This document shows positions 1 to 64,000 of a DNA stretch of 64,000 nucleotides, piece after piece. The stretch comes from Knoellia sp. Soil729 (GTDB lineage Bacteria > Actinomycetota > Actinomycetes > Actinomycetales > Dermatophilaceae): the NCBI RefSeq assembly GCF_001427985.1, contig NZ_LMSA01000005.1, forward strand, positions 1 to 64,000. Direction: 5' to 3'. Below the pieces are notes generated by a model, which was given only the letters and a program-made list of their open reading frames with translations, had not been told where the DNA came from and did not search any database. The translations under genes and the position numbers were made by a program. Within the stretch, counting starts at the first letter, position 1; every line of letters starts with the position of its first letter.

Positions 1-1
1 C

Positions 2-445
2 ACCAAGTACTCCGCCACCATCGACGCCTTCTCCACCGACGACCAGTTCCGCCGCATTCCAACCTCCCAAGTGACTCACACTCAGGTTGACAGGAAGGGG
101 GCTCAGGAGTACTTCGACTCCTATGTGAAGAAGTACGGCGAGAACCCGTCCTACCTGCCGCCCAGCGCTTCAGCAGCCGGGCTCTCACTGCAGCTCGCAG
201 TCGAGGCGGCCGACAGCCTCGATTCCGAGAAGGTCCGTCAGGCGCTGGTCGACCTGAAGGCCGACACCTTCTTCGGAATGATCGACTACACGGCGAAGGG
301 CGACCCCAGCGGTCTGACCGGAGCGAACGTGAACCGCCCCATGCTGACCATTCAACTCGACGCCCAGGGCAAGCAGGTCGTCGTGGCTCCCAAGGAGGCA
401 GCAAAGGCCGACATCGAGCCGCTGAAGCCTTGGAACGAGCGGTGA
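2..445 (+). CDS. Branched-chain amino-acid type ABC transporter substrate-binding protein, C-terminal part
   Basis: This is the C-terminal part of a periplasmic binding protein of the Leu/Ile/Val (Peripla_BP_6) type. The reading frame is open from base 2, so the start and the signal peptide lie to the left of the window. The visible 147 residues include the C-lobe stretch AQEYFDSYVKKYGENPSY and an Ala-rich helix, then VRQALVDLKADTFFGMIDY, which is typical of this family. The protein would capture the solute outside the membrane for the livHMGF genes that follow 39 bases downstream in the same direction. The natural ligand cannot be read from the sequence; many relatives in catabolic clusters bind aromatic acids or amides rather than amino acids. 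Confidence 0.85.
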   Translation, partial: TKYSATIDAFSTDDQFRRIPTSQVTHTQVDRKGAQEYFDSYVKKYGENPSYLPPSASAAGLSLQLAVEAADSLDSEKVRQALVDLKADTFFGMIDYTAKGDPSGLTGANVNRPMLTIQLDAQGKQVVVAPKEAAKADIEPLKPWNER

Positions 446-484
446 CACGCGCGAACCCGACCACGGCGCGAGCGGAGTAGGAAC

Positions 485-1366
485 GTGCATACTCTCATCC
501 AAGTCATCATCGACGGCGTCATACTCGGTGGCTTCTATGCCCTTATGGCCCAAGGCCTGTCCCTGATCTTCGGCATCATGCGGGTCATCAACCTCGCGCA
601 CGGGGAGTTCTTGATCCTCGGTGCCTACATGGCATGGGTGGCCCAAGAGTACCTGGGTCTGGATGTGCTGATGACACTGCCGCTGCTGATCGCCCTCGGT
701 TTCGGATTCGGCTGGGTCGTCTCGCGAGTGGTGATCATGCCGGTCCTAGAGCGACATGAGCTCATGCCTTTGCTGATCACGTTCGGCCTGGCATCGGTGA
801 TTGCGGGCCTGCTGACGGTCACTTTCACAACCACGCCCAAGGTGACCACGGCCGCCTACTCCGACTCGGTCATCAGCCTGCTCGACTACCGCGTATCGGT
901 CAGCAAGGCCGTCATGCTCGTCGCAGCGCTAGTCCTGTTGACGATGCTCACGCTGTTCCTTAACCGGACAAAGAAGGGCAAGGCCATGAAGGCGACCGCC
1001 CAGAACCGGGAGGCGGCGCGGATCGTGGGCATCAACGTGACCCGCATGTACTGCTCTGCATTCGGCCTCGGCACTGCCGTCGCCTTCGCTGCTGGTGGGC
1101 TATTCAGCGTCACCCAGGGTTTCCATCCCTTCATGGGTGGGCTCTTCACCCTCAAGGCCTTCGTGATCGTGGTTCTCGGCGGCGGCGGACGCGTCAGCGG
1201 CACACTCGCTGCGGCGATGTTCGTCGGCATCATCGAGGCGGGTCTTAGTGGCTACGTCTCCAACATTGGCACGAGCCTAGGGACCGCCGCTGCATTCGTC
1301 CTGGTGGTCGTGGTCCTGGCGCTTCGACCGGAAGGTATCTCCCGACTAGGAGGGGTGAGGGCATGA
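485..1366 (+). CDS. livH: Branched-chain amino-acid type ABC transporter permease, LivH family
   Basis: First membrane subunit of a Liv-type importer, 293 residues with about eight hydrophobic segments. The N-terminal IDGVILGGFYALMAQGLSLIFG and the following VINLAHGEF are LivH signatures. The start is a GTG preceded by a purine-rich stretch; the following livM overlaps its end by four bases (ATGA), indicating translational coupling. It forms the pore with LivM. Its substrate is inferred only from the neighbouring catabolic genes: an amidase and CoA-dependent degradation enzymes. Confidence 0.9.
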   Translation: MHTLIQVIIDGVILGGFYALMAQGLSLIFGIMRVINLAHGEFLILGAYMAWVAQEYLGLDVLMTLPLLIALGFGFGWVVSRVVIMPVLERHELMPLLITFGLASVIAGLLTVTFTTTPKVTTAAYSDSVISLLDYRVSVSKAVMLVAALVLLTMLTLFLNRTKKGKAMKATAQNREAARIVGINVTRMYCSAFGLGTAVAFAAGGLFSVTQGFHPFMGGLFTLKAFVIVVLGGGGRVSGTLAAAMFVGIIEAGLSGYVSNIGTSLGTAAAFVLVVVVLALRPEGISRLGGVRA

Positions 1367-2445
1367 GTACCGTTGTGCAGCCAGCCGAGGCCGAGCGCCG
1401 GATTCTCGCAGCTACGGCCCGTCCACGAAGAAAGGTAGTCAAATACCGCTCTCTCATCGTGCTGCTGCTCGCAGGTGTGGGCATGGGCCTAGTGCCGTAC
1501 TCGGGACTGAACGACAGCGTCCTGCTCACTCTCAGCACGATGTTCATGTGGATCATCCTGTCCTCGAGTTGGAACTTCATTTCGGGCTTCACCGGGTATG
1601 TCGACTTCGGTCACGGCGTCTTCTTCGGGCTTGGCGGCTACGTGACGGGCCTGCTCGTCGTGAAGGCCGAGATGCCATTCGCGACAACTGTTCCCTTGGC
1701 TGCAGTCTTTGCCGCCGTCTTTGCCCTCCTCATCGGGTTTCCACTTCTGCGGCTTCGTGGGGTTTATTTCTCCATCGCGATGCTGGGCTCCTTCCTTGCC
1801 ATGCGCGAGCTGGTGCTCATGGCCACGCCCCTGACTGAAGGTGCTCAGGGATTGGTGCTGCCGCCGGAGGTCAACCGCCTGTTCTTCTATTACCTCTTCC
1901 TGGGGGGGGCGGTGCTGATCGTGGCATTCGCCTGGTGGTTACGCCGGTCGCAGTTCGGGATGTCGCTGCTGGCCATCAAGGACGACGAGCGGGGGGCTGA
2001 GGCGAGAGGCATCAACACCACCCTGTTGAAGCTCACTGTCTTCTGCCTGTCCGCTGCCATCACGGGCGCGGTCGGAGCGTGCTGGGCCTACGAGATCACG
2101 TTCATCGACCCGGAGATCATGTTCCGTGACAGTTTCTTGATCAACGTCGCGTTGATGACGGTGCTCGGAGGACTCGGCACCGTCTGGGGCCCCGTGGTCG
2201 GGACGGTCCTCTTCCTTATGGTGCGAGACACCCTATGGGCCGAACAGGGGAACTCCTTTCTCGTGGTCTTCGGCGCCTTTCTCATCGCCATAGTGCTCTT
2301 CATGCCCGAAGGCATCGTCGGGACCGTGCAGCGCGGTGAGCGCACCGTTCTCGGTCGTCTGATCAACAGGGTGCGGCACCGCGGCGCCGGCGCGGCCGAC
2401 GCAGACTCCCTCGAGACGGCAACAGCAGTGAGGAGTGTCCAATGA
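1363..2445 (+). CDS. livM: Branched-chain amino-acid type ABC transporter permease, LivM family
   Basis: Second membrane subunit, 360 residues. It contains the family hallmark FTGYVDFGHGVFFGLGGY after the first transmembrane helices, and the cytoplasmic coupling segment GMSLLAIKDDERGAEARGIN. It has a short cytoplasmic N-terminus of about 30 residues and a C-terminal tail after the last helix. It overlaps livH by 4 bases and livG by 4 bases, so livHMG are translated as one unit. It pairs with LivH to form the channel. Confidence 0.9.
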   Translation: MSTVVQPAEAERRILAATARPRRKVVKYRSLIVLLLAGVGMGLVPYSGLNDSVLLTLSTMFMWIILSSSWNFISGFTGYVDFGHGVFFGLGGYVTGLLVVKAEMPFATTVPLAAVFAAVFALLIGFPLLRLRGVYFSIAMLGSFLAMRELVLMATPLTEGAQGLVLPPEVNRLFFYYLFLGGAVLIVAFAWWLRRSQFGMSLLAIKDDERGAEARGINTTLLKLTVFCLSAAITGAVGACWAYEITFIDPEIMFRDSFLINVALMTVLGGLGTVWGPVVGTVLFLMVRDTLWAEQGNSFLVVFGAFLIAIVLFMPEGIVGTVQRGERTVLGRLINRVRHRGAGAADADSLETATAVRSVQ

Positions 2446-3230
2446 CTACGTCGGCCACGTCTACTCCACCTCTGACCAAGGGTCAACAAGACCACTACAT
2501 CCTCGAGGCGCGAGGTATAACCAAGAGCTTTGGTGGTGTCCGCGCGGTGCGCGAAGTTGACTTCTGCGTCGCGCCCGGCGAAATAGTCGGGCTGGTGGGG
2601 CCCAACGGATCGGGGAAATCGACCTTGCTGGGCTGCCTATCTCGAGACATCCCGGCCGACCGCGGCACCATCGAGTTCAACGGCGAGGACATCGGCGGAC
2701 TGCGGACGATGCAGGTCGCGCGGCGGGGCATGGGACGCACCTTCCAGAACGTCCGTCTCTTTCCCGAGCTGACCGTGTGGGAGAACGCCCTCCTGGGCCG
2801 ACAGTGGAAGGGTGTCGGGCTCGGCAAGCTCCTTCGACCCCCAGACGCAGCTACGAGGCAACGCGCCGGCGACCTCATCGACCTGATGGAGATCCCCCAC
2901 CTGACCCACCTGTACGCCGGGAACATCTCGGGTGGCCAGATGAGGCTCGTCGAACTGGTTATGGCGATGATGTCAAGTCCAACTCTCGTCCTGCTGGACG
3001 AGGCGACGTCCGGGGTGAACCCGACGCTCATCGAGTCGCTGAAGCACTACGTCAAGGTGCTCAACGACGAGGAGAACGTGGCCTTCATCGTCGTCGAGCA
3101 CAACATCGGATTCATATTCTCCATCGCCGACCGCATCGTCGTCTTGGACGACGGGCAACAGCTTGCCAATGGGACCCCCCACGAGATCAGCGAGAACAAG
3201 GAGGTCATTGATGCCTACCTCGGTGCCTGA
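2442..3230 (+). CDS. livG: ABC transporter ATP-binding protein, LivG family
   Basis: ATPase subunit of 262 residues. It has the Walker A GPNGSGKST, the Q-loop region FQNVRLFPELTVWEN, the signature NISGGQMRLVELVMAMMSSP and the Walker B VLLDEATSGVNP, followed by a switch histidine in VVEHNIGFI. The signature reads SGGQM, a common LivG variant. The gene overlaps livM by 4 bases and its last 20 bases overlap the 5' end of livF. It energises uptake together with LivF at the inner face of the membrane. Confidence 0.92.
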   Translation: MTTSATSTPPLTKGQQDHYILEARGITKSFGGVRAVREVDFCVAPGEIVGLVGPNGSGKSTLLGCLSRDIPADRGTIEFNGEDIGGLRTMQVARRGMGRTFQNVRLFPELTVWENALLGRQWKGVGLGKLLRPPDAATRQRAGDLIDLMEIPHLTHLYAGNISGGQMRLVELVMAMMSSPTLVLLDEATSGVNPTLIESLKHYVKVLNDEENVAFIVVEHNIGFIFSIADRIVVLDDGQQLANGTPHEISENKEVIDAYLGA

Positions 3231-3978
3231 GACCCACACCAAGGAATCCTCCATCGCGCCCGGCGAAGTGATGCTTGAGGCCGCGGGTGTCATCGCCGGC
3301 TACGGCGGGTTCGACATCCTGCACGGCATCGATCTGGAGGTACGCCGCGGCGAGATCGTCTCCGTCGTGGGCCCGAACGGTTCGGGTAAATCGACGGTGT
3401 TCAAGGCCATCTACGGCCTGATCAACGTTCGTCAGGGCATGGTCGTCTTCGAGGGCGAGAACGTCACTGCGATGGGGCCTCAAGAGCTCCTGAGAACCGG
3501 TATGGCCATGGTGCCTCAGCTGTCGACCGTCTTCCCCTCCCTCAACGTCTACGAAAACCTCGAGTTGGGGATGTACCTCGTCAGGGACAAAGCGCGCGTG
3601 AAAACTCGGATCGACGACATCTTCGACCTCTTCCCCCGGTTGGCCGACCGGCGCGCCCAGTACGCAGGCACTCTCTCTGGAGGCGAACGGCGCGCCCTCG
3701 AGATTGGCCGGTCTCTCATGTTGAACCCCCGCATGATCTTGATGGACGAGCCATCAGTTGGGCTGTCCCCCATCCTCACCAAGGAGATGTTCCAGCAGCT
3801 TCGTGAGTTGAGGGATACCGCAGGTATCACGTTCCTCCTCATCGAGCAGAATGCCCGCTCGGCCCTGGAGCTCGCTGATCGCGGCTACGTTATCCAGCGA
3901 GGACTTGTGAGCCATACGGGCACCGGCGAGGCCCTGCTGGGCGACGAGGAAGTCCGCCGGGCATTCCTCGGGGGCTGA
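3211..3978 (+). CDS. livF: ABC transporter ATP-binding protein, LivF family
   Basis: Second ATPase subunit, 255 residues. The ATG at 3211 was chosen because a perfect AAGGAGG at 3198-3204 sits six bases upstream; a longer in-frame start at 3163 lacks this. Motifs are Walker A GPNGSGKST, signature LSGGERRALEIGRSLMLNP, Walker B MILMDEPSVGLSP and switch His region replaced by LIEQNARSA, where LivF proteins usually carry Gln. The gene starts inside the end of livG and is the last gene of the transporter operon, followed 11 bases later by a strong hairpin. Confidence 0.92.
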   Translation: MPTSVPETHTKESSIAPGEVMLEAAGVIAGYGGFDILHGIDLEVRRGEIVSVVGPNGSGKSTVFKAIYGLINVRQGMVVFEGENVTAMGPQELLRTGMAMVPQLSTVFPSLNVYENLELGMYLVRDKARVKTRIDDIFDLFPRLADRRAQYAGTLSGGERRALEIGRSLMLNPRMILMDEPSVGLSPILTKEMFQQLRELRDTAGITFLLIEQNARSALELADRGYVIQRGLVSHTGTGEALLGDEEVRRAFLGG

Positions 3979-3989
3979 CGCCGAGACCT

Positions 3990-4021
3990 GGAGGGGCGGG
4001 GGTCTTCACCTCCGCCCCTCC
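3990..4021. terminator. Bidirectional terminator between livF and the amidase gene
   Basis: A perfect 10-bp GC-rich stem (GGAGGGGCGG with CCGCCCCTCC) and a 12-base loop lie between two convergent genes. An extra T-A pair extends the stem. There is no clear T-tract on either side, so it may act as a hairpin barrier rather than a classical intrinsic terminator. Confidence 0.7.
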
Positions 4022-4028
4022 ATCCGGG

Positions 4029-5393
4029 TCAGCCCGTTCCAACCTCAAGGGCCGCCGGGCGGCGCTCGTGCCAGTCGGTGACCGACTGGAATGCCGCAGC
4101 GGCACGGAAGAGCACATCTTCTCGCCAGGGCGCGGCCGTGAGATGGGCGCCGATGGGCATGCCCGACTCCGGGTGGAATCCGCACGGGATGGAGATCGAG
4201 GGGCCGTGGTACATCGAGAAGCCGTAGGTGAACCGGGTGATCTCATGCGTGGTCCGGATCATCTCCGCCCCCTCCACGTGAGGCACGTCGACGGGGACTG
4301 TGGGTGTGAGGATGACATCGACATCGAGCAGCACGCGTTCCACCGCGCGCTGCCATCGACGTCGCCAGGCGACCGACACAGCCATGTCCCGGGCATCGAC
4401 CCCGACCCCCAGCTGTAGCCGACGATGAACATCCTCCCCAAACAGTTGCGGCGCCTCCGCCAGACGCTGGGCGTGGAAGGACGCGACTTCGGGATAGAGG
4501 ATCCGGAACATGTGACCCTGCGCCTCCTCCGCGCCGTCCAGTCGCACCGGAACGGTCTCGCCACCCTGCTTCGCAAGCATCTCGCCCACATCACGGACCG
4601 CTGCGGCGATGGCAGGGTCCACGTCATCGAAGAAGAACTCCCGGGGCACGCCGATTCGCAGTCCGTCGACACCGTCGTCCAGGCTCACGAGGACGTCCCG
4701 GCGGGGGCCGTCCTGGCTGCTCGGGTCATCGAAGTCGAACGCATCAATCTCGCTGAACACTGAGGCTGCCAGCCTGGCCGTGTGGGCCATGGGACCGACG
4801 GTGTCGAAGGCGAGACTCAAAGGGGTCACGCCGCGGTTGGAGATCCTTCCGAGCGTGGGACGCAACCCGACCAGACCGTTAACGGAGGCAGGGATGCGCA
4901 CGGATCCACCAGTGTCGGTCCCTAAGGACGCATCTGCCATCCCGGCGGCCACCGCGACGGCCGAGCCACCACTGGACCCCCCGGGGATACGTGTCTGGTC
5001 CCACGCGTTGCGGCATGACCCCCAGTGCGCGTTCTGGGTAGTGGCGCCGAGTGCGAACTCGGCCAGGTTGACCTTGGCACTGGGGATGGCGCCCGCCTCC
5101 CGGAGCCGGGCGATCACGAAGGCGTCCTCCTCGGGGACTCGCTCCCGAAAGAAGTCCGAGCCCGCAGTGGTGCGTGTCCCCCGCGTGTCGATATTGTCCT
5201 TGACCGCCACCAGCATGCCGGCGAGCGGGGAACGTGGAGCGCCCGCTGCGGATGCCGCCATCTGACTCGCAACCTCGGCACGGACCTCATCGTCCATGCG
5301 GGTGATGACGGCCCTGAGCACAGAATCCCACGCGTCGACACGACTCAAACACCCCTCCGCGTGTAAGACCATGTCTTCGTCGGGGTCGATCAT
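4029..5393 (-). CDS. Amidase signature family amidohydrolase (GatA/AtzF-like)
   Basis: An amidase of about 454 residues. The Ser-Ser-Lys catalytic system is visible: Lys in AGMLVAVKDNIDTRG, the cis-Ser in GTDTGGSVRIPAS and the nucleophilic Ser of the same Gly/Ser-rich core GGSSGGSAVAVAAG. The start at 5393 was chosen because GGAGGT at 5401-5406 lies 7 bases upstream; a longer frame to 5522 has no such site. It would hydrolyse an amide or carbamate to the acid and ammonia. It points towards livF and is divergent from the flavin oxidoreductase gene, so both may share one regulatory region. The exact substrate is unknown; it is not a glutamyl-tRNA amidotransferase subunit, since gatB/gatC are not adjacent. 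Confidence 0.85.
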   Translation of the reverse strand: MIDPDEDMVLHAEGCLSRVDAWDSVLRAVITRMDDEVRAEVASQMAASAAGAPRSPLAGMLVAVKDNIDTRGTRTTAGSDFFRERVPEEDAFVIARLREAGAIPSAKVNLAEFALGATTQNAHWGSCRNAWDQTRIPGGSSGGSAVAVAAGMADASLGTDTGGSVRIPASVNGLVGLRPTLGRISNRGVTPLSLAFDTVGPMAHTARLAASVFSEIDAFDFDDPSSQDGPRRDVLVSLDDGVDGLRIGVPREFFFDDVDPAIAAAVRDVGEMLAKQGGETVPVRLDGAEEAQGHMFRILYPEVASFHAQRLAEAPQLFGEDVHRRLQLGVGVDARDMAVSVAWRRRWQRAVERVLLDVDVILTPTVPVDVPHVEGAEMIRTTHEITRFTYGFSMYHGPSISIPCGFHPESGMPIGAHLTAAPWREDVLFRAAAAFQSVTDWHERRPAALEVGTG

Positions 5394-5443
5394 CGGTTGT
5401 ACCTCCATAGCTCGAAAACGGTCATTCCGCCTGGCGTCAACTA

Positions 5444-5454
5444 ACCTCTGAGGT
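5444..5454. promoter_or_regulatory. Candidate operator palindrome in the divergent region
   Basis: ACCTCTGAGGT is a perfect 11-bp palindrome (one central base) in the 190-bp divergent gap between the amidase and the flavin oxidoreductase genes, close to both start regions. It could be the site of the GntR protein encoded at 6707. Inference only. Confidence 0.3.
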
Positions 5455-5500
5455 ATCGGAGCTCCGCTACCTAAGCGCAGGCGCTCGGGTGCATTCCCGA

Positions 5501-5529
5501 TTGACAGGGAATCCTCTGACATTTACCTT
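5501..5529 (+). promoter_or_regulatory. Predicted promoter of the flavin oxidoreductase gene
   Basis: A consensus -35 TTGACA (5501-5506) is followed after 17 bp by TACCTT (5524-5529), about 55 bp ahead of the ATG at 5584. Confidence 0.5.
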
Positions 5530-5583
5530 GGTGGGTCAAGAGCAAGTCCACGAAAGGCGGAAGACCCGCCCTTGGGAGTGCAG

Positions 5584-6600
5584 ATGCAGATCGGCCTGTT
5601 CCTGACCAACCAACAGCCCCTGGGCACCGACCAGGTTCGAGCACTGGACGAGCAGCTCGAACTAGTGCGGACTGCGCGCGACGCTGGGTGGGATGCCGTG
5701 TTCGCCGGCCAGCACTACCTGAGCGAGTCACTGACCCACATCCAGCCACTGCCCTACCTCGCCAGACTGTCGAGCGAGGCCGGGGACATGCGGATCGGGC
5801 TCGGCATCCTCCTGCTGGCCCTTCAGAACCCACTCGACGTGGCAGAGAACTTCGCTTCGCTCGACGTCGTCACTGGAGGTCGGCTAACCCTCGGGGTCGG
5901 CTTGGGTTACAGGGACGTCGAGTACGACGCCTTCGCCATAGGTAGAACGGGCAGGGTCGCCAGATTCGAGGCCAACCTCGACATCGTGCTGCGGCTGTGG
6001 GCTGGCGAGGAGGTGGACGCCGACCTCCCCTGGTGCCGGCTCTCCTCGGCCAGGCTGAACCTCTTGCCCGTCCAGCAGCCACGTCCACCTCTGTGGATGG
6101 CTGCCAACAGCGACGGTGCGGTGCGACGGGCCGCCCGACTGGCAGACGCCTGGATGGTCAACCCGCACGCCACGGTATCAACTATCCGTCGACAGGTGGA
6201 CCTCTACCGCGAAACCCGCTCTGAGGCGGGCACCGGAGCCGGAGCAGGGTTGCCGGTGATGCGTGAGATCTTCTGCGGCAAGGATCGCGCGACCGCCGTC
6301 GAACGCGCAGCGCCCTACCTGGCCGAGAAGTATCGGACCTACGCAAGGTGGGGTCAGGACAAGGTGATGCCCGGGGACGAGTCCTTCGATATCGCGTACG
6401 AGGAGTTGGCACAGCAACGTTTCATCGTCGGCTCACCCGAAGACTGCCTAGAGGCGCTGCTCCCCTGGCGGGACGAGGTGGGTGCGGATGCCTTAATCTT
6501 CCGAACGCACTGGGCGGGGATGCCGCTGGACAGCGCTCGGGACTCGGTCAACCTCCTTGCCCAGGAGGTCGTCCCGGTTCTCAAAGGCCACGCAGGTTGA
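5584..6600 (+). CDS. LLM-class (luciferase-like) flavin-dependent oxidoreductase
   Basis: A 338-residue TIM-barrel flavoprotein of the bacterial luciferase-like monooxygenase superfamily. The N-terminus MQIGLFLTNQQP, the AGWDAVFAGQHYL segment and the conserved LDVVTGGRLTLGVGLGYRDVEY are typical. The ATG at 5584 was preferred to an upstream TTG because it begins directly with the first beta-strand. Such enzymes use reduced FMN or F420 and oxygenate or cleave C-N or C-S compounds. Alongside an amidase and an isochorismatase-family hydrolase, a role in opening an N-containing compound (as in the Rut pathway with RutA and RutB) is possible, but this is inference. Confidence 0.8.
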   Translation: MQIGLFLTNQQPLGTDQVRALDEQLELVRTARDAGWDAVFAGQHYLSESLTHIQPLPYLARLSSEAGDMRIGLGILLLALQNPLDVAENFASLDVVTGGRLTLGVGLGYRDVEYDAFAIGRTGRVARFEANLDIVLRLWAGEEVDADLPWCRLSSARLNLLPVQQPRPPLWMAANSDGAVRRAARLADAWMVNPHATVSTIRRQVDLYRETRSEAGTGAGAGLPVMREIFCGKDRATAVERAAPYLAEKYRTYARWGQDKVMPGDESFDIAYEELAQQRFIVGSPEDCLEALLPWRDEVGADALIFRTHWAGMPLDSARDSVNLLAQEVVPVLKGHAG

Positions 6601-6706
6601 CACGCCCGGACGGCATACTCACGATCACGCTGGCATTGAGGCCGTCGCAGCGCTCACGAAGCAAACGACGTTCCATCCGTTCAACAACGAAGTCAAAAGG
6701 AGCCCG

Positions 6707-7483
6707 ATGGCCGACTCAGTCGCCAAAAAACCGCTCGAGGTAGCGGCCATCCTGCCGCATGTCGGTGTGGCCGATGCACTGTCGGTGAAAAAGGTACTGC
6801 CAGCGTACGAACAGGTTGCCGAGCAACTGCGCCAGCTCATCCTCACAGGAGAACTGGCACCCGGGGACCGCCTTCCGGTCGAAGGCGAGCTGTGCGCCAT
6901 CTTCGGCGTTAGCCGCAGCACCATCCGGGAGGCGCTACGCGTGCTGGCCGCACGAGACCTCGTGCACACCGCCCGAGGGACGACCGGAGGCACGTTCGTG
7001 TCCAGGACTGACGCCAAGAAGGTGAGCCAGTACCTTGAGACCAGCCTCGGGCTGATGTCCGGGGCTGATGCGATCACCGTGGCAGAGATCCTCGAGGCTC
7101 GGGAACTCGTCGAGGTGCCGGCGGCCAGACTCGCAGCTAGCCGAGCCACACCCGAGCAGATCGAGGCAATGCGGGAGGCACTGGACCGCGAGGTCGCCAG
7201 CATGGGACGTGGGCTCAAGTTCCGCGAACACCGCAACTTCCACGGCATCGTGGTCGAGGCGGCCGGCAACGGACTACTCAAGATCATGAACGACCCCGTG
7301 TTCAAGGTCCTCCAAGCAAAGTTCCTGCGTCCAGACGTCGAATCCACGTTCTGGCACACGGTCGACTCCGAGCACACCGCCATCCTCGAGTTCATCGCTC
7401 AAGGAAACGGGGACGCGGCCGCCCAAGCGATGCTTGACCACCTGTTCACACTGCGGGCACTCTATCAAGATCCGGAGACGTGA
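6707..7483 (+). CDS. GntR family transcriptional regulator (FadR/FCD subfamily)
   Basis: A 258-residue regulator. A winged helix-turn-helix occupies about residues 35-100 (LPVEGELCAIFGVSRSTIREALRVLAARDLV), followed by an all-helical FCD ligand domain with the metal-binding His residues expected in FREHRNFHGIVV and in the C-terminal SEHTAILEFI. The start at 6707 follows AAAGGAG at 6696-6702. It lies between the flavin oxidoreductase gene and the CoA-ester operon and probably represses that operon, whose promoter starts 70 bases downstream. A strong terminator separates the two. Confidence 0.85.
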   Translation: MADSVAKKPLEVAAILPHVGVADALSVKKVLPAYEQVAEQLRQLILTGELAPGDRLPVEGELCAIFGVSRSTIREALRVLAARDLVHTARGTTGGTFVSRTDAKKVSQYLETSLGLMSGADAITVAEILEARELVEVPAARLAASRATPEQIEAMREALDREVASMGRGLKFREHRNFHGIVVEAAGNGLLKIMNDPVFKVLQAKFLRPDVESTFWHTVDSEHTAILEFIAQGNGDAAAQAMLDHLFTLRALYQDPET

Positions 7484-7507
7484 TCGATTAGTCAGAACTT
7501 TAAGCGG

Positions 7508-7540
7508 ACGCCCGAATCGACCACGATCCGGGCGTTTTTT
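7508..7540 (+). terminator. Intrinsic terminator after the GntR gene
   Basis: A 7-bp stem ACGCCCG/CGGGCGT with a 14-base loop is followed directly by a run of six T. Confidence 0.85.
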
Positions 7541-7554
7541 GCGCAAGTGCGACC

Positions 7555-7583
7555 TTGACGTATATATGTCTGATGTTTATGCT
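7555..7583 (+). promoter_or_regulatory. Promoter of the MaoC-CoA transferase operon
   Basis: TTGACG (7555-7560), 17-bp spacer, TATGCT (7578-7583): a good vegetative-type promoter 34 bp before the ATG at 7618. The spacer holds ATATGTCTGAT, a weak GntR-type half-site pair, so the upstream regulator may bind here. Confidence 0.55.
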
Positions 7584-7617
7584 TGTCTTCTCATGTCGAC
7601 GAGTAAAGGGAGTACAG

Positions 7618-8151
7618 ATGACCAAGGTTGATGGCTGGCGGGGCCGCTTCTACGAGGACTTCGAAATCGGGGACATCTACCAGCACCCCCTCGGGCGCAC
7701 CATCACGGACAACGACAACACGTGGTTCACGTTGCTGACCATGAACACCAGCCAGATGCACTTCAACACTGAGTACGCAGCGCGTTCCGAGTTCAAGCGG
7801 CCCATCGTCGTCTCGACCCTGACCGTGGCCATTGCTGTGGGGCAGAGCGTCACCGACCTCACCCAGAACGCCTTTGCCAATCTCGGGTGGGACGACATCC
7901 GCATGACACACCCGGTCTTTGCCGGCGACACGCTCTGGAGCGAGTCACTTGTTACCGAGAAGCGCGAGTCGGGCTCGCGACCCCAGGCAGGCATTGTCAC
8001 GGTCAAGACCCGCACCCTTAACCAGGACGGCAAGGAAGTTTGCTCCTTCTTCCGCACCTTCTACGTCTACAAGCGCGGAGCCGAACAGCTAGAAGGGCTC
8101 TTTCCCCAAGGCGAAGTCCCGCTGGCTGTCGAGGCCTCGAGAGCCAGTTGA
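7618..8151 (+). CDS. MaoC-like hot-dog dehydratase (mesaconyl/itaconyl-CoA hydratase-like)
   Basis: A 177-residue single hot-dog domain enzyme. It has the MaoC signature around GRTITDNDNTWFTLLTMNT and MHFNTEYA, plus the C-terminal GIVTVKTRTLNQDGKEVC typical of the mesaconyl-CoA/itaconyl-CoA hydratase branch. The start at 7618 follows AAAGGGAG. An upstream frame to 7555 overlaps the promoter and was rejected. It is the first gene of a five-gene operon with a class III CoA-transferase, an acyl-CoA dehydrogenase and a CitE-like lyase, so hydration of a branched dicarboxylyl-CoA before cleavage is the likely step. Confidence 0.82.
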   Translation: MTKVDGWRGRFYEDFEIGDIYQHPLGRTITDNDNTWFTLLTMNTSQMHFNTEYAARSEFKRPIVVSTLTVAIAVGQSVTDLTQNAFANLGWDDIRMTHPVFAGDTLWSESLVTEKRESGSRPQAGIVTVKTRTLNQDGKEVCSFFRTFYVYKRGAEQLEGLFPQGEVPLAVEASRAS

Positions 8152-8181
8152 CACCCCCGAAACGCAACAGGACGGAAGCCC

Positions 8182-9432
8182 ATGAGACCGCTTGAGGATT
8201 TGCGCATCATCGCCATCGAACAGTACGGCGCGGGGCCATGGGGAAGCGTGCACCTGGCCGATCTCGGTGCGGAGGTGATCAAGATCGAGGACCCGCGCTT
8301 CGGCGGAGACGTCGGCCGCTACGTTCCGCCCTACGGCGAGGACGAGGACTCCCTGTTCTTCGAGGCCTTCAACCGCAACAAGCGAAGCCTGTCCCTGGAC
8401 CTATCCACTCCTGGAGGCCGTCGAGTCTTCGAGGATCTTGTGAAGGTCTCTGACGCCGTGTACTCCAATCTGCGCGGGGACGTCCCAGCGAAGATGGGGA
8501 TCACGTACGACGATCTAAAACACCTCAACCCGGCCATCGTGTGCTGCTCACTCACTGGCTTCGGAATGACCGGCCCACGGCAGAAGGAACCTGGCTACGA
8601 CTACGTCTTGCAAGGCCTCGCCGGCTGGATGGACTTGACCGGCGAACCTGGCGGACCACCGGCCAAGTCGGGCCTGTCCCTTGTGGACTACTCAGGAGGG
8701 TTCGTCGCCGCCATCGCGCTGCTGAGCGGGCTGCACGCCGCCAAGCGCGACGGCGTGGGCATGGACTGCGACGTCAGCCTGTACGACACGGCCATCTCCC
8801 TGCTCAACTACCCGGCGGCATGGCACCTCAACGAGGGCTTCACCCCCACTCGGACCGCCCACTCGGCGCACCCATCTCTCGTGCCGTTCCAAGCCTTCGA
8901 GGCAGCTGATGGCTGGCTGATCATCGGCTGCGCGAAGGAGAAGTTCTGGACCCGGTTGCTTGATGTGATCGACCATCCCGAGTGGGGCGACGACCCCCGG
9001 TTCAGGACGTTCGCGGACCGGCGAGTCCACAAAGACGCACTGATCCCGATGCTGGAGGAGGTGCTGTCGAAGCGCACGGTCGAGGACTGGCTTACTGATC
9101 TGTACGCCTCGGGTATCCCCTGCGCACCGATCAACGACGTCGAGCAAGCCCTGAAGGACGAGCACACAATCGCCCGCGGGCTCATCGTGAAGACCGAACA
9201 TCCGCGCTTCGGGACGATCTCGCAGGTAGCCTCTCCCGTCCGCGTAGGCACAGAGGTCCCGGCCTACCGACGCGCTCCCCTCCGCAACGAGGACATGGCC
9301 TACGTCCTTTCGGAGATCACCTCGTACGACGAGCCCACCATCGCGGGGCTCGCCCGTGACGGCGCCTTTGGAGATCAGCACGGTCACACGCCGGACTCAC
9401 CGGCATACGAAGTCCAAGGTGCCGCGCGCTGA
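8182..9432 (+). CDS. CaiB/BaiF class III CoA-transferase
   Basis: A 416-residue class III CoA-transferase. The N-terminal RIIAIEQYGAGPWGSVHLADLGAEVIKIEDP is the family signature; the catalytic Asp is expected in the segment ending WMDLTGEPGGPP. It would load CoA from a donor such as succinyl-CoA onto the acid substrate of this pathway. It lies 30 bases after the MaoC gene and 48 bases before the acyl-CoA dehydrogenase gene. In the known itaconate pathway an analogous transferase, a MaoC hydratase and a CitE lyase act in sequence, which fits this gene order. Confidence 0.88.
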   Translation: MRPLEDLRIIAIEQYGAGPWGSVHLADLGAEVIKIEDPRFGGDVGRYVPPYGEDEDSLFFEAFNRNKRSLSLDLSTPGGRRVFEDLVKVSDAVYSNLRGDVPAKMGITYDDLKHLNPAIVCCSLTGFGMTGPRQKEPGYDYVLQGLAGWMDLTGEPGGPPAKSGLSLVDYSGGFVAAIALLSGLHAAKRDGVGMDCDVSLYDTAISLLNYPAAWHLNEGFTPTRTAHSAHPSLVPFQAFEAADGWLIIGCAKEKFWTRLLDVIDHPEWGDDPRFRTFADRRVHKDALIPMLEEVLSKRTVEDWLTDLYASGIPCAPINDVEQALKDEHTIARGLIVKTEHPRFGTISQVASPVRVGTEVPAYRRAPLRNEDMAYVLSEITSYDEPTIAGLARDGAFGDQHGHTPDSPAYEVQGAAR

Positions 9433-9480
9433 CTTCACCCGGCTCGCGCAGACCCAACCACGGCTACTGAAGGATCGACA

Positions 9481-10641
9481 ATGCACTTTGAGTTCACCGA
9501 CGACCAGAATGACTTCCGCGCCCTGCTTAGGGACTTCGTAGACCGTGAAGTGATTCCGGTTGCGCGCGAATGGGAACAGGCCGGGCGCTATCCCACGGAG
9601 ATCGTCCAGGGCCTGGCTGACATGGGGCTCTTCGGCATCACGGTGCCGGAAGAGTACGGCGGCCTCGACCTGGACCCCGTCTCGTTCGCTCTGGTCTTCG
9701 AGGAGCTCTCTCGCGGCTGGATGGGTATCGCGGGCGTGCTCGGAAGCCACTCGCTCGCCTGCCGGCTGCTCAGCTTGCACGGCACCGACCAGCAGAAGAA
9801 CAAGTATCTTCCCGAGCTTGCCACCGGTGTCCGTCGAACGGGCATCGCCCTCACCGAACCCGATGCCGGAACCGACTTGCAGGGCATCCGCACGACGGCC
9901 CGCCTCGAAGGTGACGAGTACGTCATCAATGGCACCAAGATGTGGATCACCAACGCCAGATACGCCAACCCACTGCCAGTTCTGGTCAAGACCGACCCCA
10001 GCGCCTCCCCGGCCCACAAGGGCATGAGCGTGCTGCTCGTCGAACAGGGCACGCCGGGGTTCAGCGTCCTGAAGGACATTCCCAAACTGGGATACAAAGG
10101 CACAGAGTCGTGCGAAGTCCTGTTCGAGGACGTCCGAGTGCCGGTCGAGAACCTGGTCGGCGGCGTCGAGGGTCGAGGCATGCAGCAAGTGCTCTCGGCG
10201 CTCGAGTGGGGACGTGTCAACATCGCGGCACGTTCCGTCGGGGTGGCACAGCGGGCATTCGACGAGGCATTGGCCTACTCGAAGGAGCGCAAGGCATTCA
10301 AGCAGCCCATCTCCGACTTCCAGGCCATCCAGCTCAAACTCGCCTCGATGGCCACCAACCTCCAGGCAGCCCGGCTGATGGCCTACTGGGCGGCCGACGC
10401 AGTCGCCCACGGGCGCGCGGACGGCCAGACAGGCATGGCCAAGATCTTCTGCTCGGATGTGGCACTCGAGGCCGCCATCGACTCCATGAAAGTGCACGGA
10501 GGATACGGGTTCTCGACCGAGTACGAGATCGAGCGCCTGTACCGCGACGCCCCGCTAATGAGTATCGGCGAGGGCACCAACGACGTGCTGCGCACCGTCG
10601 TGGCCAAGTCCCTCCTTCGCGGCGACACCAAGGTCGGATGA
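9481..10641 (+). CDS. Acyl-CoA dehydrogenase
   Basis: A full-length 386-residue FAD enzyme. Domains run in the usual order: N-terminal helices, the middle beta domain with RTGIALTEPDAGTD and MWITNARYAN, and the C-terminal four-helix domain ending in SMKVHGGYGFSTEYEIERLYRD. The catalytic Glu is in the MSIGEGTNDVLR segment. It would introduce the alpha,beta double bond that the upstream MaoC protein can hydrate. It precedes the CitE gene by 4 bases. Substrate chain is unknown; a glutaryl- or methylsuccinyl-type dicarboxylyl-CoA fits the neighbours (inference). Confidence 0.9.
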   Translation: MHFEFTDDQNDFRALLRDFVDREVIPVAREWEQAGRYPTEIVQGLADMGLFGITVPEEYGGLDLDPVSFALVFEELSRGWMGIAGVLGSHSLACRLLSLHGTDQQKNKYLPELATGVRRTGIALTEPDAGTDLQGIRTTARLEGDEYVINGTKMWITNARYANPLPVLVKTDPSASPAHKGMSVLLVEQGTPGFSVLKDIPKLGYKGTESCEVLFEDVRVPVENLVGGVEGRGMQQVLSALEWGRVNIAARSVGVAQRAFDEALAYSKERKAFKQPISDFQAIQLKLASMATNLQAARLMAYWAADAVAHGRADGQTGMAKIFCSDVALEAAIDSMKVHGGYGFSTEYEIERLYRDAPLMSIGEGTNDVLRTVVAKSLLRGDTKVG

Positions 10642-10645
10642 CCAG

Positions 10646-11515
10646 ATGCGAATTGCCCGCTCCTACCTCTACGTGCCGGGGAACGCTCCCGAGAAGCTGC
10701 CGAAAGCGGCTGCCAGCATCGCCGACGCGCTGATCATCGATCTAGAAGACGCAGTGCCGTGGTCAGGCAAGGCCGCAGCGCGCACCGAGGTTCGGCACTG
10801 GTTGTCCAAACAGACGGCCCCCACCAAGGAGCTTTGGGTTCGGATCAACTCAGGAGAGGCCGCCCTCGAAGATATTGCCGCACTGGAGGGAATCACCTCC
10901 CTGACCGGACTCGTCCTCGCCAAGGCGGGGAGTGCTGACGAAGTCCGCGGTATCGGGGAGGTACTGGCTACTCGGGGGCACGAAAATCTTCGACTGAGCC
11001 CCCTGCTCGAGACGCCTCGAGCGATCTTCGAGGCCCGCGAGATCGCTCGCCAACCCCAGGTGCTGCGACTGCAGATAGGGGAGTACGACCTCTGCGCCGA
11101 AGCCGGGATCACGCCAGGCAACAACGAGAACGAGGTGGCCGCGATCCGCACCCAAGTCGTGTTGGCCAGTTCCGAGGCGGGCATCCAACCGCCCGCGGCT
11201 CCGGTCTCCATAGAGATCAAGGACGTCGAGACGTTTCGCCGCTCTACCGAACGGTGTGCACGCCAAGGCTTCGTCGGGCGTGCGTGCATCCACCCGGCTC
11301 AGTTGGCGACGGTCCACGGTGTCTTCACACCGGATGCAGCTGCCGTAGATCGGGCGCTCTCTGTGCTTCGACTATACGACGAGCAGCTGAGCGCAGGCAC
11401 GGGTGTCTTCATCGATGCCAACGGCCGACTGCTCGATGAGGCCGTGATCCGTCAGGCAAGGCGCACCCTTAGCTTGGCCAATGTGCCGCTTGCCGCACCG
11501 GTCAGGTCGTCGTGA
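10646..11515 (+). CDS. HpcH/HpaI-CitE family lyase (citramalyl/malyl-CoA lyase-like)
   Basis: A 289-residue TIM-barrel lyase of the CitE family. RSYLYVPGNAPEKLPKAA carries the conserved phosphate/CoA-binding start; ALIIDLEDAVPWSGK has the metal-binding Glu/Asp; GFVGRACIHPAQLATV is the C-terminal signature. The absence of citD/citF neighbours argues against a citrate lyase subunit and for a stand-alone acyl-CoA lyase that splits a 3-hydroxyacyl-CoA such as citramalyl-CoA to pyruvate and an acyl-CoA. It overlaps the next gene by 4 bases (GTGA). Confidence 0.85.
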   Translation: MRIARSYLYVPGNAPEKLPKAAASIADALIIDLEDAVPWSGKAAARTEVRHWLSKQTAPTKELWVRINSGEAALEDIAALEGITSLTGLVLAKAGSADEVRGIGEVLATRGHENLRLSPLLETPRAIFEAREIARQPQVLRLQIGEYDLCAEAGITPGNNENEVAAIRTQVVLASSEAGIQPPAAPVSIEIKDVETFRRSTERCARQGFVGRACIHPAQLATVHGVFTPDAAAVDRALSVLRLYDEQLSAGTGVFIDANGRLLDEAVIRQARRTLSLANVPLAAPVRSS

Positions 11516-12201
11516 CCGCGGCCAGGACCGGTGGCATGTCAGAGGCAGATGCCTTCCAGCGTGCCGGCTACGGCGTCGGGAACATCGGTTTCGGCCTCCG
11601 GCCCGCGGTCGTCGTCGTTGACTTCCAGCATGCGTTCACTTCGTCAAGCTCTGTCACAGGCGGCGGCGAGCACATCAACGCCGCTGTCGAGAGGGCCACG
11701 GCGGTCCTCGCGTCTGCGCGAGCAGCTGCTGTGCCCATCATCCACACCTACGTGGCGTGGGCTAACGAAGCTGAGTTCGGACGATGGAAAATCCCCTCGC
11801 TACGCGAGGTCACACCGGGATCGTGGGGATCACAGATCGACCCGCGCGTCTGGGATCCAACCGATATATGCCTACTGAAGCGCTACCCGTCTGCATTCTT
11901 CGGCACGGATCTGAGCTCAACGCTGCAGATGCAGTCCATCGACACGGTCATCGTGATGGGGGCCGCCACGTCAGGGTGCGTTCGGGCCACCGTCGTCGAC
12001 TCCTTCTCGCACGGATACCGCACGCAGGTGGTGTCTGACTGTTGCGGTGACCAGTCACCTGAGAGCCACGCGGCGAACCTTCGAGATGTTGGTCGTCGCT
12101 ACGCCGACATCATCGACTCTGAGGCGGCGCTCACGTGGCTCACCAGCCTGCGCGGCGGCTCCCCCTTCGGAGCCGCCGCTCCGACGGACGGACTCACATA
12201 G
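11512..12201 (+). CDS. Isochorismatase-family cysteine amidohydrolase (N-carbamoylsarcosine amidase-like)
   Basis: A cysteine hydrolase of 229 residues (221 if the ATG at 11536 is used). The Asp-Lys-Cys triad is visible as VVDFQHAF, LLKRYPSAFFGT and [15 protein letters not shown]. The GTG at 11512 overlaps the stop of the lyase gene; the internal ATG gives MSEADAF, close to the MSEGSAS start of the related protein at 39508, so either start is possible. Relatives hydrolyse N-carbamoylsarcosine, maleamate or ureidoacrylate. It supports the idea that the operon degrades a nitrogen-containing substrate. It is the last gene before the tRNA-derived repeat. Confidence 0.82.
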   Translation: MTAARTGGMSEADAFQRAGYGVGNIGFGLRPAVVVVDFQHAFTSSSSVTGGGEHINAAVERATAVLASARAAAVPIIHTYVAWANEAEFGRWKIPSLREVTPGSWGSQIDPRVWDPTDICLLKRYPSAFFGTDLSSTLQMQSIDTVIVMGAATSGCVRATVVDSFSHGYRTQVVSDCCGDQSPESHAANLRDVGRRYADIIDSEAALTWLTSLRGGSPFGAAAPTDGLT

Positions 12202-12449
12202 CCAAGAAGTGCAAGTGCTCACCCACTCCAACACACGTGATCCCTTCGTGAGGCAGGCTGACGGGGGTAGGCCAAGCGGGCAGGCCTGGACGGCTTGGCG
12301 CCTCAACAACGCGAAGTGCCCCCGGCCGGAGGTGTTTCACCAGACGGGGCAACTGACGAAGCGCCTCTGGCCGGCAAGTGCGATCCGAGAAGTTGCACGA
12401 GAAGCTGCACGCCAGTTCAATTGCCCTAGTTGACCTGCGCTTATGTCTC
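12202..12449. other. Non-coding stretch left of the tRNA-derived repeat
   Basis: I see no gene here; short frames lack start signals and family features. The stretch ends with two 12-bp-period repeats (12392-12413) next to the attachment-like sequence. Confidence 0.5.
12392..12413 (+). repeat. Arm-type repeat pair near the left att copy
   Basis: GTTGCACGA (12392) and GCTGCACGCC (12404) repeat with a 12-bp period. The same arrangement lies before the second tRNA-derived repeat (43279-43300). Such short direct repeats beside a core site resemble arm sites bound by tyrosine integrases; inference. Confidence 0.5.
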
Positions 12450-12500
12450 TGTCTGAAAATCGGAAGGTCGACGGTTCGACCCCGTCCCTGGCCACCACCC
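12450..12500 (+). repeat. Left att-like repeat: 3' end of tRNA-Phe gene
   Basis: This 51-bp sequence is identical to 43337-43387. It reads as the 3' half of a tRNA-Phe(GAA) gene: anticodon loop CTGAAAA, T-arm GACGG-TTCGACC-CCGTC, acceptor strand CCTGGCC, discriminator A and CCA. The 5' half, including the partner GGCCAGG, is missing, so this is not a functional tRNA. It marks an integration junction, with the intact tRNA expected to the left of the window. Confidence 0.85.
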
Positions 12501-12502
12501 CG

Positions 12503-12539
12503 AAACCGCTGGTCAGAGTCCTTTGACCAGCGGTTTTTT
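12503..12539 (+). terminator. Intrinsic terminator behind the left tRNA-Phe fragment
   Basis: A 13-bp stem (AAACCGCTGGTCA with TGACCAGCGGTTT), 8-base loop and six T. It is the presumed terminator of the original tRNA gene and is duplicated with the att copy at 43389. Confidence 0.85.
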
Positions 12540-12689
12540 GTGCTGCGACGCTTCCCGTCGCGGGCTGGCCCTGCATGCCCCGCATTGCGTGATGACCCAG
12601 TGAATAGGGCCAGGATCTAGATTTCGTTGGGGTACTGACGATATACTGCTGATGCGTGCAAGTGTCACGCTGTTCAAAGGAGACCAGAC

Positions 12690-14615
12690 GTGCAGTTCTA
12701 TCGCGATGGCTACCGCCCGGGAGATCCCGACATCGTCCCCGCATCACCGACAGCACGAGAGCCAAGGACTCCCATCCCCGAGAAGGTCGACGTCCTCGTC
12801 GTTGGAACCGGCCCTGCGGGCACAGTGCTCGCCGCGCAGCTTGCGGTTTTCCCCGGCATCACCGCGGCCATCGTCGAGCGACGGGACGGCCCGCTGCTGG
12901 TCGGTCAGGCGGACGGCGTGGCCTGCCGGACCGTGGAGATGTTCCAGGCGTTCGGATTGGCCGACGTCCTGCTTCGGGAGGCTTATTGGGTCAACGAGGT
13001 CCGTTTCTGGGCCCCCTCGGAGGCCGACCGCTCACGGATCGTGCGCACCGGGTGGGTCGAGGACACCCCAGAAGGACTCAGTGAGTTCCCCCACGTCATC
13101 GTCAACCAGGCTCGCATGCAGCAGTTCCTCCTCGACCACATGGCCAAGTCGGCGTCGCGGCTCACACCCGACTACGGGATGGAGCTCATCGGACTCGAGG
13201 TAGGTTCCGGCGACCACCCGGTCACCGCGACCCTGCGCCGGACTCAGGGCACTGACGACACCGACGGTGAGACGGTCACGGTTCAGGCGAAGTACGTGGT
13301 GGGCTGCGACGGCGCCCGAAGCACGGTCCGCAAACTGATGGGCCGCACGATGAAGGGTGACGCGGCCAACCACGCGTGGGGCGTGATGGACGTCCTGGCG
13401 ACCACCGACTTCCCGGACTGGCGCACGAAGAACGTCGTGCAGTCGGCGGGCAAGGGCAGCCTGCTGATGATCCCCCGCGAGGGGGGCAACATGGTCCGCT
13501 GCTACATCGACCTCGGCGAGGTTCTCGCTGATGGGTTTCAGGACGTGCGCTCCACACCCGTTGAGCGACTGGTCGAGGTGGCCAACGAGATCCTCCACCC
13601 GTACTGCGTCGAGGTGCAGGCGGTGGCCTGGTCATCTGTCTACGAGGTGGGCCAGCGAATCACCGACAAGTTTGACGACGTGCCCGACCACCCCTCCGAC
13701 GACCCTGACCGCACACCGCGGATCTTCATCGCCGGCGACGCCTGCCACACCCACTCCGCCAAGGCCGGCCAAGGCATGAACGTCTCCATGCAGGATGCCT
13801 TCAACCTCGGCTGGAAGCTGGCCGCCGTCCTCGAAGGACGCTCGGATCCCACCCTGCTGTACACGTACTCGGCGGAGCGGCAGGCGGTCGCTCAGCAACT
13901 CATCGACTTCGACAAGTTCTGGTCCGCCTTCATCGCCCAGCCCACGATCGATCCCGCGCACCCCGAGCTTGGTGGCGTCAGCACCGAGGAGATGCAGACC
14001 GAGTTCGCCCGCCAAGGTCGCTACACCGCGGGGCTGGCCACCAAGTACAGCCCTTCCACGCTCACTGCGAGCAACGAGCACCAGTCATTGGCAGCCGGAT
14101 TCGAGATCGGGACACGGTTCCACTCGGCCCCTGTCATCCGTCTCGCCGACGCGCGCCCGATGCAGCTCGGGCACGCGCAGCGGGCCGACGGCCGCTGGCG
14201 GATCTTCGCCTTCGGTGACGCCCATGGCGCCGGTCTCCTCGACCTCGCGACCTGGCTGGGCACCTCTGACGCGTCGCCGGTCGTGCGCTTCACGCCGAGC
14301 GGGGCAGACGTCGACAGCGTGATCGACGTCCATGCGGTCTTCCGATGCGGCAGCCACGACCTCGACATGTCCGGCCTGCCGCAGATGCTGGTGCCTCGCT
14401 CAGGACCGTTCGGGCTCCAGGACTGGGAGAAGGTCTGGGCCATCGATCCACGCAGCGACATCTTCATGGAGCGCGGCATCGATGCGGACGGCGCCATCGT
14501 GGTCGTGCGGCCGGACCAGTACGTCGCCCACGTGCTGCCGTTGGCGACCCGGGCGGAGCTCAGCGACTTCTTCTCGGGGTTCCTCACCGGGCAGCGGCCC
14601 CCGCAGGTCTCGTGA
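12690..14615 (+). CDS. mobA: 3-Hydroxybenzoate 4-monooxygenase (MobA-like)
   Basis: A 641-residue FAD monooxygenase of the phenol 2-monooxygenase/MobA group, matching the length of Comamonas MobA (about 639). It has the Rossmann motif VLVVGTGPAGTVLAAQL (residues ~34-50), the DG motif YVVGCDGARSTVRKLMG, the GD motif RIFIAGDACHTHSAKAGQG, and a C-terminal thioredoxin-like phenol-hydroxylase dimerisation domain ending in VVVRPDQYVAHVLPL. The recalled match to MobA is strong throughout. The GTG start follows AAAGGAG at 12677-12683. It converts 3-hydroxybenzoate to protocatechuate with NADPH and O2, feeding the lig operon located downstream. The next gene overlaps by 4 bases. Confidence 0.88.
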   Translation: MQFYRDGYRPGDPDIVPASPTAREPRTPIPEKVDVLVVGTGPAGTVLAAQLAVFPGITAAIVERRDGPLLVGQADGVACRTVEMFQAFGLADVLLREAYWVNEVRFWAPSEADRSRIVRTGWVEDTPEGLSEFPHVIVNQARMQQFLLDHMAKSASRLTPDYGMELIGLEVGSGDHPVTATLRRTQGTDDTDGETVTVQAKYVVGCDGARSTVRKLMGRTMKGDAANHAWGVMDVLATTDFPDWRTKNVVQSAGKGSLLMIPREGGNMVRCYIDLGEVLADGFQDVRSTPVERLVEVANEILHPYCVEVQAVAWSSVYEVGQRITDKFDDVPDHPSDDPDRTPRIFIAGDACHTHSAKAGQGMNVSMQDAFNLGWKLAAVLEGRSDPTLLYTYSAERQAVAQQLIDFDKFWSAFIAQPTIDPAHPELGGVSTEEMQTEFARQGRYTAGLATKYSPSTLTASNEHQSLAAGFEIGTRFHSAPVIRLADARPMQLGHAQRADGRWRIFAFGDAHGAGLLDLATWLGTSDASPVVRFTPSGADVDSVIDVHAVFRCGSHDLDMSGLPQMLVPRSGPFGLQDWEKVWAIDPRSDIFMERGIDADGAIVVVRPDQYVAHVLPLATRAELSDFFSGFLTGQRPPQVS

Positions 14616-15073
14616 TCAAGGCCTACAGCGCCAACCGCGCGGACACTGCGGGGAGCGTCGCGCTCGAGCCCCAGCGGCACACCGGCTACCTGATCCGCCG
14701 GGCCCAGCAGCGGCACGTCGAGGTCTGGATGCGCACGGTGTCCACCGCGATCTCCACGGTCCAGTACTCGATCCTGGTCGTCCTGGATCAGGGCGGCCCG
14801 ATGAGCCAGCGCGAGCTCTGCGACGCCGTCGACCTGGATCGCTCAACCATCGCGGATCTGGTGGCGCGGATGGAACGACGCGACCTCATCGTGCGCCGCC
14901 CTGACCCCGCGGACGGACGGCGCAAGACCGTCAGCCTCACCTCCCACGGCACTACCGAGCGGTGGCGGCTCCAGCCACTCGTCGAGCTCGTCGAACAGAC
15001 CCTCACCGGGTCGCTTCCGGACTCCTCCCGAGACGCACTGCGCGCGGCGCTGCGACAGATGCTCGATGGCTGA
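14612..15073 (+). CDS. MarR family regulator (MobR-like)
   Basis: A 153-residue winged-helix regulator. The recognition region is MSQRELCDAVDLDRSTIADLVARMERRDLIVRRPDPADGRR, with the wing Asp-Gly-Arg typical of MarR. The GTG start overlaps the mobA stop (GTGA), so the two are co-translated. In Comamonas the mobA gene is controlled by the MarR-type MobR, which makes autoregulation with 3-hydroxybenzoate as effector plausible (inference from family knowledge). A weak 7-bp hairpin (15074-15103) follows. Confidence 0.85.
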   Translation: MIKAYSANRADTAGSVALEPQRHTGYLIRRAQQRHVEVWMRTVSTAISTVQYSILVVLDQGGPMSQRELCDAVDLDRSTIADLVARMERRDLIVRRPDPADGRRKTVSLTSHGTTERWRLQPLVELVEQTLTGSLPDSSRDALRAALRQMLDG

Positions 15074-15134
15074 AACGCCCAACGGCCCACTTCCAAGGGC
15101 GTTGCGGGCCCGAGGTCGCGGCCTTGACCATGCG

Positions 15135-15286
15135 TTACGCGATCAGCGCAGGAGCGATGACGATGCGTTGGATCTGGTTGGTGCCCTCGTAGATCTGGCT
15201 GATCTTGGCTTCGCGCATCATCCGCTCGACCGGGAAGTCCTTGGTGTACCCCGCTCCCCCAACAGCTGGAGAGCATCGGTGGTGAC
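15135..15286 (-). pseudogene. Acyl-CoA dehydrogenase C-terminal remnant
   Basis: Only the last ~50 codons remain: TTDALQLLG, then after a one-base frameshift [16 protein letters not shown] and [18 protein letters not shown], ending at a TAA at 15135-15137. This is the classical C-terminus with the catalytic Glu in YEGTNQ. The remaining 5' part of the gene is missing; the upstream boundary runs straight into a pobA remnant. Non-functional. Confidence 0.75.
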
Positions 15287-15441
15287 CGACCAGCCCTCAA
15301 GGATGCCGGCGCGGTGGGTCGTATGGTCTTGCAGCTGCGTCCATCGATGGCGATCGTCTTGTTGCCGGCCCGGTGGAGCAGGTGCGCGGCGAGGAGCCCG
15401 GCTGGCGCGGCGCCGACGATGGCGACGGTCGTCCGTACTCA
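15287..15441 (-). pseudogene. 4-Hydroxybenzoate 3-monooxygenase (PobA) N-terminal remnant
   Basis: A Rossmann start TTVAIVGAAPAGLLAAHLLHR and, in another frame, HRAGILEG, which aligns with the start of PobA-type flavin monooxygenases (GxGPAG motif and RAGILE). There is a frameshift two to three codons after the ATG at 15441 and another before RAGILE, and the rest of the gene is gone. It suggests that the cluster once also had a 4-hydroxybenzoate entry route to protocatechuate. Identification rests on short motifs. Confidence 0.6.
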
Positions 15442-15463
15442 TGGTTTATGTCGTGATACCGGG

Positions 15464-16486
15464 TCAGCCGGCGTGTTGGAAGACCTCGGTGTCGATGTCC
15501 GCTGCGGCGCCGGCGCCGTAGCGTGGCCCGTGGACGGTGTGCTCGTTGATGAGCTCGCCCGCAGCGAGGAGGACGTCCTGCGGGACGTCGACGGTCGCGG
15601 CGGCGCGGTCCTCGTGGAGGTGCTCGACGCTGCGCGTCCCGGGAATGGCGACGACGCACTCGTCCTGGGCGAGCACCCAGGCGAGGGCCAGCTGGGCCGT
15701 GGTGCACCCGGCGCCCTCGGCAAGTGCGCCGAGTTGATCAACGAGGGCGAGATTGGCCGCGTATCTCTCGCCCTGAAACCTCGGCATGCTGTGACGGAGG
15801 TCGCCCTCGGGCAGGGCTGCCACGTCGGGCGGGGTTGAGGTGAGGATGCCGCGGCCGAGCGGGCTGAACGCGACGAGGGCGATGCCGAGCTCACGACACG
15901 CGTCGAGCGTGCCGAGCTCGGGGTTGCGGGTCCAGAGGCTGAACTCGTTCTGCAGAGCCGCGATCGGGTGCACGGCGTGAGCACGGCGCAGGGTGGCGGC
16001 CGACACCTCCGACATGCCGATCTCGCGGACTAGCCCCTGGGCGACGAGGTCGGCCAGGGCACCGACGCTCTCCTCGATCGGGACGGCGGGGTCGATGCGG
16101 TGGAGGTAGTACAGGTCGATGACGGCGGTCCGGAGGCTGCGCAGCGCCTGCTCGGCCGTGGCGCGGATCGTCTCCGGGCGCCCGTCGATGACGCGCTTGC
16201 CGTCGACCCCGGTCATGCCGCACTTGCTCGCGAGGACGACCTCGTCGCGGCGCCCCGAACCCTCGAGGACACGGCCCACGAGCTCCTCGTTTGCCCCGAA
16301 CCCGTAGAGGGCAGCGGTGTCCAGGTGGTCAACGCCCTCGTCCAGCGCGTCCCGGAGGAGGCGCTCGGCCTCCTGCGGGCTCGGCAACGGCTTGTAGACG
16401 TGGCTGAGGTTCATGCAGCCGAGCCCGATCGGGCTCACCGTGAGCGAGCCGATCCGACGAGGCTCTGCGACGACCTCGGCCGTCAC
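15464..16486 (-). CDS. Aldo/keto reductase
   Basis: A 340-residue NADPH-dependent aldo/keto reductase with the Asp-Tyr-Lys-His tetrad in HLDTAALYGFG, VVLASKCG and DLYYLHRID, and the NADPH-binding C-terminal AIPGTRSVEHLHED. The GTG start overlaps the stop of ligC (GTGA), so it is the last gene of the protocatechuate 4,5-cleavage operon. No known step of the pathway needs it; it might reduce an aldehyde such as the ring-cleavage product as a side route, or a substrate further upstream. Function in the pathway is unknown. Confidence 0.82.
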   Translation of the reverse strand: MTAEVVAEPRRIGSLTVSPIGLGCMNLSHVYKPLPSPQEAERLLRDALDEGVDHLDTAALYGFGANEELVGRVLEGSGRRDEVVLASKCGMTGVDGKRVIDGRPETIRATAEQALRSLRTAVIDLYYLHRIDPAVPIEESVGALADLVAQGLVREIGMSEVSAATLRRAHAVHPIAALQNEFSLWTRNPELGTLDACRELGIALVAFSPLGRGILTSTPPDVAALPEGDLRHSMPRFQGERYAANLALVDQLGALAEGAGCTTAQLALAWVLAQDECVVAIPGTRSVEHLHEDRAAATVDVPQDVLLAAGELINEHTVHGPRYGAGAAADIDTEVFQHAG

Positions 16487-17472
16487 TGGGCCTGCCCCGC
16501 CTGGGCGCTGGGCTGCTGCGCCAGCTGGCCCTCGAGGTCGGCCAGCGTCCGGTAGCAGGGCATGACCGCTGCGATGGAGGAGTTGGGCTCGCGCCCCTCG
16601 CGGATCGCTGCGACGAACTCGCGGTCCTGCAGCTCGATGCCGTCCATCGACACGTCGATGCCACTGACGTCGATCGGCTCCTCCTTGCCCGTCACGAGGT
16701 CGTCGTAGCGGGCGAGGTAAGTGCCGGTGTCACCGATGTAGCGGAAGAAGGTCCCCAGGGGCCCGTCGTTGTTGAACGACAGCGACAGGGTGCAGACCGC
16801 ACCGGACTCGGCCAGGAGCTGGATCGACAGGTCCATGGCGATGCCGAGCTCGGCGTGGATCGGCCCCTGGATGGCGTTGGCGCGGATGACCGGGGAGCCC
16901 GTCTGGTAGGCGAACAGGTCCACCGTGTGCGCTGCGTGGTGCCACAGGAGGTGGTCGGTCCACGACCGGGGCTGACCCAGCGCGTTGAGGTTCTGGCGGC
17001 GGAAGAAGTAGGTCTGCACGTCCAGCTGCTGGATGTGGAACTCGTCGGCCTCGATGCGCCTGTGGATCCACTGGTGGCTCGGGTTGAAGCGACGGGTGTG
17101 ACCGACCATCCCGACGAGGCCGGTCTGCTGCTGCAGCGCAAAGCAGGCCTCGGCGTCACCGAGGTTGTCGGCGAGCGGGATCTCGACCTGGACGTGCTTG
17201 CCGGCCTCAAGGACCAGCTGGGTCTGCTCGGCGTGCATCGGCGTCGGCGTCGCGAGGATGACCGCATCGACGTCGTCCATCGCGAGGACGTCATCGAGGC
17301 TGGCGACCGGGCGGCCGACGCCGTGCTCAGAGGCGAACTCGGTCGCCGACTCCAGGCTGGAGCTCACGACTGCCGCGACCTCGACACCGTCGATGCGCTT
17401 GAGGGCGTTGACGTGCTTGGCGCCGAAAGCACCTCCGCCGGCGAGGGCGACCTTGAGGGGCTGCTGGGTCAT
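16483..17472 (-). CDS. ligC: 4-Carboxy-2-hydroxymuconate-6-semialdehyde dehydrogenase
   Basis: A 329-residue Gfo/Idh/MocA oxidoreductase with N-terminal Rossmann motif GGGAFGAKH and the catalytic region WTDHLLWHHAAHTVDL. LigC oxidises the hemiacetal of the protocatechuate 4,5-cleavage product to 2-pyrone-4,6-dicarboxylate with NADP+. The start at 17472 was chosen because AAGGAG sits 5 bases upstream and the stop of ligAB ends two bases before the ATG; the frame is open further upstream but overlaps ligAB. It is directly downstream of the ring-cleavage dioxygenase and upstream of the aldo/keto reductase gene. The same family also includes sugar dehydrogenases, but the context is decisive. Confidence 0.9.
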   Translation of the reverse strand: MTQQPLKVALAGGGAFGAKHVNALKRIDGVEVAAVVSSSLESATEFASEHGVGRPVASLDDVLAMDDVDAVILATPTPMHAEQTQLVLEAGKHVQVEIPLADNLGDAEACFALQQQTGLVGMVGHTRRFNPSHQWIHRRIEADEFHIQQLDVQTYFFRRQNLNALGQPRSWTDHLLWHHAAHTVDLFAYQTGSPVIRANAIQGPIHAELGIAMDLSIQLLAESGAVCTLSLSFNNDGPLGTFFRYIGDTGTYLARYDDLVTGKEEPIDVSGIDVSMDGIELQDREFVAAIREGREPNSSIAAVMPCYRTLADLEGQLAQQPSAQAGQAQ

Positions 17473-17473
17473 G

Positions 17474-18826
17474 TCACTCCTTCTCATGGGGGTGGTCGGA
17501 CAGGATGAGGTGTCCGACCGCGGTGTTGGAGGCAGGCACGTGGTAGAAGCGGTGGTCGACCTCGATCTCACCGGTCCCGTCGATGTCGCTCATGGCGCCG
17601 CGGGCGATGAACCACATCACCATCTCGATGCCCTCGGAGCCGGCCTCCTCGACGTACTCGAGGTGAGGAGTCTGCGACAGCCCGGCCGGGTCCTCGATGA
17701 GCCGGTCGAGGAACTGGTTGTCCCACTCACGGTTGATGAGACCGGCACGCGGACCTTGGAGCTGGTGGCTCATCCCGCCCGTGCTCCAGACCTGCACCTT
17801 GATCGGCCGGTCGTAGGACTCGATGGCCCGACGCAGCGCCTGCCCGAGCTTGAAGCACCGCGCGCCCGAGGGCACCGGGTACTGGACGACGTTGACGTGG
17901 AACGGGATGACCTTGCATGGCCACTTGTCGACCTGGCCGAACATCAGCGACAGCGGCACGGTAAGGCCGTGGTCGACCGTCATCTCGTTGACCAGGGTGA
18001 GGTCGAAGTCCTCGCGGATGAGCGAGTGCGCGATGTGCGCGGCCAGCTCCGGGTCGCCCTCGATGCCGGGGACGGGACGGGGACCGTAGCCCTCGTCGGC
18101 CGCCGGGTAGCTCTCACCCGTCCCCAGGACGAAGGTCGGGATGATGGACAGGTCGAAGGCGGTGGCATGGTCGTTGTAGACGAGGAAGATGACATCGGGG
18201 AGGTTCTCCTGCTCCCAGGCCTTCGAGAACTCGTAACCGTCGAAGACGCGCTTCCAGTAGGGCTCCTCGTCCTTGCCGAAGTCGAGCGCCACCCCGATGG
18301 CCGGCACGTGCGACGTGAACACGGCACCGGTGATCTGCGCGTGCTGCTCCGGCGCCTGTTGGTCGGCCCCCGCAGCGGCAGCCTTCACGGCGTCGCCCAT
18401 CGGGTCGGCCTGCGGCTGCGCCGGCTGGCTCTCGTCGGCGCGTTCCTGGTCGGCGATGCGGTTGCCCTCGATGGCACGCCCACCGTGGAGCATCAGGTCG
18501 CGGTAGTCCTCTTCGGACATGCCGGTCATCGATCCCGCCATCTGCTGGAAGGACAGGCCGAGGGTGGCACCCCACTTCGCCAGGAAGTAGATGTTCCCGC
18601 CGAGTCGGATGCACTCGTTGAGGTCCCGGTCCAGGACGGCCTGCTTCTGCTCCTCGCTCATCGGCCACTCATCGAGGTAGGCACGCTGGTCGGCGAGGAA
18701 GCGCTCACGGTTCTCGGCCTTCATGAGCGACATGCAGAACTGGTTGAGGTGGTAGCCCTTGGCTGACTGCTCCGCGTCGAAGATCGTCGTGCCAGGAACC
18801 TTTTGGTAGCTCTTGTCGAGTGCCAT
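17474..18826 (-). CDS. ligAB: Protocatechuate 4,5-dioxygenase, alpha and beta subunits fused
   Basis: A 450-residue extradiol dioxygenase. Residues ~1-125 are a LigA-type alpha domain (GTTIFDAEQSAKGYHLNQF, NIYFLAKWGATLGLSFQQMAG). A Gln/Ala/Glu-rich linker follows (~126-165). The rest is a LigB-type catalytic beta domain with iron-ligand regions TSHVPAIG and VYNDHATAFD, catalytic His in STGGMSHQLQG and the ligand Glu in NREWD. Classical LigA and LigB are separate; gallate dioxygenases are fused in the opposite order. An alpha-beta fusion is known in the Arthrobacter keyseri pcm cluster. It cleaves protocatechuate with O2 to 4-carboxy-2-hydroxymuconate-6-semialdehyde. Confidence 0.92.
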   Translation of the reverse strand: MALDKSYQKVPGTTIFDAEQSAKGYHLNQFCMSLMKAENRERFLADQRAYLDEWPMSEEQKQAVLDRDLNECIRLGGNIYFLAKWGATLGLSFQQMAGSMTGMSEEDYRDLMLHGGRAIEGNRIADQERADESQPAQPQADPMGDAVKAAAAGADQQAPEQHAQITGAVFTSHVPAIGVALDFGKDEEPYWKRVFDGYEFSKAWEQENLPDVIFLVYNDHATAFDLSIIPTFVLGTGESYPAADEGYGPRPVPGIEGDPELAAHIAHSLIREDFDLTLVNEMTVDHGLTVPLSLMFGQVDKWPCKVIPFHVNVVQYPVPSGARCFKLGQALRRAIESYDRPIKVQVWSTGGMSHQLQGPRAGLINREWDNQFLDRLIEDPAGLSQTPHLEYVEEAGSEGIEMVMWFIARGAMSDIDGTGEIEVDHRFYHVPASNTAVGHLILSDHPHEKE

Positions 18827-18850
18827 GGTCGTGCTCCAATCGAGGGGTTG

Positions 18851-19771
18851 CTAGAGCTCTTCGGGCCAGTAGAGGCGCATGGGGTTGTCGACCAAGAGGG
18901 CCTGCTGCTGCTCCGCCGTGGTCGCAATGCGGGGGATCCAGTCGACGAGCAGGCCGTCATCGGGCATGTGGTCGGTGAGGTTCGGGTGCGGCCAGTCGGT
19001 GCCCCACAGCACGCGGTCGGGGAACTCCTCGACGACGCGGCGGCCAAACGGGACGACGTCGCTGTATGCCGTCCGCTCCCCATCGAGCGCCGGTGGCCCG
19101 ACCACGGTGAGACGCTCCGGGCAGGTGACCTTGCACCAGATGTCGTCCTTGGCGCGCAGGAGGTCGAGGAAGCCAGAGAACTCGGGCCCGTCGACGGGCT
19201 TGGTCACGTCGGGGCGCCCCATGTGGTCGACGACGAGCGGGACGGGAAGGCTGAGGAAGAAGTCAGCGAGCTCGGGCAGGTCATGGCTCTCGAAGTAGAT
19301 GACGATGTGCCAGCCGAGCGGCGCGATGCGGTCGGCCACGTGCCTCAGGCCCTCCATGGGAAGGACGTCGACGAGGCGCTTGACGAAGTTGAACCGGACT
19401 CCGCGCACACCTGCCTCGTGGAGTCGGCGCAGCTCGTCGTCGCCCACATCCGGCCGGACAGTCGCGATGCCACGCGCCCTGCCGCCGGAGGCCTGGACGG
19501 CGTCGACCATGGCGGAGTTGTCAGCGCCGTGGCAGGTGGCCTGGACGATCACGTTGCGGTCAAAACCGAGGTGGTCGCGCAGCGCGAAGAGCTGGGCCTT
19601 GCTCGCGTCGCCCGGGGTGTACTTGCGCTCGGGCGCGAAGGGGAACTCCGCCCCGGGACCGAAGACGTGGCAGTGGGCGTCGACGGCACCCGCCGGCAGG
19701 ACGAACGTGGGCTTGCTCGGACCGTCGTACCAGTCGAGCCATCCCGGTGTCTTCACGAACTGTGTGGTCAT
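18851..19771 (-). CDS. ligI: 2-Pyrone-4,6-dicarboxylate lactonase
   Basis: A 306-residue amidohydrolase-fold lactonase, close to LigI (about 293). The active-site motifs are VDAHCHVFGPG (HxH), the substrate-binding region VVDHMGRPD and the catalytic Asp in LWGTDWPHPNL. It opens 2-pyrone-4,6-dicarboxylate to 4-oxalomesaconate. It lies between ligK (2-base gap) and ligAB (24-base gap), all on the minus strand. Confidence 0.93.
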   Translation of the reverse strand: MTTQFVKTPGWLDWYDGPSKPTFVLPAGAVDAHCHVFGPGAEFPFAPERKYTPGDASKAQLFALRDHLGFDRNVIVQATCHGADNSAMVDAVQASGGRARGIATVRPDVGDDELRRLHEAGVRGVRFNFVKRLVDVLPMEGLRHVADRIAPLGWHIVIYFESHDLPELADFFLSLPVPLVVDHMGRPDVTKPVDGPEFSGFLDLLRAKDDIWCKVTCPERLTVVGPPALDGERTAYSDVVPFGRRVVEEFPDRVLWGTDWPHPNLTDHMPDDGLLVDWIPRIATTAEQQQALLVDNPMRLYWPEEL

Positions 19772-19773
19772 CG

Positions 19774-20463
19774 TCAGTCCTCGTACCGCAGACCGAGAGC
19801 GGCGAGCGGCTCACGCATCTCGTACAGGTCGAGGCCGAGAGTGCCCCCAGCGAACGTCGCGCGCTTGCCCTCCTCGTTGGCCTCACGCTTCGCCGCGGCC
19901 TCGAGGACCTCGAGCAGGCGCTCCTGAGGCACCACGACCACACCGTCGACGTCGGCGACGACGACGTCACCGGGGCGGACGAAGGCGTTGGCCAGGACGA
20001 CCGGAATGTTCACGGAACCGAGCGTGGCCTTGATCGTGCCCTTGGCGTTGATCGCTCGGCTGAAGACGGGGAACTCCATCTCCTCCAGGTCTGCGACGTC
20101 ACGCACCCCCCCGTCGATCACCAGTCCACGACAGCCCCGTGCGCGAAGCGAGGTGGCGAGAAGGTCGCCGAAGAACCCGTCCTCACACTCGGTCGTGCAG
20201 GCGGCGACGAGGACGTCGCCCTCCTGCACCTGCTCAGCCGCGACATGGAGCATCCAGTTGTCACCGGGCTGGAGGAGGACCGTGACGGCGGGACCGCAGA
20301 GACGCGCGCCCGCATACACCGGCCGGATGTAGGGCCGCATGAGTCCGACTCGGCCCATCGCCTCGTGGACCGTTGCGACGCCGAAGGCGCTGAGCCGCTC
20401 GACCAGGTCCGGGTCGGGTCGTTCGACCTTGGTGTGCACGACACCGATTTCACTGTGCTGCAT
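19774..20463 (-). CDS. ligK: 4-Carboxy-4-hydroxy-2-oxoadipate aldolase
   Basis: A 229-residue protein of the RraA-like fold, matching LigK/GalC length (228). The signature [14 protein letters not shown] carries the Arg and Asp that bind substrate and metal. The ATG at 20463 follows GGGAG; an upstream TTG overlapping ligJ is less likely. It performs the last pathway step, cleaving 4-carboxy-4-hydroxy-2-oxoadipate to pyruvate and oxaloacetate. Without context it could be called a regulator of RNase E, but the operon and the aldolase motif exclude that. Confidence 0.92.
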
Positions 20464-20483
20464 CGTCTTCTGGCTCCCTTCGC

Positions 20484-21512
20484 TCAACGGCCCTGGCCGG
20501 TGAGGATCGCGTCGAGGCGCGGGTACACGCGACGGGCGTTGCCGGCATACACCGCTGTTCGTTCTTCGTCGGAGAGGTGCGGGGTGGCATCCAGATAGCG
20601 CTTCGTGTCGTCGAAGTGGTGGCCGGTGCGGGAGTCGATGCCGCGGACGGCGCCGACCATCTCGCTGGCGAAGAGGATGGACTCGGTCGGGATCACCTGG
20701 GTGAGCAGGTCGATGCCGGGCTGGTGGTAGACGCAGGTGTCGAAGGAGACGTTGCGGAGGAGCTGCTCGGCATGGTCTGCCTTGCCCAACATGTCGGCGA
20801 GGCCGCGGAAACGACCCCAGTGGTAGGGCGCGGCTCCGCCACCGTGCGGGATGACGAGCTGGAGGTCCGGGAAGTCGTCGAAGAGGTCGCCGTGCACCAG
20901 CTGCATGAACGCCGTCGTGTCCGCGTTGAGGTAGTGGGCGCCGGTGGTGTGGAACGCCGGGTTGCAGGACGTGCTCACGTGGATCATCGCCGGGACGCCC
21001 AGCTCACTGAGGGCCTCGTAGACGGGGTACCAGCTCCGGTCCGTGAGCGGCGGGCTGTCCCAGTGGCCACCGGAGGGGTCGGGATTGAGGTTGACGACGA
21101 CGGCGCCAAGCTCCTGCACGGCACGACGCAGCTCGGGGATCACGGTGGCCGGCTCGACACCGGGCGACTGCGGGAGCATCGCACCCATGGCGAACCGCTC
21201 CGGGAAGAGGGCAGCGACGCGGTGGACGAGGTCGTTGCAGAGGCGGGACCACGCCTGCGAGACGGCGTAGTCGCCGATGTGATGGGCCATGAAGCTCGCG
21301 CGGGGGCTGAACACCGTGAGGTCACACCCGCGCTCGTCCATGAGGCGGAGCTGGTTGGCCTCGATGCTCTGGCGGATCTCGTCGTCCGAGATGACGAGGT
21401 CAGCCGGGTCGGGCGCCTCGGTCGAGTCGTCGAACGCGGCGACCTGGCGCTTGCGCCAGTCCTCGAGCTGGGACGGGGCCGTCGTGTAGTGGCCGTGGGC
21501 GTCGATGATCAT
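20484..21512 (-). CDS. ligJ: 4-Oxalomesaconate hydratase
   Basis: A 342-residue COG2159 amidohydrolase-fold hydratase, as expected for LigJ (about 340). The metal site starts with [13 protein letters not shown] (HxH) and continues with PAMIHVSTS and [17 protein letters not shown]. The ATG at 21510-21512 overlaps the stop of the binding-protein gene (ATGA). It hydrates the oxalomesaconate tautomer to 4-carboxy-4-hydroxy-2-oxoadipate, the substrate of LigK. In Sphingobium an isomerase (LigU) precedes this step; no LigU homologue is visible in this cluster. Confidence 0.92.
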
Positions 21513-22222
21513 GGGGTACTGGGCTCCATTCCATGACGTCGAACGAGGTCGACGAGGCCCGATCCGGCGAGATCCGTACCGGCCAGGTGGCCGAGGTGCT
21601 GCAGTGCGGAAGCGCCGTCCTCCGGCCGCTTCGAGGCGGTGAGGACGCCGCCGGTGAACGTGGTGCGGATGGCCGCGTCGCCCGGGAGCGGGCCGACGAC
21701 CTGGACCCCGTCGAGGCCCTGGAGCTCGCTGCGCTGCTGCACGCCGAGGGTGACCTGGCGCTGGGCGACGAGGGCGCCGACGGGGACGCCCGGCTGGGCG
21801 CGGACGAGCCGGTCGCGGAGCGTGTCGGCCAGTCCCCACTGCTCGAAGAGCCGCAGGAGCCCGTCCCCGCTCGGACCCGTCGAGTACCCGATCGCGGCCG
21901 CGGCCTCCAGGGCTTCGCGCAGGTCCTGGGCGGAGGTGAGCGGCGGCTCGGGTGCGCCGGTGGGGACGGCGAGGACTGCTTCGGCGGTGAAGAGCGCCAC
22001 GACGCTCGGGCGCACGTGCCCCTCGTCGACGAGGCGATGGATCGCGTCGGCGGCGAGGACGACCAGGTCTGCCGACTCGCCCGAGCGGATGCGTTCGGCG
22101 ACGACGACGCCACCGGCGGACTCCAGCTCGACGGGCGGCAGCCCCGCCAGGACACCGGGCGCCGCGAGCTCCTCGAGCACCGCCCGGGTCGCCATCGAGG
22201 TCAGCATCTGCAGGGCGACCAT
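21509..22222 (-). CDS. Periplasmic-binding-protein-like protein without signal peptide
   Basis: A 237-residue ModA-type two-lobe binding fold (SBP_bac_11-like): LTSMATRAVLEELAA, SADLVVLAADAIHRLVDEGHV and IGYSTGPSGDGLLRLF are characteristic. There is no signal peptide or lipobox, so it should be cytoplasmic. It overlaps the GntR stop by one base and ligJ by four bases, and so is translated with the pathway. Similar proteins occur in aromatic operons, but I know of no proven function. It might bind a pathway dicarboxylate, assist the GntR protein, or replace the missing oxalomesaconate isomerase; the last is speculative. Confidence 0.72.
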   Translation of the reverse strand: MVALQMLTSMATRAVLEELAAPGVLAGLPPVELESAGGVVVAERIRSGESADLVVLAADAIHRLVDEGHVRPSVVALFTAEAVLAVPTGAPEPPLTSAQDLREALEAAAAIGYSTGPSGDGLLRLFEQWGLADTLRDRLVRAQPGVPVGALVAQRQVTLGVQQRSELQGLDGVQVVGPLPGDAAIRTTFTGGVLTASKRPEDGASALQHLGHLAGTDLAGSGLVDLVRRHGMEPSTP

Positions 22223-22890
22223 CACTGGCCCTCGGGAGTGGACTTCAGCGCCTCGATGACGCTGAGGAGGTGGGCATGCATGGCCTTGGTCGCCCGGTCC
22301 GGGTCACCTGCGACGACCGCGTTGATGATCTCGAGGTGCTCGATGATTGACTGGCGGGGCCGTCCGTCGCGTTGGGACAACCGGAACCGGTGCCGCACGA
22401 GCTGACCGTTGAGCCGGTCCAGGACGTCTGCAGCGACTGGCTGATGCCCGACGTCGCGGACGAGCTTGTGCAGGGCGAGGTTGAGCTGGCCGTAGCGCGT
22501 GCCGTCGCCGCGCCCGACCGCAGTCTCCATCTCGGCGCCGATCTCGAGGAGCTGGCGGCACTCGTCCTTCGTGGCGCGCTCAGCCGCCTTGCCGGCCAAC
22601 AGGCCCTCGAGCATCATCCGGACCTCGGTGATGGCGACTGCCTCGTCGATCGAGACGACCCGGACGCGGGAACCGCGATTGGGGACACGCTCGACAAGAC
22701 CTTCCGCCGACAGGTCGATCAGGGCGGCACGGATGCTCCCGCGGGTCACGGCGTACTGCTCGGCGAGCTCCTGCTCCACGAGCCGCTGCGCCGGGGCAAG
22801 GTCACCGCGCGACACGGCGAGCTTGAGTGCGTCATAGGCGACCTGCTTGCCCTGCGCACCCGACAGTGCCCTGGTGGCCTGTGTCGTCAC
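22222..22890 (-). CDS. GntR family transcriptional regulator (FCD domain)
   Basis: A 222-residue regulator with winged helix (LVEQELAEQYAVTRGSIRAALIDLSAEGLVERVPNRGSRV) and FCD ligand domain (ALHKLVRDVGHQ, SIIEHLEIINAVV with conserved metal His). The GTG start at 22890 follows AGGAG. It is first in the minus-strand lig operon, so it likely controls both this operon and the divergent ABC importer. A perfect 7-bp inverted repeat at 23081-23098 in the shared upstream region is a good operator candidate. Confidence 0.88.
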   Translation of the reverse strand: MTTQATRALSGAQGKQVAYDALKLAVSRGDLAPAQRLVEQELAEQYAVTRGSIRAALIDLSAEGLVERVPNRGSRVRVVSIDEAVAITEVRMMLEGLLAGKAAERATKDECRQLLEIGAEMETAVGRGDGTRYGQLNLALHKLVRDVGHQPVAADVLDRLNGQLVRHRFRLSQRDGRPRQSIIEHLEIINAVVAGDPDRATKAMHAHLLSVIEALKSTPEGQ

Positions 22891-23080
22891 GATTGCTCCT
22901 GAATCTCGGTCAATACTTCTGTCCGCAAGGACCGGGCAACGCTCGCGGCGCCCGGTCCTGATGCAGCGGGGGGCCGCCAGAGCGACTGTAGGTGGGTGGG
23001 GTGGACCACGTCCGTCGTGGGCACCTCTTCGTCATCGACGGCCCCCCGCGGCGGACGTCCTTAGCCCAGTCTGGGCGACT

Positions 23081-23111
23081 GTTGACAGGATTGTCAACGA
23101 TTGAATAGCAT
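23081..23111 (+). promoter_or_regulatory. Promoter and GntR-type operator of the NitT/TauT importer
   Basis: TTGACA (23082-23087) and TAGCAT (23106-23111) with an 18-bp spacer form a promoter about 50 bp before the ATG at 23162. The -35 box lies inside the perfect inverted repeat GTTGACA-GGAT-TGTCAAC (23081-23098), as expected for a repressor site. The divergent GntR gene is 190 bp away. Confidence 0.6.
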
Positions 23112-23161
23112 CGGCATCGCAGCACCCGAACGTGGGTTTCTCACTCAATGAGGAGTACAGC

Positions 23162-24184
23162 ATGAGATCCAACCGCATGATCAGCCGCGCAGGCGTGATA
23201 GGCATCTCCGCTCTGATAGTTCTCGGGGCGTGCTCCGAGGGCGGTTCGAAGCCAGCATCCGGAACCGCCAAGGAACCCACCCACATCACGGTCTCGGTCG
23301 CTCAGGCTCAGGACATTAACGGTCTGTTGTGGAACGTAGGGATTGAGCAGGGGTTCTTTGAGAAGCACGGTGTGATCGTCGACAAGGTGATTCCTGCCGA
23401 AGGTGGCGGGACCACGCTCCAGAACGTGATCGCGGGCAAGCTGCCGTTCGGTCAAGTTGCCACGGCTGCCGTGGTCAACGGCTACCGGGAAGGCCTGCCA
23501 GTAAAGATCATCGGGGGCGCCACTGAAGTGCCGTACGAGATCGGTTGGGGCGTCGCCGCGAACTCGCGTTTCAAAACTGTCGACGACCTCAAGAACACAA
23601 CTTGGGGCTTCACCAACGCTGGTTCAGTGACAGAAGCAATGAGCTATCTGGTGCCTGAAGCTGCGAAGTTGGACACAAAGTCGATTAAGCGCGTCTCAAC
23701 CGGGGGTGTTGGGGCAGGGATCGCCCTCCTGCAGTCGGGTGCCGTAGACGTGACATTTATCCCTCCGTTGACCGCCCTCGAACACAAAAAGGACGTCCGG
23801 GTCATCCTTCAAGCAAGTGAAGTGTTGCCCTCGTACGAACTCACAGTAATGGTGACGGCACGAGAATACGCGGAGAAGAATCCGGACGTCGCGAAGGGCA
23901 TGCTGGCTGGCGCGCAGGATGCAATCGAGTGGATATACGCCAATCCAGATAAAGCTGGCGAGCGGTATGCGAAGATGGCCCAGGTTGATGTCGCCGCCGC
24001 AACCGAAATCATCAAGAAGTTTATCGAAGTCAAAGTGTATGGGTTGGCCTTCAACCCCGAAGCCTTCAAGGCCGTCGAAAAGGGCCTACAGGCCACTGAC
24101 GGCATCGATTCCGTTGACTGGGGCGGCCTTCTCACCGACGCCTACCTGCCCGAAGGCCACAAAGGCACCATCCCCGGTAAGTAG
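23162..24184 (+). CDS. NitT/TauT-type ABC transporter substrate-binding lipoprotein
   Basis: A 340-residue SsuA/ThiY-like binding protein. The lipoprotein signal ends in the lipobox VLGAC (Cys at ~24). The mature part shows GLLWNVGIEQGFFEKHGV, EGGGTTLQNVIAGKLPFGQ and GWGVAANSRFKTVDDLKNTTWGF, typical of this family. The ATG at 23162 follows TGAGGAG. With the ATPase and two permeases downstream it forms a complete importer, most likely for an aromatic carboxylate such as phthalate or hydroxybenzoate, given its place between two aromatic operons; that ligand is inferred. Confidence 0.87.
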   Translation: MRSNRMISRAGVIGISALIVLGACSEGGSKPASGTAKEPTHITVSVAQAQDINGLLWNVGIEQGFFEKHGVIVDKVIPAEGGGTTLQNVIAGKLPFGQVATAAVVNGYREGLPVKIIGGATEVPYEIGWGVAANSRFKTVDDLKNTTWGFTNAGSVTEAMSYLVPEAAKLDTKSIKRVSTGGVGAGIALLQSGAVDVTFIPPLTALEHKKDVRVILQASEVLPSYELTVMVTAREYAEKNPDVAKGMLAGAQDAIEWIYANPDKAGERYAKMAQVDVAAATEIIKKFIEVKVYGLAFNPEAFKAVEKGLQATDGIDSVDWGGLLTDAYLPEGHKGTIPGK

Positions 24185-24250
24185 GCAGAAGACCATTTCA
24201 GCGACTACGACAAGCGGTGGTCCCCCGGACCAGTTGATGGAGAAGAACAC

Positions 24251-25033
24251 ATGGGCGTAGCTGTTGAACTGCACGAGGTCGACAGGGTGTATGGCGAGGT
24301 GCTGGCCCTGGACCCAACTACACTGTCGCTCGCGCCGGGCACATTCACGACGCTAGTGGGGCCTAGCGGATGCGGCAAGTCGACCCTTCTCGATATCGTC
24401 GCTGGGCTCAACCAAGGTTACGGTGGCGAGGTTCTCGTAGGTGGCACGCCCTTGACTGGGCCAAGGGCCCACACCGGCGTCATCTTTCAGGAGGCTGCTC
24501 TGCTGCCTTGGCGCACCGTCATCGACAATGCCGCGTTCGCGCTGGAGGCGCAAAAGGTCCCCCGCCAAAAACGTCGGGAAGTGGCGTTTGAGGTACTCCG
24601 GCGGGTTGGCCTTTCTGAATTCGCTGAGAAGTATCCGCACCAACTTTCCGGTGGCATGCGACAACGCGTCGCGATCGCGCGAGTTCTCAGCACCGAACCT
24701 GACCTCATCCTCGCGGACGAACCCTTCGGTGCGCTTGACGAGCAAACTCGGGTCATACTTGGGCTCGAACTGCTCCGCGTGGTTCGGCAGACTGGTGCCA
24801 CTGTCATCTTTGTCACACATAGCATCCAAGAAGCTGTGCTGCTCTCGGACCGCATTCTTGTTATGAGTGCGAGGCCCGGCCGAGTAGTGCTGGATGCGGA
24901 CGTGCACCTCCCGGCTGAGCGGGACCCGTCCTTGCTGGCTGACCCCCACGCGACAGAGCTCGTTGAGAAGGTCTGGGGCCTATTGCGCGCAGAGGCTGAA
25001 GAGGCTTTGACGAGGCAGGGTGGTTCTGTATGA
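24251..25033 (+). CDS. NitT/TauT-type ABC transporter ATP-binding protein
   Basis: A 260-residue ATPase: Walker A GPSGCGKST, Q-loop VIFQEAALLPW, signature LSGGMRQRVAIARVL, Walker B LILADEPFGALDEQTR and switch His in VTHSIQEAVLL. The GALDEQTR and the PW after the Q-loop are typical of SsuB/TauB. Its stop overlaps the next permease by 4 bases (ATGA). It powers uptake by the two permeases 25030 and 25839. Confidence 0.92.
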   Translation: MGVAVELHEVDRVYGEVLALDPTTLSLAPGTFTTLVGPSGCGKSTLLDIVAGLNQGYGGEVLVGGTPLTGPRAHTGVIFQEAALLPWRTVIDNAAFALEAQKVPRQKRREVAFEVLRRVGLSEFAEKYPHQLSGGMRQRVAIARVLSTEPDLILADEPFGALDEQTRVILGLELLRVVRQTGATVIFVTHSIQEAVLLSDRILVMSARPGRVVLDADVHLPAERDPSLLADPHATELVEKVWGLLRAEAEEALTRQGGSV

Positions 25034-25836
25034 GCGCTGCGCATCGGAGTGCTAACCGAAGCGTGCAAAGGCCACGGCGGCTTGGCCTGACGCCCAGGGG
25101 CTGGATCGTTTCGCTGATCATTCTGGTTTTGGCCTATCTAGAATTCGCGCCGCGATTGGGTTGGATCGACTCCTTCTCCCTCCCGCCCTTCAGCGAGATC
25201 TTGGTACACGCCGGGAAGTTACTGGTAGACGGTCCATTCTGGGCGACGGACCTGTTCCCGACGTTGCTAGCGATGGGGCTCAGCTTTGTGATCGCTTCGT
25301 TGCTCGGAGTGATAATCGGACTCATTCTGTGGCGGTTCCCGCCGTTGCGCCGGGTCGTCGATCCCTGGCTGACCGTCTACTACGCCATCCCGATCTTCGC
25401 GGTGTACCCGATGATTGTGGTCCTTGCTGGTGTTGGACTCGTGCCGATTGTCTTCCTAGCGACTCTGCTTGCCATTGTGGCAGTCATCACCGCGACCATT
25501 GACGGTCTCGACTCAACACCGCCTATGGTGCTTAAACTTAGCGACTCGCTGCAATTGTCACCTATTGCCCGAACAGTTAAAATCCTTCTTCCCTCCGCGG
25601 TTGAGCAGATTAACGTGGGGCTCCGACTCGCTCTATCGTTTAGCATCATTGGTGTGCTCGCTAGCGAATTTATACTTTCGACGCACGGTCTAGGCCACTT
25701 TATATCCAACGCCAGTGAACACTTCAACATGGGCAACATGTACGGCGGCATTCTGCTGGTGCTCATATTTGCCTTCGGTCTGAACATGGCTTTCAGCGCG
25801 CTGTTGCGAAAAAGAACTCGAAGAATTCAAGGTTGA
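25030..25836 (+). CDS. NitT/TauT-type ABC transporter permease
   Basis: A 268-residue BPD_transp_1 permease with about six transmembrane segments. It starts with a cationic N-terminus, then WIVSLIILVLAYLEFAP. The coupling EAA-like loop LKLSDSLQLSPIARTVKILLPSAVEQINVGLR is present. It probably forms a heterodimer with the permease encoded next. Confidence 0.88.
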   Translation: MSAAHRSANRSVQRPRRLGLTPRGWIVSLIILVLAYLEFAPRLGWIDSFSLPPFSEILVHAGKLLVDGPFWATDLFPTLLAMGLSFVIASLLGVIIGLILWRFPPLRRVVDPWLTVYYAIPIFAVYPMIVVLAGVGLVPIVFLATLLAIVAVITATIDGLDSTPPMVLKLSDSLQLSPIARTVKILLPSAVEQINVGLRLALSFSIIGVLASEFILSTHGLGHFISNASEHFNMGNMYGGILLVLIFAFGLNMAFSALLRKRTRRIQG

Positions 25837-25838
25837 GT

Positions 25839-26663
25839 ATGTTGGATGCCCAGATCCCTCCCGCCGTCCGCACGACAAACGGAAATGTCGCCACTCCCAA
25901 GCGGGGGTTCCCGAAGCCGTTGTCTTATGCCGTGAACCTGCTGCTACTGCCAACCGTATTGACCCTGATTTGGTGGGGTCTGGCCGGTATATTGCACAGC
26001 GCCGTCTTCCCAGGCCCTTGGGAATCCTTCCAAGGCTTGATTCAAGACTTCGGCCGCGAAGAGTATCGAGCGAGCATCGAGATCACACTAATCCTGCTCG
26101 TTGTCGGTCTAATAGCTGCTATTGCTCTCGGCGCCCTGGTAGGTTTCGCCCTAGGCATGTCGCAATTTTGGGCAGCTGTGTTCGCGACGCCTATTTCGGC
26201 ATTTTACTCCATACCCTTGGTGACTCTCTACCCGATCTTCTTGATCTTCTTGGGAATTGGTTACGAAAGCCGAGTAGTATTCGCGTTCTTCCACAGTTTC
26301 TTCCCCATGGCACTGCTGGTCATGGTAGCCACTGCCTCAATCGACAAAAACTATCTGAAGCTCGCCGACGTACTTGTGCTGCCTTGGTATGTGAGGCTGC
26401 GCAAAATCCTCATTCCCGCGTTGCTGCCCGCGCTGGTGACAGCGATTCGCGTTTCATACGGGCTCACCCTTCTCGGTCTGTTGCTCGCGGGCATGATCTC
26501 GGCCACAAACGGGCTGGGCCATGAACTGGTGCTCAATATTGCCCAAGTCCGCCTGGACCACATCATGGGACAACTCCTGCTCATCATCATCATCGCCGTC
26601 ATACCCGGTTTGCTGTTGCGCGCTCTGGAGACGCGCGTCACCAGCAAGTATCAGCCGGAGTAA
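25839..26663 (+). CDS. NitT/TauT-type ABC transporter permease, second subunit
   Basis: A 274-residue permease with about six transmembrane helices and an EAA-type loop (YLKLADVLVLPWYVRLRKILIPALLPALVTAIR). The ATG at 25839 begins two bases after the stop of the first permease; a TTG overlapping that stop is an alternative. Two different permease genes in one operon suggest a heterodimeric channel. Confidence 0.87.
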   Translation: MLDAQIPPAVRTTNGNVATPKRGFPKPLSYAVNLLLLPTVLTLIWWGLAGILHSAVFPGPWESFQGLIQDFGREEYRASIEITLILLVVGLIAAIALGALVGFALGMSQFWAAVFATPISAFYSIPLVTLYPIFLIFLGIGYESRVVFAFFHSFFPMALLVMVATASIDKNYLKLADVLVLPWYVRLRKILIPALLPALVTAIRVSYGLTLLGLLLAGMISATNGLGHELVLNIAQVRLDHIMGQLLLIIIIAVIPGLLLRALETRVTSKYQPE

Positions 26664-26742
26664 CGGGCGGATGTGAGGATCCATTGCACCGAGTCTTCCT
26701 AGACTCGCTGTTGTAGTTGCACCGTATCGGAAGTAGATTCGC

Positions 26743-27732
26743 ATGAGCAGCCTCCCACTCACCTTTGCGTCCGTCAATTACGACCGATTCCGCGCCCTCG
26801 AAGATCACCGAGTGCTTCCGGAGGGCATCGACCTCAACTTCTTGTCGCTGCCCGTAGAGGAGACCTTCTTTCGTCAGCTTTCCTTCAGGGAGTTCGACAT
26901 TTCCGAAATGAGCATGTCGTCTTATGTGCTCACCCTGAACAGGGAGAACCCTCCATTCGTTGCGCTTCCCGCCTTTCCGTCGCGATACTTCCGGCACCAG
27001 ACAATGTTCGTAAACGACCGTGGTGGTATCTCGAACCCACAAGATCTCAAGGGCAAGCGCGTCGGCGTTCCTGAGTACCAGATCACAGCGGGCGTCTGGC
27101 AGCGTGGCATGCTGCGTGACGAATATGGGGTGCATCCGCGCGATATGGAGTTCTTCTCGGGTGGCGTGGAAGAGACTGGTCGGTCCGAAAAGATAGCGCT
27201 CGATCTGCCCGATGACGTCTCCGTGCAACCAATAGGCCCCGATCAAACGCTTTCAACCATGCTTTCGAACGGGGAACTCGATGCCTTATTCACCGCGCAC
27301 GTTCCATCGTGCTTTTATACGGACGACCACGTGAAGAGGCTCTTCCCCAACTACAAGGAGGCCGAGAAGGCCTACTTTGCGAAGACAGGCATTTTCCCGA
27401 TCATGCACCTAGTAGTCCTCAAGAGGGACGTTTACGAGAACCATCCGTGGATCGCCAAGTCATTGATGAAGGCGTTCGACCAGTCGCTGCAGTTGGCCAG
27501 GGATGACCTCATGTACCGGAGTTCGTTAAAGACTATGCTTCCATGGCTGGCCGATCACGTCGAAGAGACGGTCGAAACCATGGGTCGAGACTTCTGGACT
27601 TACGGCATCGAGACCAACCGGCACGTGCTCGAGACTTTTCTCGGTTACTCCTACGACCAAGGGCTCGCGAAAAAGCGCTGGCGACCCGAGGAGATTTTTG
27701 TCGAGAGTGCCAGTCGCTCGTTCAAGCTCTGA
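26743..27732 (+). CDS. 4,5-Dihydroxyphthalate decarboxylase-like protein (Pht5 family)
   Basis: A 329-residue protein with a periplasmic-binding-protein fold but no signal peptide. The stretches VLPEGIDLNFLSLPVEETFFRQL, FDISEMSMSSYVLTLNRENPP and KRVGVPEYQITAGVWQRGML are characteristic of the Pht5 group, which decarboxylates 4,5-dihydroxyphthalate to protocatechuate. Many uncharacterised members also occur near ABC genes. Here it lies 79 bases after the importer and a few kb from the phthalate dioxygenase operon. Since that dioxygenase looks like the 3,4-type, which yields 3,4-dihydroxyphthalate, the true substrate of this protein is open. Confidence 0.72.
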   Translation: MSSLPLTFASVNYDRFRALEDHRVLPEGIDLNFLSLPVEETFFRQLSFREFDISEMSMSSYVLTLNRENPPFVALPAFPSRYFRHQTMFVNDRGGISNPQDLKGKRVGVPEYQITAGVWQRGMLRDEYGVHPRDMEFFSGGVEETGRSEKIALDLPDDVSVQPIGPDQTLSTMLSNGELDALFTAHVPSCFYTDDHVKRLFPNYKEAEKAYFAKTGIFPIMHLVVLKRDVYENHPWIAKSLMKAFDQSLQLARDDLMYRSSLKTMLPWLADHVEETVETMGRDFWTYGIETNRHVLETFLGYSYDQGLAKKRWRPEEIFVESASRSFKL

Positions 27733-28076
27733 TTGCCTCGGTGCCACGGTGAACGACGTCCAGAAGTTCGCTGGTGATTCGTGGTTCAACATGCCCATCA
27801 TAATCTGCGGTGCATGTCAGCATTGCATTCTTCCCTGCCCATGTGGAATATTTCGAAGTGCCGGACCCTACCTGGCACTGGGGACCGGTTCTGGGGCGTC
27901 CCATTCTTCCAAGTAACTCACACTCAGGTTCACTAGGGGCAGCACTACGCTTATTGATGGATCAAGACCTAGACAGACGATGTGACATCTCCGGTGGGGC
28001 GACTTGCCGGGCGCCACACGAGGGTGGCCGCTGGCGTCTGGAGACCCACCGCCGGCCGCTGTGACGCGCTTCCAGC
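27733..28076. other. Intergenic stretch left of the IS256-family element
   Basis: No convincing gene is present; a small frame at 27810-28064 lacks a ribosome site and family features. A short segment at 27908-27929 (core ACTCACACTCAGGTT) repeats one at 67-88 with one mismatch. The last 8 bases are the left target duplication CTTCCAGC. Confidence 0.5.
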
Positions 28077-29539
28077 GAGCCTGTCGAGTTGTCTGTGTTA
28101 GTGAGCTGGTCCCGGTGGGTGTTACAGGTAGGTGTTGATGCGGTCGGGGTAGATCAGGGCCAGTTCTCCCAGGGCTGCTTTCCAGCCTTGAATGACGGAG
28201 CCTTCGACGAGCTTGCCGGGGGCCTTTCGGGGAGTGCCTCGAGGAGTGCCGGCCTCCTTCGCACGTTCACGAGCACGCTTGTCCTCGATGTTGCGGATCG
28301 CCAACCACAGCAGCTTGATCGCGGCCGCGTCGCTGGGGAAGTGGCCACGGTTTTTGATGATCTTGCGCAGCTGGAAGTTCAGCGACTCAATCGAGTTGGT
28401 GGTGTAGATGACCTTGCGCAGCGCGGGACCGAACGCCAGGAACGGGATGAACCGCTGCCACGCGTTGTTCCATGACGCCACGGCGGCGGGGTACTTTTGG
28501 CCCAGCTTCGAGTCGGCAAACGTGGCCAGCGCGATCGCTGCCGCGTCCTCGTTCGCAGCGGTATAGATCGGGCGCAGCATCGTGGCGACGGCCTTGCGGT
28601 CGGTGTAGGACACGAACCGCATCGAGGCGCGGATGAGGTGGACCACGCACGTTTGGACCATCGCCTGGCTCCAGGTCGCCTCGATGGCCTCAGGGAAGCC
28701 TGTGAGGCCGTCGCAGCAGACGATCAGCACGTCCTGGACGCCACGGTTGGCGAGCTCGGCACACACCGATGCCCAGAACTTCGCGCCCTCGCTGGCTTGG
28801 ACCCAGATGCCCAGTACGTGCTTGACGCCGTCCATGTCCACGCCGACGGCGATGTGCGCGGCCCGGTTGGCCACGTGGGCGCCGTCGCGGATCTTGACCA
28901 CCAGCGCGTCGAGGTAGATGACCGGGTAGAACGCTTCCAGCGGGCGGGTCTGCCACGCGATGACCTCGTCGGCCACGGCGTCAGTGACATTGCTGATCGT
29001 CTCGTGGGACAACTCCGTACCGAGCGTCGCAGCCAGATGGTGCTGAATATCGCGGATCGTCATCCCGCCCGCATACAGCGAGATGATCATGTCCTCGAGC
29101 CCGCCCAACCGTCGAGCACCCTTGGGCACCAACGCTGACCCAAACGTGGAATTACGATCCCGCGGCTGGTCCAAGCCGATGTCGCCGACCTCGGTCCCCA
29201 CGGTCTTCGGGGTGGTGCCGTTGCGTGAATTGCCCGAGCCGTTCCCGCCCGGGTCGCCCTTCTCGTAGCCCAAGTGGTCGGTCAGCTCGGCCTGCATCCC
29301 GCGCTCGAGGACAGCCTTGATCATCTCGGGTAGGAACCCGCCCTCACCCGTCAGCGACAGGCCCCGCTCATCCGTCGCGGCCATCAGTTTGTCGAGCATG
29401 TCGTCGTCGAACAGCTCACGACGCAACCGACGAGCCTCAGGCTCCTCACGCTGCGCATCGTCCTTCGGCTTGGTCATAGCCATAGTCAATCTCCTTCAGG
29501 TAGGAGACCCCTCGCTTACACAGACCATCTGACACGCCC
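28077..29539 (-). mobile_element. Complete IS256-family insertion sequence
   Basis: A 1,463-bp element bounded by imperfect inverted repeats of about 29 bp (left GAGCCTGTCGAGTTGTCTGT, right end complement GGGCGTGTCAGATGGTCTGT) and flanked by an 8-bp direct duplication CTTCCAGC (28069-28076 and 29540-29547). The duplication and uninterrupted transposase show a recent, intact insertion. It sits 4 bp beyond the stop of the EamA gene and harms no gene. Confidence 0.92.
28122..29483 (-). CDS. IS256-family transposase (Mutator type)
   Basis: A 453-residue DDE transposase. The N-terminal region contains the zinc-free leader and MQAELTDHLGYEKGD; the catalytic Asp residues are in YPVIYLDALVVKIRDG and VLIVCCDGLTGFPEAI, and the Glu in TTNSIESLNFQLRK. 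The ATG at 29483 follows AAGGAG with an 8-base gap. No lesions are seen, so the element is probably active. Confidence 0.95.
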   Translation of the reverse strand: MAMTKPKDDAQREEPEARRLRRELFDDDMLDKLMAATDERGLSLTGEGGFLPEMIKAVLERGMQAELTDHLGYEKGDPGGNGSGNSRNGTTPKTVGTEVGDIGLDQPRDRNSTFGSALVPKGARRLGGLEDMIISLYAGGMTIRDIQHHLAATLGTELSHETISNVTDAVADEVIAWQTRPLEAFYPVIYLDALVVKIRDGAHVANRAAHIAVGVDMDGVKHVLGIWVQASEGAKFWASVCAELANRGVQDVLIVCCDGLTGFPEAIEATWSQAMVQTCVVHLIRASMRFVSYTDRKAVATMLRPIYTAANEDAAAIALATFADSKLGQKYPAAVASWNNAWQRFIPFLAFGPALRKVIYTTNSIESLNFQLRKIIKNRGHFPSDAAAIKLLWLAIRNIEDKRARERAKEAGTPRGTPRKAPGKLVEGSVIQGWKAALGELALIYPDRINTYL

Positions 29540-29550
29540 CTTCCAGCGGA

Positions 29551-30438
29551 TCAACCAAGCACTAACGCGACGACCCCACCGGCCACGAACACGACTCCAA
29601 GGCCAGTCAAGACTCCCACCTGCTCGACGCGGCTGCGCATCAGCAGTCCGACCGGTAGGACGACCACTGGCACGGCTGCCGATACGACCACCGCCACGGC
29701 CACCGGGATGGTCGCCGTGGCCGCCACGAGACAGGTCTGGGCGCCGATGGTCAACACGCCGGACAGCACCCACAATGCCCGGCCCTGCGGGTCGGCGTTC
29801 CGGACGGCAGCAAGCACGGTCCCTCGATCGCCTGCGATGAGGCAATAGCCGACGAGTCCAACCGCAGCACCCACCAGGCTGCCCACCACCGGCTCGGGCC
29901 ACTGCTGCATTCCCGCCCCCCGGGCCACGTTACCCAGCCCGTAGGCTGCGGCCCCGAGCAAGGCTAACCCCGTACCGGGCGCGACGACAGGTCCACGCGA
30001 CGAGCGCCGGTCCCTCGGCTCGCGGGTCACCAGCAGGAGGCCGACTAGCACCGCCGCCCCGGCCAGCAGCGCCACCGGCGACAGTGACTGTCCCAGTAGC
30101 AGCCACCCGCCGAGAGCCGCGAAGACCGGGTTGGTGGTCTGCAGCGTGCTAGCTCGAGTCGGGCCGATGGTGGCGATCGAGTGGAAGAACGCACGCCGCC
30201 CCAGCAGTGACGTCATCAGGCCGCCGATGGCGAACAGCGCCAGCGCCTTTGGCTGAACGTGGCCGGGCGGCCGCAGCAGGACCCACTGGCCGGCCAGCAA
30301 CAGCAGGGCGACCCCCACGTTGGTCGCCAGCGCGATCAGGAAACCCGTGGCCTGACCTAACCGAGGGGTTGCCGCCGAGATGACCAGCACGTTAGCGCTG
30401 AACAGCAGTAACGACGCGACCGCCAGAGCCTCCCCCAC
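29551..30438 (-). CDS. EamA/DMT family transporter
   Basis: A 295-residue integral membrane protein with about ten hydrophobic helices in two related halves (EamA repeats); the first half has FFHSIATIGPTRASTLQTTNPVFAALGGW. It starts at a GTG 6 bases after the class II aldolase gene and ends the minus-strand operon. It may export or import a metabolite; members of this family are hard to assign. Confidence 0.8.
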   Translation of the reverse strand: MGEALAVASLLLFSANVLVISAATPRLGQATGFLIALATNVGVALLLLAGQWVLLRPPGHVQPKALALFAIGGLMTSLLGRRAFFHSIATIGPTRASTLQTTNPVFAALGGWLLLGQSLSPVALLAGAAVLVGLLLVTREPRDRRSSRGPVVAPGTGLALLGAAAYGLGNVARGAGMQQWPEPVVGSLVGAAVGLVGYCLIAGDRGTVLAAVRNADPQGRALWVLSGVLTIGAQTCLVAATATIPVAVAVVVSAAVPVVVLPVGLLMRSRVEQVGVLTGLGVVFVAGGVVALVLG

Positions 30439-30444
30439 GTCAGG

Positions 30445-31152
30445 TCAGCGCCGCGGCAGCCGGCGAACCAGGTAGTCCCAGACTGCGCTCAGCGCGCGCT
30501 CGTTGTACACGTGCTCCCGTTTGGCTAGGGACTCCTCGGACGGCGACCAGGTCGGCCAGCCCCCTGCGGTCTGCGTGAGGATCTGCTGCCGGCATGCCTG
30601 CTCTAGCACGACCGCGACGACGGTCGCCTGCTGCACGGTCGGGCCGACGGCAACGATGCCGTGGTTGACCAGGAACACCCCCCGGGCCTCACCCAGCACG
30701 GCAGAGACTGAGCGGCCAAGCTCGTTGGTCAGCACGAGGTCGGCGGTGTCGGTAAAACGGGGCACCCCGGGCGGGACGAACAGGTTCGCGGCGTGGCTCA
30801 CTGGCCTCAGGTCCTGACCGGTGGCAGCCAAGGCCACTGCGTGCGGCGGGTGGGTGTGCACCACACCGCCGATGTCGGGCCGCGCCGCCATCACCTCCGT
30901 GTGGATGGGGTATTCGCTGTGTCTCGTCCCTTCGCCTTCGAGCACCTCACCCTCGGGGCTGACCAAGTGCACGCGGTCGCGGTCGACCTCGTCCAATCCC
31001 CATTCGGCGGCCTTCAACCACACCCCGCGGCCGTGTGGGTCCCGAGCTGAGGAGTGTCCCCAAATTAGGTCACCCTGCCCGGCGGACGCCAGCACCCGGC
31101 AGGAGGTGGCTACGTCGACGCGCAATTGATCGGTCAGGCTGGTGGTGGTCAT
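30445..31152 (-). CDS. Class II aldolase/adducin family protein
   Basis: A 235-residue zinc enzyme of the class II aldolase fold. The metal His residues appear in HTEVMAARPDIGGVVHTHPPHAVALA and LVNHGIVAVG. In phthalate gene clusters this fold provides the 3,4-dihydroxyphthalate decarboxylase; a second relative lies at 32030, in the core operon. This copy is downstream of the IclR gene and next to an EamA transporter, so it may act on a different hydroxy-acid. Exact reaction unknown. Confidence 0.75.
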   Translation of the reverse strand: MTTTSLTDQLRVDVATSCRVLASAGQGDLIWGHSSARDPHGRGVWLKAAEWGLDEVDRDRVHLVSPEGEVLEGEGTRHSEYPIHTEVMAARPDIGGVVHTHPPHAVALAATGQDLRPVSHAANLFVPPGVPRFTDTADLVLTNELGRSVSAVLGEARGVFLVNHGIVAVGPTVQQATVVAVVLEQACRQQILTQTAGGWPTWSPSEESLAKREHVYNERALSAVWDYLVRRLPRR

Positions 31153-31198
31153 GGAGTGCTCTGTTCCCTTGGGGTGAAGGCCCCGCGACCGCGGAGGC

Positions 31199-31990
31199 CT
31201 AGAGTAGTAGCCGGTCGATCTCCTCGACGGCTGCGAAGAGGTGGCCGAGGATGTCCTTGCGCGCGCTCTCCGATAGCCGGCTCTGCGGCGCGGAGGCGGT
31301 CACCGCCAGGCGCGTCGTGCGACGGGCGGGTAGCGCGACCGCCACTGAGCTGACGCCTTCCTCGCTCTCTTCCTCGCTGCTGGCAAAGCCCTGAGCGCGG
31401 ACCCCTTCGAGCACGTCCAACAGCTGAGTGCGGGTGCTCACCGAACGGGGTGTTAACTGCCGCAGTTCCTCGTGCGGGTAGAGCGTCAGCAACTGGGCGT
31501 CGGTCAGGGTGGCGAGCATCGCCTTGCCGTTCGATGTGCAGTGCGCTGGCATAGAGCGGCCTAAGCGGCTGCCTACCCGGAGGGCTCGAGAGCTCTCGAT
31601 GGAGTCGATGAAGTGCACGTCGCTGGCCTCGAGCCGGCCTAGGTGGACGGTCTCCTGCACCTCTACGTTTAGTTTCTCCAACACCGGCCGGGCCAAGGTC
31701 CGGACGTCGAGCTGGCGCAGCACCCCGAAGGCCAGCCCGTTCAGTGTTGGTCCAGGCAAGTACGTGCGAGTGGGGACGTCCTGTCGGACGAAACCGCGGT
31801 ACTGCAGCATCGCCAGCAGCCGGTGTGCGGTCGAGGAAGCCACTCCAAGGTACTGGCTGACGTCGGTCAGCCGCAGCATGGGGCGCTCGCCCAACAACAA
31901 CAAAATGCGAAGCGCGTTGTCCACCGACTCGATCGGGTAACGGGGGGGCGCACCGTATTCGGTCGCGGGCTGGAACTCGGCACCATCCAT
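31199..31990 (-). CDS. IclR family transcriptional regulator
   Basis: A 263-residue regulator with N-terminal winged helix (LRLTDVSQYLGVASSTAHRLLAMLQYRGFVRQD) and a C-terminal effector domain (VHFIDSIESSRALRVGSRLGRSMPAHCTSNGKAML). IclR proteins such as PhtR/PadR control phthalate genes in Gram-positive bacteria. Located right behind the decarboxylase gene of the dioxygenase operon and on the same strand, it is the likely local regulator. Confidence 0.87.
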   Translation of the reverse strand: MDGAEFQPATEYGAPPRYPIESVDNALRILLLLGERPMLRLTDVSQYLGVASSTAHRLLAMLQYRGFVRQDVPTRTYLPGPTLNGLAFGVLRQLDVRTLARPVLEKLNVEVQETVHLGRLEASDVHFIDSIESSRALRVGSRLGRSMPAHCTSNGKAMLATLTDAQLLTLYPHEELRQLTPRSVSTRTQLLDVLEGVRAQGFASSEEESEEGVSSVAVALPARRTTRLAVTASAPQSRLSESARKDILGHLFAAVEEIDRLLL

Positions 31991-32029
31991 GCGCTGAGCC
32001 TACGGCGCGCTGACTGCCTCGCACGAACA

Positions 32030-32743
32030 TCACCTGAGCCTGGCCAGTTCATGCCGCCAAGCGGTCTCGTGGTTGAACGCACCGCCCAGATCGGGGAGTT
32101 CGGCCATGTCCTCTGCGGGCAGATCCTTCAGGACACCGCCAGCGGAAACAACGGCCAGGGACAATTGGGCGATCTGGTCGACTGCGATCGCGTTGAGCAC
32201 AGCGTCCCGGACGCCCGTGCCAGCGCTGGTGAGGCCGTGACCGCGCAGAATCACAACTGGGCGCCCGGCCATCGCCGTCACCATCTCCGCCGCGAGCTTC
32301 TGGTTGCGCACCAGAACGCCGCGTCCATAAACCGGCACCCCACCGGCCGCAAGTCTGGCACCCGGGATGTCGTACGCGCCGATGATCGGCCTAACACCGA
32401 GCCCCGCCAGGTCGGCGGCGACCACGGCCGGCGGGTGTGCGTGCACCACGGCGCCGACGTCTGGGCGGGTGCGGAGCACTTCGCTGTGCAGCGGCAGTTC
32501 GTTAGGGGCTGTCCAACCGTCGAGTTCACCCTCGGCCCCCGGCGCACCGTCGAAGTCGACGAGGCGGACGTCGTCCGGCGTTGTCCAAGCCAAGCCACGC
32601 TCAAGAGGTCCACGGCAGCGGATGAGCAGCCGCTCGGAGTCGACGCGCAAGCTTACGTGACCGAGGTAGCCAGGGGCGAGTCCGCGCGCCGCGAGGATCC
32701 GGCAGGCTGCGGCAATCAGTTGCCGCTCGTCGTCCAAAGTCAT
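32030..32743 (-). CDS. phtC: Class II aldolase-type decarboxylase (3,4-dihydroxyphthalate decarboxylase-like)
   Basis: A 237-residue class II aldolase-fold protein. Metal-binding His residues are in LHSEVLRTRPDVGAVVHAHPPAVVAAD and ILRGHGLTSAGTG. Its ATG overlaps the stop of the reductase gene (ATGA), so it belongs to the dioxygenase operon. In Arthrobacter/Rhodococcus phthalate clusters the gene after the reductase is the 3,4-dihydroxyphthalate 2-decarboxylase of this family, giving protocatechuate. The assignment relies on this synteny; HCOMODA decarboxylases share the fold. Confidence 0.75.
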   Translation of the reverse strand: MTLDDERQLIAAACRILAARGLAPGYLGHVSLRVDSERLLIRCRGPLERGLAWTTPDDVRLVDFDGAPGAEGELDGWTAPNELPLHSEVLRTRPDVGAVVHAHPPAVVAADLAGLGVRPIIGAYDIPGARLAAGGVPVYGRGVLVRNQKLAAEMVTAMAGRPVVILRGHGLTSAGTGVRDAVLNAIAVDQIAQLSLAVVSAGGVLKDLPAEDMAELPDLGGAFNHETAWRHELARLR

Positions 32744-33972
32744 CGCGTCCCCGCCGAGGGGAGTGCCCCGAGCTGCGCCATCGCCTCGTCGAACGTCTCG
32801 CCGGTGCTCATCAATCGCCGGCCCACGACCAGTGCCTTCGGCCAGTTGACCGTGACCACCCCCCTGAGCTGGCCGCTGTCGTCGCTGTACACGGCAGCTC
32901 CCCGAGCGGAGGCGCCGTCCCAAGAACCGATCAGTTCGTGCCTGGTGGACATGGCCGGGCGGCCGACGATCTGCACCTTCCAGTCGTACTGGTCGCTCCA
33001 CACGTACTCGACGGGGGCGTGTGCGCGCAGGTCGTCCGGATGGGCGATGTTGTGCGCCGCGACAACCGCGGTCTCGACCGCGTTGGTCCAGTGCTCGACC
33101 CTGACGTGCTGGTCGAGGCCCGGGCGGAACCAGCGGGCTAGATCCCCGATCGCGTAGACGTCCGGCGCGTCGACCGAGCGGCAGTACTCGTCGCACGTGA
33201 CGCCGTTCTCCACCAGGAGCCCGGAACCAATCAGCCAGCCGTCGTTGGGCCTGGCGCCAATCCCAACGACCACCGTGCCGGCGGAAAGCTCAGCGCCGTC
33301 CGAAAGTGCCACGATCAGATTTCCTGCAGTTCCGGAGACCGACGTGACGCCGACGCCGAACCGGGTCCGCACCCCGTGCCGGTGGTGCAGCGAGGTGAAG
33401 TATTCCCCCACGCTCGTGCCCACGACTCGCCCGATCGGTGTCCGTAACGGGTCCACTACCGTCACTTTGCGGCCCAGTGCACTCGCTGTGGCGGCCACCT
33501 CTGCGCCGATAAAGCCCCCGCCGACCACCACCACCTGTGCGTCAGCATCAAGGTCGGCTCGCAGCGCCCTGGCATCCGATAGCGTGCGAATGACGTGAAC
33601 GCCGGAAATCGCAGGCCACGGCGAGGGACGCGCGGCGGCGCCCGTGGCCAAGACAACGGCGTCCCAGTCGAGCGCCAACCCGTCGGCGAGGTACACCCGG
33701 CGCCCGGCGACGTCCAATCGCTGGGCAGCCACCCCCAACCGGAGTTCGACGTCCAACTCAACTGCACGCTCGGCGGTCAGCAGGCTCACCCTATCGGTGT
33801 CCCAATCGCCTGCGAGGAACTGCTTGGACAGTGGGGGCTTGTCATAGGGGAGTTCGGACTCCTCCCCGACTAGGACGACCCGGCCTGGGAAGCCCTCCGA
33901 ACGCAAGGCCTGTGCACAGCGCACGCCAGCGACGGAGGACCCGACGATCACCACCACTTTCGAAGATGCCAC
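32740..33972 (-). CDS. phtAd: Dioxygenase ferredoxin reductase component
   Basis: A 410-residue FAD/NADH reductase of the rhodocoxin/BphA4 type. N-terminal FAD-binding motif VVIVGSSVAGVRCAQALR, NAD-binding GGGFIGAEVAATASALGRKVTVVD in the middle, and the FAD-binding DVYAIGDLARW. It passes electrons from NADH to the small ferredoxin encoded just upstream (1-base gap). Symbol taken from the phthalate 3,4-dioxygenase gene order. Confidence 0.85.
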   Translation of the reverse strand: MASSKVVVIVGSSVAGVRCAQALRSEGFPGRVVLVGEESELPYDKPPLSKQFLAGDWDTDRVSLLTAERAVELDVELRLGVAAQRLDVAGRRVYLADGLALDWDAVVLATGAAARPSPWPAISGVHVIRTLSDARALRADLDADAQVVVVGGGFIGAEVAATASALGRKVTVVDPLRTPIGRVVGTSVGEYFTSLHHRHGVRTRFGVGVTSVSGTAGNLIVALSDGAELSAGTVVVGIGARPNDGWLIGSGLLVENGVTCDEYCRSVDAPDVYAIGDLARWFRPGLDQHVRVEHWTNAVETAVVAAHNIAHPDDLRAHAPVEYVWSDQYDWKVQIVGRPAMSTRHELIGSWDGASARGAAVYSDDSGQLRGVVTVNWPKALVVGRRLMSTGETFDEAMAQLGALPSAGTR

Positions 33973-33973
33973 G

Positions 33974-34168
33974 TCAGTCCAAAACCGTCAGGGCGTTGAC
34001 CGGGCAACTCCGTGCGGCCTCCTCGACCCGACCCCGGTCGGGCTCGGCGATCTCTACCTTGAGGAGCACCACCTTGCCGTCGTCGTCGATGTCGTAGACA
34101 TCGGGCGCGCCAGTGATGCAGTTGCCGTATCCCTGACAGACCTCGACGTCGGCGAGCAAGCGGGGCAT
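33974..34168 (-). CDS. phtAc: Small [3Fe-4S]-type ferredoxin
   Basis: A 64-residue ferredoxin with Cys11, Cys17 and Cys55 (CQGYGNC and SCPVNAL). The second Cys of a CxxCxxC motif is absent, as in [3Fe-4S] single-cluster ferredoxins of actinobacterial oxygenases and P450s. It is between the dehydrogenase and reductase genes and should carry electrons from the reductase to the Rieske oxygenase. Confidence 0.87.
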   Translation of the reverse strand: MPRLLADVEVCQGYGNCITGAPDVYDIDDDGKVVLLKVEIAEPDRGRVEEAARSCPVNALTVLD

Positions 34169-34192
34169 GGGGAATCCTTTCGATGTAGTGGG

Positions 34193-35005
34193 TCAGGAAC
34201 GCTTCTTCGGGGCGGCGCTGACGCCTATCCCGCCGTCGGGGTGCACGACCCCGCCAGTGATGCCACGAGCGCGGTCGGACGCTAGGAAGACGTAACTCCA
34301 AGCGTGGTCCTCCCCGGACAGCGCCACCTTTAGCGGCACTCGGGAAGCCAGTTCCGCGGCCCGGCCGGGCGTGTCGCCTAGGCTGCGATCGGCTGCGCCT
34401 AGGCTCGACAAACCGCGGAGGTCGGTGCCCAGCGTGCCGCCCGGGGCGACACCATTAACCCTTACCTCGGGTGCCAGGTCGTGGGCAAGCGCGGTCACCA
34501 AGCCGCGCACAGCGAACTTGGAAGACAGGTAGAGCACGCCTCCCCGGCCCGGGTAGTAGGACGACGTAGATTCGGTGAGCAGTATGGTGCCGTGGCCGGA
34601 AGCCTGGAGGTGCGGCAGCGCGGCCTTCACAGACTGCAGATGAGACAGCACGTTGGTTCGAAAGATTTCCTCGAACGCTGTAGTCAACTGATCTGGGTCC
34701 AGATCGGTGATGCTGCGGTAAAAATCGAAGACCCCGACGCAGTTGACCAAGACATCCAGCCCCCCAAAGGCTTGCACCGCTGCGGCCACGGCCTCGTCGT
34801 TGGCCTGCTGCTTCGTGGCGTCGCCGACCGTGACGGGCACCTGAGGCAGCGAGTCACGCAGCGCCTGGCTTTTCCCGGCGTCCCGTTCGAGCACCGCGAC
34901 TTGGGCGCCCTGGGCCAGGAAGACGTCTACGATAGCTCGACCGATACCGGAGCCAGCGCCGACCACAAGCGCGCGTCGGCCCTCCAGCCAACCCTCCCCA
35001 GTCAC
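34193..35005 (-). CDS. phtB: Short-chain dehydrogenase (cis-dihydrodiol dehydrogenase, PhtB-like)
   Basis: A 270-residue SDR: cofactor motif ALVVGAGSGIGRAIVD, NNAG variant LVNCVGVF, catalytic Ser, Tyr and Lys in ILLTESTSSYYPG and VLYLSSKFAVRG. The GTG start at 35005 overlaps the stop of the 124-aa gene (GTGA). It would rearomatise the cis-dihydrodiol formed by the dioxygenase to the dihydroxyphthalate. An in-frame extension to 35143 was rejected because it reads through the upstream gene. Confidence 0.85.
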   Translation of the reverse strand: MTGEGWLEGRRALVVGAGSGIGRAIVDVFLAQGAQVAVLERDAGKSQALRDSLPQVPVTVGDATKQQANDEAVAAAVQAFGGLDVLVNCVGVFDFYRSITDLDPDQLTTAFEEIFRTNVLSHLQSVKAALPHLQASGHGTILLTESTSSYYPGRGGVLYLSSKFAVRGLVTALAHDLAPEVRVNGVAPGGTLGTDLRGLSSLGAADRSLGDTPGRAAELASRVPLKVALSGEDHAWSYVFLASDRARGITGGVVHPDGGIGVSAAPKKRS

Positions 35006-35376
35006 TGACGCCGACCCTTGGGGACGTCCAGTTCGCCAGCCTCGCCCATCGAGCCGTCGGAGATGACCCCACCCGTTTCCTCGGGAAAAAGCGGCCCAAA
35101 GGGGTTGCCGATCATCGCGGAGAACGTGGCTGTGGTCTGCCACGTGAGCGCCTCGAGCTCAAGCGAGTCCAGCGCCACCCACTGTCCGGATTTTGGTGAC
35201 TCGATGAGAAGCCGGCTGCCGTTGCGAGTGTCCACGCGGCGGACTCGCGCCTCGGCGAACTCGTTGGCGATGGAGATCACCTCGCCCAGCGCGTCCTGCA
35301 GGAGCGACGCGTGCTCCGCCGCCGCGCGACGGGCAGCGGCTGCGTCGACGTCCTCTCCTTCCCAGCTCAGGCTCAC
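35002..35376 (-). CDS. Conserved-looking 124-aa protein in the dioxygenase operon
   Basis: I do not recognise this family. The protein is acidic, starts with an Ala-rich helix (DAAAARRAAAEHASLLQDALGEVI), has a beta-type middle part (ARVRRVDTRNGSRLLIESPKSGQWVALDSLEL) and a Gly-rich tail with a FSAMIGNPFGPLFPE segment. It overlaps the small dioxygenase subunit and the dehydrogenase by 4 bases each, so it is translated stoichiometrically with them. It has no signal peptide. A role as an accessory or assembly factor of the oxygenase is possible but unproven. Confidence 0.7.
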   Translation of the reverse strand: MSLSWEGEDVDAAAARRAAAEHASLLQDALGEVISIANEFAEARVRRVDTRNGSRLLIESPKSGQWVALDSLELEALTWQTTATFSAMIGNPFGPLFPEETGGVISDGSMGEAGELDVPKGRRQ

Positions 35377-36041
35377 AGGAAGATCGCCAGGTTCTGCATC
35401 CGTATGACGGAGTCGTCGACCATGATCACCCGGCGGGCTAGGTACCAGTGACTGTCCACGCGGCGCAGGAGATCCTCTCTCCCGGCGGAAACGAAGGAGC
35501 CTGCGCGAACGTCGCCCCGGCTGCGGAATAGCAGGGTGGCGGATTCCACAATCAGGTGGTCCTCCTGCTCGGTGGCGAAGGTCCGCACGTTAGTGAGGTG
35601 GTGTCGGAGCCGGGAGGGCGGGTCCTCAGTCCAAGCGTGCTCCGTGAGGAAACGGGCTACCCGGCGGGAGAGCGAGTACTTGTTCTCATCGAAGTGCGCC
35701 ATCCCAGGCGAGGTGTCGAATCCTGCCCCGAGCGCTGTAGTGACCCGCACAGGCATGAGGTAGTGCACGTCGTCGGTCATGAGGTCGAGCCACTCACCGT
35801 AAGCCTGCGCATCGAGTAGCCACGCTTCGTTTACCAACCAGTGGTGCGCTTGGAGGTGGAGCGGGTCGTTGAAGGGCAGACTCCGCCCGACTCTCTGCAC
35901 GCGCGAGGCTTGCTTCCCCAGCACCGATCGTTCACTTAGCGTCTCCGCCGACTCTCCGATCGATTGGGACGTGGGGCCCGCCTGCGGACCAGTGATAGCT
36001 GCGGTGCCCGGATTCACGGGGGTGTGTCCGCCGGAGCTCAT
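35373..36041 (-). CDS. phtAb: Aromatic-ring-hydroxylating dioxygenase, small subunit
   Basis: A 222-residue beta subunit of a Rieske dioxygenase (NTF2-like fold). After a ~55-residue low-complexity N-terminal extension it shows HLQAHHWLVNEAWLLDAQAYGEWLDLMTDDVHYLMPVR and the C-terminal RVDSHWYLARRVIMVDDSV typical of the family. Its ATG overlaps the stop of the large-subunit gene. It is structural and needed for the alpha3beta3 oxygenase. Confidence 0.88.
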   Translation of the reverse strand: MSSGGHTPVNPGTAAITGPQAGPTSQSIGESAETLSERSVLGKQASRVQRVGRSLPFNDPLHLQAHHWLVNEAWLLDAQAYGEWLDLMTDDVHYLMPVRVTTALGAGFDTSPGMAHFDENKYSLSRRVARFLTEHAWTEDPPSRLRHHLTNVRTFATEQEDHLIVESATLLFRSRGDVRAGSFVSAGREDLLRRVDSHWYLARRVIMVDDSVIRMQNLAIFL

Positions 36042-37495
36042 GACTCAGCCACCGCTTCGGAAGCACCTGCCGCCAGGATTGCCCCACTGGCCTGTGGCGT
36101 CGCCCCGGCGGCCGAGTGCTGCGCACCCGGGTCTGAACCACCGACCTCTAGGGTAGAAGCTGTGGCTGGGGCCTTTTCCAAGTCGTCGGCCCACCGGTTT
36201 AGCAGCGCCCGCTGGTTGTGCTCGGAGTACCCGGTGCGTGCCGAGCCAGGACCGTGGAACTGTTCTTGGGTCAACTCGGGGCTCACTTCCGAGCCGTTCT
36301 TCAGAATGCCCATACGGCTGTTGAGCAGTAAACGGCGGGCCATGGAGCCCGCGGCAGTGTTGGTCAGCGACACCCAGTTCTCCACGTCGTCCTGTTCGAA
36401 CATGCCGGTCGAGCCGAAGCACATCAGGTAGGCCTTGTAACTCAGCGCCTTGAACTCCTCTGAGGCCTCTGCGTCCACGGCGAACCAGGACAGCACCTCG
36501 GTCTCGTCCTCGCTGATTGGCTGCCACTGCCGAATAGAAATGAAGGGCAGCACGTCATCGGACTCGCCAACCCGAGGCCAGTTGTGCACGAACGACAAGT
36601 TCGGGTAGACGGTCGCAGCACTGATCATGAAGCCGTCTTCGCCGATAACCTTCAGCTGGTCTTCGGATAACTGCTCCTTCATCCGGTCCACCATCTCCTG
36701 GGGGTAGCCCACGTAGCGCAGGCGCTGGTCCAGGTCGCCGTCAGGCAGCTTATAGGTGGTCCCGCCACCAGCACCGGCCCAGTAGGTGGCCCCCGATTTA
36801 CGCTTCTCGGCCTTCGGTTCACGGAAAAGGCCGATCTCGACCACCGAGGTGTGTGTCTGCGGCGTGTGATACATGTCGCCGGCGAAGTTTTCGGCGCCGA
36901 TCTTCCAGTTCGCCTTGATCCGCCATCGCTGCGGACCGCGTAGCTCGATGCCGCTGGAGCTCTGCTTAGTGTAAAAGTCCAGGTAAAACTTGAAGTCCCC
37001 GAGAAAGTCCTCGAGCCGCGGAGCGTCAGGATCCATCGACAGGAAGATCATGCCGTTGTAGCTCGCCAAGTTCGGCGCGGGGAGTAGACGCTGACCCTTG
37101 CGCTCAAAGCCCGCTTCGCCGCCGTAGGCATCTTGGTGGAAAGGTAGCCCGACGATACGACCATCATTACGGTACGACCAGCCGTGGTAGGGACAGCGGA
37201 AGTGGCTTGCGTTGCCCATCTCCGCCCGACACACCTGCATGCCGCGGTGCAAGCACATGTTGAAATGCGCTCGGATGACGCCCTGCTCGTCGCGGGTGAC
37301 GATGAAGGAGTCCTGCAGCACCCGGCGAACGACGTAGTCGCCGGGCTTAGCGATCTCGGACTCGTGCGCCACGAAAACCCAGGCCCGGGAGAAGACCCGA
37401 TCCTTTTCGAGTTCGAAGATCCCCCGGTCGTTGTACACGTGCGCGGGAATCATGCCGCGTCGGACATCGGCGAGGAGGCCGGTCTGGTCTGTCAT
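36038..37495 (-). CDS. phtAa: Aromatic-ring-hydroxylating dioxygenase, large subunit (phthalate 3,4-dioxygenase-like)
   Basis: A 485-residue catalytic alpha subunit. The Rieske motif is CLHRGMQVC ... CPYHGWSY (CxH-17-CxxH); the mononuclear iron site is in AENFAGDMYHTPQTH (D-x2-H-x4-H). The ATG at 37495 was chosen because the family starts here and AGGGG precedes it; a longer frame to 37636 is unlikely. The C-terminal ~40 residues are Ala-rich. Gene order large-small-(unknown)-dehydrogenase-ferredoxin-reductase-class II decarboxylase-IclR mirrors actinobacterial pht/pad operons for phthalate. Related substrates (isophthalate, cumate) cannot be excluded from sequence alone. Confidence 0.85.
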   Translation of the reverse strand: MTDQTGLLADVRRGMIPAHVYNDRGIFELEKDRVFSRAWVFVAHESEIAKPGDYVVRRVLQDSFIVTRDEQGVIRAHFNMCLHRGMQVCRAEMGNASHFRCPYHGWSYRNDGRIVGLPFHQDAYGGEAGFERKGQRLLPAPNLASYNGMIFLSMDPDAPRLEDFLGDFKFYLDFYTKQSSSGIELRGPQRWRIKANWKIGAENFAGDMYHTPQTHTSVVEIGLFREPKAEKRKSGATYWAGAGGGTTYKLPDGDLDQRLRYVGYPQEMVDRMKEQLSEDQLKVIGEDGFMISAATVYPNLSFVHNWPRVGESDDVLPFISIRQWQPISEDETEVLSWFAVDAEASEEFKALSYKAYLMCFGSTGMFEQDDVENWVSLTNTAAGSMARRLLLNSRMGILKNGSEVSPELTQEQFHGPGSARTGYSEHNQRALLNRWADDLEKAPATASTLEVGGSDPGAQHSAAGATPQASGAILAAGASEAVAES

Positions 37496-37549
37496 CGGTT
37501 GAACCCCTAAGGTGACGGTCGTTCTGCCAGGAAGAGTATCTCTCTGACA

Positions 37550-37579
37550 AGTAGAGCGCCCCATGAGGGGGTACGTCAA
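37550..37579 (-). promoter_or_regulatory. Predicted promoter of the dioxygenase operon
   Basis: On the minus strand TTGACG (37579-37574) is followed after 18 bp by TCTACT (37555-37550), 55 bp before the ATG. The palindrome CCCCATGAGGGG lies in the spacer and could be an operator for the IclR protein. The rest of the 389-bp region to the GNAT gene shows no gene. Confidence 0.45.
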
Positions 37580-37884
37580 GCATTCGTGGGGGTCTTCGTG
37601 GCACCGCTGGGGTATCACGACAGGAGGACGCCTCATCCTCGTCGCTGGGCGGGGACTTCGTCGACGGACTCCTCACGAACTGCCTCCGGCCCAGCCTTCG
37701 GATGTCGACAGTCAGGCCATTCCGTGCGTCCGGCTGACCCTTTCAAAGGGGATAGTTGGTTGCTATTGCTCGGCAGTCTCAGCCACCGTCGTAGAATCCG
37801 AGACCGCAAGCGGCCGGAACCCGTCAGCCGTGGATCGACAGAGTGCGCCCCGAGATTGGTAGCACCTACCGACGGGAGGAGTTC

Positions 37885-38403
37885 GTGCAAGACAGGATCG
37901 CCCTCACCACCGAGCGACTGGTGATGCGGCCGCTCACCCCTAGTTACCTGCCCGACATGCTGGACCTCTACTCGGACCCACAAGTGACCCGCTTCCTGCT
38001 GCCTATGGATAAAGCCGGCCACCAGCGCCGGCTCGAAGAGGCCGAGACCATGTGGGAGACTCGCGGTTACGGGCGGGTGGGCATCCACGACCGGGCCAGC
38101 GACAGGTTCCTAGGGCGGGGCGGCCTGCACTACTGGCCGCAGTTCGACGAGGTTGAGGTGGGGTGGGTGCTGCGCACCGACGCGCAGGGTTGCGGCTTAG
38201 CCACTGAAGCTGGTCGCGCCTGGCTGCATTGGGGACTCGCCCGGCTCGACGTCCCGTACCTAACCGCTTGCGTCGCGCCCGAGAATCACGCCTCGGTCTC
38301 CGTGGCGCAGAGACTGGGCATGTCCACCCTGCGTACCGACGCGTTGCACGACCGGCAGGTACTCGTCTTCGCGCTGCATCGAGGCATCACGGACGCCAAC
38401 TGA
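37885..38403 (+). CDS. GNAT family N-acetyltransferase
   Basis: A 172-residue RimJ/RimL-type acetyltransferase: LTTERLVMRPLTPSYLPDML, the acetyl-CoA loop region TDAQGCGLATEAGRAWL (a variant of Q/RxxGxG/A) and CVAPENHASVSVAQRLGM. The GTG at 37885 follows GGGAGGAG. It is divergent to the dioxygenase operon. Substrate unknown; such proteins acetylate ribosomal proteins, antibiotics or small amines. Confidence 0.8.
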   Translation: MQDRIALTTERLVMRPLTPSYLPDMLDLYSDPQVTRFLLPMDKAGHQRRLEEAETMWETRGYGRVGIHDRASDRFLGRGGLHYWPQFDEVEVGWVLRTDAQGCGLATEAGRAWLHWGLARLDVPYLTACVAPENHASVSVAQRLGMSTLRTDALHDRQVLVFALHRGITDAN

Positions 38404-38602
38404 GCCCTTCCAGCGTACACGGCCACCCATCCCAAGCCCGATGGTCCGTCTTCGTGACCGCGAACTTCGACGTGAGCTTCCAAGACCCATCGAGCTGCCC
38501 GTAGTGCTTGACAGGCAGCGCTGAGGTCGCCTAGACATTCGGCAGAAGACGGTTCTGCTGCAGACAGTGCCGTCTCACTTCTGCCGACAGGACGGCCCGC
38601 CC

Positions 38603-39511
38603 ATGGACAATCAACTTTTCCCGTACAGCCCGATCTATGAGCGCCTACCCCTCATCTGGCCTGGGGGTGCGCGAGTCGCTTTCTACCTCGGCCTCAACAT
38701 CGAGCACTACCAGATTGACAAGCCGTCCACCAGCATTTTCGGGGGAACCGCGGGCCTCGTTCCTGACCCTCTCAACTACGGCTGGCGCGACTACGGGGCG
38801 CGGGTGGGGATCTGGCGGCTGATCGAAAGCCTAGACAGGCACGGAGTTCCGGCGAGCGTGCTGCTCAACGCCGACGTGTGCAGCCGTTACCCGCAGATCA
38901 TGCAGGCGGGGCTGGAGCGCAACTGGGCCTGGCTGGCGCACGGCCGCGACAACTCGACTTTCGAGGCCGGAATGAGCCGCGACGAGGAGCGCGCCTACCT
39001 GACGGATGTAGTGACGACGATCGAGGCGGCGACGGGCCGCCGCCCCCAAGGCTGGCTGGGACCGGCGCTGACCGAGACGTTTGAGACACCGTCACTGCTG
39101 GCGGAGCTGGGCCTCGGATACACACTGGACTGGACCAACGATGACCAGCCTTATGAACTGGCTGTTCCGGGCATGCTAAGCGTGCCGTATTCCATCGAGA
39201 TGAACGACGTCACCCTGTTTGTCAGCAAGAGCTACACCGGTCCGGAATTTCTCCAGGCCGTAAAGGACCAACTCGATCAACTGTACGCGGATGCCGCCGA
39301 GAGCGGCCGAGTGATGGCGCTATGCATCCACCCGTTCAGCGTGAACCAGCCCTTCCGGCACAAGTATCTCGATCAGGCGCTCGAATACATCGCCGGGCAC
39401 GAAGGGGTTTGGCTGGCGACAAGCGATGAGATCGCCGACGCCTATCGCGCCCAACGTGCCGCAGACGATCGACCGACGCCGGCACAGGGTAGGGGGGAGG
39501 AGTCCCGATGA
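38603..39511 (+). CDS. Polysaccharide deacetylase family protein (PuuE-like)
   Basis: A 302-residue NodB-homology hydrolase. The N-terminal half has [14 protein letters not shown] and [28 protein letters not shown]; the later [36 protein letters not shown] is the hallmark of the PuuE/allantoinase branch that acts on cyclic or linear amides rather than chitin. The ATG at 38603 begins at the usual N-terminus. It overlaps the isochorismatase-family gene by 4 bases, so both probably act in one pathway of N-containing compounds. Confidence 0.8.
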
Positions 39512-40176
39512 GCGAAGGTTCCGCAAGTTTGGTGCTGGCAGAGTACGCGCGGCTGCGCCAAGAATTCCGAGACAAGGGGTTCGGCAGTCGGGTCGGGTTT
39601 GGCCAGCGGCCAGCCTTGCTCGCGGTCGACTTCATCACCGGTTTCACTGATCTGCGCTCGCCCCTCGCTGGGGCACTGGACAGCCAACTCGCGGCCACCA
39701 ACCGGTTGCTGGAGCCGGCCCGGGCGGCAGGGATTCCGGTCATCTTCTCGACGGTCGCGTACGACGCGGAGTTGCAGGAGGCCGGCGTCTGGATTCGGAA
39801 GATCCCGGCCAACGGTTGGCTGGTCGAGGGCAGCGAGTGGGTAGAGGTCGACAAGCGCCTTGGGCAGCGAGCAAACGAGACGACCCTGATAAAGAAGTAC
39901 GCCTCGTGCTTCTTCGGTACGGACCTCGCCGCCCGGCTGGTCACCCGTAAGGTTGACACGCTGATCATCGCCGGGTGCACAACTAGCGGGTGTGTCCGAG
40001 CCACGGCGGTCGACTCCTGCTCCTACGGCTTCAATACCATCGTCGTCGAGGAGGCAGTCGGTGACCGTGCGGCTCTGCCGCACGCCGCGAGCCTCTTCGA
40101 CATCGATGCCAAATACGGGGACGTAGTCACGTTGGCGGAGGCAGTGGCGTATCTCTCGGGCCTAGGAGACTGCTGA
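39508..40176 (+). CDS. Isochorismatase-family cysteine hydrolase
   Basis: A 222-residue amidohydrolase with the Asp-Lys-Cys triad visible in [22 protein letters not shown] and [15 protein letters not shown]. It resembles N-carbamoylsarcosine amidase and maleamate amidohydrolase, and also the protein at 11512. Translation is coupled to the deacetylase gene (ATGA). The pair may hydrolyse an amide ring and then the resulting amide. Substrate unknown. Confidence 0.82.
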
Positions 40177-40304
40177 TCAACTGGCGGTCCGGGGCGTCAG
40201 TTTGAGCAGCGGGACGGGCAGGACCTCTCCAATGCGCAGTGGTTGAGTCAGCCCTCACGGGGCGCGACAACGAGTTTGCGCTGCCCGTGTGGTCGATTGT
40301 GTGG

Positions 40305-40336
40305 GCCGGTCAAGGGCATGGCCGGTCAAGGGCATG
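40305..40336 (+). repeat. 16-bp perfect tandem duplication
   Basis: GCCGGTCAAGGGCATG occurs twice without spacing (40305-40320 and 40321-40336), next to the end of the IS1182-type transposase remnant. It may be slippage or a trace of transposition. Confidence 0.8.
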
Positions 40337-40348
40337 CTGCTGGCCTGC

Positions 40349-41309
40349 TCAGGCCAGCGTCCAAGCTCCGTTGTTGTTGGTCAGTACCAGGGCCAGGAGT
40401 CGACGCAGGTTCAGGGCGGCGGCACGGTGGTGCAGCCACGCGTTGTTCTTCGCGACGCCGCGGTAGGGCACGCGCCGGTTGCCTCGCACGAGCCACGCGA
40501 TCGATCGTTCGACCATCGGCCGATGGGTCCGGTAGGTGTCCTGGAAGGCCGGGTCTTTGGCGCGGGCCCGGTGCTCGCGCTGGAGTTGCTCGTGCTTATG
40601 AACGTTCACGGTGCGGCCGCTGGTGGCGGCGGTGCAGCGGGCGCGCAGCGGACAGCCCGGGCAGGCCACGCCGAAGGTCACGGTCCGCTTCGCGCTCAAC
40701 GAGCGGGTCACCCCGGCGGGGCAGGTTAGCGTGCCAGCGTCCTGGTCGTAGGCGAAGTCATCGATGATGAACCCGCCCTCGACCGCGGGCCGGCTGGGCC
40801 ACGGCTTGATCACCGGGGTGTGCCCTGCCTTCCCCAGGCGGGCCAGCATGTCACCGGTGCCATACGCAGAATCGGCCAACACCTCAACGGTGTTCGACGC
40901 TTCGACGTCCTTCGAACCCGCTCCGGGGCTGTTCCCGGTGCTGGACTCGATGGTGGTGTCGCGCTCGAGCAGCGCGGCCCCACAGCGGCGTCGCTGTTCT
41001 CGGGACCGCTGGCCTTGGTGACCGCGAACGCGGTACTCAGCCCGGTGTCCGGCTCGATGACAATGTGGGCTTTGAACCCGTCCTGACGCCGCTCCCGGCT
41101 CTTGTGCGCGTGCCGGGTGTCCGGGTCGACCGTGGAGATCACCCGGTCGGGCGCGGTCCGGCGCGATCCGCCACCGCCCATCGGTGCCATCGGAACCTTC
41201 CGCGGGCTCGACATCCTGCCCGGCGACCAACGCCAGCAGCGCCACCGCCTCAGCGGGCGTGCCGCCAGCCTTCTCAATCGACTCCAGGTCCAACACGGCC
41301 AGCAACGCC
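40349..41309 (-). pseudogene. IS1182-family transposase, C-terminal part with frameshifts
   Basis: It begins QALLAVLDLESIEKAGG, shifts frame near 41145-41165, continues as VISTVDPDTRHAHKSRERRQ and KAHIVIEPDTGLSTAFAV, and returns to the first frame near 40975 (run of four G where five are expected). It then reads to SVRSIAWLVRGNRRV-like segments and ALNLRRLLALVLTNNNGAW. Two compensating shifts plus the IS3 insertion make it non-functional. Confidence 0.85.
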
Positions 41310-41327
41310 TGAATCGCCCCGGGTTTG

Positions 41328-42279
41328 TCAGACGGTCAGTGCTGCCGGGAGCGGTTGCTCGTCGGCGTGGTTGTGACGGTAGTACTTGGCCTCGATCTCT
41401 GCCGGGGGTTTGGTAGGCCAGCGAGGAGTGGAGCCTGGTGTGGTTGAACCAGTCCACCCAGCCGAGGGTGGCGAGCTCGAGGTCGTCCGCGCCGCGCTAC
41501 GGCCCTTCCCAGTAGACGAGTTCGGCCTTGTAGAGGCCGTTCACGCTCTCGGCGAGGGCATTATCGTACGAGTCGCCGACGGTCCCGATCGAGGCATGAA
41601 GGCCAGCCTCGATGAGCCGGTCGGTGTACCGGATCGAGGTGTACTGGCTGCCCGCGTCGGAGTGATGGACCAGCCCGGTGACGTCGCGCCCTGCACGGCT
41701 CCGGCTCCACAAAGCCATGTCCAACGCGTCCAGCGGCAGGTCAGTCTTCATCGACGAAGCTGCCCGCCAGCCCACGATCATCCGGGAGAACACATCGATG
41801 GCGAACGCGACGTACACAAACCCGGCGAACGTGGCGACGTAGGTGAAATCGACCACCCACGGCTCGTTCGGTCGGGTCGCGGTGAAGTCCCGTTTGACCA
41901 GGTCCGCGGGCCTGATCGCGGCGTCGTCCGCAATGGTGGTCCGAACGCGGCGATTACGCCGAAACCCTTGCATCCCAGCGGTTTTCATCAACCGTTCGAT
42001 CGTGCATCGCGCCACCGGCGTCCCATTGACGGTGACGCCCTCACGACGCAACTGGTGGTAGATCTTCCTCGCCCCGTACAACCCGCCCCGGGACGCCTTG
42101 TGAACCCGGCACACCTCGTCCAGGACCAGCTCGTCACGCATCGCCCGAGCCGACAGGCCTCGAGCACGAGCGGCGTAGTACGTGCTCGGGGCGATCGGGC
42201 AACCGTGCTCAGTGAGCACCCTGCAGATCGGCACGACCCCGAACCTCTCGTGGTGGGCGTCGATGAACGCGGTCACCAC
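41328..42279 (-). pseudogene. IS3-family OrfB (integrase-core transposase), broken
   Basis: The rve domain is visible: WVVDFTYVATFAGFVYVAFAID with the first Asp, LVHHSDAGSQYTS with the second, and DSYDNALAESVNGLYKAEL with the Glu. An in-frame TAG at 41497-41499 replaces the Trp of the expected YWEGPWR, and a one-base insertion in a run of five C further on shifts the last ~25 codons. The natural stop would be at 41328. Confidence 0.88.
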
Positions 42280-42597
42280 GGCAGTCGCGGGTCGAGCTCC
42301 CGCGCGAAGAAAGACGACGCGGCGAGCAGGATCTCGTTGGCTCGCTTGAGTTCGCGAACCTCGGCCTGCAACGCCTTGATCGACGCCGCGTCCGTGCTCG
42401 TGGTCCCGGGCCGGCGGCCCTCATCGATCTCTGCTCGACGGACCCACCCGCGCAACGTGTCGGGCACGCCCCGACCTTCGGCGCAATCCGCTTGACGGCC
42501 GCGTTGAGCGACAACGACGTGTCCTCGCTCATCGCCTCCGCGACCAACCGCTGCGCCCGATCACGCAGCTCGTCCGGGTACTTCCTGGGTGCTGGCA
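42273..42597 (-). pseudogene. IS3-family OrfA, frameshifted
   Basis: It starts MPAPRKYPDELRDRAQRLV with a helix-turn-helix region, then loses frame after RIAPKVG near 42475 and continues in another frame as VPDTLRGWVRRAEIDEG and the leucine-zipper-like VRELKRANEILLAASSFFAREL. The break lies in the middle of orfA, far from the usual programmed shift site near its end. Confidence 0.8.
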
Positions 42598-42648
42598 TAA
42601 CTCCACCTTTCCGTGGAATCAGACCGTCCACCAGACCCGGGCGATTCA

Positions 42649-43202
42649 TAGCCCCGACCCGTCAATGCCTCCAGAGCGACACAGTTGGCCGCGACCAGCT
42701 CGGCCCCACCGGGAACCTCACGCCCGACCCGGCGGACCGCAGCCACCAGCTGGGTGACCGTGTCCTGGCGGGCGACCGCGTCATCAAGGACGGTCGAGTC
42801 CAACGCCCGCCGACGCCGGCCGGTCGCCGACCCCGTTTCGATGATTACCGCCCGGACCACCTCGAAGATTCGATGCGGACGAGCACTTGCTGCCAGTCGT
42901 CGCCGCCAGTACGTCAACGTCGAGGGGTGGAACGCGCCCGCGTCGACCGCGACCCCGCACGCCGCCTTCCACCGCAAGTCGAACGTCACCGCCTCGGCGG
43001 CCTCCCGGTCCGAAAGTCCTTGCAGCGTCTGAAGAACGATCACCGAAGCGACCACCTCAGGCGGCAACGACGGACGACCCCGACCCGAGGGGAACAGGTC
43101 CGCGAACATCTCCGCCGGGAACAACCGATGCCGGTACTCAGCCAGAGAGGCGTACACGCTCCCCGGCTCGAGGCGCTGTGCTGGCTGGTGCCAAGCCAGC
43201 AC
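42649..43202 (-). pseudogene. IS1182-family transposase, N-terminal part
   Basis: It starts at GTG 43202 with VLAWHQPAQRLEPGSVYASL, followed by GRPSLPPEVVASVIVLQTLQGLSDREAAEAV and DAGAFHPSTLTYWRRRL, all typical of the DUF772/IS1182 N-domain. It ends at ALEALTGRGYE, where the IS3 element starts. Confidence 0.87.
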
Positions 43203-43278
43203 AGCATGTCCCTTGCGCGACGTGTTCCACAGAGAGGCCCAAGCTCCCGAAGGAGTTCTGACGCGGAGCCAGTGAAAA

Positions 43279-43300
43279 GTTGCACGACATGTTGCACGCC
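43279..43300 (+). repeat. Arm-type repeat pair near the right att copy
   Basis: GTTGCACGA (43279) and GTTGCACGCC (43291) with a 12-bp period, in the same position relative to the tRNA fragment as the pair at 12392. Confidence 0.5.
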
Positions 43301-43336
43301 GACCGCCACACCCCCGCTGACCTGCGATTACACGTA

Positions 43337-43387
43337 TGTCTGAAAATCGGAAGGTCGACGGTTCGACCCCGTCCCTGGCCACCACCC
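43337..43387 (+). repeat. Right att-like repeat: 3' end of tRNA-Phe gene
   Basis: Identical over 51 bp to 12450-12500. It again contains only anticodon loop to CCA, so it is a fragment. Together the two copies bound the 31-kb catabolic island in the same orientation. Confidence 0.85.
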
Positions 43388-43388
43388 G

Positions 43389-43424
43389 AAACCGCAGGTC
43401 AGAGTCCTCTGACCTGCGGTTTTG
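43389..43424 (+). terminator. Intrinsic terminator behind the right tRNA-Phe fragment
   Basis: 13-bp stem AAACCGCAGGTCA/TGACCTGCGGTTT, 8-base loop and a short T run. It is homologous to the hairpin at 12503 with a compensating base-pair change. Confidence 0.8.
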
Positions 43425-43828
43425 TCGTTCCCGTAGCCGTTCGTGGCTCGAGTCGAAGCCGACGCGAGTGACCGGGAATGTCCGCGACATGCCGAGGATC
43501 GCCGGGAGTTATCGCACGACATATCGCACGACGTCAAGAGACTCGCCCAGGGCCACACAACTCAGCCCTTTCACTCGGAGCGAGCATGTCGCGGGCGGCT
43601 CGTACGCCGGGGCGCGCCGTCGGTCGGTAGTCCGGAACCGTCAGCCCTGTCGATGATCGCGGCGACGTGCTGTCTTTGCCTCATCACCTCAAACAGTTGA
43701 GCCGAGACGCATGCCTTGGCGAGCGGCACCCGCTCCTTCGCGCCGTCTACGTCGATCGTCACCGGGGGCGGGCGTGTCTAGATGTGCCGGTGACCGGCTG
43801 GCGATGAGGCCGATGACGACTCAGTGCG
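43425..43828. other. Non-coding stretch right of the island
   Basis: Nothing is supported as a gene; a 63-codon minus-strand frame (43571-43762) has no ribosome site. It contains two perfect ATCGCACGAC repeats at 43511 and 43523, again with a 12-bp period and similar to the arm-type repeats. Confidence 0.45.
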
Positions 43829-44442
43829 CTACGTGCCCTCCGCCTCAGGCTGAGCACGAATGGGCTGGCCGCCGTCCCAGTGACCCGCGATGATGCCTCT
43901 CGCTTTCAGCTCGGCCTTTACCACCTTCGACGTCTGAGTCTTCGGCAACTGTGAGAGCGCCATCATGTAGCGGGGTACTGCGAAGTACGGCAGGTCTGGT
44001 TCGACGAACCGCCTCAGTTCGGCCATTGTCGGAGCGCTTCCGTCTCGGAGCACGACGGCCACCGCCACAACCTCCTCACCGAGGTCGCCCGGCAGGCCGT
44101 AGGCGGCAGCCTCCTCGACGGCTGGATGTCGCAGAAGGGCGGTCTCGACGAGGATTGGCGCGACGTTCTCCCCGGAAACGCGGATCATGTCCTTCTGGCG
44201 GCCCCGGTAGTAGTACCAACCATCTTGGTCTCGGGTCACGACGTCACCAGTGTGGAACCACAGGTTGCGGGAGGCCTGCACGGTCGCTTCGGGGCTACGC
44301 CAGTAGCCTGCTTGGCCTATGAACGGCCGCTCTGGTCTCAGGACCAGCTCGCCCTCGACATCAGCCGGTACCGGCCTGTCGTACTCGTCAAACACATCCG
44401 CCCTCCAGCCGGGCGATGGAAGTCCGCATGCACCGGGCCGGT
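43829..44442 (-). pseudogene. AMP-dependent acyl-CoA ligase, C-terminal remnant
   Basis: About 204 codons of an ANL-family ligase: YRPGACGLPSPG up to the junction, then VEGELVLRPERPFIGQAGYWRSPEATV, the hinge FHTGDVVTRDQDGWYYYRGRQKDMIRVSGENVAP and the catalytic Lys in LPKTQTSKVVKAEL. The IS21-family element interrupts it at 44443. The next piece lies at 46595. Confidence 0.88.
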
Positions 44443-44493
44443 TGTCGACGACGCTTGAAAACGAGGCCATAGCGACGGTTGAAAACGAGGCCA
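44443..44493 (+). repeat. IS21 left end with two transposase-binding repeats
   Basis: Terminal TGTCGACGACG is followed by GCTTGAAAACGAGGCCA and, 25 bp on, GGTTGAAAACGAGGCCA. Multiple terminal repeats are normal for IS21 ends. Confidence 0.8.
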
Positions 44494-44511
44494 CCCAGAC
44501 AGATTGGATGG

Positions 44512-45729
44512 GTGATCTCAGTGGAGGATTGGGCTTTGATCCGGCGGCTGGTCGCGGACGGTGTTCCGCAACGGCAGGTCGCACGGGATCTGGGAATTGG
44601 TCGGTCAACGGTGAAGCGGGCGTTGGCCTCGCAGGGGCCGCCGAAGTATGAGCGGCCGCCAGTGGCGACGGCGTTCACGCCGTTCGAGCCGTTGGTGCGC
44701 CAGCTGCTGAAAGACCATCCGGATATGCCGGCGACGGTGATCGCGGAGCGGGTCGGCTGGACGGGGTCGATCACGTGGTTTCGTGACAACGTCCGTGCGC
44801 TGCGCCGGCAGCATCGCCGGGTCGACCCAGCGGATCGGTTGATCTGGCTGCCCGGTGACGCGGCGCAGTGCGACCTGTGGTTCCCACCGCAGAAGGTCCC
44901 GCTCGAGGACGGCACCAGGGCACTGTTGCCGGTGCTGGTGATCACCTGCGCGTACTCGCGTTTCATCCTCGCCTCGATGATCCCGACCAGACACACCGCG
45001 GACCTGCTGCTGGGGATGTGGGAGCTGCTGCAGCAGCTGGGTGCGGTTCCGCGCCGGTTGATCTGGGACAACGAGTCCGGCATCGGGCGCGGTCAGCGGC
45101 ACGCGCAAGGTGTGGGGGCGGTCACCGGCACGTTGGCGACCACCCTCCAGCGGCTCAAGCCCTACGACCCGGAATCCAAGGGCATCGTCGAGCGACGCAA
45201 CGGGTTCTTCGAAACCTCGTTCATGCCCGGACGCGACTTCGCCTCCCCAGCCGACTTCAACAACCAACTCGGGCAGTGGCTCACGATCGCCAACGGGAGG
45301 GTCGTGCGCACCACCAAGGCAAAACCCGTGGACCTGCTGGGAGCTGACCGGGCCGCGATGCTGCCCCTGCCGCCGATCGCTCCGCAGGTGGGCTGGGTCA
45401 ACCGGGTCCGGTTGGGACGCGACTACTACGTCCGCGTCGACAGCAGCGACTACTCCGTGGATCCCACCATGATCGGCCGGTTCGTGGACGTCACGGCGGA
45501 CCTGTCCCGGGTCCAGGTCCGGCACGATGGGCGCCTGGTCGCTGCGCATGACCGGGTGTGGGCGCGCGGCATGACGATCACCGACCCCGCCCACGTCGCC
45601 GCGGCCAAGGTGCTGCGGGAGCAGTACCAGCAACCCCGACCAGCACCCGATCCAGGGGAAGGGTTGGTGAGGGACCTGGCCGACTACGACCGCGCCTTCG
45701 GCCTCACCAGTGACGGCGCGGTCGCGTGA
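44512..45729 (+). CDS. istA: IS21-family transposase IstA
   Basis: A 405-residue transposase. It has an N-terminal HTH (LVADGVPQRQVARDLGIGRSTVKRALAS), the DDE integrase core with Asp in GDAAQCDLWFPP and in LIWDNESGIG, and a Glu in PYDPESKGIVERRNGFFE. The GTG at 44512 is preferred because the upstream frame runs through the terminal repeats. Its stop overlaps istB by 4 bases. Confidence 0.92.
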   Translation: MISVEDWALIRRLVADGVPQRQVARDLGIGRSTVKRALASQGPPKYERPPVATAFTPFEPLVRQLLKDHPDMPATVIAERVGWTGSITWFRDNVRALRRQHRRVDPADRLIWLPGDAAQCDLWFPPQKVPLEDGTRALLPVLVITCAYSRFILASMIPTRHTADLLLGMWELLQQLGAVPRRLIWDNESGIGRGQRHAQGVGAVTGTLATTLQRLKPYDPESKGIVERRNGFFETSFMPGRDFASPADFNNQLGQWLTIANGRVVRTTKAKPVDLLGADRAAMLPLPPIAPQVGWVNRVRLGRDYYVRVDSSDYSVDPTMIGRFVDVTADLSRVQVRHDGRLVAAHDRVWARGMTITDPAHVAAAKVLREQYQQPRPAPDPGEGLVRDLADYDRAFGLTSDGAVA

Positions 45730-46529
45730 TGGCAGCCACGACCAAGAACGACGCGACCCAGGCGCTCAAGGAGTTGAGCTACCTGGCTGGCGCGTTGAAG
45801 GCACCCCGGATCATCGAGGCAGCGGCCCGGTTGGCTGACCATGCCCGGGACGCGGGCTGGACCCATGAGGAGTACCTCGCCGCCGTCCTGGACCGCGAGG
45901 TCGCCGCCCGCAACGCCTCCGGTGCCCAGCTGCGAATCCGCGCGGCCGGGTTCGCCGCGCGCAAGACGATTGAGGAGTTCGACTGGGACGCCCAACCCGC
46001 CGTGCGCCAACAAGTCGCCTCATTGGCCTCCGGCGGGTTCCTCACCGAAGCCCGCAACGTCGTTCTCCTCGGCCCGCCCGGCACCGGCAAAACCCACTTG
46101 GCTACCGGCCTGGGCATCGCCGCCGCCCACCACGGCCACCGAGTCCTGTTCGCGACCGCGACCGACTGGGTCACCCGCTTGAGCGACGCCCACCGCGCCG
46201 GCACCCTCCCGCAAGAGCTTGCCCGGCTACGGCGCTACGGGCTGATCATCGTTGACGAAGTGGGCTACCTCCCGTTCGAGCAAGACGCAGCGAACCTGTT
46301 CTTCCAACTCGTTAGCAGCCGGTACGAACACGCCTCGCTGATCCTCACCTCCAACCTGCCATTCAGCGGCTGGGGCGGCGTGTTCGGCGACCAAGCCGTC
46401 GCCGCAGCCATGATCGACCGCGTCGTGCACCACGCCGACGTCCTCACCCTCAAAGGCGCCAGCTACCGGCTCCGCAACCGCGGCATCGACACCCTGCCCA
46501 GCATCAGAACCCAAGACGCGGCAGACTAA
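45726..46529 (+). CDS. istB: IS21-family helper ATPase IstB
   Basis: A 267-residue AAA+ ATPase of the IstB/DnaC type: Walker A GPPGTGKTHLATGLG, Walker B GLIIVDEVGYLPF, sensor region SLILTSNLPFSGWGGVFGD. It assists IstA target selection. The frame is intact, so the element may be active. Confidence 0.93.
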   Translation: MMAATTKNDATQALKELSYLAGALKAPRIIEAAARLADHARDAGWTHEEYLAAVLDREVAARNASGAQLRIRAAGFAARKTIEEFDWDAQPAVRQQVASLASGGFLTEARNVVLLGPPGTGKTHLATGLGIAAAHHGHRVLFATATDWVTRLSDAHRAGTLPQELARLRRYGLIIVDEVGYLPFEQDAANLFFQLVSSRYEHASLILTSNLPFSGWGGVFGDQAVAAAMIDRVVHHADVLTLKGASYRLRNRGIDTLPSIRTQDAAD

Positions 46530-46543
46530 ACAACACGAACCGG

Positions 46544-46594
46544 TGGCCTCGTTTTCGAGCGTCGCATCGGCCTCATTTTGGAGCGTTGCCGACA
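46544..46594 (-). repeat. IS21 right end with two transposase-binding repeats
   Basis: Read on the minus strand it matches the left end: TGTCGGCAACG, then CTCCAAAATGAGGCC and CTCGAAAACGAGGCCA. Confidence 0.8.
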
Positions 46595-46831
46595 CCGGTA
46601 TTGTCCAAACGGGATGCCGAGTGGCAGCCCAGCGTCGGTCGACCCGTAAACCTCCGTCGTCGCGAATCCGAAGCGGGACTCGAACTCTTTCCTCTCTGCG
46701 GGTAGAGGCAGCACCATTCCTAACCGCAACCGATGGACACTCTCGAGCGACTCGGGTGGACGGCGCCAAAGTATCGCGGGAATGGAGCCCATCATGTTGG
46801 TCACGGTTGCTCGTGTTTCGGCGATCTCATC
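46595..46831 (-). pseudogene. AMP-dependent acyl-CoA ligase, internal remnant
   Basis: About 79 codons from DEIAETRATVTNMMGSIPA to the A5-type motif FATTEVYGSTDAGLPLGIPFGQY, continuous with the piece at 43829 if the IS21 element is removed. The N-terminal half of the ligase is lost at the junction with the FAD dehydrogenase remnant near 46830. Confidence 0.85.
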
Positions 46832-47503
46832 GGCAAGGAGTTCACCCTCTCCGGATCCGAGCAGAACCCCGACCTCACCGGCAAGTCGGTGCGCGACGTC
46901 GTCAAGCGAGCCCGCCTCCCCGTCGCCGGCCCGGTGCAGGCCTTCCTGGACCACGGGGACGACTTCCTCGTGGCGCCCACGGTGGAGGTCCTCGTGAACA
47001 AGATGAACGCCCTCGCCACGACCGAAGGGTCCGACGCCGTCATCGACCCGGTCGCGATCCTCCAGCTCATCGAGGCACGAGACCGGCAGGTCGACAACGG
47101 CTACTCCAAGGACGCCCAGATCAGCGCGATCCACGCCTCGCGAACCTACCGAGGGGACAAGCTGACTCGCACCGCCACACCCCACAAGTTCCTCGACCCC
47201 AAGAATGGTCCGCTCATCGCGGTGCGGCTCAACATCCTCACCCGCAAGACCTTGGGCGGACTGGAGACCGACCTGTCCGGGCGCGTGCTGGGCGACGGTG
47301 GCGAGCCCATCCCCGGGCTGTATGCAGCAGGCGAAGCCTCAGGTTTCGGCGGTGGCGGAATGCACGGCTACAACTCGCTCGAGGGAACGTTCCTCGGTGG
47401 CTGCCTCTTCAGTGGCCGCACGGCGGGCGTCGTGCGGCCGAAGCCCTGTGAGCATCGTGTGACCCAGGGGTGGGCACACCCAGGAGCCCACGAGTCGATG
47501 TGA
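46826..47503 (+). pseudogene. FAD-dependent dehydrogenase, C-terminal remnant
   Basis: About 225 codons of a fumarate reductase/3-ketosteroid dehydrogenase-like flavoprotein: LIGKEFTLSGSEQNPDLTGK, KDAQISAIHASRTYRGDKLTR, LTRKTLGGLETDLSGRVLG and the FAD motif GLYAAGEASGFGGGGMHGYN. The N-terminal FAD-binding half is missing; the frame starts at the junction with the acyl-CoA ligase remnant. The end at 47503 lies 21 bases from the convergent aldo/keto reductase stop. Confidence 0.85.
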
Positions 47504-47524
47504 AGACGACCGTCAGGCGGCGCG

Positions 47525-48535
47525 TCAGGCGGCGCGGGACTTGGGCGCCGTCTCAGCCGTCTTGGCCGGGTCGGTCTCCACCACGTCCCCGAGGGCCTCG
47601 TCGATCCGCTTCATCAGCTCGGGCTCGAGCTTCACACCGGCGGCCTTGACGTTCTCGCCCACCTGCTCGGGCCGTGACGCCCCGACCAGCGCAGCGGCGA
47701 CGTTCTGGTTCTGCAGCACCCAGGCGACCGCGAGCTGAGCCATCGTCAGACCCGCATCATCCGCCACCGGCTGGAGGGCCTGGACGCGGGTCAGGACGTC
47801 GTCGTTCATGAAGCGCTTGATCATGTTGGCGCCGCCCTTCTCGTCGGCGGCGCGCGAACCCTCGGGCGGCTGCTGCCCGGGCTGGTACTTGCCGGTCAGG
47901 ACGCCCTGCGCGATCGGGCTCCACACGATCTGGCTGATGCCGAGCTCCTCGCACGCCGGCACGACCTCGCCCTCGATGACGCGCCACAGCATGGAGTACT
48001 GCGGCTGGCTCGAGATGAGCTGGATGTTCAGCTCCTTCGCGAGTCGGTGGCCCTCGCGGATCTGCTCGGCGGTCCACTCGCTGACGCCGATGTAGAGCGC
48101 CTTGCCCTGGCGGACGACGTCGGCGAACGCCGTCATCGTCTCCTCGAGCGGGGTCTCCGTGTCGTAGCGGTGGGCCTGGTAGAGGTCGACGTAGTCCGTC
48201 TGCAGGCGGGTGAGGGAGCCGTTGATCGACTCCATGATGTGCTTGCGTGAGAGCCCGGTGTCGTTCTTGCCGCCCGGGCCGGTGGGCCAGTAGACCTTGG
48301 TGAAGATCTCCAGACTCTCGCGGCGCTCGCCCTTGAGCGCGTCGCCGAGGACGGTCTCGGCCTTGGTGTTGGCGTACGCGTCAGCGGTGTCGAAGGTGCT
48401 GATCCCCGCATCGAGGGCGGCGCGTACGCACTGGGTCGCGACGTCGTTCTCGACCTGCGAGCCGTGGGTCAGCCAGTTGCCGTAGGTGATCTCGGAGATC
48501 TTCATCCCGCTGTTGCCGAGGTATCGGAAGTTCAT
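47525..48535 (-). CDS. Aldo/keto reductase (Kv-beta/YghZ-like)
   Basis: A 336-residue reductase with MNFRYLGNSGMKISEITYG, STFDTADAYANTKAE, the catalytic Tyr/Lys region IFTKVYWP and the NADPH-binding ALVGASRPEQVGENVKA. The ATG at 48535 is the natural N-terminus; a longer frame upstream overlaps the DUF2254 gene. The tail is Ala-rich (KTAETAPKSRAA). Physiological substrate unknown. Confidence 0.9.
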   Translation of the reverse strand: MNFRYLGNSGMKISEITYGNWLTHGSQVENDVATQCVRAALDAGISTFDTADAYANTKAETVLGDALKGERRESLEIFTKVYWPTGPGGKNDTGLSRKHIMESINGSLTRLQTDYVDLYQAHRYDTETPLEETMTAFADVVRQGKALYIGVSEWTAEQIREGHRLAKELNIQLISSQPQYSMLWRVIEGEVVPACEELGISQIVWSPIAQGVLTGKYQPGQQPPEGSRAADEKGGANMIKRFMNDDVLTRVQALQPVADDAGLTMAQLAVAWVLQNQNVAAALVGASRPEQVGENVKAAGVKLEPELMKRIDEALGDVVETDPAKTAETAPKSRAA

Positions 48536-48593
48536 GCCTCGACCGTACGCCCGTTCGTGAGGCTGCCTCGCGTTGCCGGTGGCCCGCCTGGCG

Positions 48594-49832
48594 TCAGCGC
48601 AGCCCGCTGTCGGAGGGCGACAGCGCGTCCAGCGTCGAGGATGGAGCCGCGCACCGGTGTCGGGCGATGGCGTCGGTGACGGCCCCTCTGTGCTCGGGTC
48701 GAGCTGCGACCTCGAGGTCACGGAGCGCGATCTCGATGCGTCGCTCGATCCGCGGGCTGTCCCTGCCCCAGTGAGCGATCTCGTCGAACGCCAGGGCGAG
48801 GTAGTCAGCGAAGTCCGGCTGGGGCACGGACAGGAGAAGTCGCCCCTCATCGGTGACGCGTTGCCGTGGCGGAAGCGCGCGGGTGGCGAGTCGGCGAACG
48901 ATGTCGTGCAGGTGGTCCAGCGCCTGCACCGCCGTCGTGGGGTCGTTGACACCCGGAGAGAGTGCGCGCTCGGCGATGTCGACGAGCTGTCGCAGGCCGA
49001 ACCCGACGTCCTGGTCCATCGTGCGCTCGCGGCCCACGCGCACGGTGGCATGCAGACGCCCGTCGTCGAACTGCGCTCGTCCATGCACGCGTGCGAGCGG
49101 CGCACCCGTCGCGACGAACTCCCCCACGGCGCGCAGCATCTCGATCGACACCTCTGCTCGCTCTGCGGCACGGGCGAGCGCCGTGTCGTCGATCCACTCC
49201 ACGACACCCGGGTCCTCGGCAGAGATCACCCGGGACGGCCCGTCACCGGCACTGAGCCAGGGTTCCGGTTGCGAGTCGGCCGGAAAGCGGTCGTCGATGA
49301 GGGCACGGGTCTCGTCGGAGATGTTCGACAGGATCGTGGCGGCCCGGATCGACTGCGCGATGTGGTTGATGTAGCTGAGGAACACCAGCACCGACACCAG
49401 GACGAGCACGAACGCGAGCGCGACGGCGAACTGGGGGACGAACGGGTCGACCTGAGCGGTCCCGCGCACGCTGCGCAGGACCACGAGACCGTAGACGAAG
49501 GTCGCCACGAAGACACCGAGCGCGACCTGGTTGAAACGGTCCTCGAGGAACGAGCGCAACACCCGCGGGGAGAACTGGCTGCTCGTGAGCTGCAGCACCA
49601 CGACCGTGATCGAGAAGACCAGACCGGTGAAAGAGATCATCGACGTGATGATCGCCGCCAGCAGCGCGCGTGCCCCCTCGGGTCCACCCGAGAACAAGAA
49701 GGGCAGACGGAGGGAGGTGTCGAGCGACTCGTCGATGGCGGTCACGCCGAGGGCGAGCAGGGTCGCACCGATGGCGAAGAGCAGCGGCACCGCCCAGAAG
49801 CGCCGCGCGACACTCCTCAGCTTCGCTTTCAC
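48594..49832 (-). CDS. DUF2254 family membrane protein
   Basis: A 412-residue membrane protein. Four transmembrane helices lie in the first ~160 residues; the conserved loop SMISFTGLVFSITVVVLQLTSSQFSPRVLRSFLEDR is the DUF2254 signature. A cytosolic C-terminal domain with ALSPGVNDPTTAVQALDHL follows. Function is unknown. It is divergent to the giant protein gene, separated by 520 bp. Confidence 0.92.
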   Translation of the reverse strand: MKAKLRSVARRFWAVPLLFAIGATLLALGVTAIDESLDTSLRLPFLFSGGPEGARALLAAIITSMISFTGLVFSITVVVLQLTSSQFSPRVLRSFLEDRFNQVALGVFVATFVYGLVVLRSVRGTAQVDPFVPQFAVALAFVLVLVSVLVFLSYINHIAQSIRAATILSNISDETRALIDDRFPADSQPEPWLSAGDGPSRVISAEDPGVVEWIDDTALARAAERAEVSIEMLRAVGEFVATGAPLARVHGRAQFDDGRLHATVRVGRERTMDQDVGFGLRQLVDIAERALSPGVNDPTTAVQALDHLHDIVRRLATRALPPRQRVTDEGRLLLSVPQPDFADYLALAFDEIAHWGRDSPRIERRIEIALRDLEVAARPEHRGAVTDAIARHRCAAPSSTLDALSPSDSGLR

Positions 49833-50352
49833 GATGCCCGATCCCCGGGCTCGCGGGCGCAGGGCCGGTCGAAGAGCACGTGGCCTCCCGGACGTAGTTG
49901 CGTGGGCTCGGAGGGTATCGCGCTGTCGGTCGATCGAGACTCCACAGCGAGGGCGACCGCCCCTCTCCAGTAGCGCCTCGACGGCCTGGTGGCCCGATGC
50001 GGACCTCCGGGACGGGCATGGTCATCTTCGCGGACATGTGACTCATCAGTACTAGACCGTCATGACTAGTTAGTTTGCGACCGGTCAATCGTGGGTTCAC
50101 GGAGCCCGGCCGATCTGCCGGGTCGACCGGCCTCGAAGCGTTGCAGGACAGGCTTTCTCGCGTGCTTGGTCGAAGGGCACAAGCAGCTCGCTCGATCGCT
50201 TGGAAGGAGTCGGATCATGACGCGCCCGCCTGCGGGGAGCGACCGCATGACTATCTGGTGCATAGCACGTTGGGAGGGTTATCGCGGGGAGGACATGCCG
50301 CTACGTTCAGGATTTCTGGCGTCGTCGAGATGCCCACAGGGAAAAGAAATCC
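49833..50352. other. 520-bp upstream region of the giant gene
   Basis: No gene is clear. An inverted repeat ACTAG-N10-CTAGT lies at 50051-50070. A short frame starting at ATG 50218 has a strong AAGGAG site 8 to 13 bases upstream, but it runs into the giant gene in another frame; it may be a leader or chance. I see no riboswitch. Confidence 0.4.
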
Positions 50353-53300
50353 ATGAGCGCGGTACGGAGATCGGGCGAGCGATTCTCACCTCTCCCGCGC
50401 GCCGTCGCGACCCTGACCTCTCTTGCCATGGCGATCACCACCTTCGCCTACGCCCCGTCCGCCGTTGCCGCCCCTGTCCCGGCAGGACCGGCCGTGGACC
50501 AGCCGAGCGTGAGCCCGACGGACCGTCTCGCGGCGGCGATCCTGGACGAGGCTGCCGCATCGTTCCCCACCCAGCAGAGCCGCCTCATCAAGGACGTCAG
50601 GCTGCGACTCCTGGACCTCCCCGACAAGCTCACGGCCGTCGCCATGGGGACAACGGTGTATCTCGACACAGACGCCGGCGGGGCGGGCTGGTTCGTCGAC
50701 CTGAGCCCCAGCAAGGACGAGGAGTTCGCCAACGGCCTCGCCCCAGAGCTGTCCCCCGCCCACGGCAAGATGGACCTCCTCAGCGTCCTGTCCCACGAGA
50801 TGGGTCACATCGTCGGCCTCGACGACGTCAAGCCCACGCACGCAGAGCTCATGGGTGCCGAACTGCGCCCCGGCACCAGGGTGCGGAACGCGGCCAAGAC
50901 GCCCGACACCACCCGGCCTCTCGGGACGCGCGCCGGCAAGCCGTTCGCCCTGCACCTCGACGCCAGCACGACCGACACCGCCAGCACCGCCGACGGCGCC
51001 AGCACCACGGACACCGCTGCGGACACTGCCACCACGCAGCAACCTGCGACGACCGCCGCGGAGCCCTCCGGCGCGACCCCAGTCGCAGCGACGCAGACCC
51101 CGCCCGCCACGGTCGCCACCGACGAGCCGGCCCCCGTCGAGGACCCGGCGACGACGGCCGAAGCGACGCCCGCCCCAGTGGCCGAGCCACCCACGAGCGA
51201 GGAACCCCCGGCCCCGGCTGCGGTGGAGCCGGCCGCTCCGGCTTCGGACCCCACCACCGAAGAACCCGCCACCGCCGTCGCCGAGCCCAGCACGCTCGAG
51301 AAGCCGGCCGAGGCGCCAGCGGCGCCCGTCGAGGAGCCGGCCGCACCGACCGAGGAGCCGACCGCACCGACGTCCGCGGATGAGTCCGCGGCACCGCTCA
51401 TGCAGACCATGTCAGCGACCGGCCTCGTGCTCCAGACCGCACCACTGGGCAACACGGGCTCGATGAGCGAGGCGGTCTACGACCTCGGCGACGGTGACGA
51501 CGCAGCGGTGCTCGAGAACGACCCGGGCACGGCTGGCAACCTGCGCCTGCGCTCGACGAGCGGGACGTTCACCGACTCGTCGTTCGCGCGACCCACCAGC
51601 TCCCTGACCATCCAGGGCGGGAACGGCCGTGACTCGGTCACCATCTCGAGTGCCCTCAACGTGGGCGACATCCTGCTGAGGATCCTCGCCGAGCTCATCA
51701 CGGTGACCTCCGCCGGCTCCGTCACTGCGGGATCGGTGGACTTCCAGGCGGCCGACGCCAACGACCCTGCTTCCGGGCTCGGGACGCTCTCCGCCAACAT
51801 CGATGTGGCGGGCTCCATCACCGCGACAGGTGAGGTCTCACTCACCGCTCACACGACCAACTCGGGTGACGCGAGCGGTCTCCCCGTGGCGCCCGCACTG
51901 ACCCAGGGCTTCGGCTCGAGCGCGACGGTCGACGTCCGCGGGTCGGCGACGACGGTCACGGCGTCGAAGGTCACGCTGGGCGCACGCACCGACACGACGT
52001 TCACCTTCAGGGCAGACGCCGACTCGGGCGGCTCCGTCAGCCTGTCCGGCGCCAACGTCACCCGTGCGGCCGTGACGGGCGGGGCCCACATCATCTCGAC
52101 CGGCGACCTCGCGGTGTCGGCGCTCGACGACGTCACCGTGGCCATCGCGGTCACCGACACGAGCAGCCCCTCCGCGATCATCCAGGCCTTCAACCGCATC
52201 GGGGTCGACGTCGACCTCAGTCGCACGACCGGCGCGACCATCGGCGGCGCGGCTGGAGCCGACACCGTCAGCGCCGGTGGCGTCCTGACGGTCTCCGCCA
52301 GGAACACCGGCCTCGTCGACAGCGCGATCCTCTCCGAGCTGTTCGGCACGGTTCACCAGGACGCCACGAGCAACGTGATGGCCTCGATCACCGGTGCTCA
52401 GGTACAGGCGGGCTCGGTCGCCGTCAGCGCCTCGGGCGACACCGTGCAGCGGGCCGCGGCCAAGGTCGCCGTCAACGTCCTGGCCGGACTCGTCGCAGCA
52501 GCCATCAGGGACTCGCGCGTGACGAGCGGCACGGTCCTCGTGGCTGCCACCGACCGCTCCGCCCTCGAGGCCGTCTCTGCCGGCACGGCCGTCACCCCCG
52601 GCACCGCGCTCATCACCATCGCGGCCACCCGGGCCGACAACCGCATGGACCTGCCGGTCACCGCCGAGGTCGTCGACAGCACCGTCGACGCCACGGGCGG
52701 CGTGTCGGTGCTGGCCACCTCGGCTCCCAGCCTCCGGTCCCGGGTCGAGACCACGATCGTGCAGGTCTCCTCGGCCCCAGCACTCGCCGGTGCAGTGGCC
52801 CTCGCGGCCACGCTGTCGGTCAACGCCCTGGCAGGCGGAGCCCGCGCGTCGGTCGTCGACAGCACCGTCACCGGTGACGACATCGCGGTCCGGGCCGACG
52901 GCAGCGGAGCCGTGGTCGACGCCACCAGCCAGCTCAGTGCCACCAGCAAGGCCGGCGGCAGCCCGCTGTCGGCGTTCGGCGCCGGGCTCTCCATCGGCGC
53001 CAGCGTCGCCGTGAACTTCATCGGCTACACGATCAGCGACCTCGCCCTCTCCGTCTTCAGTGCCCTGATCGACGCCGACATCGCGGGGACCGCCGCCAAG
53101 CCGTTCGTCGTCGCCGCCGTCATCCGCAACAGCGTGGTCGACGCCAACGGCGATGTCACCGTCGAGGCCGTCGCCAGCCCGCTGGTCAACGCGACGGTGA
53201 GCAACGCCGCGCAGACGACCTCGGCCAACATCTTCGGATCGGCCTCCGCCGGAGCCAGCGCCGTCATCGCCTCCAACAAGGTCCTCGCCCGGGCCGAGGC

Positions 53301-56300
53301 CCTTGTCCAGGCAGCCGCCGACCACCTGGCCTCCGAGACCTCGGCCACCCTCCTCCACGGCCAGCTGGTGCGGATCGGTGTCGGACGGAGCATGCGCTAC
53401 CTCGGAGCGAACCGCAGTGCGGTCGACCTCGGCGGCATCACGTTCGCTGGCAACCCGGACTGGGCACCGGCCAGTGAGCTCCACGCCAGCGGCGACCTCA
53501 CCGTCCGCGCCACCAGCGCTGCCGGCATCTACGCCAACGTCAAGGTCGTCTCGAGCTCGGTCACCACATCCGACGGTGGCTCCCACCTCGTCATCGGCCA
53601 GTCGCAGTACGCCTCCCTCGCGGCCGACCACACGACGGCAGACGCCGCCGCCGGGACCACCACCGCCGTGGCCTTCCGCGACCGGGTCCGCATCGCCGAC
53701 GGCTTCGGCGCGGCCGACTACGTGGCTGGGACAAACGGGCCCAACCAGACGACCCTGGCGACCGGCAAGGTCGTCGCCCTCGACACGGCATACGGAACCG
53801 GTCGGCTCACGAGCGCCTCCGGCATACGGCTGCTGCGCCTCGGCGACGTCGTCACCGTCGCGGACGGCCACGCCAAGCCCGGGATCGTGGGCGCGACCTA
53901 CCGCTACATCGGGAGCAGCGCGCGCACCGACCTCGGCAGCCAGAACTTCACCGACAGGAGCCGTTGGGCGCTCGTGGGCGGCACCCCAGGAGCGGTCTAC
54001 CGCTACACGGGAACGGCGGCCACCCTCGACCTCAACAGCACGAACTACGGCGACTCGACGCTCTGGACGATGCTCGCGGGTGAGGTGGGCACCGTCTACG
54101 AGTACCTCGGACCGGTGGGTGCAGGAACGGGCACCATCGCCCTCGACCTGCGTGCGCAGGACTACGCCGACCTCGGCTCCTGGCGCAAGGTGCCGGTGAC
54201 GAGTGTGCTGCCCGCCGGCTTCAACGTCACGCAGTCCCGCTCGGCCGCACTCGGCGCGGTCATCGTGCTCAACGACGTGCGAAGCGACTCCACGGCCGCC
54301 ATCACCGGGATGCTCGTCACAGCCCGCGACGTGCTGGTCGAGGCGCTCCAGTCCGGAGTCATCCGCTCCGACGTCGACGTCACCGCGTCGTCCTCGGGTG
54401 GCAGCTCCATCACTGGCCAGGGACGCTCACTCGCCGCCGGCGGGATCATCGCCACGAACCGCGTGCTCGGCAGCGCCACCGCAACCGTCGGCGACAGCGA
54501 CGTCACCGCGCGCGACCTGCGCGTGCTCGCCTCGAACACCTCCGTCGTCGAGGCACTCAACGCCTCGGTGATGTCCTCCGGCGCGCAGTCGATCTCCATC
54601 GTCCTTGCCCTCAACACCATCGGCTGGAAGCCGACCAACCTCTTCTTCGCCGCCGTGGACGCCCTCGTCGGCAGTACCGCGATCAACTCCGCCTACTCCG
54701 GCAAGGACCCCGTGGGCGCCATCGCCCAGATCGTCGACAGCCGCATCACGGCCGGTCGCGACGTCGAGGTCCGCGCGACATCCGTGGCACAGGTGCGCTC
54801 CACCGTGACCAACAACGCCACCTCCGCACCCGCAGCGATCTTCGGGGCCAGCGGTCTGGCTGTCGCCGGCGTCCTGTCCAGCAACCGGATCGAGACCGTG
54901 GTCTCGAGCAGCGTCAAGAACGGCGCCCGGCCCAGCGACCGCACCCCCACCGGAAGCGGCTCCCTCGTCATCGGGGACCGCGTGCGCCTCAACCCCTGGA
55001 CCGTCTACGAGTTCGTCGGTGCGCCTCGAGGACCCCCAGTCAGCCTCAGCGACAGCGTGCAGCACTACGCCAGCAACGTGATGTGGCGGCTGGTGAGCAC
55101 GGTCGGCGCAGGTGGCTCGGTCACCGTGGCGTCGGCGGACCGCAGCGACATCGAGGCCACGACCTCGATCTACGGGGCGGTCAGCAAGAGCAACGATGCC
55201 GGGGCGGGCATCATCAACAACTGGGCGGGATCCGTCCTCGACGACTACCGGTTCACGAGCCGCAGCGGCACCCAGCGCGTGGCCTTCGGGGACCTGGTCC
55301 GCGTCGCCGACGACTGGAGCACCGACGCGGCGGGCAAGATCTTCCGCTACATGGGCGTCGACGGGGGCCCGGGGACCGGCATCGACCTGGGGGGCCAGGA
55401 CTACGGCGACTTCGAGCTGTGGAAGGAAGTCACGCCCACCGTCCTCGTGACGCAGCAGATGAGCCTCGCCGCTCTCACCATCGCCAGCAAGGTGACCGGC
55501 AAGCCCCTCAACGGCACCGCGCAGAGCTACTACGCCCTCCTCGCCTTCTCCCTCCTCTCCTCGAGCACGACGGCGAGCATCGCCGGCACGACCGTCGCGG
55601 CCGCCGGAGCGGTCCTCGTCAGCGCCGAGGAGGCCGCTTCGCTCTGGGCCGCGGACGACAGCGCGATGGAGGTCAGCGGGACCGGCGGCATCGTCACGAC
55701 CAACGTGCTCCTGGCCACTGCCTCGGCGAGCATCACGAACAGCAACGTCACGACGACCACGGGCGACATCACGGTCACCGCACGCAACGCCGCCGCACTC
55801 ACGGCCCACGCGGTGTCGACGATCTGGGGCATCGAGGGCAAGAGCGTCGTCCTGGCCTTCAACTCCGTCGGCTGGCAGCCGAGCAACGTCCTGTTCAACC
55901 TCGTCGAGGCCGTGCTCGGGGCCACCCCGATCTCACAGGCCTTCCGCGGCGAGACCCCGGCCATGGCGTCCGCGACGGTGACCGGCAGCGTCCTGGACGC
56001 GGCCGGAAACTTCAGCGTGACGGCATACGACGAGCTCCAGCTGGACGCGCTCGTGGGCAACGAGAACATCTCCGGCTCGGGCGCCCCCATCTTCATCGAC
56101 CGCAGCGGCGGCAAGGGCGCCCCGGCACCCAAGGTGGGCGGGTTCGGCAAGGCCGGCCTGAGCGTCGGCGGCGTCGTCGCCTCCAACAAGGTCTCGGGCG
56201 GAGCAGTCGCCACCATCACCGGCGGCACGGTCACGGCTGCTGGAGACGTCCTCGTCGAGGCGATCGACCGGTCGGCGATCATCTCGCACAGCACGGTCGT

Positions 56301-59300
56301 CCAGTCCGCGACCTCCTTGAGCTCCACCGGGGCCATCCTCTCGGCCGTGAACTCGCTGCTCTTCCCGAACGGCTACACGTACACGACCGCGTCCGGCACC
56401 CGATCGCTCGTCTCGGGCGACCGCGTGCGACTCGGGTCGTCGTATGCCGGGGGCGGCACCCCGGGCGGTATCTACCAGTTCGTGGGTGCGTCACCGATGA
56501 CGTTCACCCTGGGATCGACCGACTACGGCACCGCCAGCTGGCTCGAGGTCCACCCCGCCACCGACGTGACCGGGCTGGAGAACCTGCTGCCTGGCATCAC
56601 CGAGTTCGGGGGCCTCAATGTCCTGGCCTCCGACGCCCGCGCGATCGGGGTGCTCGTCAACGACAACGACCTCCGCTCCACCAGCACCGCTCGCCTCGAC
56701 TCGACCCTGGTCGTCGCCGGCGGCAGCGTGAGCGTGCGCGCGGTGCTCGATGCCGAGGTCGTCGCGGACGTGATGACCAACGTCAACGCCTCCGGCGGCA
56801 GCTTCTACGGCACCGGCGACGTCCTTGCCGCCAACGTCATTGCGGCGACGAACACCGTCCTTGCGGATGCCGTGGCTGCCATCGACGACTCCGCCGTGGA
56901 CGCCGTGAGCGTGCTCGTCGAGGCCGTGATGAGCTCCGGCCTCGACGCCACCGTCATGGCAACGACGACGAGCGGTGCAACCGCCGGGGCGTTGGTGCTG
57001 GCGTTCAACTCGATCGGGTGGAAGAGCCAGAACATCTTCTTCAACGCGATCGACGCGCTCCTGGGAGACCCACTGCTCTCGGACGCGTTCAACGGCAACG
57101 ACGTCGCGGAGGCGAAGGCCACCGTGACCGGCTCGGCCATCTCCGCGGACGGTGACGTGACGGTCCGGGCCGACAACGCGACCCGCCTCAACGCCACGGT
57201 GTCCAACGCGGCCGACTCCACCGCGAGCGCCCTCTTCAACGCCACCGGCAAGAGCTTCGGCGGCATCCTCGTGAGCAACAAGGCCTCGAGCGCGGCCACG
57301 GCCACCGTGGCCGACTCGACGGTCACCGCCGGTGGCGCTGTGCTCGTGCACGCGGTGGACGACACGAGCATCTTCTCGAACACCAAGATCGTCATCTCGT
57401 CGGCGAGCACCAACAACGGTGGCGCAAGCATCATCAACAGCGCACTGGGCAGCCAGTCCGTCACTCCCGACTGGATGAGCAACGAGGGCAGCCAGACCCT
57501 GCACTTCGGTGACCTGGTCCAGCTCGCTGCGGACTTCGGCTCCGCTGTCGCCACGGCCGAGGTTGACGGCACCCAGGTCGTGACGGTCGCCCCGGGCGAC
57601 GCGGTCGAGGTCGGGGACCGCTACGGCGAGGGACGGCTCACCACCGACTCCGGCATCCGCCTGCTCACCTTCGGCGACGTCGTCACGGTCGCGGACGGCT
57701 ACCTGCCCGGTGGTGACGGGGGTCGGTCCTACCGCTACCTCGGACCCAACGCGCGCCTTGACCTGTCGGTCCAGGACTACCGCGTGGCCTCGCGCTGGGC
57801 GCCCGTCTCCGGCACCCCGGGCAGCGTCTACCGCTACCTCGGCACCGCCGCTGCCGAGCTCGACCTCAACAGCACCGACTACGGCGACGGGAGCCTGTGG
57901 GAGGAGATCGGCGGCGCTGCGGGGACCACCTACGAGTGGATGGGTCCCGACGAGTCGCTCGTCGACCTCGGCACCGCGAACTACGCCGACCTCGGCTGGT
58001 GGAAGCCGGTCCCCGAGGCCACTCCCCTGCCGGAGAACTGGAACGTCACGAACTCCGACTCGATGGGCCTGGGCGGGGCCGTCGTCCTCAACGACCTGCG
58101 CACCCTCGTGAATGCGTCGATCAGCAACGGGTCCACCGTCACCGGCGCCTCCGTGGCCGTGCTGGCTCGCGGTCAGGGTGTAGTGCGGGCCACGGTCGAC
58201 TCCACCTCATCGTCGTCGGGCGGAAGCTCCTTCAACGGCCAGGGCACGTCGATGGCGGTGGGCGCCTCCATCGCGACCAACCGGATCATCAGCCACCTGA
58301 GCGCAGCCGTCGTGGACTCCGACCTCACTTCGACCGGCGGTGACATCGCGGTCGACGCCCAGAACCTCACCCAGATCGACGCCATCACCAACGCGGCGGC
58401 CATCTCGGGCGCCGACTCCGTCGGAGTCGTGGTCGCCCTCACCACCATCGGGTGGAAGGCGACGAACCTCTTCTTCGCCGCCCTCGACGCCATCATCGGT
58501 GGCCCCGTGCTGGGCCAGGCCTTTGACGGGACCGACCCGGCCAACACCGACGCGACGGTCACCAACTCCACGTTGGTCGCCACTGGATCCGTCATGGTCT
58601 CGGCCGTCAACGCCGCGCTCGTCAGCTCCGAGGTCGGCAACGACGCCACGTCGGCGCCCGCCGCAATGTTCGGAGCCGCCGGCACGAGCATGGGCGCGGT
58701 CGTGGCGAGCACCAAGATCGCGAGCTCGGCCACGGCGTCGGTCAGCACCAGTACGGTGACCGCCGGAGGCAACGCCTCCATCATCGCGAGCGACGACTCC
58801 GAGATCGAGTCCACGACCGCGATGGTGGCCGACGTGGCGCCGACGAACGACGGGAGCGCCGGCCTCATCAACCAGTGGGCCAGCGACACGATCGACGACT
58901 ACGCCTACACCAGCAACAGCGGCTCGGTCCCGGTGAAGTTCGGCACCCGCGTGCGCGTGGCCGACGACTACGACCTCGACGGTGACGGTGAGACCGACGA
59001 CACCTCCGGCAAGACCTACCAGTACATGGGCCTGGACACCTTCACCGACCTCCAGCTCGACGAGCAGGACTACGCGGACTTCGAGCTCTGGAAGGAGCTC
59101 ACGCCGACAACGGTCATCACTGACTCGTTGGGCTACGCGCTCGTCGGCAGTGCCGGGCTGATCTTCGACAAGGACGGCGCCACCGGAGACGCGCAGAGCT
59201 ACTACGGCCTCGTCGACCTCAACGACGTGCGCAGCGCCGTCACGGCCCGGGTCACGAACTCCGTGATCCACGCCGACGGTGGCATCACCGTCTCGGCCAG

Positions 59301-62300
59301 CGACACGGCATACATCACCGCCTTTGACGACAGCGTCGTCTCGGCGTTCGGCGCCAAGGGTGCCATCCTCGTCACCAACCTCATCCTCGCCAGCGCGGAC
59401 GCCCTGGTGACCAAGAGCCCACTCACGGCCGGCGGCGACATCGTCGTCACCGCCGTGCTGGCGGCCCGGCTCGATGCCACCGCGTCGAGCTCGACCGAGA
59501 CGTGGGACTCGCAGACGGTCATCGTGGCGTTCAACTCCATCGGCTGGAAGACCTCGAACTTCCTCTTCAACGCCATCGAGGCGATCCTGGGCCAACCCGT
59601 CCTCTCGGAGGGTGTCTTCAACGGGCTCGACCCGGCGCGAGCCCACGCCATCGTCACCGACAGTCCCCTGCGGGCCGGACGTGACATCACCGTCACCGCG
59701 ACCTCCCGCTCCGAGCTCATCGCGGTGTCCTCCAACGACAACACGGTCGACGGCGTCGTCGACATCGTCTTCCCCGGGGCCAGCCAGAAGGCGGACTACG
59801 ACAAGAAGAAGAAGCCCGAGGGCAAGAAGGCCAACGGCTACGGCGCCAGCGGTGCAGCCGGCGGCTACATCATCGCGAGCAACAAGGTCAACGGCGAGGC
59901 CATCGCGACGGTCACCTTCACCGGTCCCGCTCGCGGCACGGTCTCCGCCGGCCGCAACATCGCCGTGAGCGCCGCTGACAACGGAACCATCGACGCACAC
60001 AGCACGGTCATCCAGGACGTCACCGTCGCCAACACCGTCGGTGGCCTGGTCGACATCGCCAACAGCATCCTCATCCCCGGCGACTACGACTACACGACGG
60101 CGTCGGGCACCCGGGACATCAAGACCGGTGACAAGGTCCGGCTCGGTGGTGCCTATGCCGGTGGCGGCCAGGTCGGTGCCGTCTACAAGCGCACCGGGCT
60201 GGGTGGTGAGCTCGACCTCGGCGTCCAGGTCTATGACCTCGCGCACGGCTGGACGAAGGTGCTCGCCACCGACGGCAGCCTCGAGAGCCTCTTCCCGGGA
60301 ATCACCGGGTTCGCCAACCTGAACTTCACCGCCTCCGAGGCCCGCGGCGTCGGCATCATCGTGCTCTACAACGACCTGCGCAGCGAGGTGCACGCCACGG
60401 TCGATCACGCGGTCGTCACGGCGTCGGGTGGCACTCTCACCGTCTCCGCGCTGCAGAACGCCCTGCTCAAGGTGCTGGCGCTCGTCAACGTCTCGGCCCT
60501 CGGGGGCAGCTCGATCGGCAACGGCGCCACACCCGAGGACGGCCCCGACGTGTATGCCTACACCGGGCAGCTCGTGACCAACGTCGTCCTGGCGCACACC
60601 ACCGCCCTCGTCGACGACAGCCGAATCACCGCGGCTGCGCTCGCCATCGACGCGAAGTCGACCTCCGGGATCGACGCCCGCATCGAGACCTCAGCCACCT
60701 CCGGCGAGGACTCGGCTTCGGTGACCATCGCGTTCAACACGGTCGGGTGGAAGGCGCAGAACCTGCTCTTCAACATCATCGACGCCGTGCTCGGCGACCC
60801 GTTGCTCGCCACCGCCTTCAAGGGGATGGACCCGGCCTCGACCAGCGCGAAGCTCTGGGACACGACGGTGGTCCTCACCGGCGACCTGCGCGTCGTGGCC
60901 GACAACTCGGCGCAGCTCAACGCCACCGTCTCCAACACGGCGATCTCACAGGCCTCGGCCCTGTTCGGCGCCTCGGGTTCCGCCGGCGGCGGCCTGCTGG
61001 CGAGCAACAAGGTCGCGAGCGCAGCATCAGCCCTCGTCGGGTTCACGACCCGCGATGCCAGCCGGACCACGCGTGAGATCGATGCGGACGGCGCCGTGGT
61101 GGTCACCGCCACCGACTCGTCGGGCGTCTACTCCAACATCAAGCTGGTCTCCTCCTCGACGACCACCAACGATGGTGGACTGAGCATCCTCCAGCAGAGC
61201 ATCACCGGAACCCTGCCGGCCGACTTCCTCTCCAGCGAGGGTGAGGTCCGGCTCGTCTTCGGCAGCACGGTGAAGATCGCCGACGGCTACGTCGACACCG
61301 ACTGGTCGACGGACGACGGCGAGGTCGCACTCGAGAACGGCCAGAAGGTCAGTGTGGCTGCGGGATACGGCGAGGCGCGCTTCACCCAGAACTCCGGTCG
61401 CCGACTGGTGCTCACGGGAGAGGTCGTCGACGTCGACGGGACGCTCTACCGCTACACCGGCCCCAACGCCCGCATCGACCTGGGCTCGCAGGTCTACTCC
61501 ACTGGTCCGTGGGTTGTCGTCGGCGGTGAGGACGACGCGATCTACGAGTACCTCGGCCCGAGCGTCGACCTGAGCGACGAGGACGACGTGGTCGACCTGA
61601 CGCTGCAGGACTACACCGACACCACTCTCTGGCGGAAGCTGGCGGGCACGCCGGGCGACGTCTACACCTGGCTCGGCGACGATGACGGTGTCCTCGTCGA
61701 CCTCGGCACCCAGAACTACGGCGACCTCGGCTACTGGAAGCCCAACCCGCTCACCAGCATCGTGCCGGGCATCAACATCGATGAATCCGACTCCAAGGCC
61801 GTCGGCGTCGTCCTCGTCCTCAACGACGTCCGTAGCACCACCCACGCGGCCATCACCGACCTGGACCTCACTGCGGCATCGGTGGAGGTCGCGGCCCGCT
61901 CCATGGCGGTCATCCGCGCACGCACCGACGTCGACGTGACCTCCTCAGGCGGTCAGTCGTGGGGTGGAGAGGGTGACTCGATCGCCGTCGGAGCGGTCAT
62001 CGCCACCAACGTCATCCAGTCCAGTGTCATCGCAGAGGTCCTGCGGTCGGACATCGTGACCACCAGCGGCGACGTGGTCGTCGTCGCGGACGGCCTCACG
62101 CAGATCGATGCCGAGACCCTCGCGAGCATCCAGTCCGAAGGCGACTCCTACGGTCTGACCCTGGCCTTCAACACCATTGGGTGGAAGACCCAGAACTTCC
62201 TCTTCAACACCGTCGACGCCATCCTCGGCGACCCGCTGGTGGCCGAGGCGTTCGACAACAACAACCCCGCCGAGATCATCGCCCAGCTCGTCGACACGAC

Positions 62301-64000
62301 CGTCAACGCCTTCGGGGATGTCCGGGTCAACGCCACGAACGAAGGGTCCGTCACGGCGCAGGCCAGCAACGCTTCCTCCAGCGTGGTCGTGACGTTCACC
62401 AAGGCGGAGGCCTTCGCCCTCGGCTTCCTCGTCGCGAGCAACATGGTCAACCTCATGACCCGCTCCCAGATCCTCTTCAGCGGAGGCGACACGACACACA
62501 CGTACTCCAGGAGCGACCGGCCGACGACCCTCCAGAACGGCGACCAGGTCGCGGTGAGTCCGGGCGTGGTCTACCGCTGGACCGGCGGACCCCGTGCTCC
62601 CCCGACCGGATCGACGACGATCAACCTCAGCACAGAGTCCTACACCACGAACAGCAGCTGGACCCTCGTTCCCAACCTCGTCAAGGCCGGCGGCTCAGTC
62701 GCCGTCACCGCCGACGAGAGCGCGGGGATCGACGCCACGTCCACCGTCGAGGTCACCGCGTCGGCCTCCAGCACCGCTGGCATGAACATCGTCCTCGACC
62801 TGCTCACCACCCTCCTCGAGGACTACCAGTACACGACGAACTCGGGCACCCGCCTCGTCTCCAAGGGTGAGGCCGTCCGTCTCGACTCCGGCGACGTCTA
62901 CGTCTTCACGGGCTCGACGCCCACCTCGTTCGACCTGGGGGCAACGGACTTCGGCGCCTCGCCGCTCTGGGCGAAGGTCATCCTCGGCGACACCCTCGAT
63001 GCCCTCACCGCCATCGGCATCGACGTCACGGGCATCCTGGGGGCGGACGCCACCGGAGTCGGCGGCATGGTCGTGCGCAACGACGTGCGCGGGGACGTCG
63101 CCGCGACGATCGCCAACGCCAAGGTCGTGGCCGGCGACGACGTCCTCGTCTCGGCCCTCGAGTCCGCGACGATCCGCGCGGTCACGACCGGCACGGTCTC
63201 GGTCGGCGGGGGCGGGTTCATCGGCGAGGGGAGCTCCACCGCCGTCAACTTCGCGGTGGCGAGCAACGTCGTGCTGAGCGGAGCCCTCGCCTCCGTCCTC
63301 AACACGGAGGTCGATGCCGGCACCGCGGCCGACGACACGATCACGGTGACGGCGCAGAACACCAGCCTCCTCGACGCCCGGACCAAGACCTCCACCACCT
63401 CGGCCGGTGTCTCCGTGGGCGTGACGATCGCCGTCAACACGGTCGGGATCGACTCGCAGAACATCCTGTTCAACATCCTCGAGGCCATCGTCGGCGATGT
63501 CATCGACACCGAGCAGGACCGCCCGGCGAGGACCGAGGCCAGGGTCACGAGCTCCGACCTCGCCGCCGGAGGCGCCATCGCGGTGACAGCGACCTCGTCG
63601 GCGAAGATCACCTCCGAGGTCGAGGCCTCGTCGGTCTCCATTGCCAGCAGCATCGACCAGGACGTCACGTCGGTGAGCGTGGGTGTCGTGGTCTCGATGA
63701 ACCGGCTTCGTACGACGGTCAAGGCCGTCGTGGAGGGCTCCCCTTCCGTGCAGGCAGGAACGAGCGTGGCCGTGACGGCGTCCAACACCGCCTCGATCTC
63801 CTCGACCGTCACCGCCCCGACGATCTCGATCGCCATCAGCGGGCAGCAGTCCAAGAGCGTGAGCATCGGGGTGAGCATCGCCCGCAACGACGTCGGCGTG
63901 GCCATGAACGCCCTCGTCACCGCGGTCGCGGACCTCGACGCCAAGAACGGTGACGTCCTCGTCAGCGCCACCCAGGGTGCCTCGATCACGGCGACCTCGA
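50353..64000 (+). CDS. Giant secreted repeat protein with metalloprotease-like motif, 3' end outside window
   Basis: The frame is open from the ATG at 50353 to the window end: at least 4,549 residues. A signal peptide (about residues 1-40, ending AVAA) leads to a domain with HEMGHIVGLDD at residues 148-158, an HExxHxxGxxD zinc-peptidase motif, preceded by GWFVDLSP and GKMDLLSVL. A Pro/Ala/Thr/Glu-rich linker spans ~200-350. From ~376 on, beta-strand-rich Ala/Ser/Thr/Asp/Val repeats dominate, lacking Cys. Relatives are the giant beta-strand-repeat (LEPR-XLL-like) adhesin-type proteins. Units of ~1,250-1,280 residues begin at 1059, 2340 and 3592; each contains three copies of a motif around IGWK..N..FNA-D-LG. 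A Lys-rich insert (KKKKPEGKK) is at ~3152. Likely a surface adhesin or matrix protein; function not shown. Confidence 0.85.
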   Translation, partial: MSAVRRSGERFSPLPRAVATLTSLAMAITTFAYAPSAVAAPVPAGPAVDQPSVSPTDRLAAAILDEAAASFPTQQSRLIKDVRLRLLDLPDKLTAVAMGTTVYLDTDAGGAGWFVDLSPSKDEEFANGLAPELSPAHGKMDLLSVLSHEMGHIVGLDDVKPTHAELMGAELRPGTRVRNAAKTPDTTRPLGTRAGKPFALHLDASTTDTASTADGASTTDTAADTATTQQPATTAAEPSGATPVAATQTPPATVATDEPAPVEDPATTAEATPAPVAEPPTSEEPPAPAAVEPAAPASDPTTEEPATAVAEPSTLEKPAEAPAAPVEEPAAPTEEPTAPTSADESAAPLMQTMSATGLVLQTAPLGNTGSMSEAVYDLGDGDDAAVLENDPGTAGNLRLRSTSGTFTDSSFARPTSSLTIQGGNGRDSVTISSALNVGDILLRILAELITVTSAGSVTAGSVDFQAADANDPASGLGTLSANIDVAGSITATGEVSLTAHTTNSGDASGLPVAPALTQGFGSSATVDVRGSATTVTASKVTLGARTDTTFTFRADADSGGSVSLSGANVTRAAVTGGAHIISTGDLAVSALDDVTVAIAVTDTSSPSAIIQAFNRIGVDVDLSRTTGATIGGAAGADTVSAGGVLTVSARNTGLVDSAILSELFGTVHQDATSNVMASITGAQVQAGSVAVSASGDTVQRAAAKVAVNVLAGLVAAAIRDSRVTSGTVLVAATDRSALEAVSAGTAVTPGTALITIAATRADNRMDLPVTAEVVDSTVDATGGVSVLATSAPSLRSRVETTIVQVSSAPALAGAVALAATLSVNALAGGARASVVDSTVTGDDIAVRADGSGAVVDATSQLSATSKAGGSPLSAFGAGLSIGASVAVNFIGYTISDLALSVFSALIDADIAGTAAKPFVVAAVIRNSVVDANGDVTVEAVASPLVNATVSNAAQTTSANIFGSASAGASAVIASNKVLARAEALVQAAADHLASETSATLLHGQLVRIGVGRSMRYLGANRSAVDLGGITFAGNPDWAPASELHASGDLTVRATSAAGIYANVKVVSSSVTTSDGGSHLVIGQSQYASLAADHTTADAAAGTTTAVAFRDRVRIADGFGAADYVAGTNGPNQTTLATGKVVALDTAYGTGRLTSASGIRLLRLGDVVTVADGHAKPGIVGATYRYIGSSARTDLGSQNFTDRSRWALVGGTPGAVYRYTGTAATLDLNSTNYGDSTLWTMLAGEVGTVYEYLGPVGAGTGTIALDLRAQDYADLGSWRKVPVTSVLPAGFNVTQSRSAALGAVIVLNDVRSDSTAAITGMLVTARDVLVEALQSGVIRSDVDVTASSSGGSSITGQGRSLAAGGIIATNRVLGSATATVGDSDVTARDLRVLASNTSVVEALNASVMSSGAQSISIVLALNTIGWKPTNLFFAAVDALVGSTAINSAYSGKDPVGAIAQIVDSRITAGRDVEVRATSVAQVRSTVTNNATSAPAAIFGASGLAVAGVLSSNRIETVVSSSVKNGARPSDRTPTGSGSLVIGDRVRLNPWTVYEFVGAPRGPPVSLSDSVQHYASNVMWRLVSTVGAGGSVTVASADRSDIEATTSIYGAVSKSNDAGAGIINNWAGSVLDDYRFTSRSGTQRVAFGDLVRVADDWSTDAAGKIFRYMGVDGGPGTGIDLGGQDYGDFELWKEVTPTVLVTQQMSLAALTIASKVTGKPLNGTAQSYYALLAFSLLSSSTTASIAGTTVAAAGAVLVSAEEAASLWAADDSAMEVSGTGGIVTTNVLLATASASITNSNVTTTTGDITVTARNAAALTAHAVSTIWGIEGKSVVLAFNSVGWQPSNVLFNLVEAVLGATPISQAFRGETPAMASATVTGSVLDAAGNFSVTAYDELQLDALVGNENISGSGAPIFIDRSGGKGAPAPKVGGFGKAGLSVGGVVASNKVSGGAVATITGGTVTAAGDVLVEAIDRSAIISHSTVVQSATSLSSTGAILSAVNSLLFPNGYTYTTASGTRSLVSGDRVRLGSSYAGGGTPGGIYQFVGASPMTFTLGSTDYGTASWLEVHPATDVTGLENLLPGITEFGGLNVLASDARAIGVLVNDNDLRSTSTARLDSTLVVAGGSVSVRAVLDAEVVADVMTNVNASGGSFYGTGDVLAANVIAATNTVLADAVAAIDDSAVDAVSVLVEAVMSSGLDATVMATTTSGATAGALVLAFNSIGWKSQNIFFNAIDALLGDPLLSDAFNGNDVAEAKATVTGSAISADGDVTVRADNATRLNATVSNAADSTASALFNATGKSFGGILVSNKASSAATATVADSTVTAGGAVLVHAVDDTSIFSNTKIVISSASTNNGGASIINSALGSQSVTPDWMSNEGSQTLHFGDLVQLAADFGSAVATAEVDGTQVVTVAPGDAVEVGDRYGEGRLTTDSGIRLLTFGDVVTVADGYLPGGDGGRSYRYLGPNARLDLSVQDYRVASRWAPVSGTPGSVYRYLGTAAAELDLNSTDYGDGSLWEEIGGAAGTTYEWMGPDESLVDLGTANYADLGWWKPVPEATPLPENWNVTNSDSMGLGGAVVLNDLRTLVNASISNGSTVTGASVAVLARGQGVVRATVDSTSSSSGGSSFNGQGTSMAVGASIATNRIISHLSAAVVDSDLTSTGGDIAVDAQNLTQIDAITNAAAISGADSVGVVVALTTIGWKATNLFFAALDAIIGGPVLGQAFDGTDPANTDATVTNSTLVATGSVMVSAVNAALVSSEVGNDATSAPAAMFGAAGTSMGAVVASTKIASSATASVSTSTVTAGGNASIIASDDSEIESTTAMVADVAPTNDGSAGLINQWASDTIDDYAYTSNSGSVPVKFGTRVRVADDYDLDGDGETDDTSGKTYQYMGLDTFTDLQLDEQDYADFELWKELTPTTVITDSLGYALVGSAGLIFDKDGATGDAQSYYGLVDLNDVRSAVTARVTNSVIHADGGITVSASDTAYITAFDDSVVSAFGAKGAILVTNLILASADALVTKSPLTAGGDIVVTAVLAARLDATASSSTETWDSQTVIVAFNSIGWKTSNFLFNAIEAILGQPVLSEGVFNGLDPARAHAIVTDSPLRAGRDITVTATSRSELIAVSSNDNTVDGVVDIVFPGASQKADYDKKKKPEGKKANGYGASGAAGGYIIASNKVNGEAIATVTFTGPARGTVSAGRNIAVSAADNGTIDAHSTVIQDVTVANTVGGLVDIANSILIPGDYDYTTASGTRDIKTGDKVRLGGAYAGGGQVGAVYKRTGLGGELDLGVQVYDLAHGWTKVLATDGSLESLFPGITGFANLNFTASEARGVGIIVLYNDLRSEVHATVDHAVVTASGGTLTVSALQNALLKVLALVNVSALGGSSIGNGATPEDGPDVYAYTGQLVTNVVLAHTTALVDDSRITAAALAIDAKSTSGIDARIETSATSGEDSASVTIAFNTVGWKAQNLLFNIIDAVLGDPLLATAFKGMDPASTSAKLWDTTVVLTGDLRVVADNSAQLNATVSNTAISQASALFGASGSAGGGLLASNKVASAASALVGFTTRDASRTTREIDADGAVVVTATDSSGVYSNIKLVSSSTTTNDGGLSILQQSITGTLPADFLSSEGEVRLVFGSTVKIADGYVDTDWSTDDGEVALENGQKVSVAAGYGEARFTQNSGRRLVLTGEVVDVDGTLYRYTGPNARIDLGSQVYSTGPWVVVGGEDDAIYEYLGPSVDLSDEDDVVDLTLQDYTDTTLWRKLAGTPGDVYTWLGDDDGVLVDLGTQNYGDLGYWKPNPLTSIVPGINIDESDSKAVGVVLVLNDVRSTTHAAITDLDLTAASVEVAARSMAVIRARTDVDVTSSGGQSWGGEGDSIAVGAVIATNVIQSSVIAEVLRSDIVTTSGDVVVVADGLTQIDAETLASIQSEGDSYGLTLAFNTIGWKTQNFLFNTVDAILGDPLVAEAFDNNNPAEIIAQLVDTTVNAFGDVRVNATNEGSVTAQASNASSSVVVTFTKAEAFALGFLVASNMVNLMTRSQILFSGGDTTHTYSRSDRPTTLQNGDQVAVSPGVVYRWTGGPRAPPTGSTTINLSTESYTTNSSWTLVPNLVKAGGSVAVTADESAGIDATSTVEVTASASSTAGMNIVLDLLTTLLEDYQYTTNSGTRLVSKGEAVRLDSGDVYVFTGSTPTSFDLGATDFGASPLWAKVILGDTLDALTAIGIDVTGILGADATGVGGMVVRNDVRGDVAATIANAKVVAGDDVLVSALESATIRAVTTGTVSVGGGGFIGEGSSTAVNFAVASNVVLSGALASVLNTEVDAGTAADDTITVTAQNTSLLDARTKTSTTSAGVSVGVTIAVNTVGIDSQNILFNILEAIVGDVIDTEQDRPARTEARVTSSDLAAGGAIAVTATSSAKITSEVEASSVSIASSIDQDVTSVSVGVVVSMNRLRTTVKAVVEGSPSVQAGTSVAVTASNTASISSTVTAPTISIAISGQQSKSVSIGVSIARNDVGVAMNALVTAVADLDAKNGDVLVSATQGASITATS
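53527..57369 (+). repeat. Super-repeat unit 1 of the giant protein (1,281 codons)
   Basis: Starts with IYANVKVVSSS; contains the cassette RYIGSSARTDL...YRYTGTAATLDLNSTNYGD...YEYLGPV at ~53.85-54.2 kb and three subunit motifs at 54619, 55867 and 57013. Confidence 0.8.
57370..61125 (+). repeat. Super-repeat unit 2 of the giant protein (1,252 codons)
   Basis: Starts with IFSNTKIVISS; contains YRYLGPNARLDL...YRYLGTAAAELDLNSTDYGD...YEWMGPDES at ~57.7-58.0 kb and subunit motifs at 58447, 59539 and 60742. Confidence 0.8.
61126..64000 (+). repeat. Super-repeat unit 3 of the giant protein, cut by the window end
   Basis: Starts with VYSNIKLVSSS; contains YRYTGPNARIDL...YEYLGPSVDL...YTWLGDDDGVLVDL at ~61.4-61.75 kb and subunit motifs at 62176 and 63442. 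The third subunit would lie beyond the window. Confidence 0.78.

What the first reader, a model, noticed from the sequence alone, without database searches (positions are those of the whole stretch)
50353..64000. Secreted giant protein with a three-level repeat architecture
An uninterrupted frame of more than 13.6 kb codes for at least 4,549 residues. Units start at 53527, 57370 and 61126 (3,843 and 3,756 bp). Each has three subunit motifs around IGW[K/Q]..N at 54619, 55867, 57013 | 58447, 59539, 60742 | 62176, 63442; the gap from the third motif to the next unit's first is 1,434 bp both times. This shows ordered triplication of a ~400-residue subunit and then tandem duplication of the triplet. 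The subunits have diverged but keep position-specific cassettes, so each place in the triplet has its own function.
Basis: seen in the sequence. Interest (0 to 1): 0.8.

Follow-up and report, generated by a model that had tools for sequence, protein, structure and literature searches.

The report
Giant modular bacterial surface fibre
One bacterial gene of 40,000 bases encodes a giant, apparently exported protein built from repeating units whose order along the chain is shared with equally huge proteins in many other bacteria; it most likely works as a long surface fibre that grips sugars or other cells.

Summary
The frame from 50353 runs past the window to contig position 90351: 13,332 residues, 1.34 MDa. 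All eight motifs and both 1,434-bp gaps check out, and the period of three is real. The hierarchy is: a 52-residue repeat (73 copies by own HMM; a known NCBIfam repeat), units of about 270-290 residues with an IGW helix, and 0-4 inserted cassettes that set unit length. Related loci labelled with many phyla show that unit position is inherited: profiles trained on other proteins recognise the last unit in 49 of 52 proteins, the penultimate in 44, the first in 43 (chance 9.7). The window array is 'first - x - c - a - b - c - a - penultimate - last': an internal duplication inside a widespread order, not three equal triplets. A confident model shows a beta-solenoid with cassettes branching off; the cassettes weakly resemble chitin-binding modules. 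Matrixin-like domains sit at both ends. Best reading: an exported, surface-anchored giant adhesin; function is inferred.

The parts
50353..64000 (+). window part (residues 1-4549) of a 13,332-aa ORF that ends at contig C5:90351
50353..50472 (+). signal-peptide-like N-terminus (MSAVRR...AVATLTSLAMAITTFAYAPSAVAAP)
   Evidence: seen in the translation; no signal-peptide program was available
50515..50892 (+). matrixin-like zincin domain, motif HEMGHIVGLDD at 50794-50826 followed by a Met-turn-like ELMGAELRPGTR (domain limits approximate)
   Evidence: relatives found in 12 of 42 genomes; no Pfam hit for this copy
52366..64000 (+). 52-residue LktA_tand_53-type base repeats (73 copies over residues 672-7617 by own HMM, continuing past the window)
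52813..53307 (+). IGW-type unit domain, class 'first'
54442..54915 (+). IGW unit domain (b1; not placed in a supported class)
55687..56160 (+). IGW unit domain, class c
56839..57309 (+). IGW unit domain, class a
58267..58743 (+). IGW unit domain, class b
59362..59835 (+). IGW unit domain, class c
60565..61038 (+). IGW unit domain, class a
61996..62472 (+). IGW unit domain, class penultimate
63256..63732 (+). IGW unit domain, class last
53836..54210 (+). three tandem Y-Y-G..DL..DY.D..W cassettes
55309..55449 (+). cassette
   Evidence: modelled within 55240-55470
56413..56550 (+). cassette
57667..58020 (+). three tandem cassettes
58966..59118 (+). cassette
60136..60273 (+). cassette (weak, 15.2 bits)
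61435..61764 (+). three tandem cassettes
62524..62673 (+). cassette
62839..62994 (+). cassette

Best explanation
It is a giant exported fibre, most likely Sec-exported and held by a C-terminal hydrophobic segment with an arginine-rich tail, that works as an adhesin. From the cell outwards (inferred): C-terminal anchor and matrixin-like domain, Calx-beta/HYR and RTX calcium-binding block, a hydrophobic repeat zone, then the IGW zone, and an N-terminal matrixin-like domain at the tip. The 52-residue repeats stack into one long beta-solenoid; at one fixed slot in each unit the chain leaves the solenoid, folds 0-4 small cassettes that branch off, and returns. The cassettes, with conserved aromatic residues, are the most likely ligand (glycan) binders, repeated for avidity. 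Fixed first, penultimate and last units mark the ends of the cassette zone and the step into the hydrophobic zone; the middle expands or shrinks. Shown: sequence anatomy, unit order, a solenoid-plus-inserted-module model. Inferred: orientation, anchoring, glycan binding, adhesion.
For: Whole frame and domains; unit order and end units conserved; unit length rises stepwise with cassette number (median 292, 369.5, 430, 513, 610 for 0-4 cassettes, 278 units); model of one unit pLDDT 89.3, pTM 0.84, with SufB/SufD beta-helix matches (Z 12.1, rmsd 4.6, 202 aligned; Z 11.3, rmsd 3.0, 186 aligned) whose first and last aligned model residues (1 and 632-643) lie on opposite sides of the cassette block; cassette alone: chitin deacetylase C-terminal domain Z 4.5, rmsd 2.1, 47 aligned, plus three other chitin-active entries at Z 2.9-4.0; RTX, Calx-beta, HYR; more hydrophobic 19-mers after the last unit in 46 of 46 proteins; the genome of L012 has an N-terminal zincin with signal-like head and a C-terminal zincin with hydrophobic-RRRRR tail. 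Ligand modules emerging from a split host domain is a documented layout in RTX adhesins (PMC12077191, passages).
Against: No experiment. No CBM5/12 family among the 20 Pfam families that any of 85 cassettes hit at E <= 1 (one member hit CBM46 at E 0.091); no Foldseek match at E <= 0.001 for either model; the tool warns that Z under about 13 for repeats, or under 8 otherwise, may be only a common arrangement; the best cassette match is a cyanophage tail fibre, not a chitin binder. The anchor is only a hydropathy peak (19-mer mean 1.61) and stretches in the solenoid score higher, up to 2.38; no LPXTG; the C-terminal piece from the genome of L016 ends without such a hydrophobic tail. The two zincins argue that something is also cut.
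Confidence: 0.55

Rival explanations
1. Contact weapon or degradative machine: the matrixin-like domains at the two ends are active proteases delivered to other cells or polymers by the long stalk, as has been proposed for other giant bacterial proteins.
For: Zinc-binding motif kept at both ends (HEMGHIVGLDD, HELGHLLGLDH); relatives' copies reach Pfam Matrixin above cut-off in 3 of 5 scanned; weapon reading of giant genes as reported in PMC12057145 (passages).
Against: The window's N-terminal copy has D as third ligand and its C-terminal copy lacks a Met-turn; neither matched Pfam in the pieces scanned; by far most of the protein is repeat.
Confidence: 0.2
2. Structural sheath, biofilm matrix or cell-cell cohesion polymer: the hydrophobic zone after the last unit makes fibres stick to each other, and the cassettes are spacers.
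For: More hydrophobic 19-mers after the last unit in 46 of 46 proteins, and higher mean hydropathy in 44 of 46; structural matches include curli CsgA (Z 8.7, rmsd 8.2) and S-layer RsaA (Z 6.5, rmsd 4.3).
Against: Cassettes are found in 71 of 75 sequence sets with conserved aromatic residues and mostly one slot, more than spacers need.
Confidence: 0.15
3. Membrane-active toxin of the Fusobacterium leukotoxin type, since the base repeat is NCBIfam LktA_tand_53.
For: Repeat model above cut-off in the three pieces that cover residues 1-9550; hydrophobic stretches in residues 5500-7200.
Against: Shared repeat only; relatives lie in genera that are free-living or plant-associated (genera, their ecology recalled); the hydrophobic stretches coincide with base repeats and are probably solenoid strands (inference).
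Confidence: 0.08

Closest known systems
Giant proteins with the same units in Methylobacterium/Methylorubrum, Devosia, Mesorhizobium, Flexilinea flocculi and in Planctomycetota, Verrucomicrobia and other MAGs
   Same: IGW units, cassettes, unit order, giant frames (many 8,000-18,000 aa between stops); C-terminal matrixin-like domain in the same frame in 7 of the 12 genomes (of 42) with a match
   Different: window protein has a second matrixin-like domain at the N-terminus and a hydrophobic-arginine C-terminus; of the six end pieces I read, only the genome of L012 (Actinomycetes label) shows both
LktA_tand_53 filamentous repeat proteins (NCBIfam NF012206; name points to the Fusobacterium leukotoxin)
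   Same: 52-53 residue base repeat, above cut-off
   Different: IGW helix, cassettes, RTX block and end domains are not part of that 53-position model; no toxin activity known here
RTX adhesins (LapA, AhLap)
   Same: RTX and Calx-beta domains; ligand-binding modules that branch from a host domain (PMC12077191, passages)
   Different: shaft modelled as a beta-solenoid, not Ig-like extenders; N-terminus looks like a Sec signal, C-terminus like a membrane segment
Giant protein of Vibrio sp. VB16 (~8,000 aa, LEPR-XLL, RTX and serralysin domains)
   Same: giant size, RTX plus metalloprotease annotation (PMC10868602, passages)
   Different: sequence not compared here; no LEPR-XLL seen by eye in the window protein's N-terminus
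Giant1-5 of Apilactobacillus kunkeei
   Same: giant Gram-positive surface proteins, four of them with a beta-solenoid domain (PMC12863079, abstract and section 12)
   Different: Giant1-3 have alpha-helical repeats, all have an SH3b-like C-terminus; no sequence comparison made here

Membership tests
LktA_tand_53 repeat family (NF012206) | score above curated 50 bits | tested here: met
   264, 305 and 62 bits in the three pieces covering residues 1-9550; no hit in the C-terminal piece
RTX adhesin secreted by type I | RTX nonapeptide repeats | tested here: met
   PF00353, 11 stretches, E 9.2e-47
RTX adhesin secreted by type I | C-terminal type I signal, no N-terminal Sec signal | tested here: inconclusive
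   N-terminus looks like a Sec signal and C-terminus has a hydrophobic 19-mer plus Arg tail, by eye and hydropathy only
Two-partner-secretion / FHA family | N-terminal TPS (haemagglutination activity) domain | tested here: not met
   no Pfam family in residues 1-500 or 1-5000 at E <= 0.01
Matrixin (M10A) metzincin | HExxHxxGxx(H/D) and Met-turn | tested here: inconclusive
   N-terminal copy: motif with D plus Met-turn-like; C-terminal copy: motif with H, no Met-turn; Pfam above cut-off only in relatives, 3 of 5
CBM5/12 chitin-binding module (cassette) | sequence-family match | tested here: inconclusive
   no CBM5/12 family listed for 85 members at E <= 1 (filters drop weak matches)
CBM5/12 chitin-binding module (cassette) | fold | tested here: inconclusive
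   Z 4.5, rmsd 2.1, 47 aligned to 4nz4 385-432; 1ed7 TM 0.61 by target length but Foldseek E 4.0
CBM5/12 chitin-binding module (cassette) | binds chitin | not testable with these tools
   needs a binding assay
Sortase-anchored (LPXTG) surface protein | LPXTG before C-terminal hydrophobic segment | tested here: not met
   tail ...ARQPKPLLGWTLLALLVVLLPRRVRHLRRPATSRPR read by eye; the genome has 4 sortase matches

The most novel reading that the evidence does not exclude
These proteins form a distinct, multi-phylum class of giant adhesins in which every unit of the shaft has an inherited address: fixed first, penultimate and last units, an ordered c-a core that can be duplicated as a block, and one slot per unit into which glycan-binding cassettes are loaded, followed by a conserved hydrophobic self-association zone; the actinobacterial branch has a membrane-anchored end and proteases at both ends.
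Probability: 0.35. Interest if true: 0.75.

Novelty: new variant of a known kind. Interest (0 to 1): 0.56.

Why it matters
Repeat proteins are usually thought to be made of interchangeable units that homogenise within a species (recalled). Here single units keep their identity by position across proteins from loci labelled with many phyla, which makes giant adhesins comparable unit by unit and gives a testable rule (fixed ends, expandable middle, loadable cassette slot) for how megadalton surface fibres evolve and may change ligand range. It also places one of these giants in a genus whose eight other held genomes lack it.

Tried and rejected
Assembly artefact or collapsed repeat: judged unlikely (no exact repeat >= 25 nt; segments 26-47% identical). 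Long antisense ORFs (2,634 aa and open on the minus strand) show that open frames are cheap at this GC, so coding rests on third-position GC (0.917) and homology, not on openness. FHA/two-partner secretion: no TPS domain in Pfam. LPXTG anchoring: no motif although the genome has 4 sortase matches. Spread inside the genus: 0 of 8 other congeners and 0 of 395 other genomes of a sample of the phylum have the units, although six loci carry actinobacterial labels (L012, L013, L015, L016, L047, L085). PDB by sequence: no hit for the unit profile or the N-terminal domain; the cassette profile gave one tectonin chain, E 0.0055, on a short YRY.G stretch, judged chance. Foldseek found nothing at E <= 0.001 for either model. 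Self-BLAST of the whole protein listed no off-diagonal rows, reason not found; redone with a sub-range it gave long low-identity alignments that I did not use. Congener flanks: the aldo/keto reductase and RibD-like flank genes exist in congeners, but in G006, where both lie on one contig, about a megabase apart, so no simple empty site was found. Paper searches listed no paper that I recognised as describing the IGW units or the cassette; only open PMC papers are searched and most were seen as listings.

Full report
WHAT IS THERE. The window is the first 64,000 bases of a 159,041-base contig of a 3.6-Mb genome. Read on in that contig, the gene ends at C5:90351: 13,332 residues, 1.34 MDa, pI 4.4. 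Third codon positions are 91.7% GC and the gene contains no exact repeat of 25 nt or longer, so it is very probably a coding gene and not a product of mis-assembled repeats.

REPEAT LEVELS. Motif-to-motif segments are most alike at steps of three (823, 928, 684, 653, 663, 462), against 198-436 for other-phase pairs that leave out the last segment; exceptions are 301 for the step-three pair 2699-3942 and 95-162 for every pair with the last segment. It is the known NCBIfam repeat LktA_tand_53, above its cut-off in the three pieces that cover residues 1-9550 and absent from the C-terminal piece. In the IGW zone the spacing of base repeats recurs in sets of four (about 62, 95, 49, then a long gap). 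The long gap holds the cassette 'GDxVR...GxxYxYxG...DL..DY.D..W': 19 copies in the protein and 642 in 71 of 75 sequence sets, the window being one of the 75. Over 278 units of the window protein and its relatives, median unit length is 292, 369.5, 430, 513 and 610 for 0, 1, 2, 3 and 4 cassettes. In the window the counts are 1,1,3,1,1,3,2, which is most of what makes the three phases differ in length.

RELATIVES. One scan of genome contigs gave 74 loci labelled Actinomycetes, Alpha-, Beta-, Gamma- and Deltaproteobacteria, Planctomycetota, Verrucomicrobia, Chloroflexi-type Anaerolineae, Cyanobacteria and others (the list was cut at the best 80 matches; many are MAGs, so labels are provisional, and the placing of genera in phyla is partly recalled). 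The 42 of these genomes that I searched again hold the unit, many in stop-to-stop frames of 8,000-18,000 aa, the longest listed 18,251 aa in Flexilinea flocculi. In contrast 0 of 8 other held genomes of the window's genus and 0 of 395 other genomes of a sample of its phylum have it, though six loci with actinobacterial labels were found by the wider scan. An IS21 element (44479-46529) with truncated gene pieces on both sides lies just upstream, and two flank genes that congeners share are about a megabase apart in G006. The gene therefore looks acquired, or kept by very few. The organism is probably an actinobacterium (closest unit copies, four sortase matches, IS21 matches on Microbacterium, Frondihabitans and Rhodococcus plasmids, but also on Pseudomonas plasmids); this is inference.

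POSITION HAS ANCESTRY. In a tree of 398 unit domains the last units form one clade (support 0.995): 52 of its 59 tips are labelled last, and it holds 52 of all 56 'last' labels; label changes 11, against at least 48 in 300 shuffles and at least 46 when labels were shuffled inside proteins. First units are less clean (20 changes, against at least 34 in both controls). Classes named from window copies give strings such as F.cabcapL (window), FbcabcapL (L016, a Solirubrobacterales MAG), Fbca~ca.L (L017, Pirellulaceae), F.capL and F.ca.L (several Alphaproteobacteria). All 54 neighbouring pairs among a, b and c follow the b-c-a-b order (39 of them are c-a), shuffled mean 24.5, maximum 37 in 2,000 shuffles; 22 of 26 penultimate-class units are followed directly by a last-class unit. 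Limits: class clades were chosen around window copies, supports of p, a, b and c are 0.857-0.932, eleven loci bear Methylobacterium or Methylorubrum names and so are not independent, many units of other proteins fall in no class, and so does window unit b1. A test without a tree, with profiles trained on other proteins and with positional equivalents of 60% identity or more left out, picks the true last unit in 49 of 52 proteins, the penultimate in 44 and the first in 43, chance 9.7 each; the window (one of the 52) is right in all three, narrowly for the penultimate (-5.5 against -8.6). So the window array is a fixed-end array whose middle was duplicated.

STRUCTURE. One a-unit (residues 3405-4047, alignment of 85) was modelled at pLDDT 89.3 and pTM 0.84. 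Foldseek against the PDB found nothing at E <= 0.001. A second alignment of its candidates gave the SufB/SufD beta-helix at Z 12.1 (rmsd 4.6, 202 aligned) and Z 11.3 (rmsd 3.0, 186 aligned); the first and last aligned model residues lie on opposite sides of the cassette block (about 206-395 of the model), which fits a continuous solenoid from which the cassettes branch. The tool warns that for repeats a Z under about 13 may be only a common arrangement. A single cassette model (pLDDT 82.1, pTM 0.67) matches a cyanophage tail fibre best (Z 4.8, rmsd 3.6, 58 aligned), then the C-terminal domains of Vibrio chitin deacetylases (4nz4 385-432: Z 4.5, rmsd 2.1, 47 aligned), and further down GbpA (Z 4.0), a Chromobacterium chitinase (3.4) and Serratia ChiB (2.9); the ChiA1 chitin-binding domain appears (E 4.0). 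That the matched ranges other than ChiA1 are CBM5/12-type or similar chitin-binding domains is recalled. It remains a lead: no CBM5/12 family in Pfam for 85 cassettes at E <= 1.

ENDS AND ZONES. Residues 1-40 look like a signal peptide. Residues 148-158 read HEMGHIVGLDD with a Met-turn-like LMGAELRPGTR; residues from 13,184 read HELGHLLGLDH without one. In relatives the same domain reaches Pfam Matrixin above cut-off in 3 of 5 pieces scanned. The N-terminal query matched 12 of 42 genomes, the C-terminal one 7 of 42; in 7 of the 12 the match lies in the same frame as the units, and in these seven C-terminal to them. In the genome of L012 an N-terminal version with a signal-like head and a C-terminal version with a hydrophobic stretch and RRRRR are present on separate contigs; the C-terminal piece from the genome of L016 lacks such a tail, and the three proteobacterial-label ends read have none. 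So the double-ended form may mark an actinobacterial branch, on thin evidence. After the units, the share of hydrophobic 19-mers rises in 46 of 46 proteins with enough sequence (mean 0.0006 before, 0.0166 after; some rises are very small), and mean hydropathy rises in 44 of 46. Further on come RTX repeats (11 stretches), HYR and Calx-beta.

HOW IT PROBABLY WORKS. The best reading is a secreted, C-terminally held fibre: calcium-stabilised base, hydrophobic zone, solenoid shaft with branching ligand modules, protease-like tip. Emergence of ligand-binding modules from a split host domain is the layout described for RTX adhesins (PMC12077191, passages seen); giant Gram-positive surface proteins with beta-solenoid domains are known in Apilactobacillus (PMC12863079, abstract and section 12 read); an 8,000-residue giant with RTX and serralysin domains is mentioned in Vibrio (PMC10868602, passages seen). 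The step from shape to adhesion, the ligand, the anchoring and any protease activity are inferred.

VERDICT. The protein belongs to a widespread set of giants built on a known repeat; I recognised no description of its units or cassettes in the listings of my searches of open papers. It is a variant with matrixin-like domains at both ends.

Noticed in passing
window 43829-47503: An IS21 IstA/IstB pair (44479-46529) sits between a truncated AMP-binding enzyme end (43829-44608) and a C-terminal fragment of an FAD-binding enzyme (46733-47503): a decayed insertion region just upstream of the giant gene.
   Followed up: partly
window 23132-27732: GC falls to 0.58 and 0.55 (24-28 kb) over a run of ABC-transporter genes (NMT1/THI5-like binding proteins, ATPase, two permeases), against 0.64-0.66 in the neighbouring 2-kb bins.
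   Followed up: partly
window 12690-14615: Phenol-hydroxylase-type flavin monooxygenase (FAD_binding_3 plus Phe_hydrox_dim).
   Followed up: no
L005 15605-16402 (contig C5 65605-66402, beyond the window): By eye, a different inserted domain of about 80-100 residues seems to occur three times in a row between base repeats (residues about 5085-5350); no Pfam family was found in that piece.
   Followed up: no
L069: A Verrucomicrobiales MAG has eight units spaced 265-268 residues with no cassette detected, apparently the bare form of the unit.
   Followed up: partly
L021 (Flexilinea flocculi): The unit lies in an open frame of 18,251 residues.
   Followed up: no
L007 1158-1967 (contig C5 91158-91967): Small DUF6299-like gene near the giant gene; in congeners G006 and G007 its homologous stretch lies on the other side of the RibD-like gene, about 5 and 8 kb away.
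   Followed up: partly
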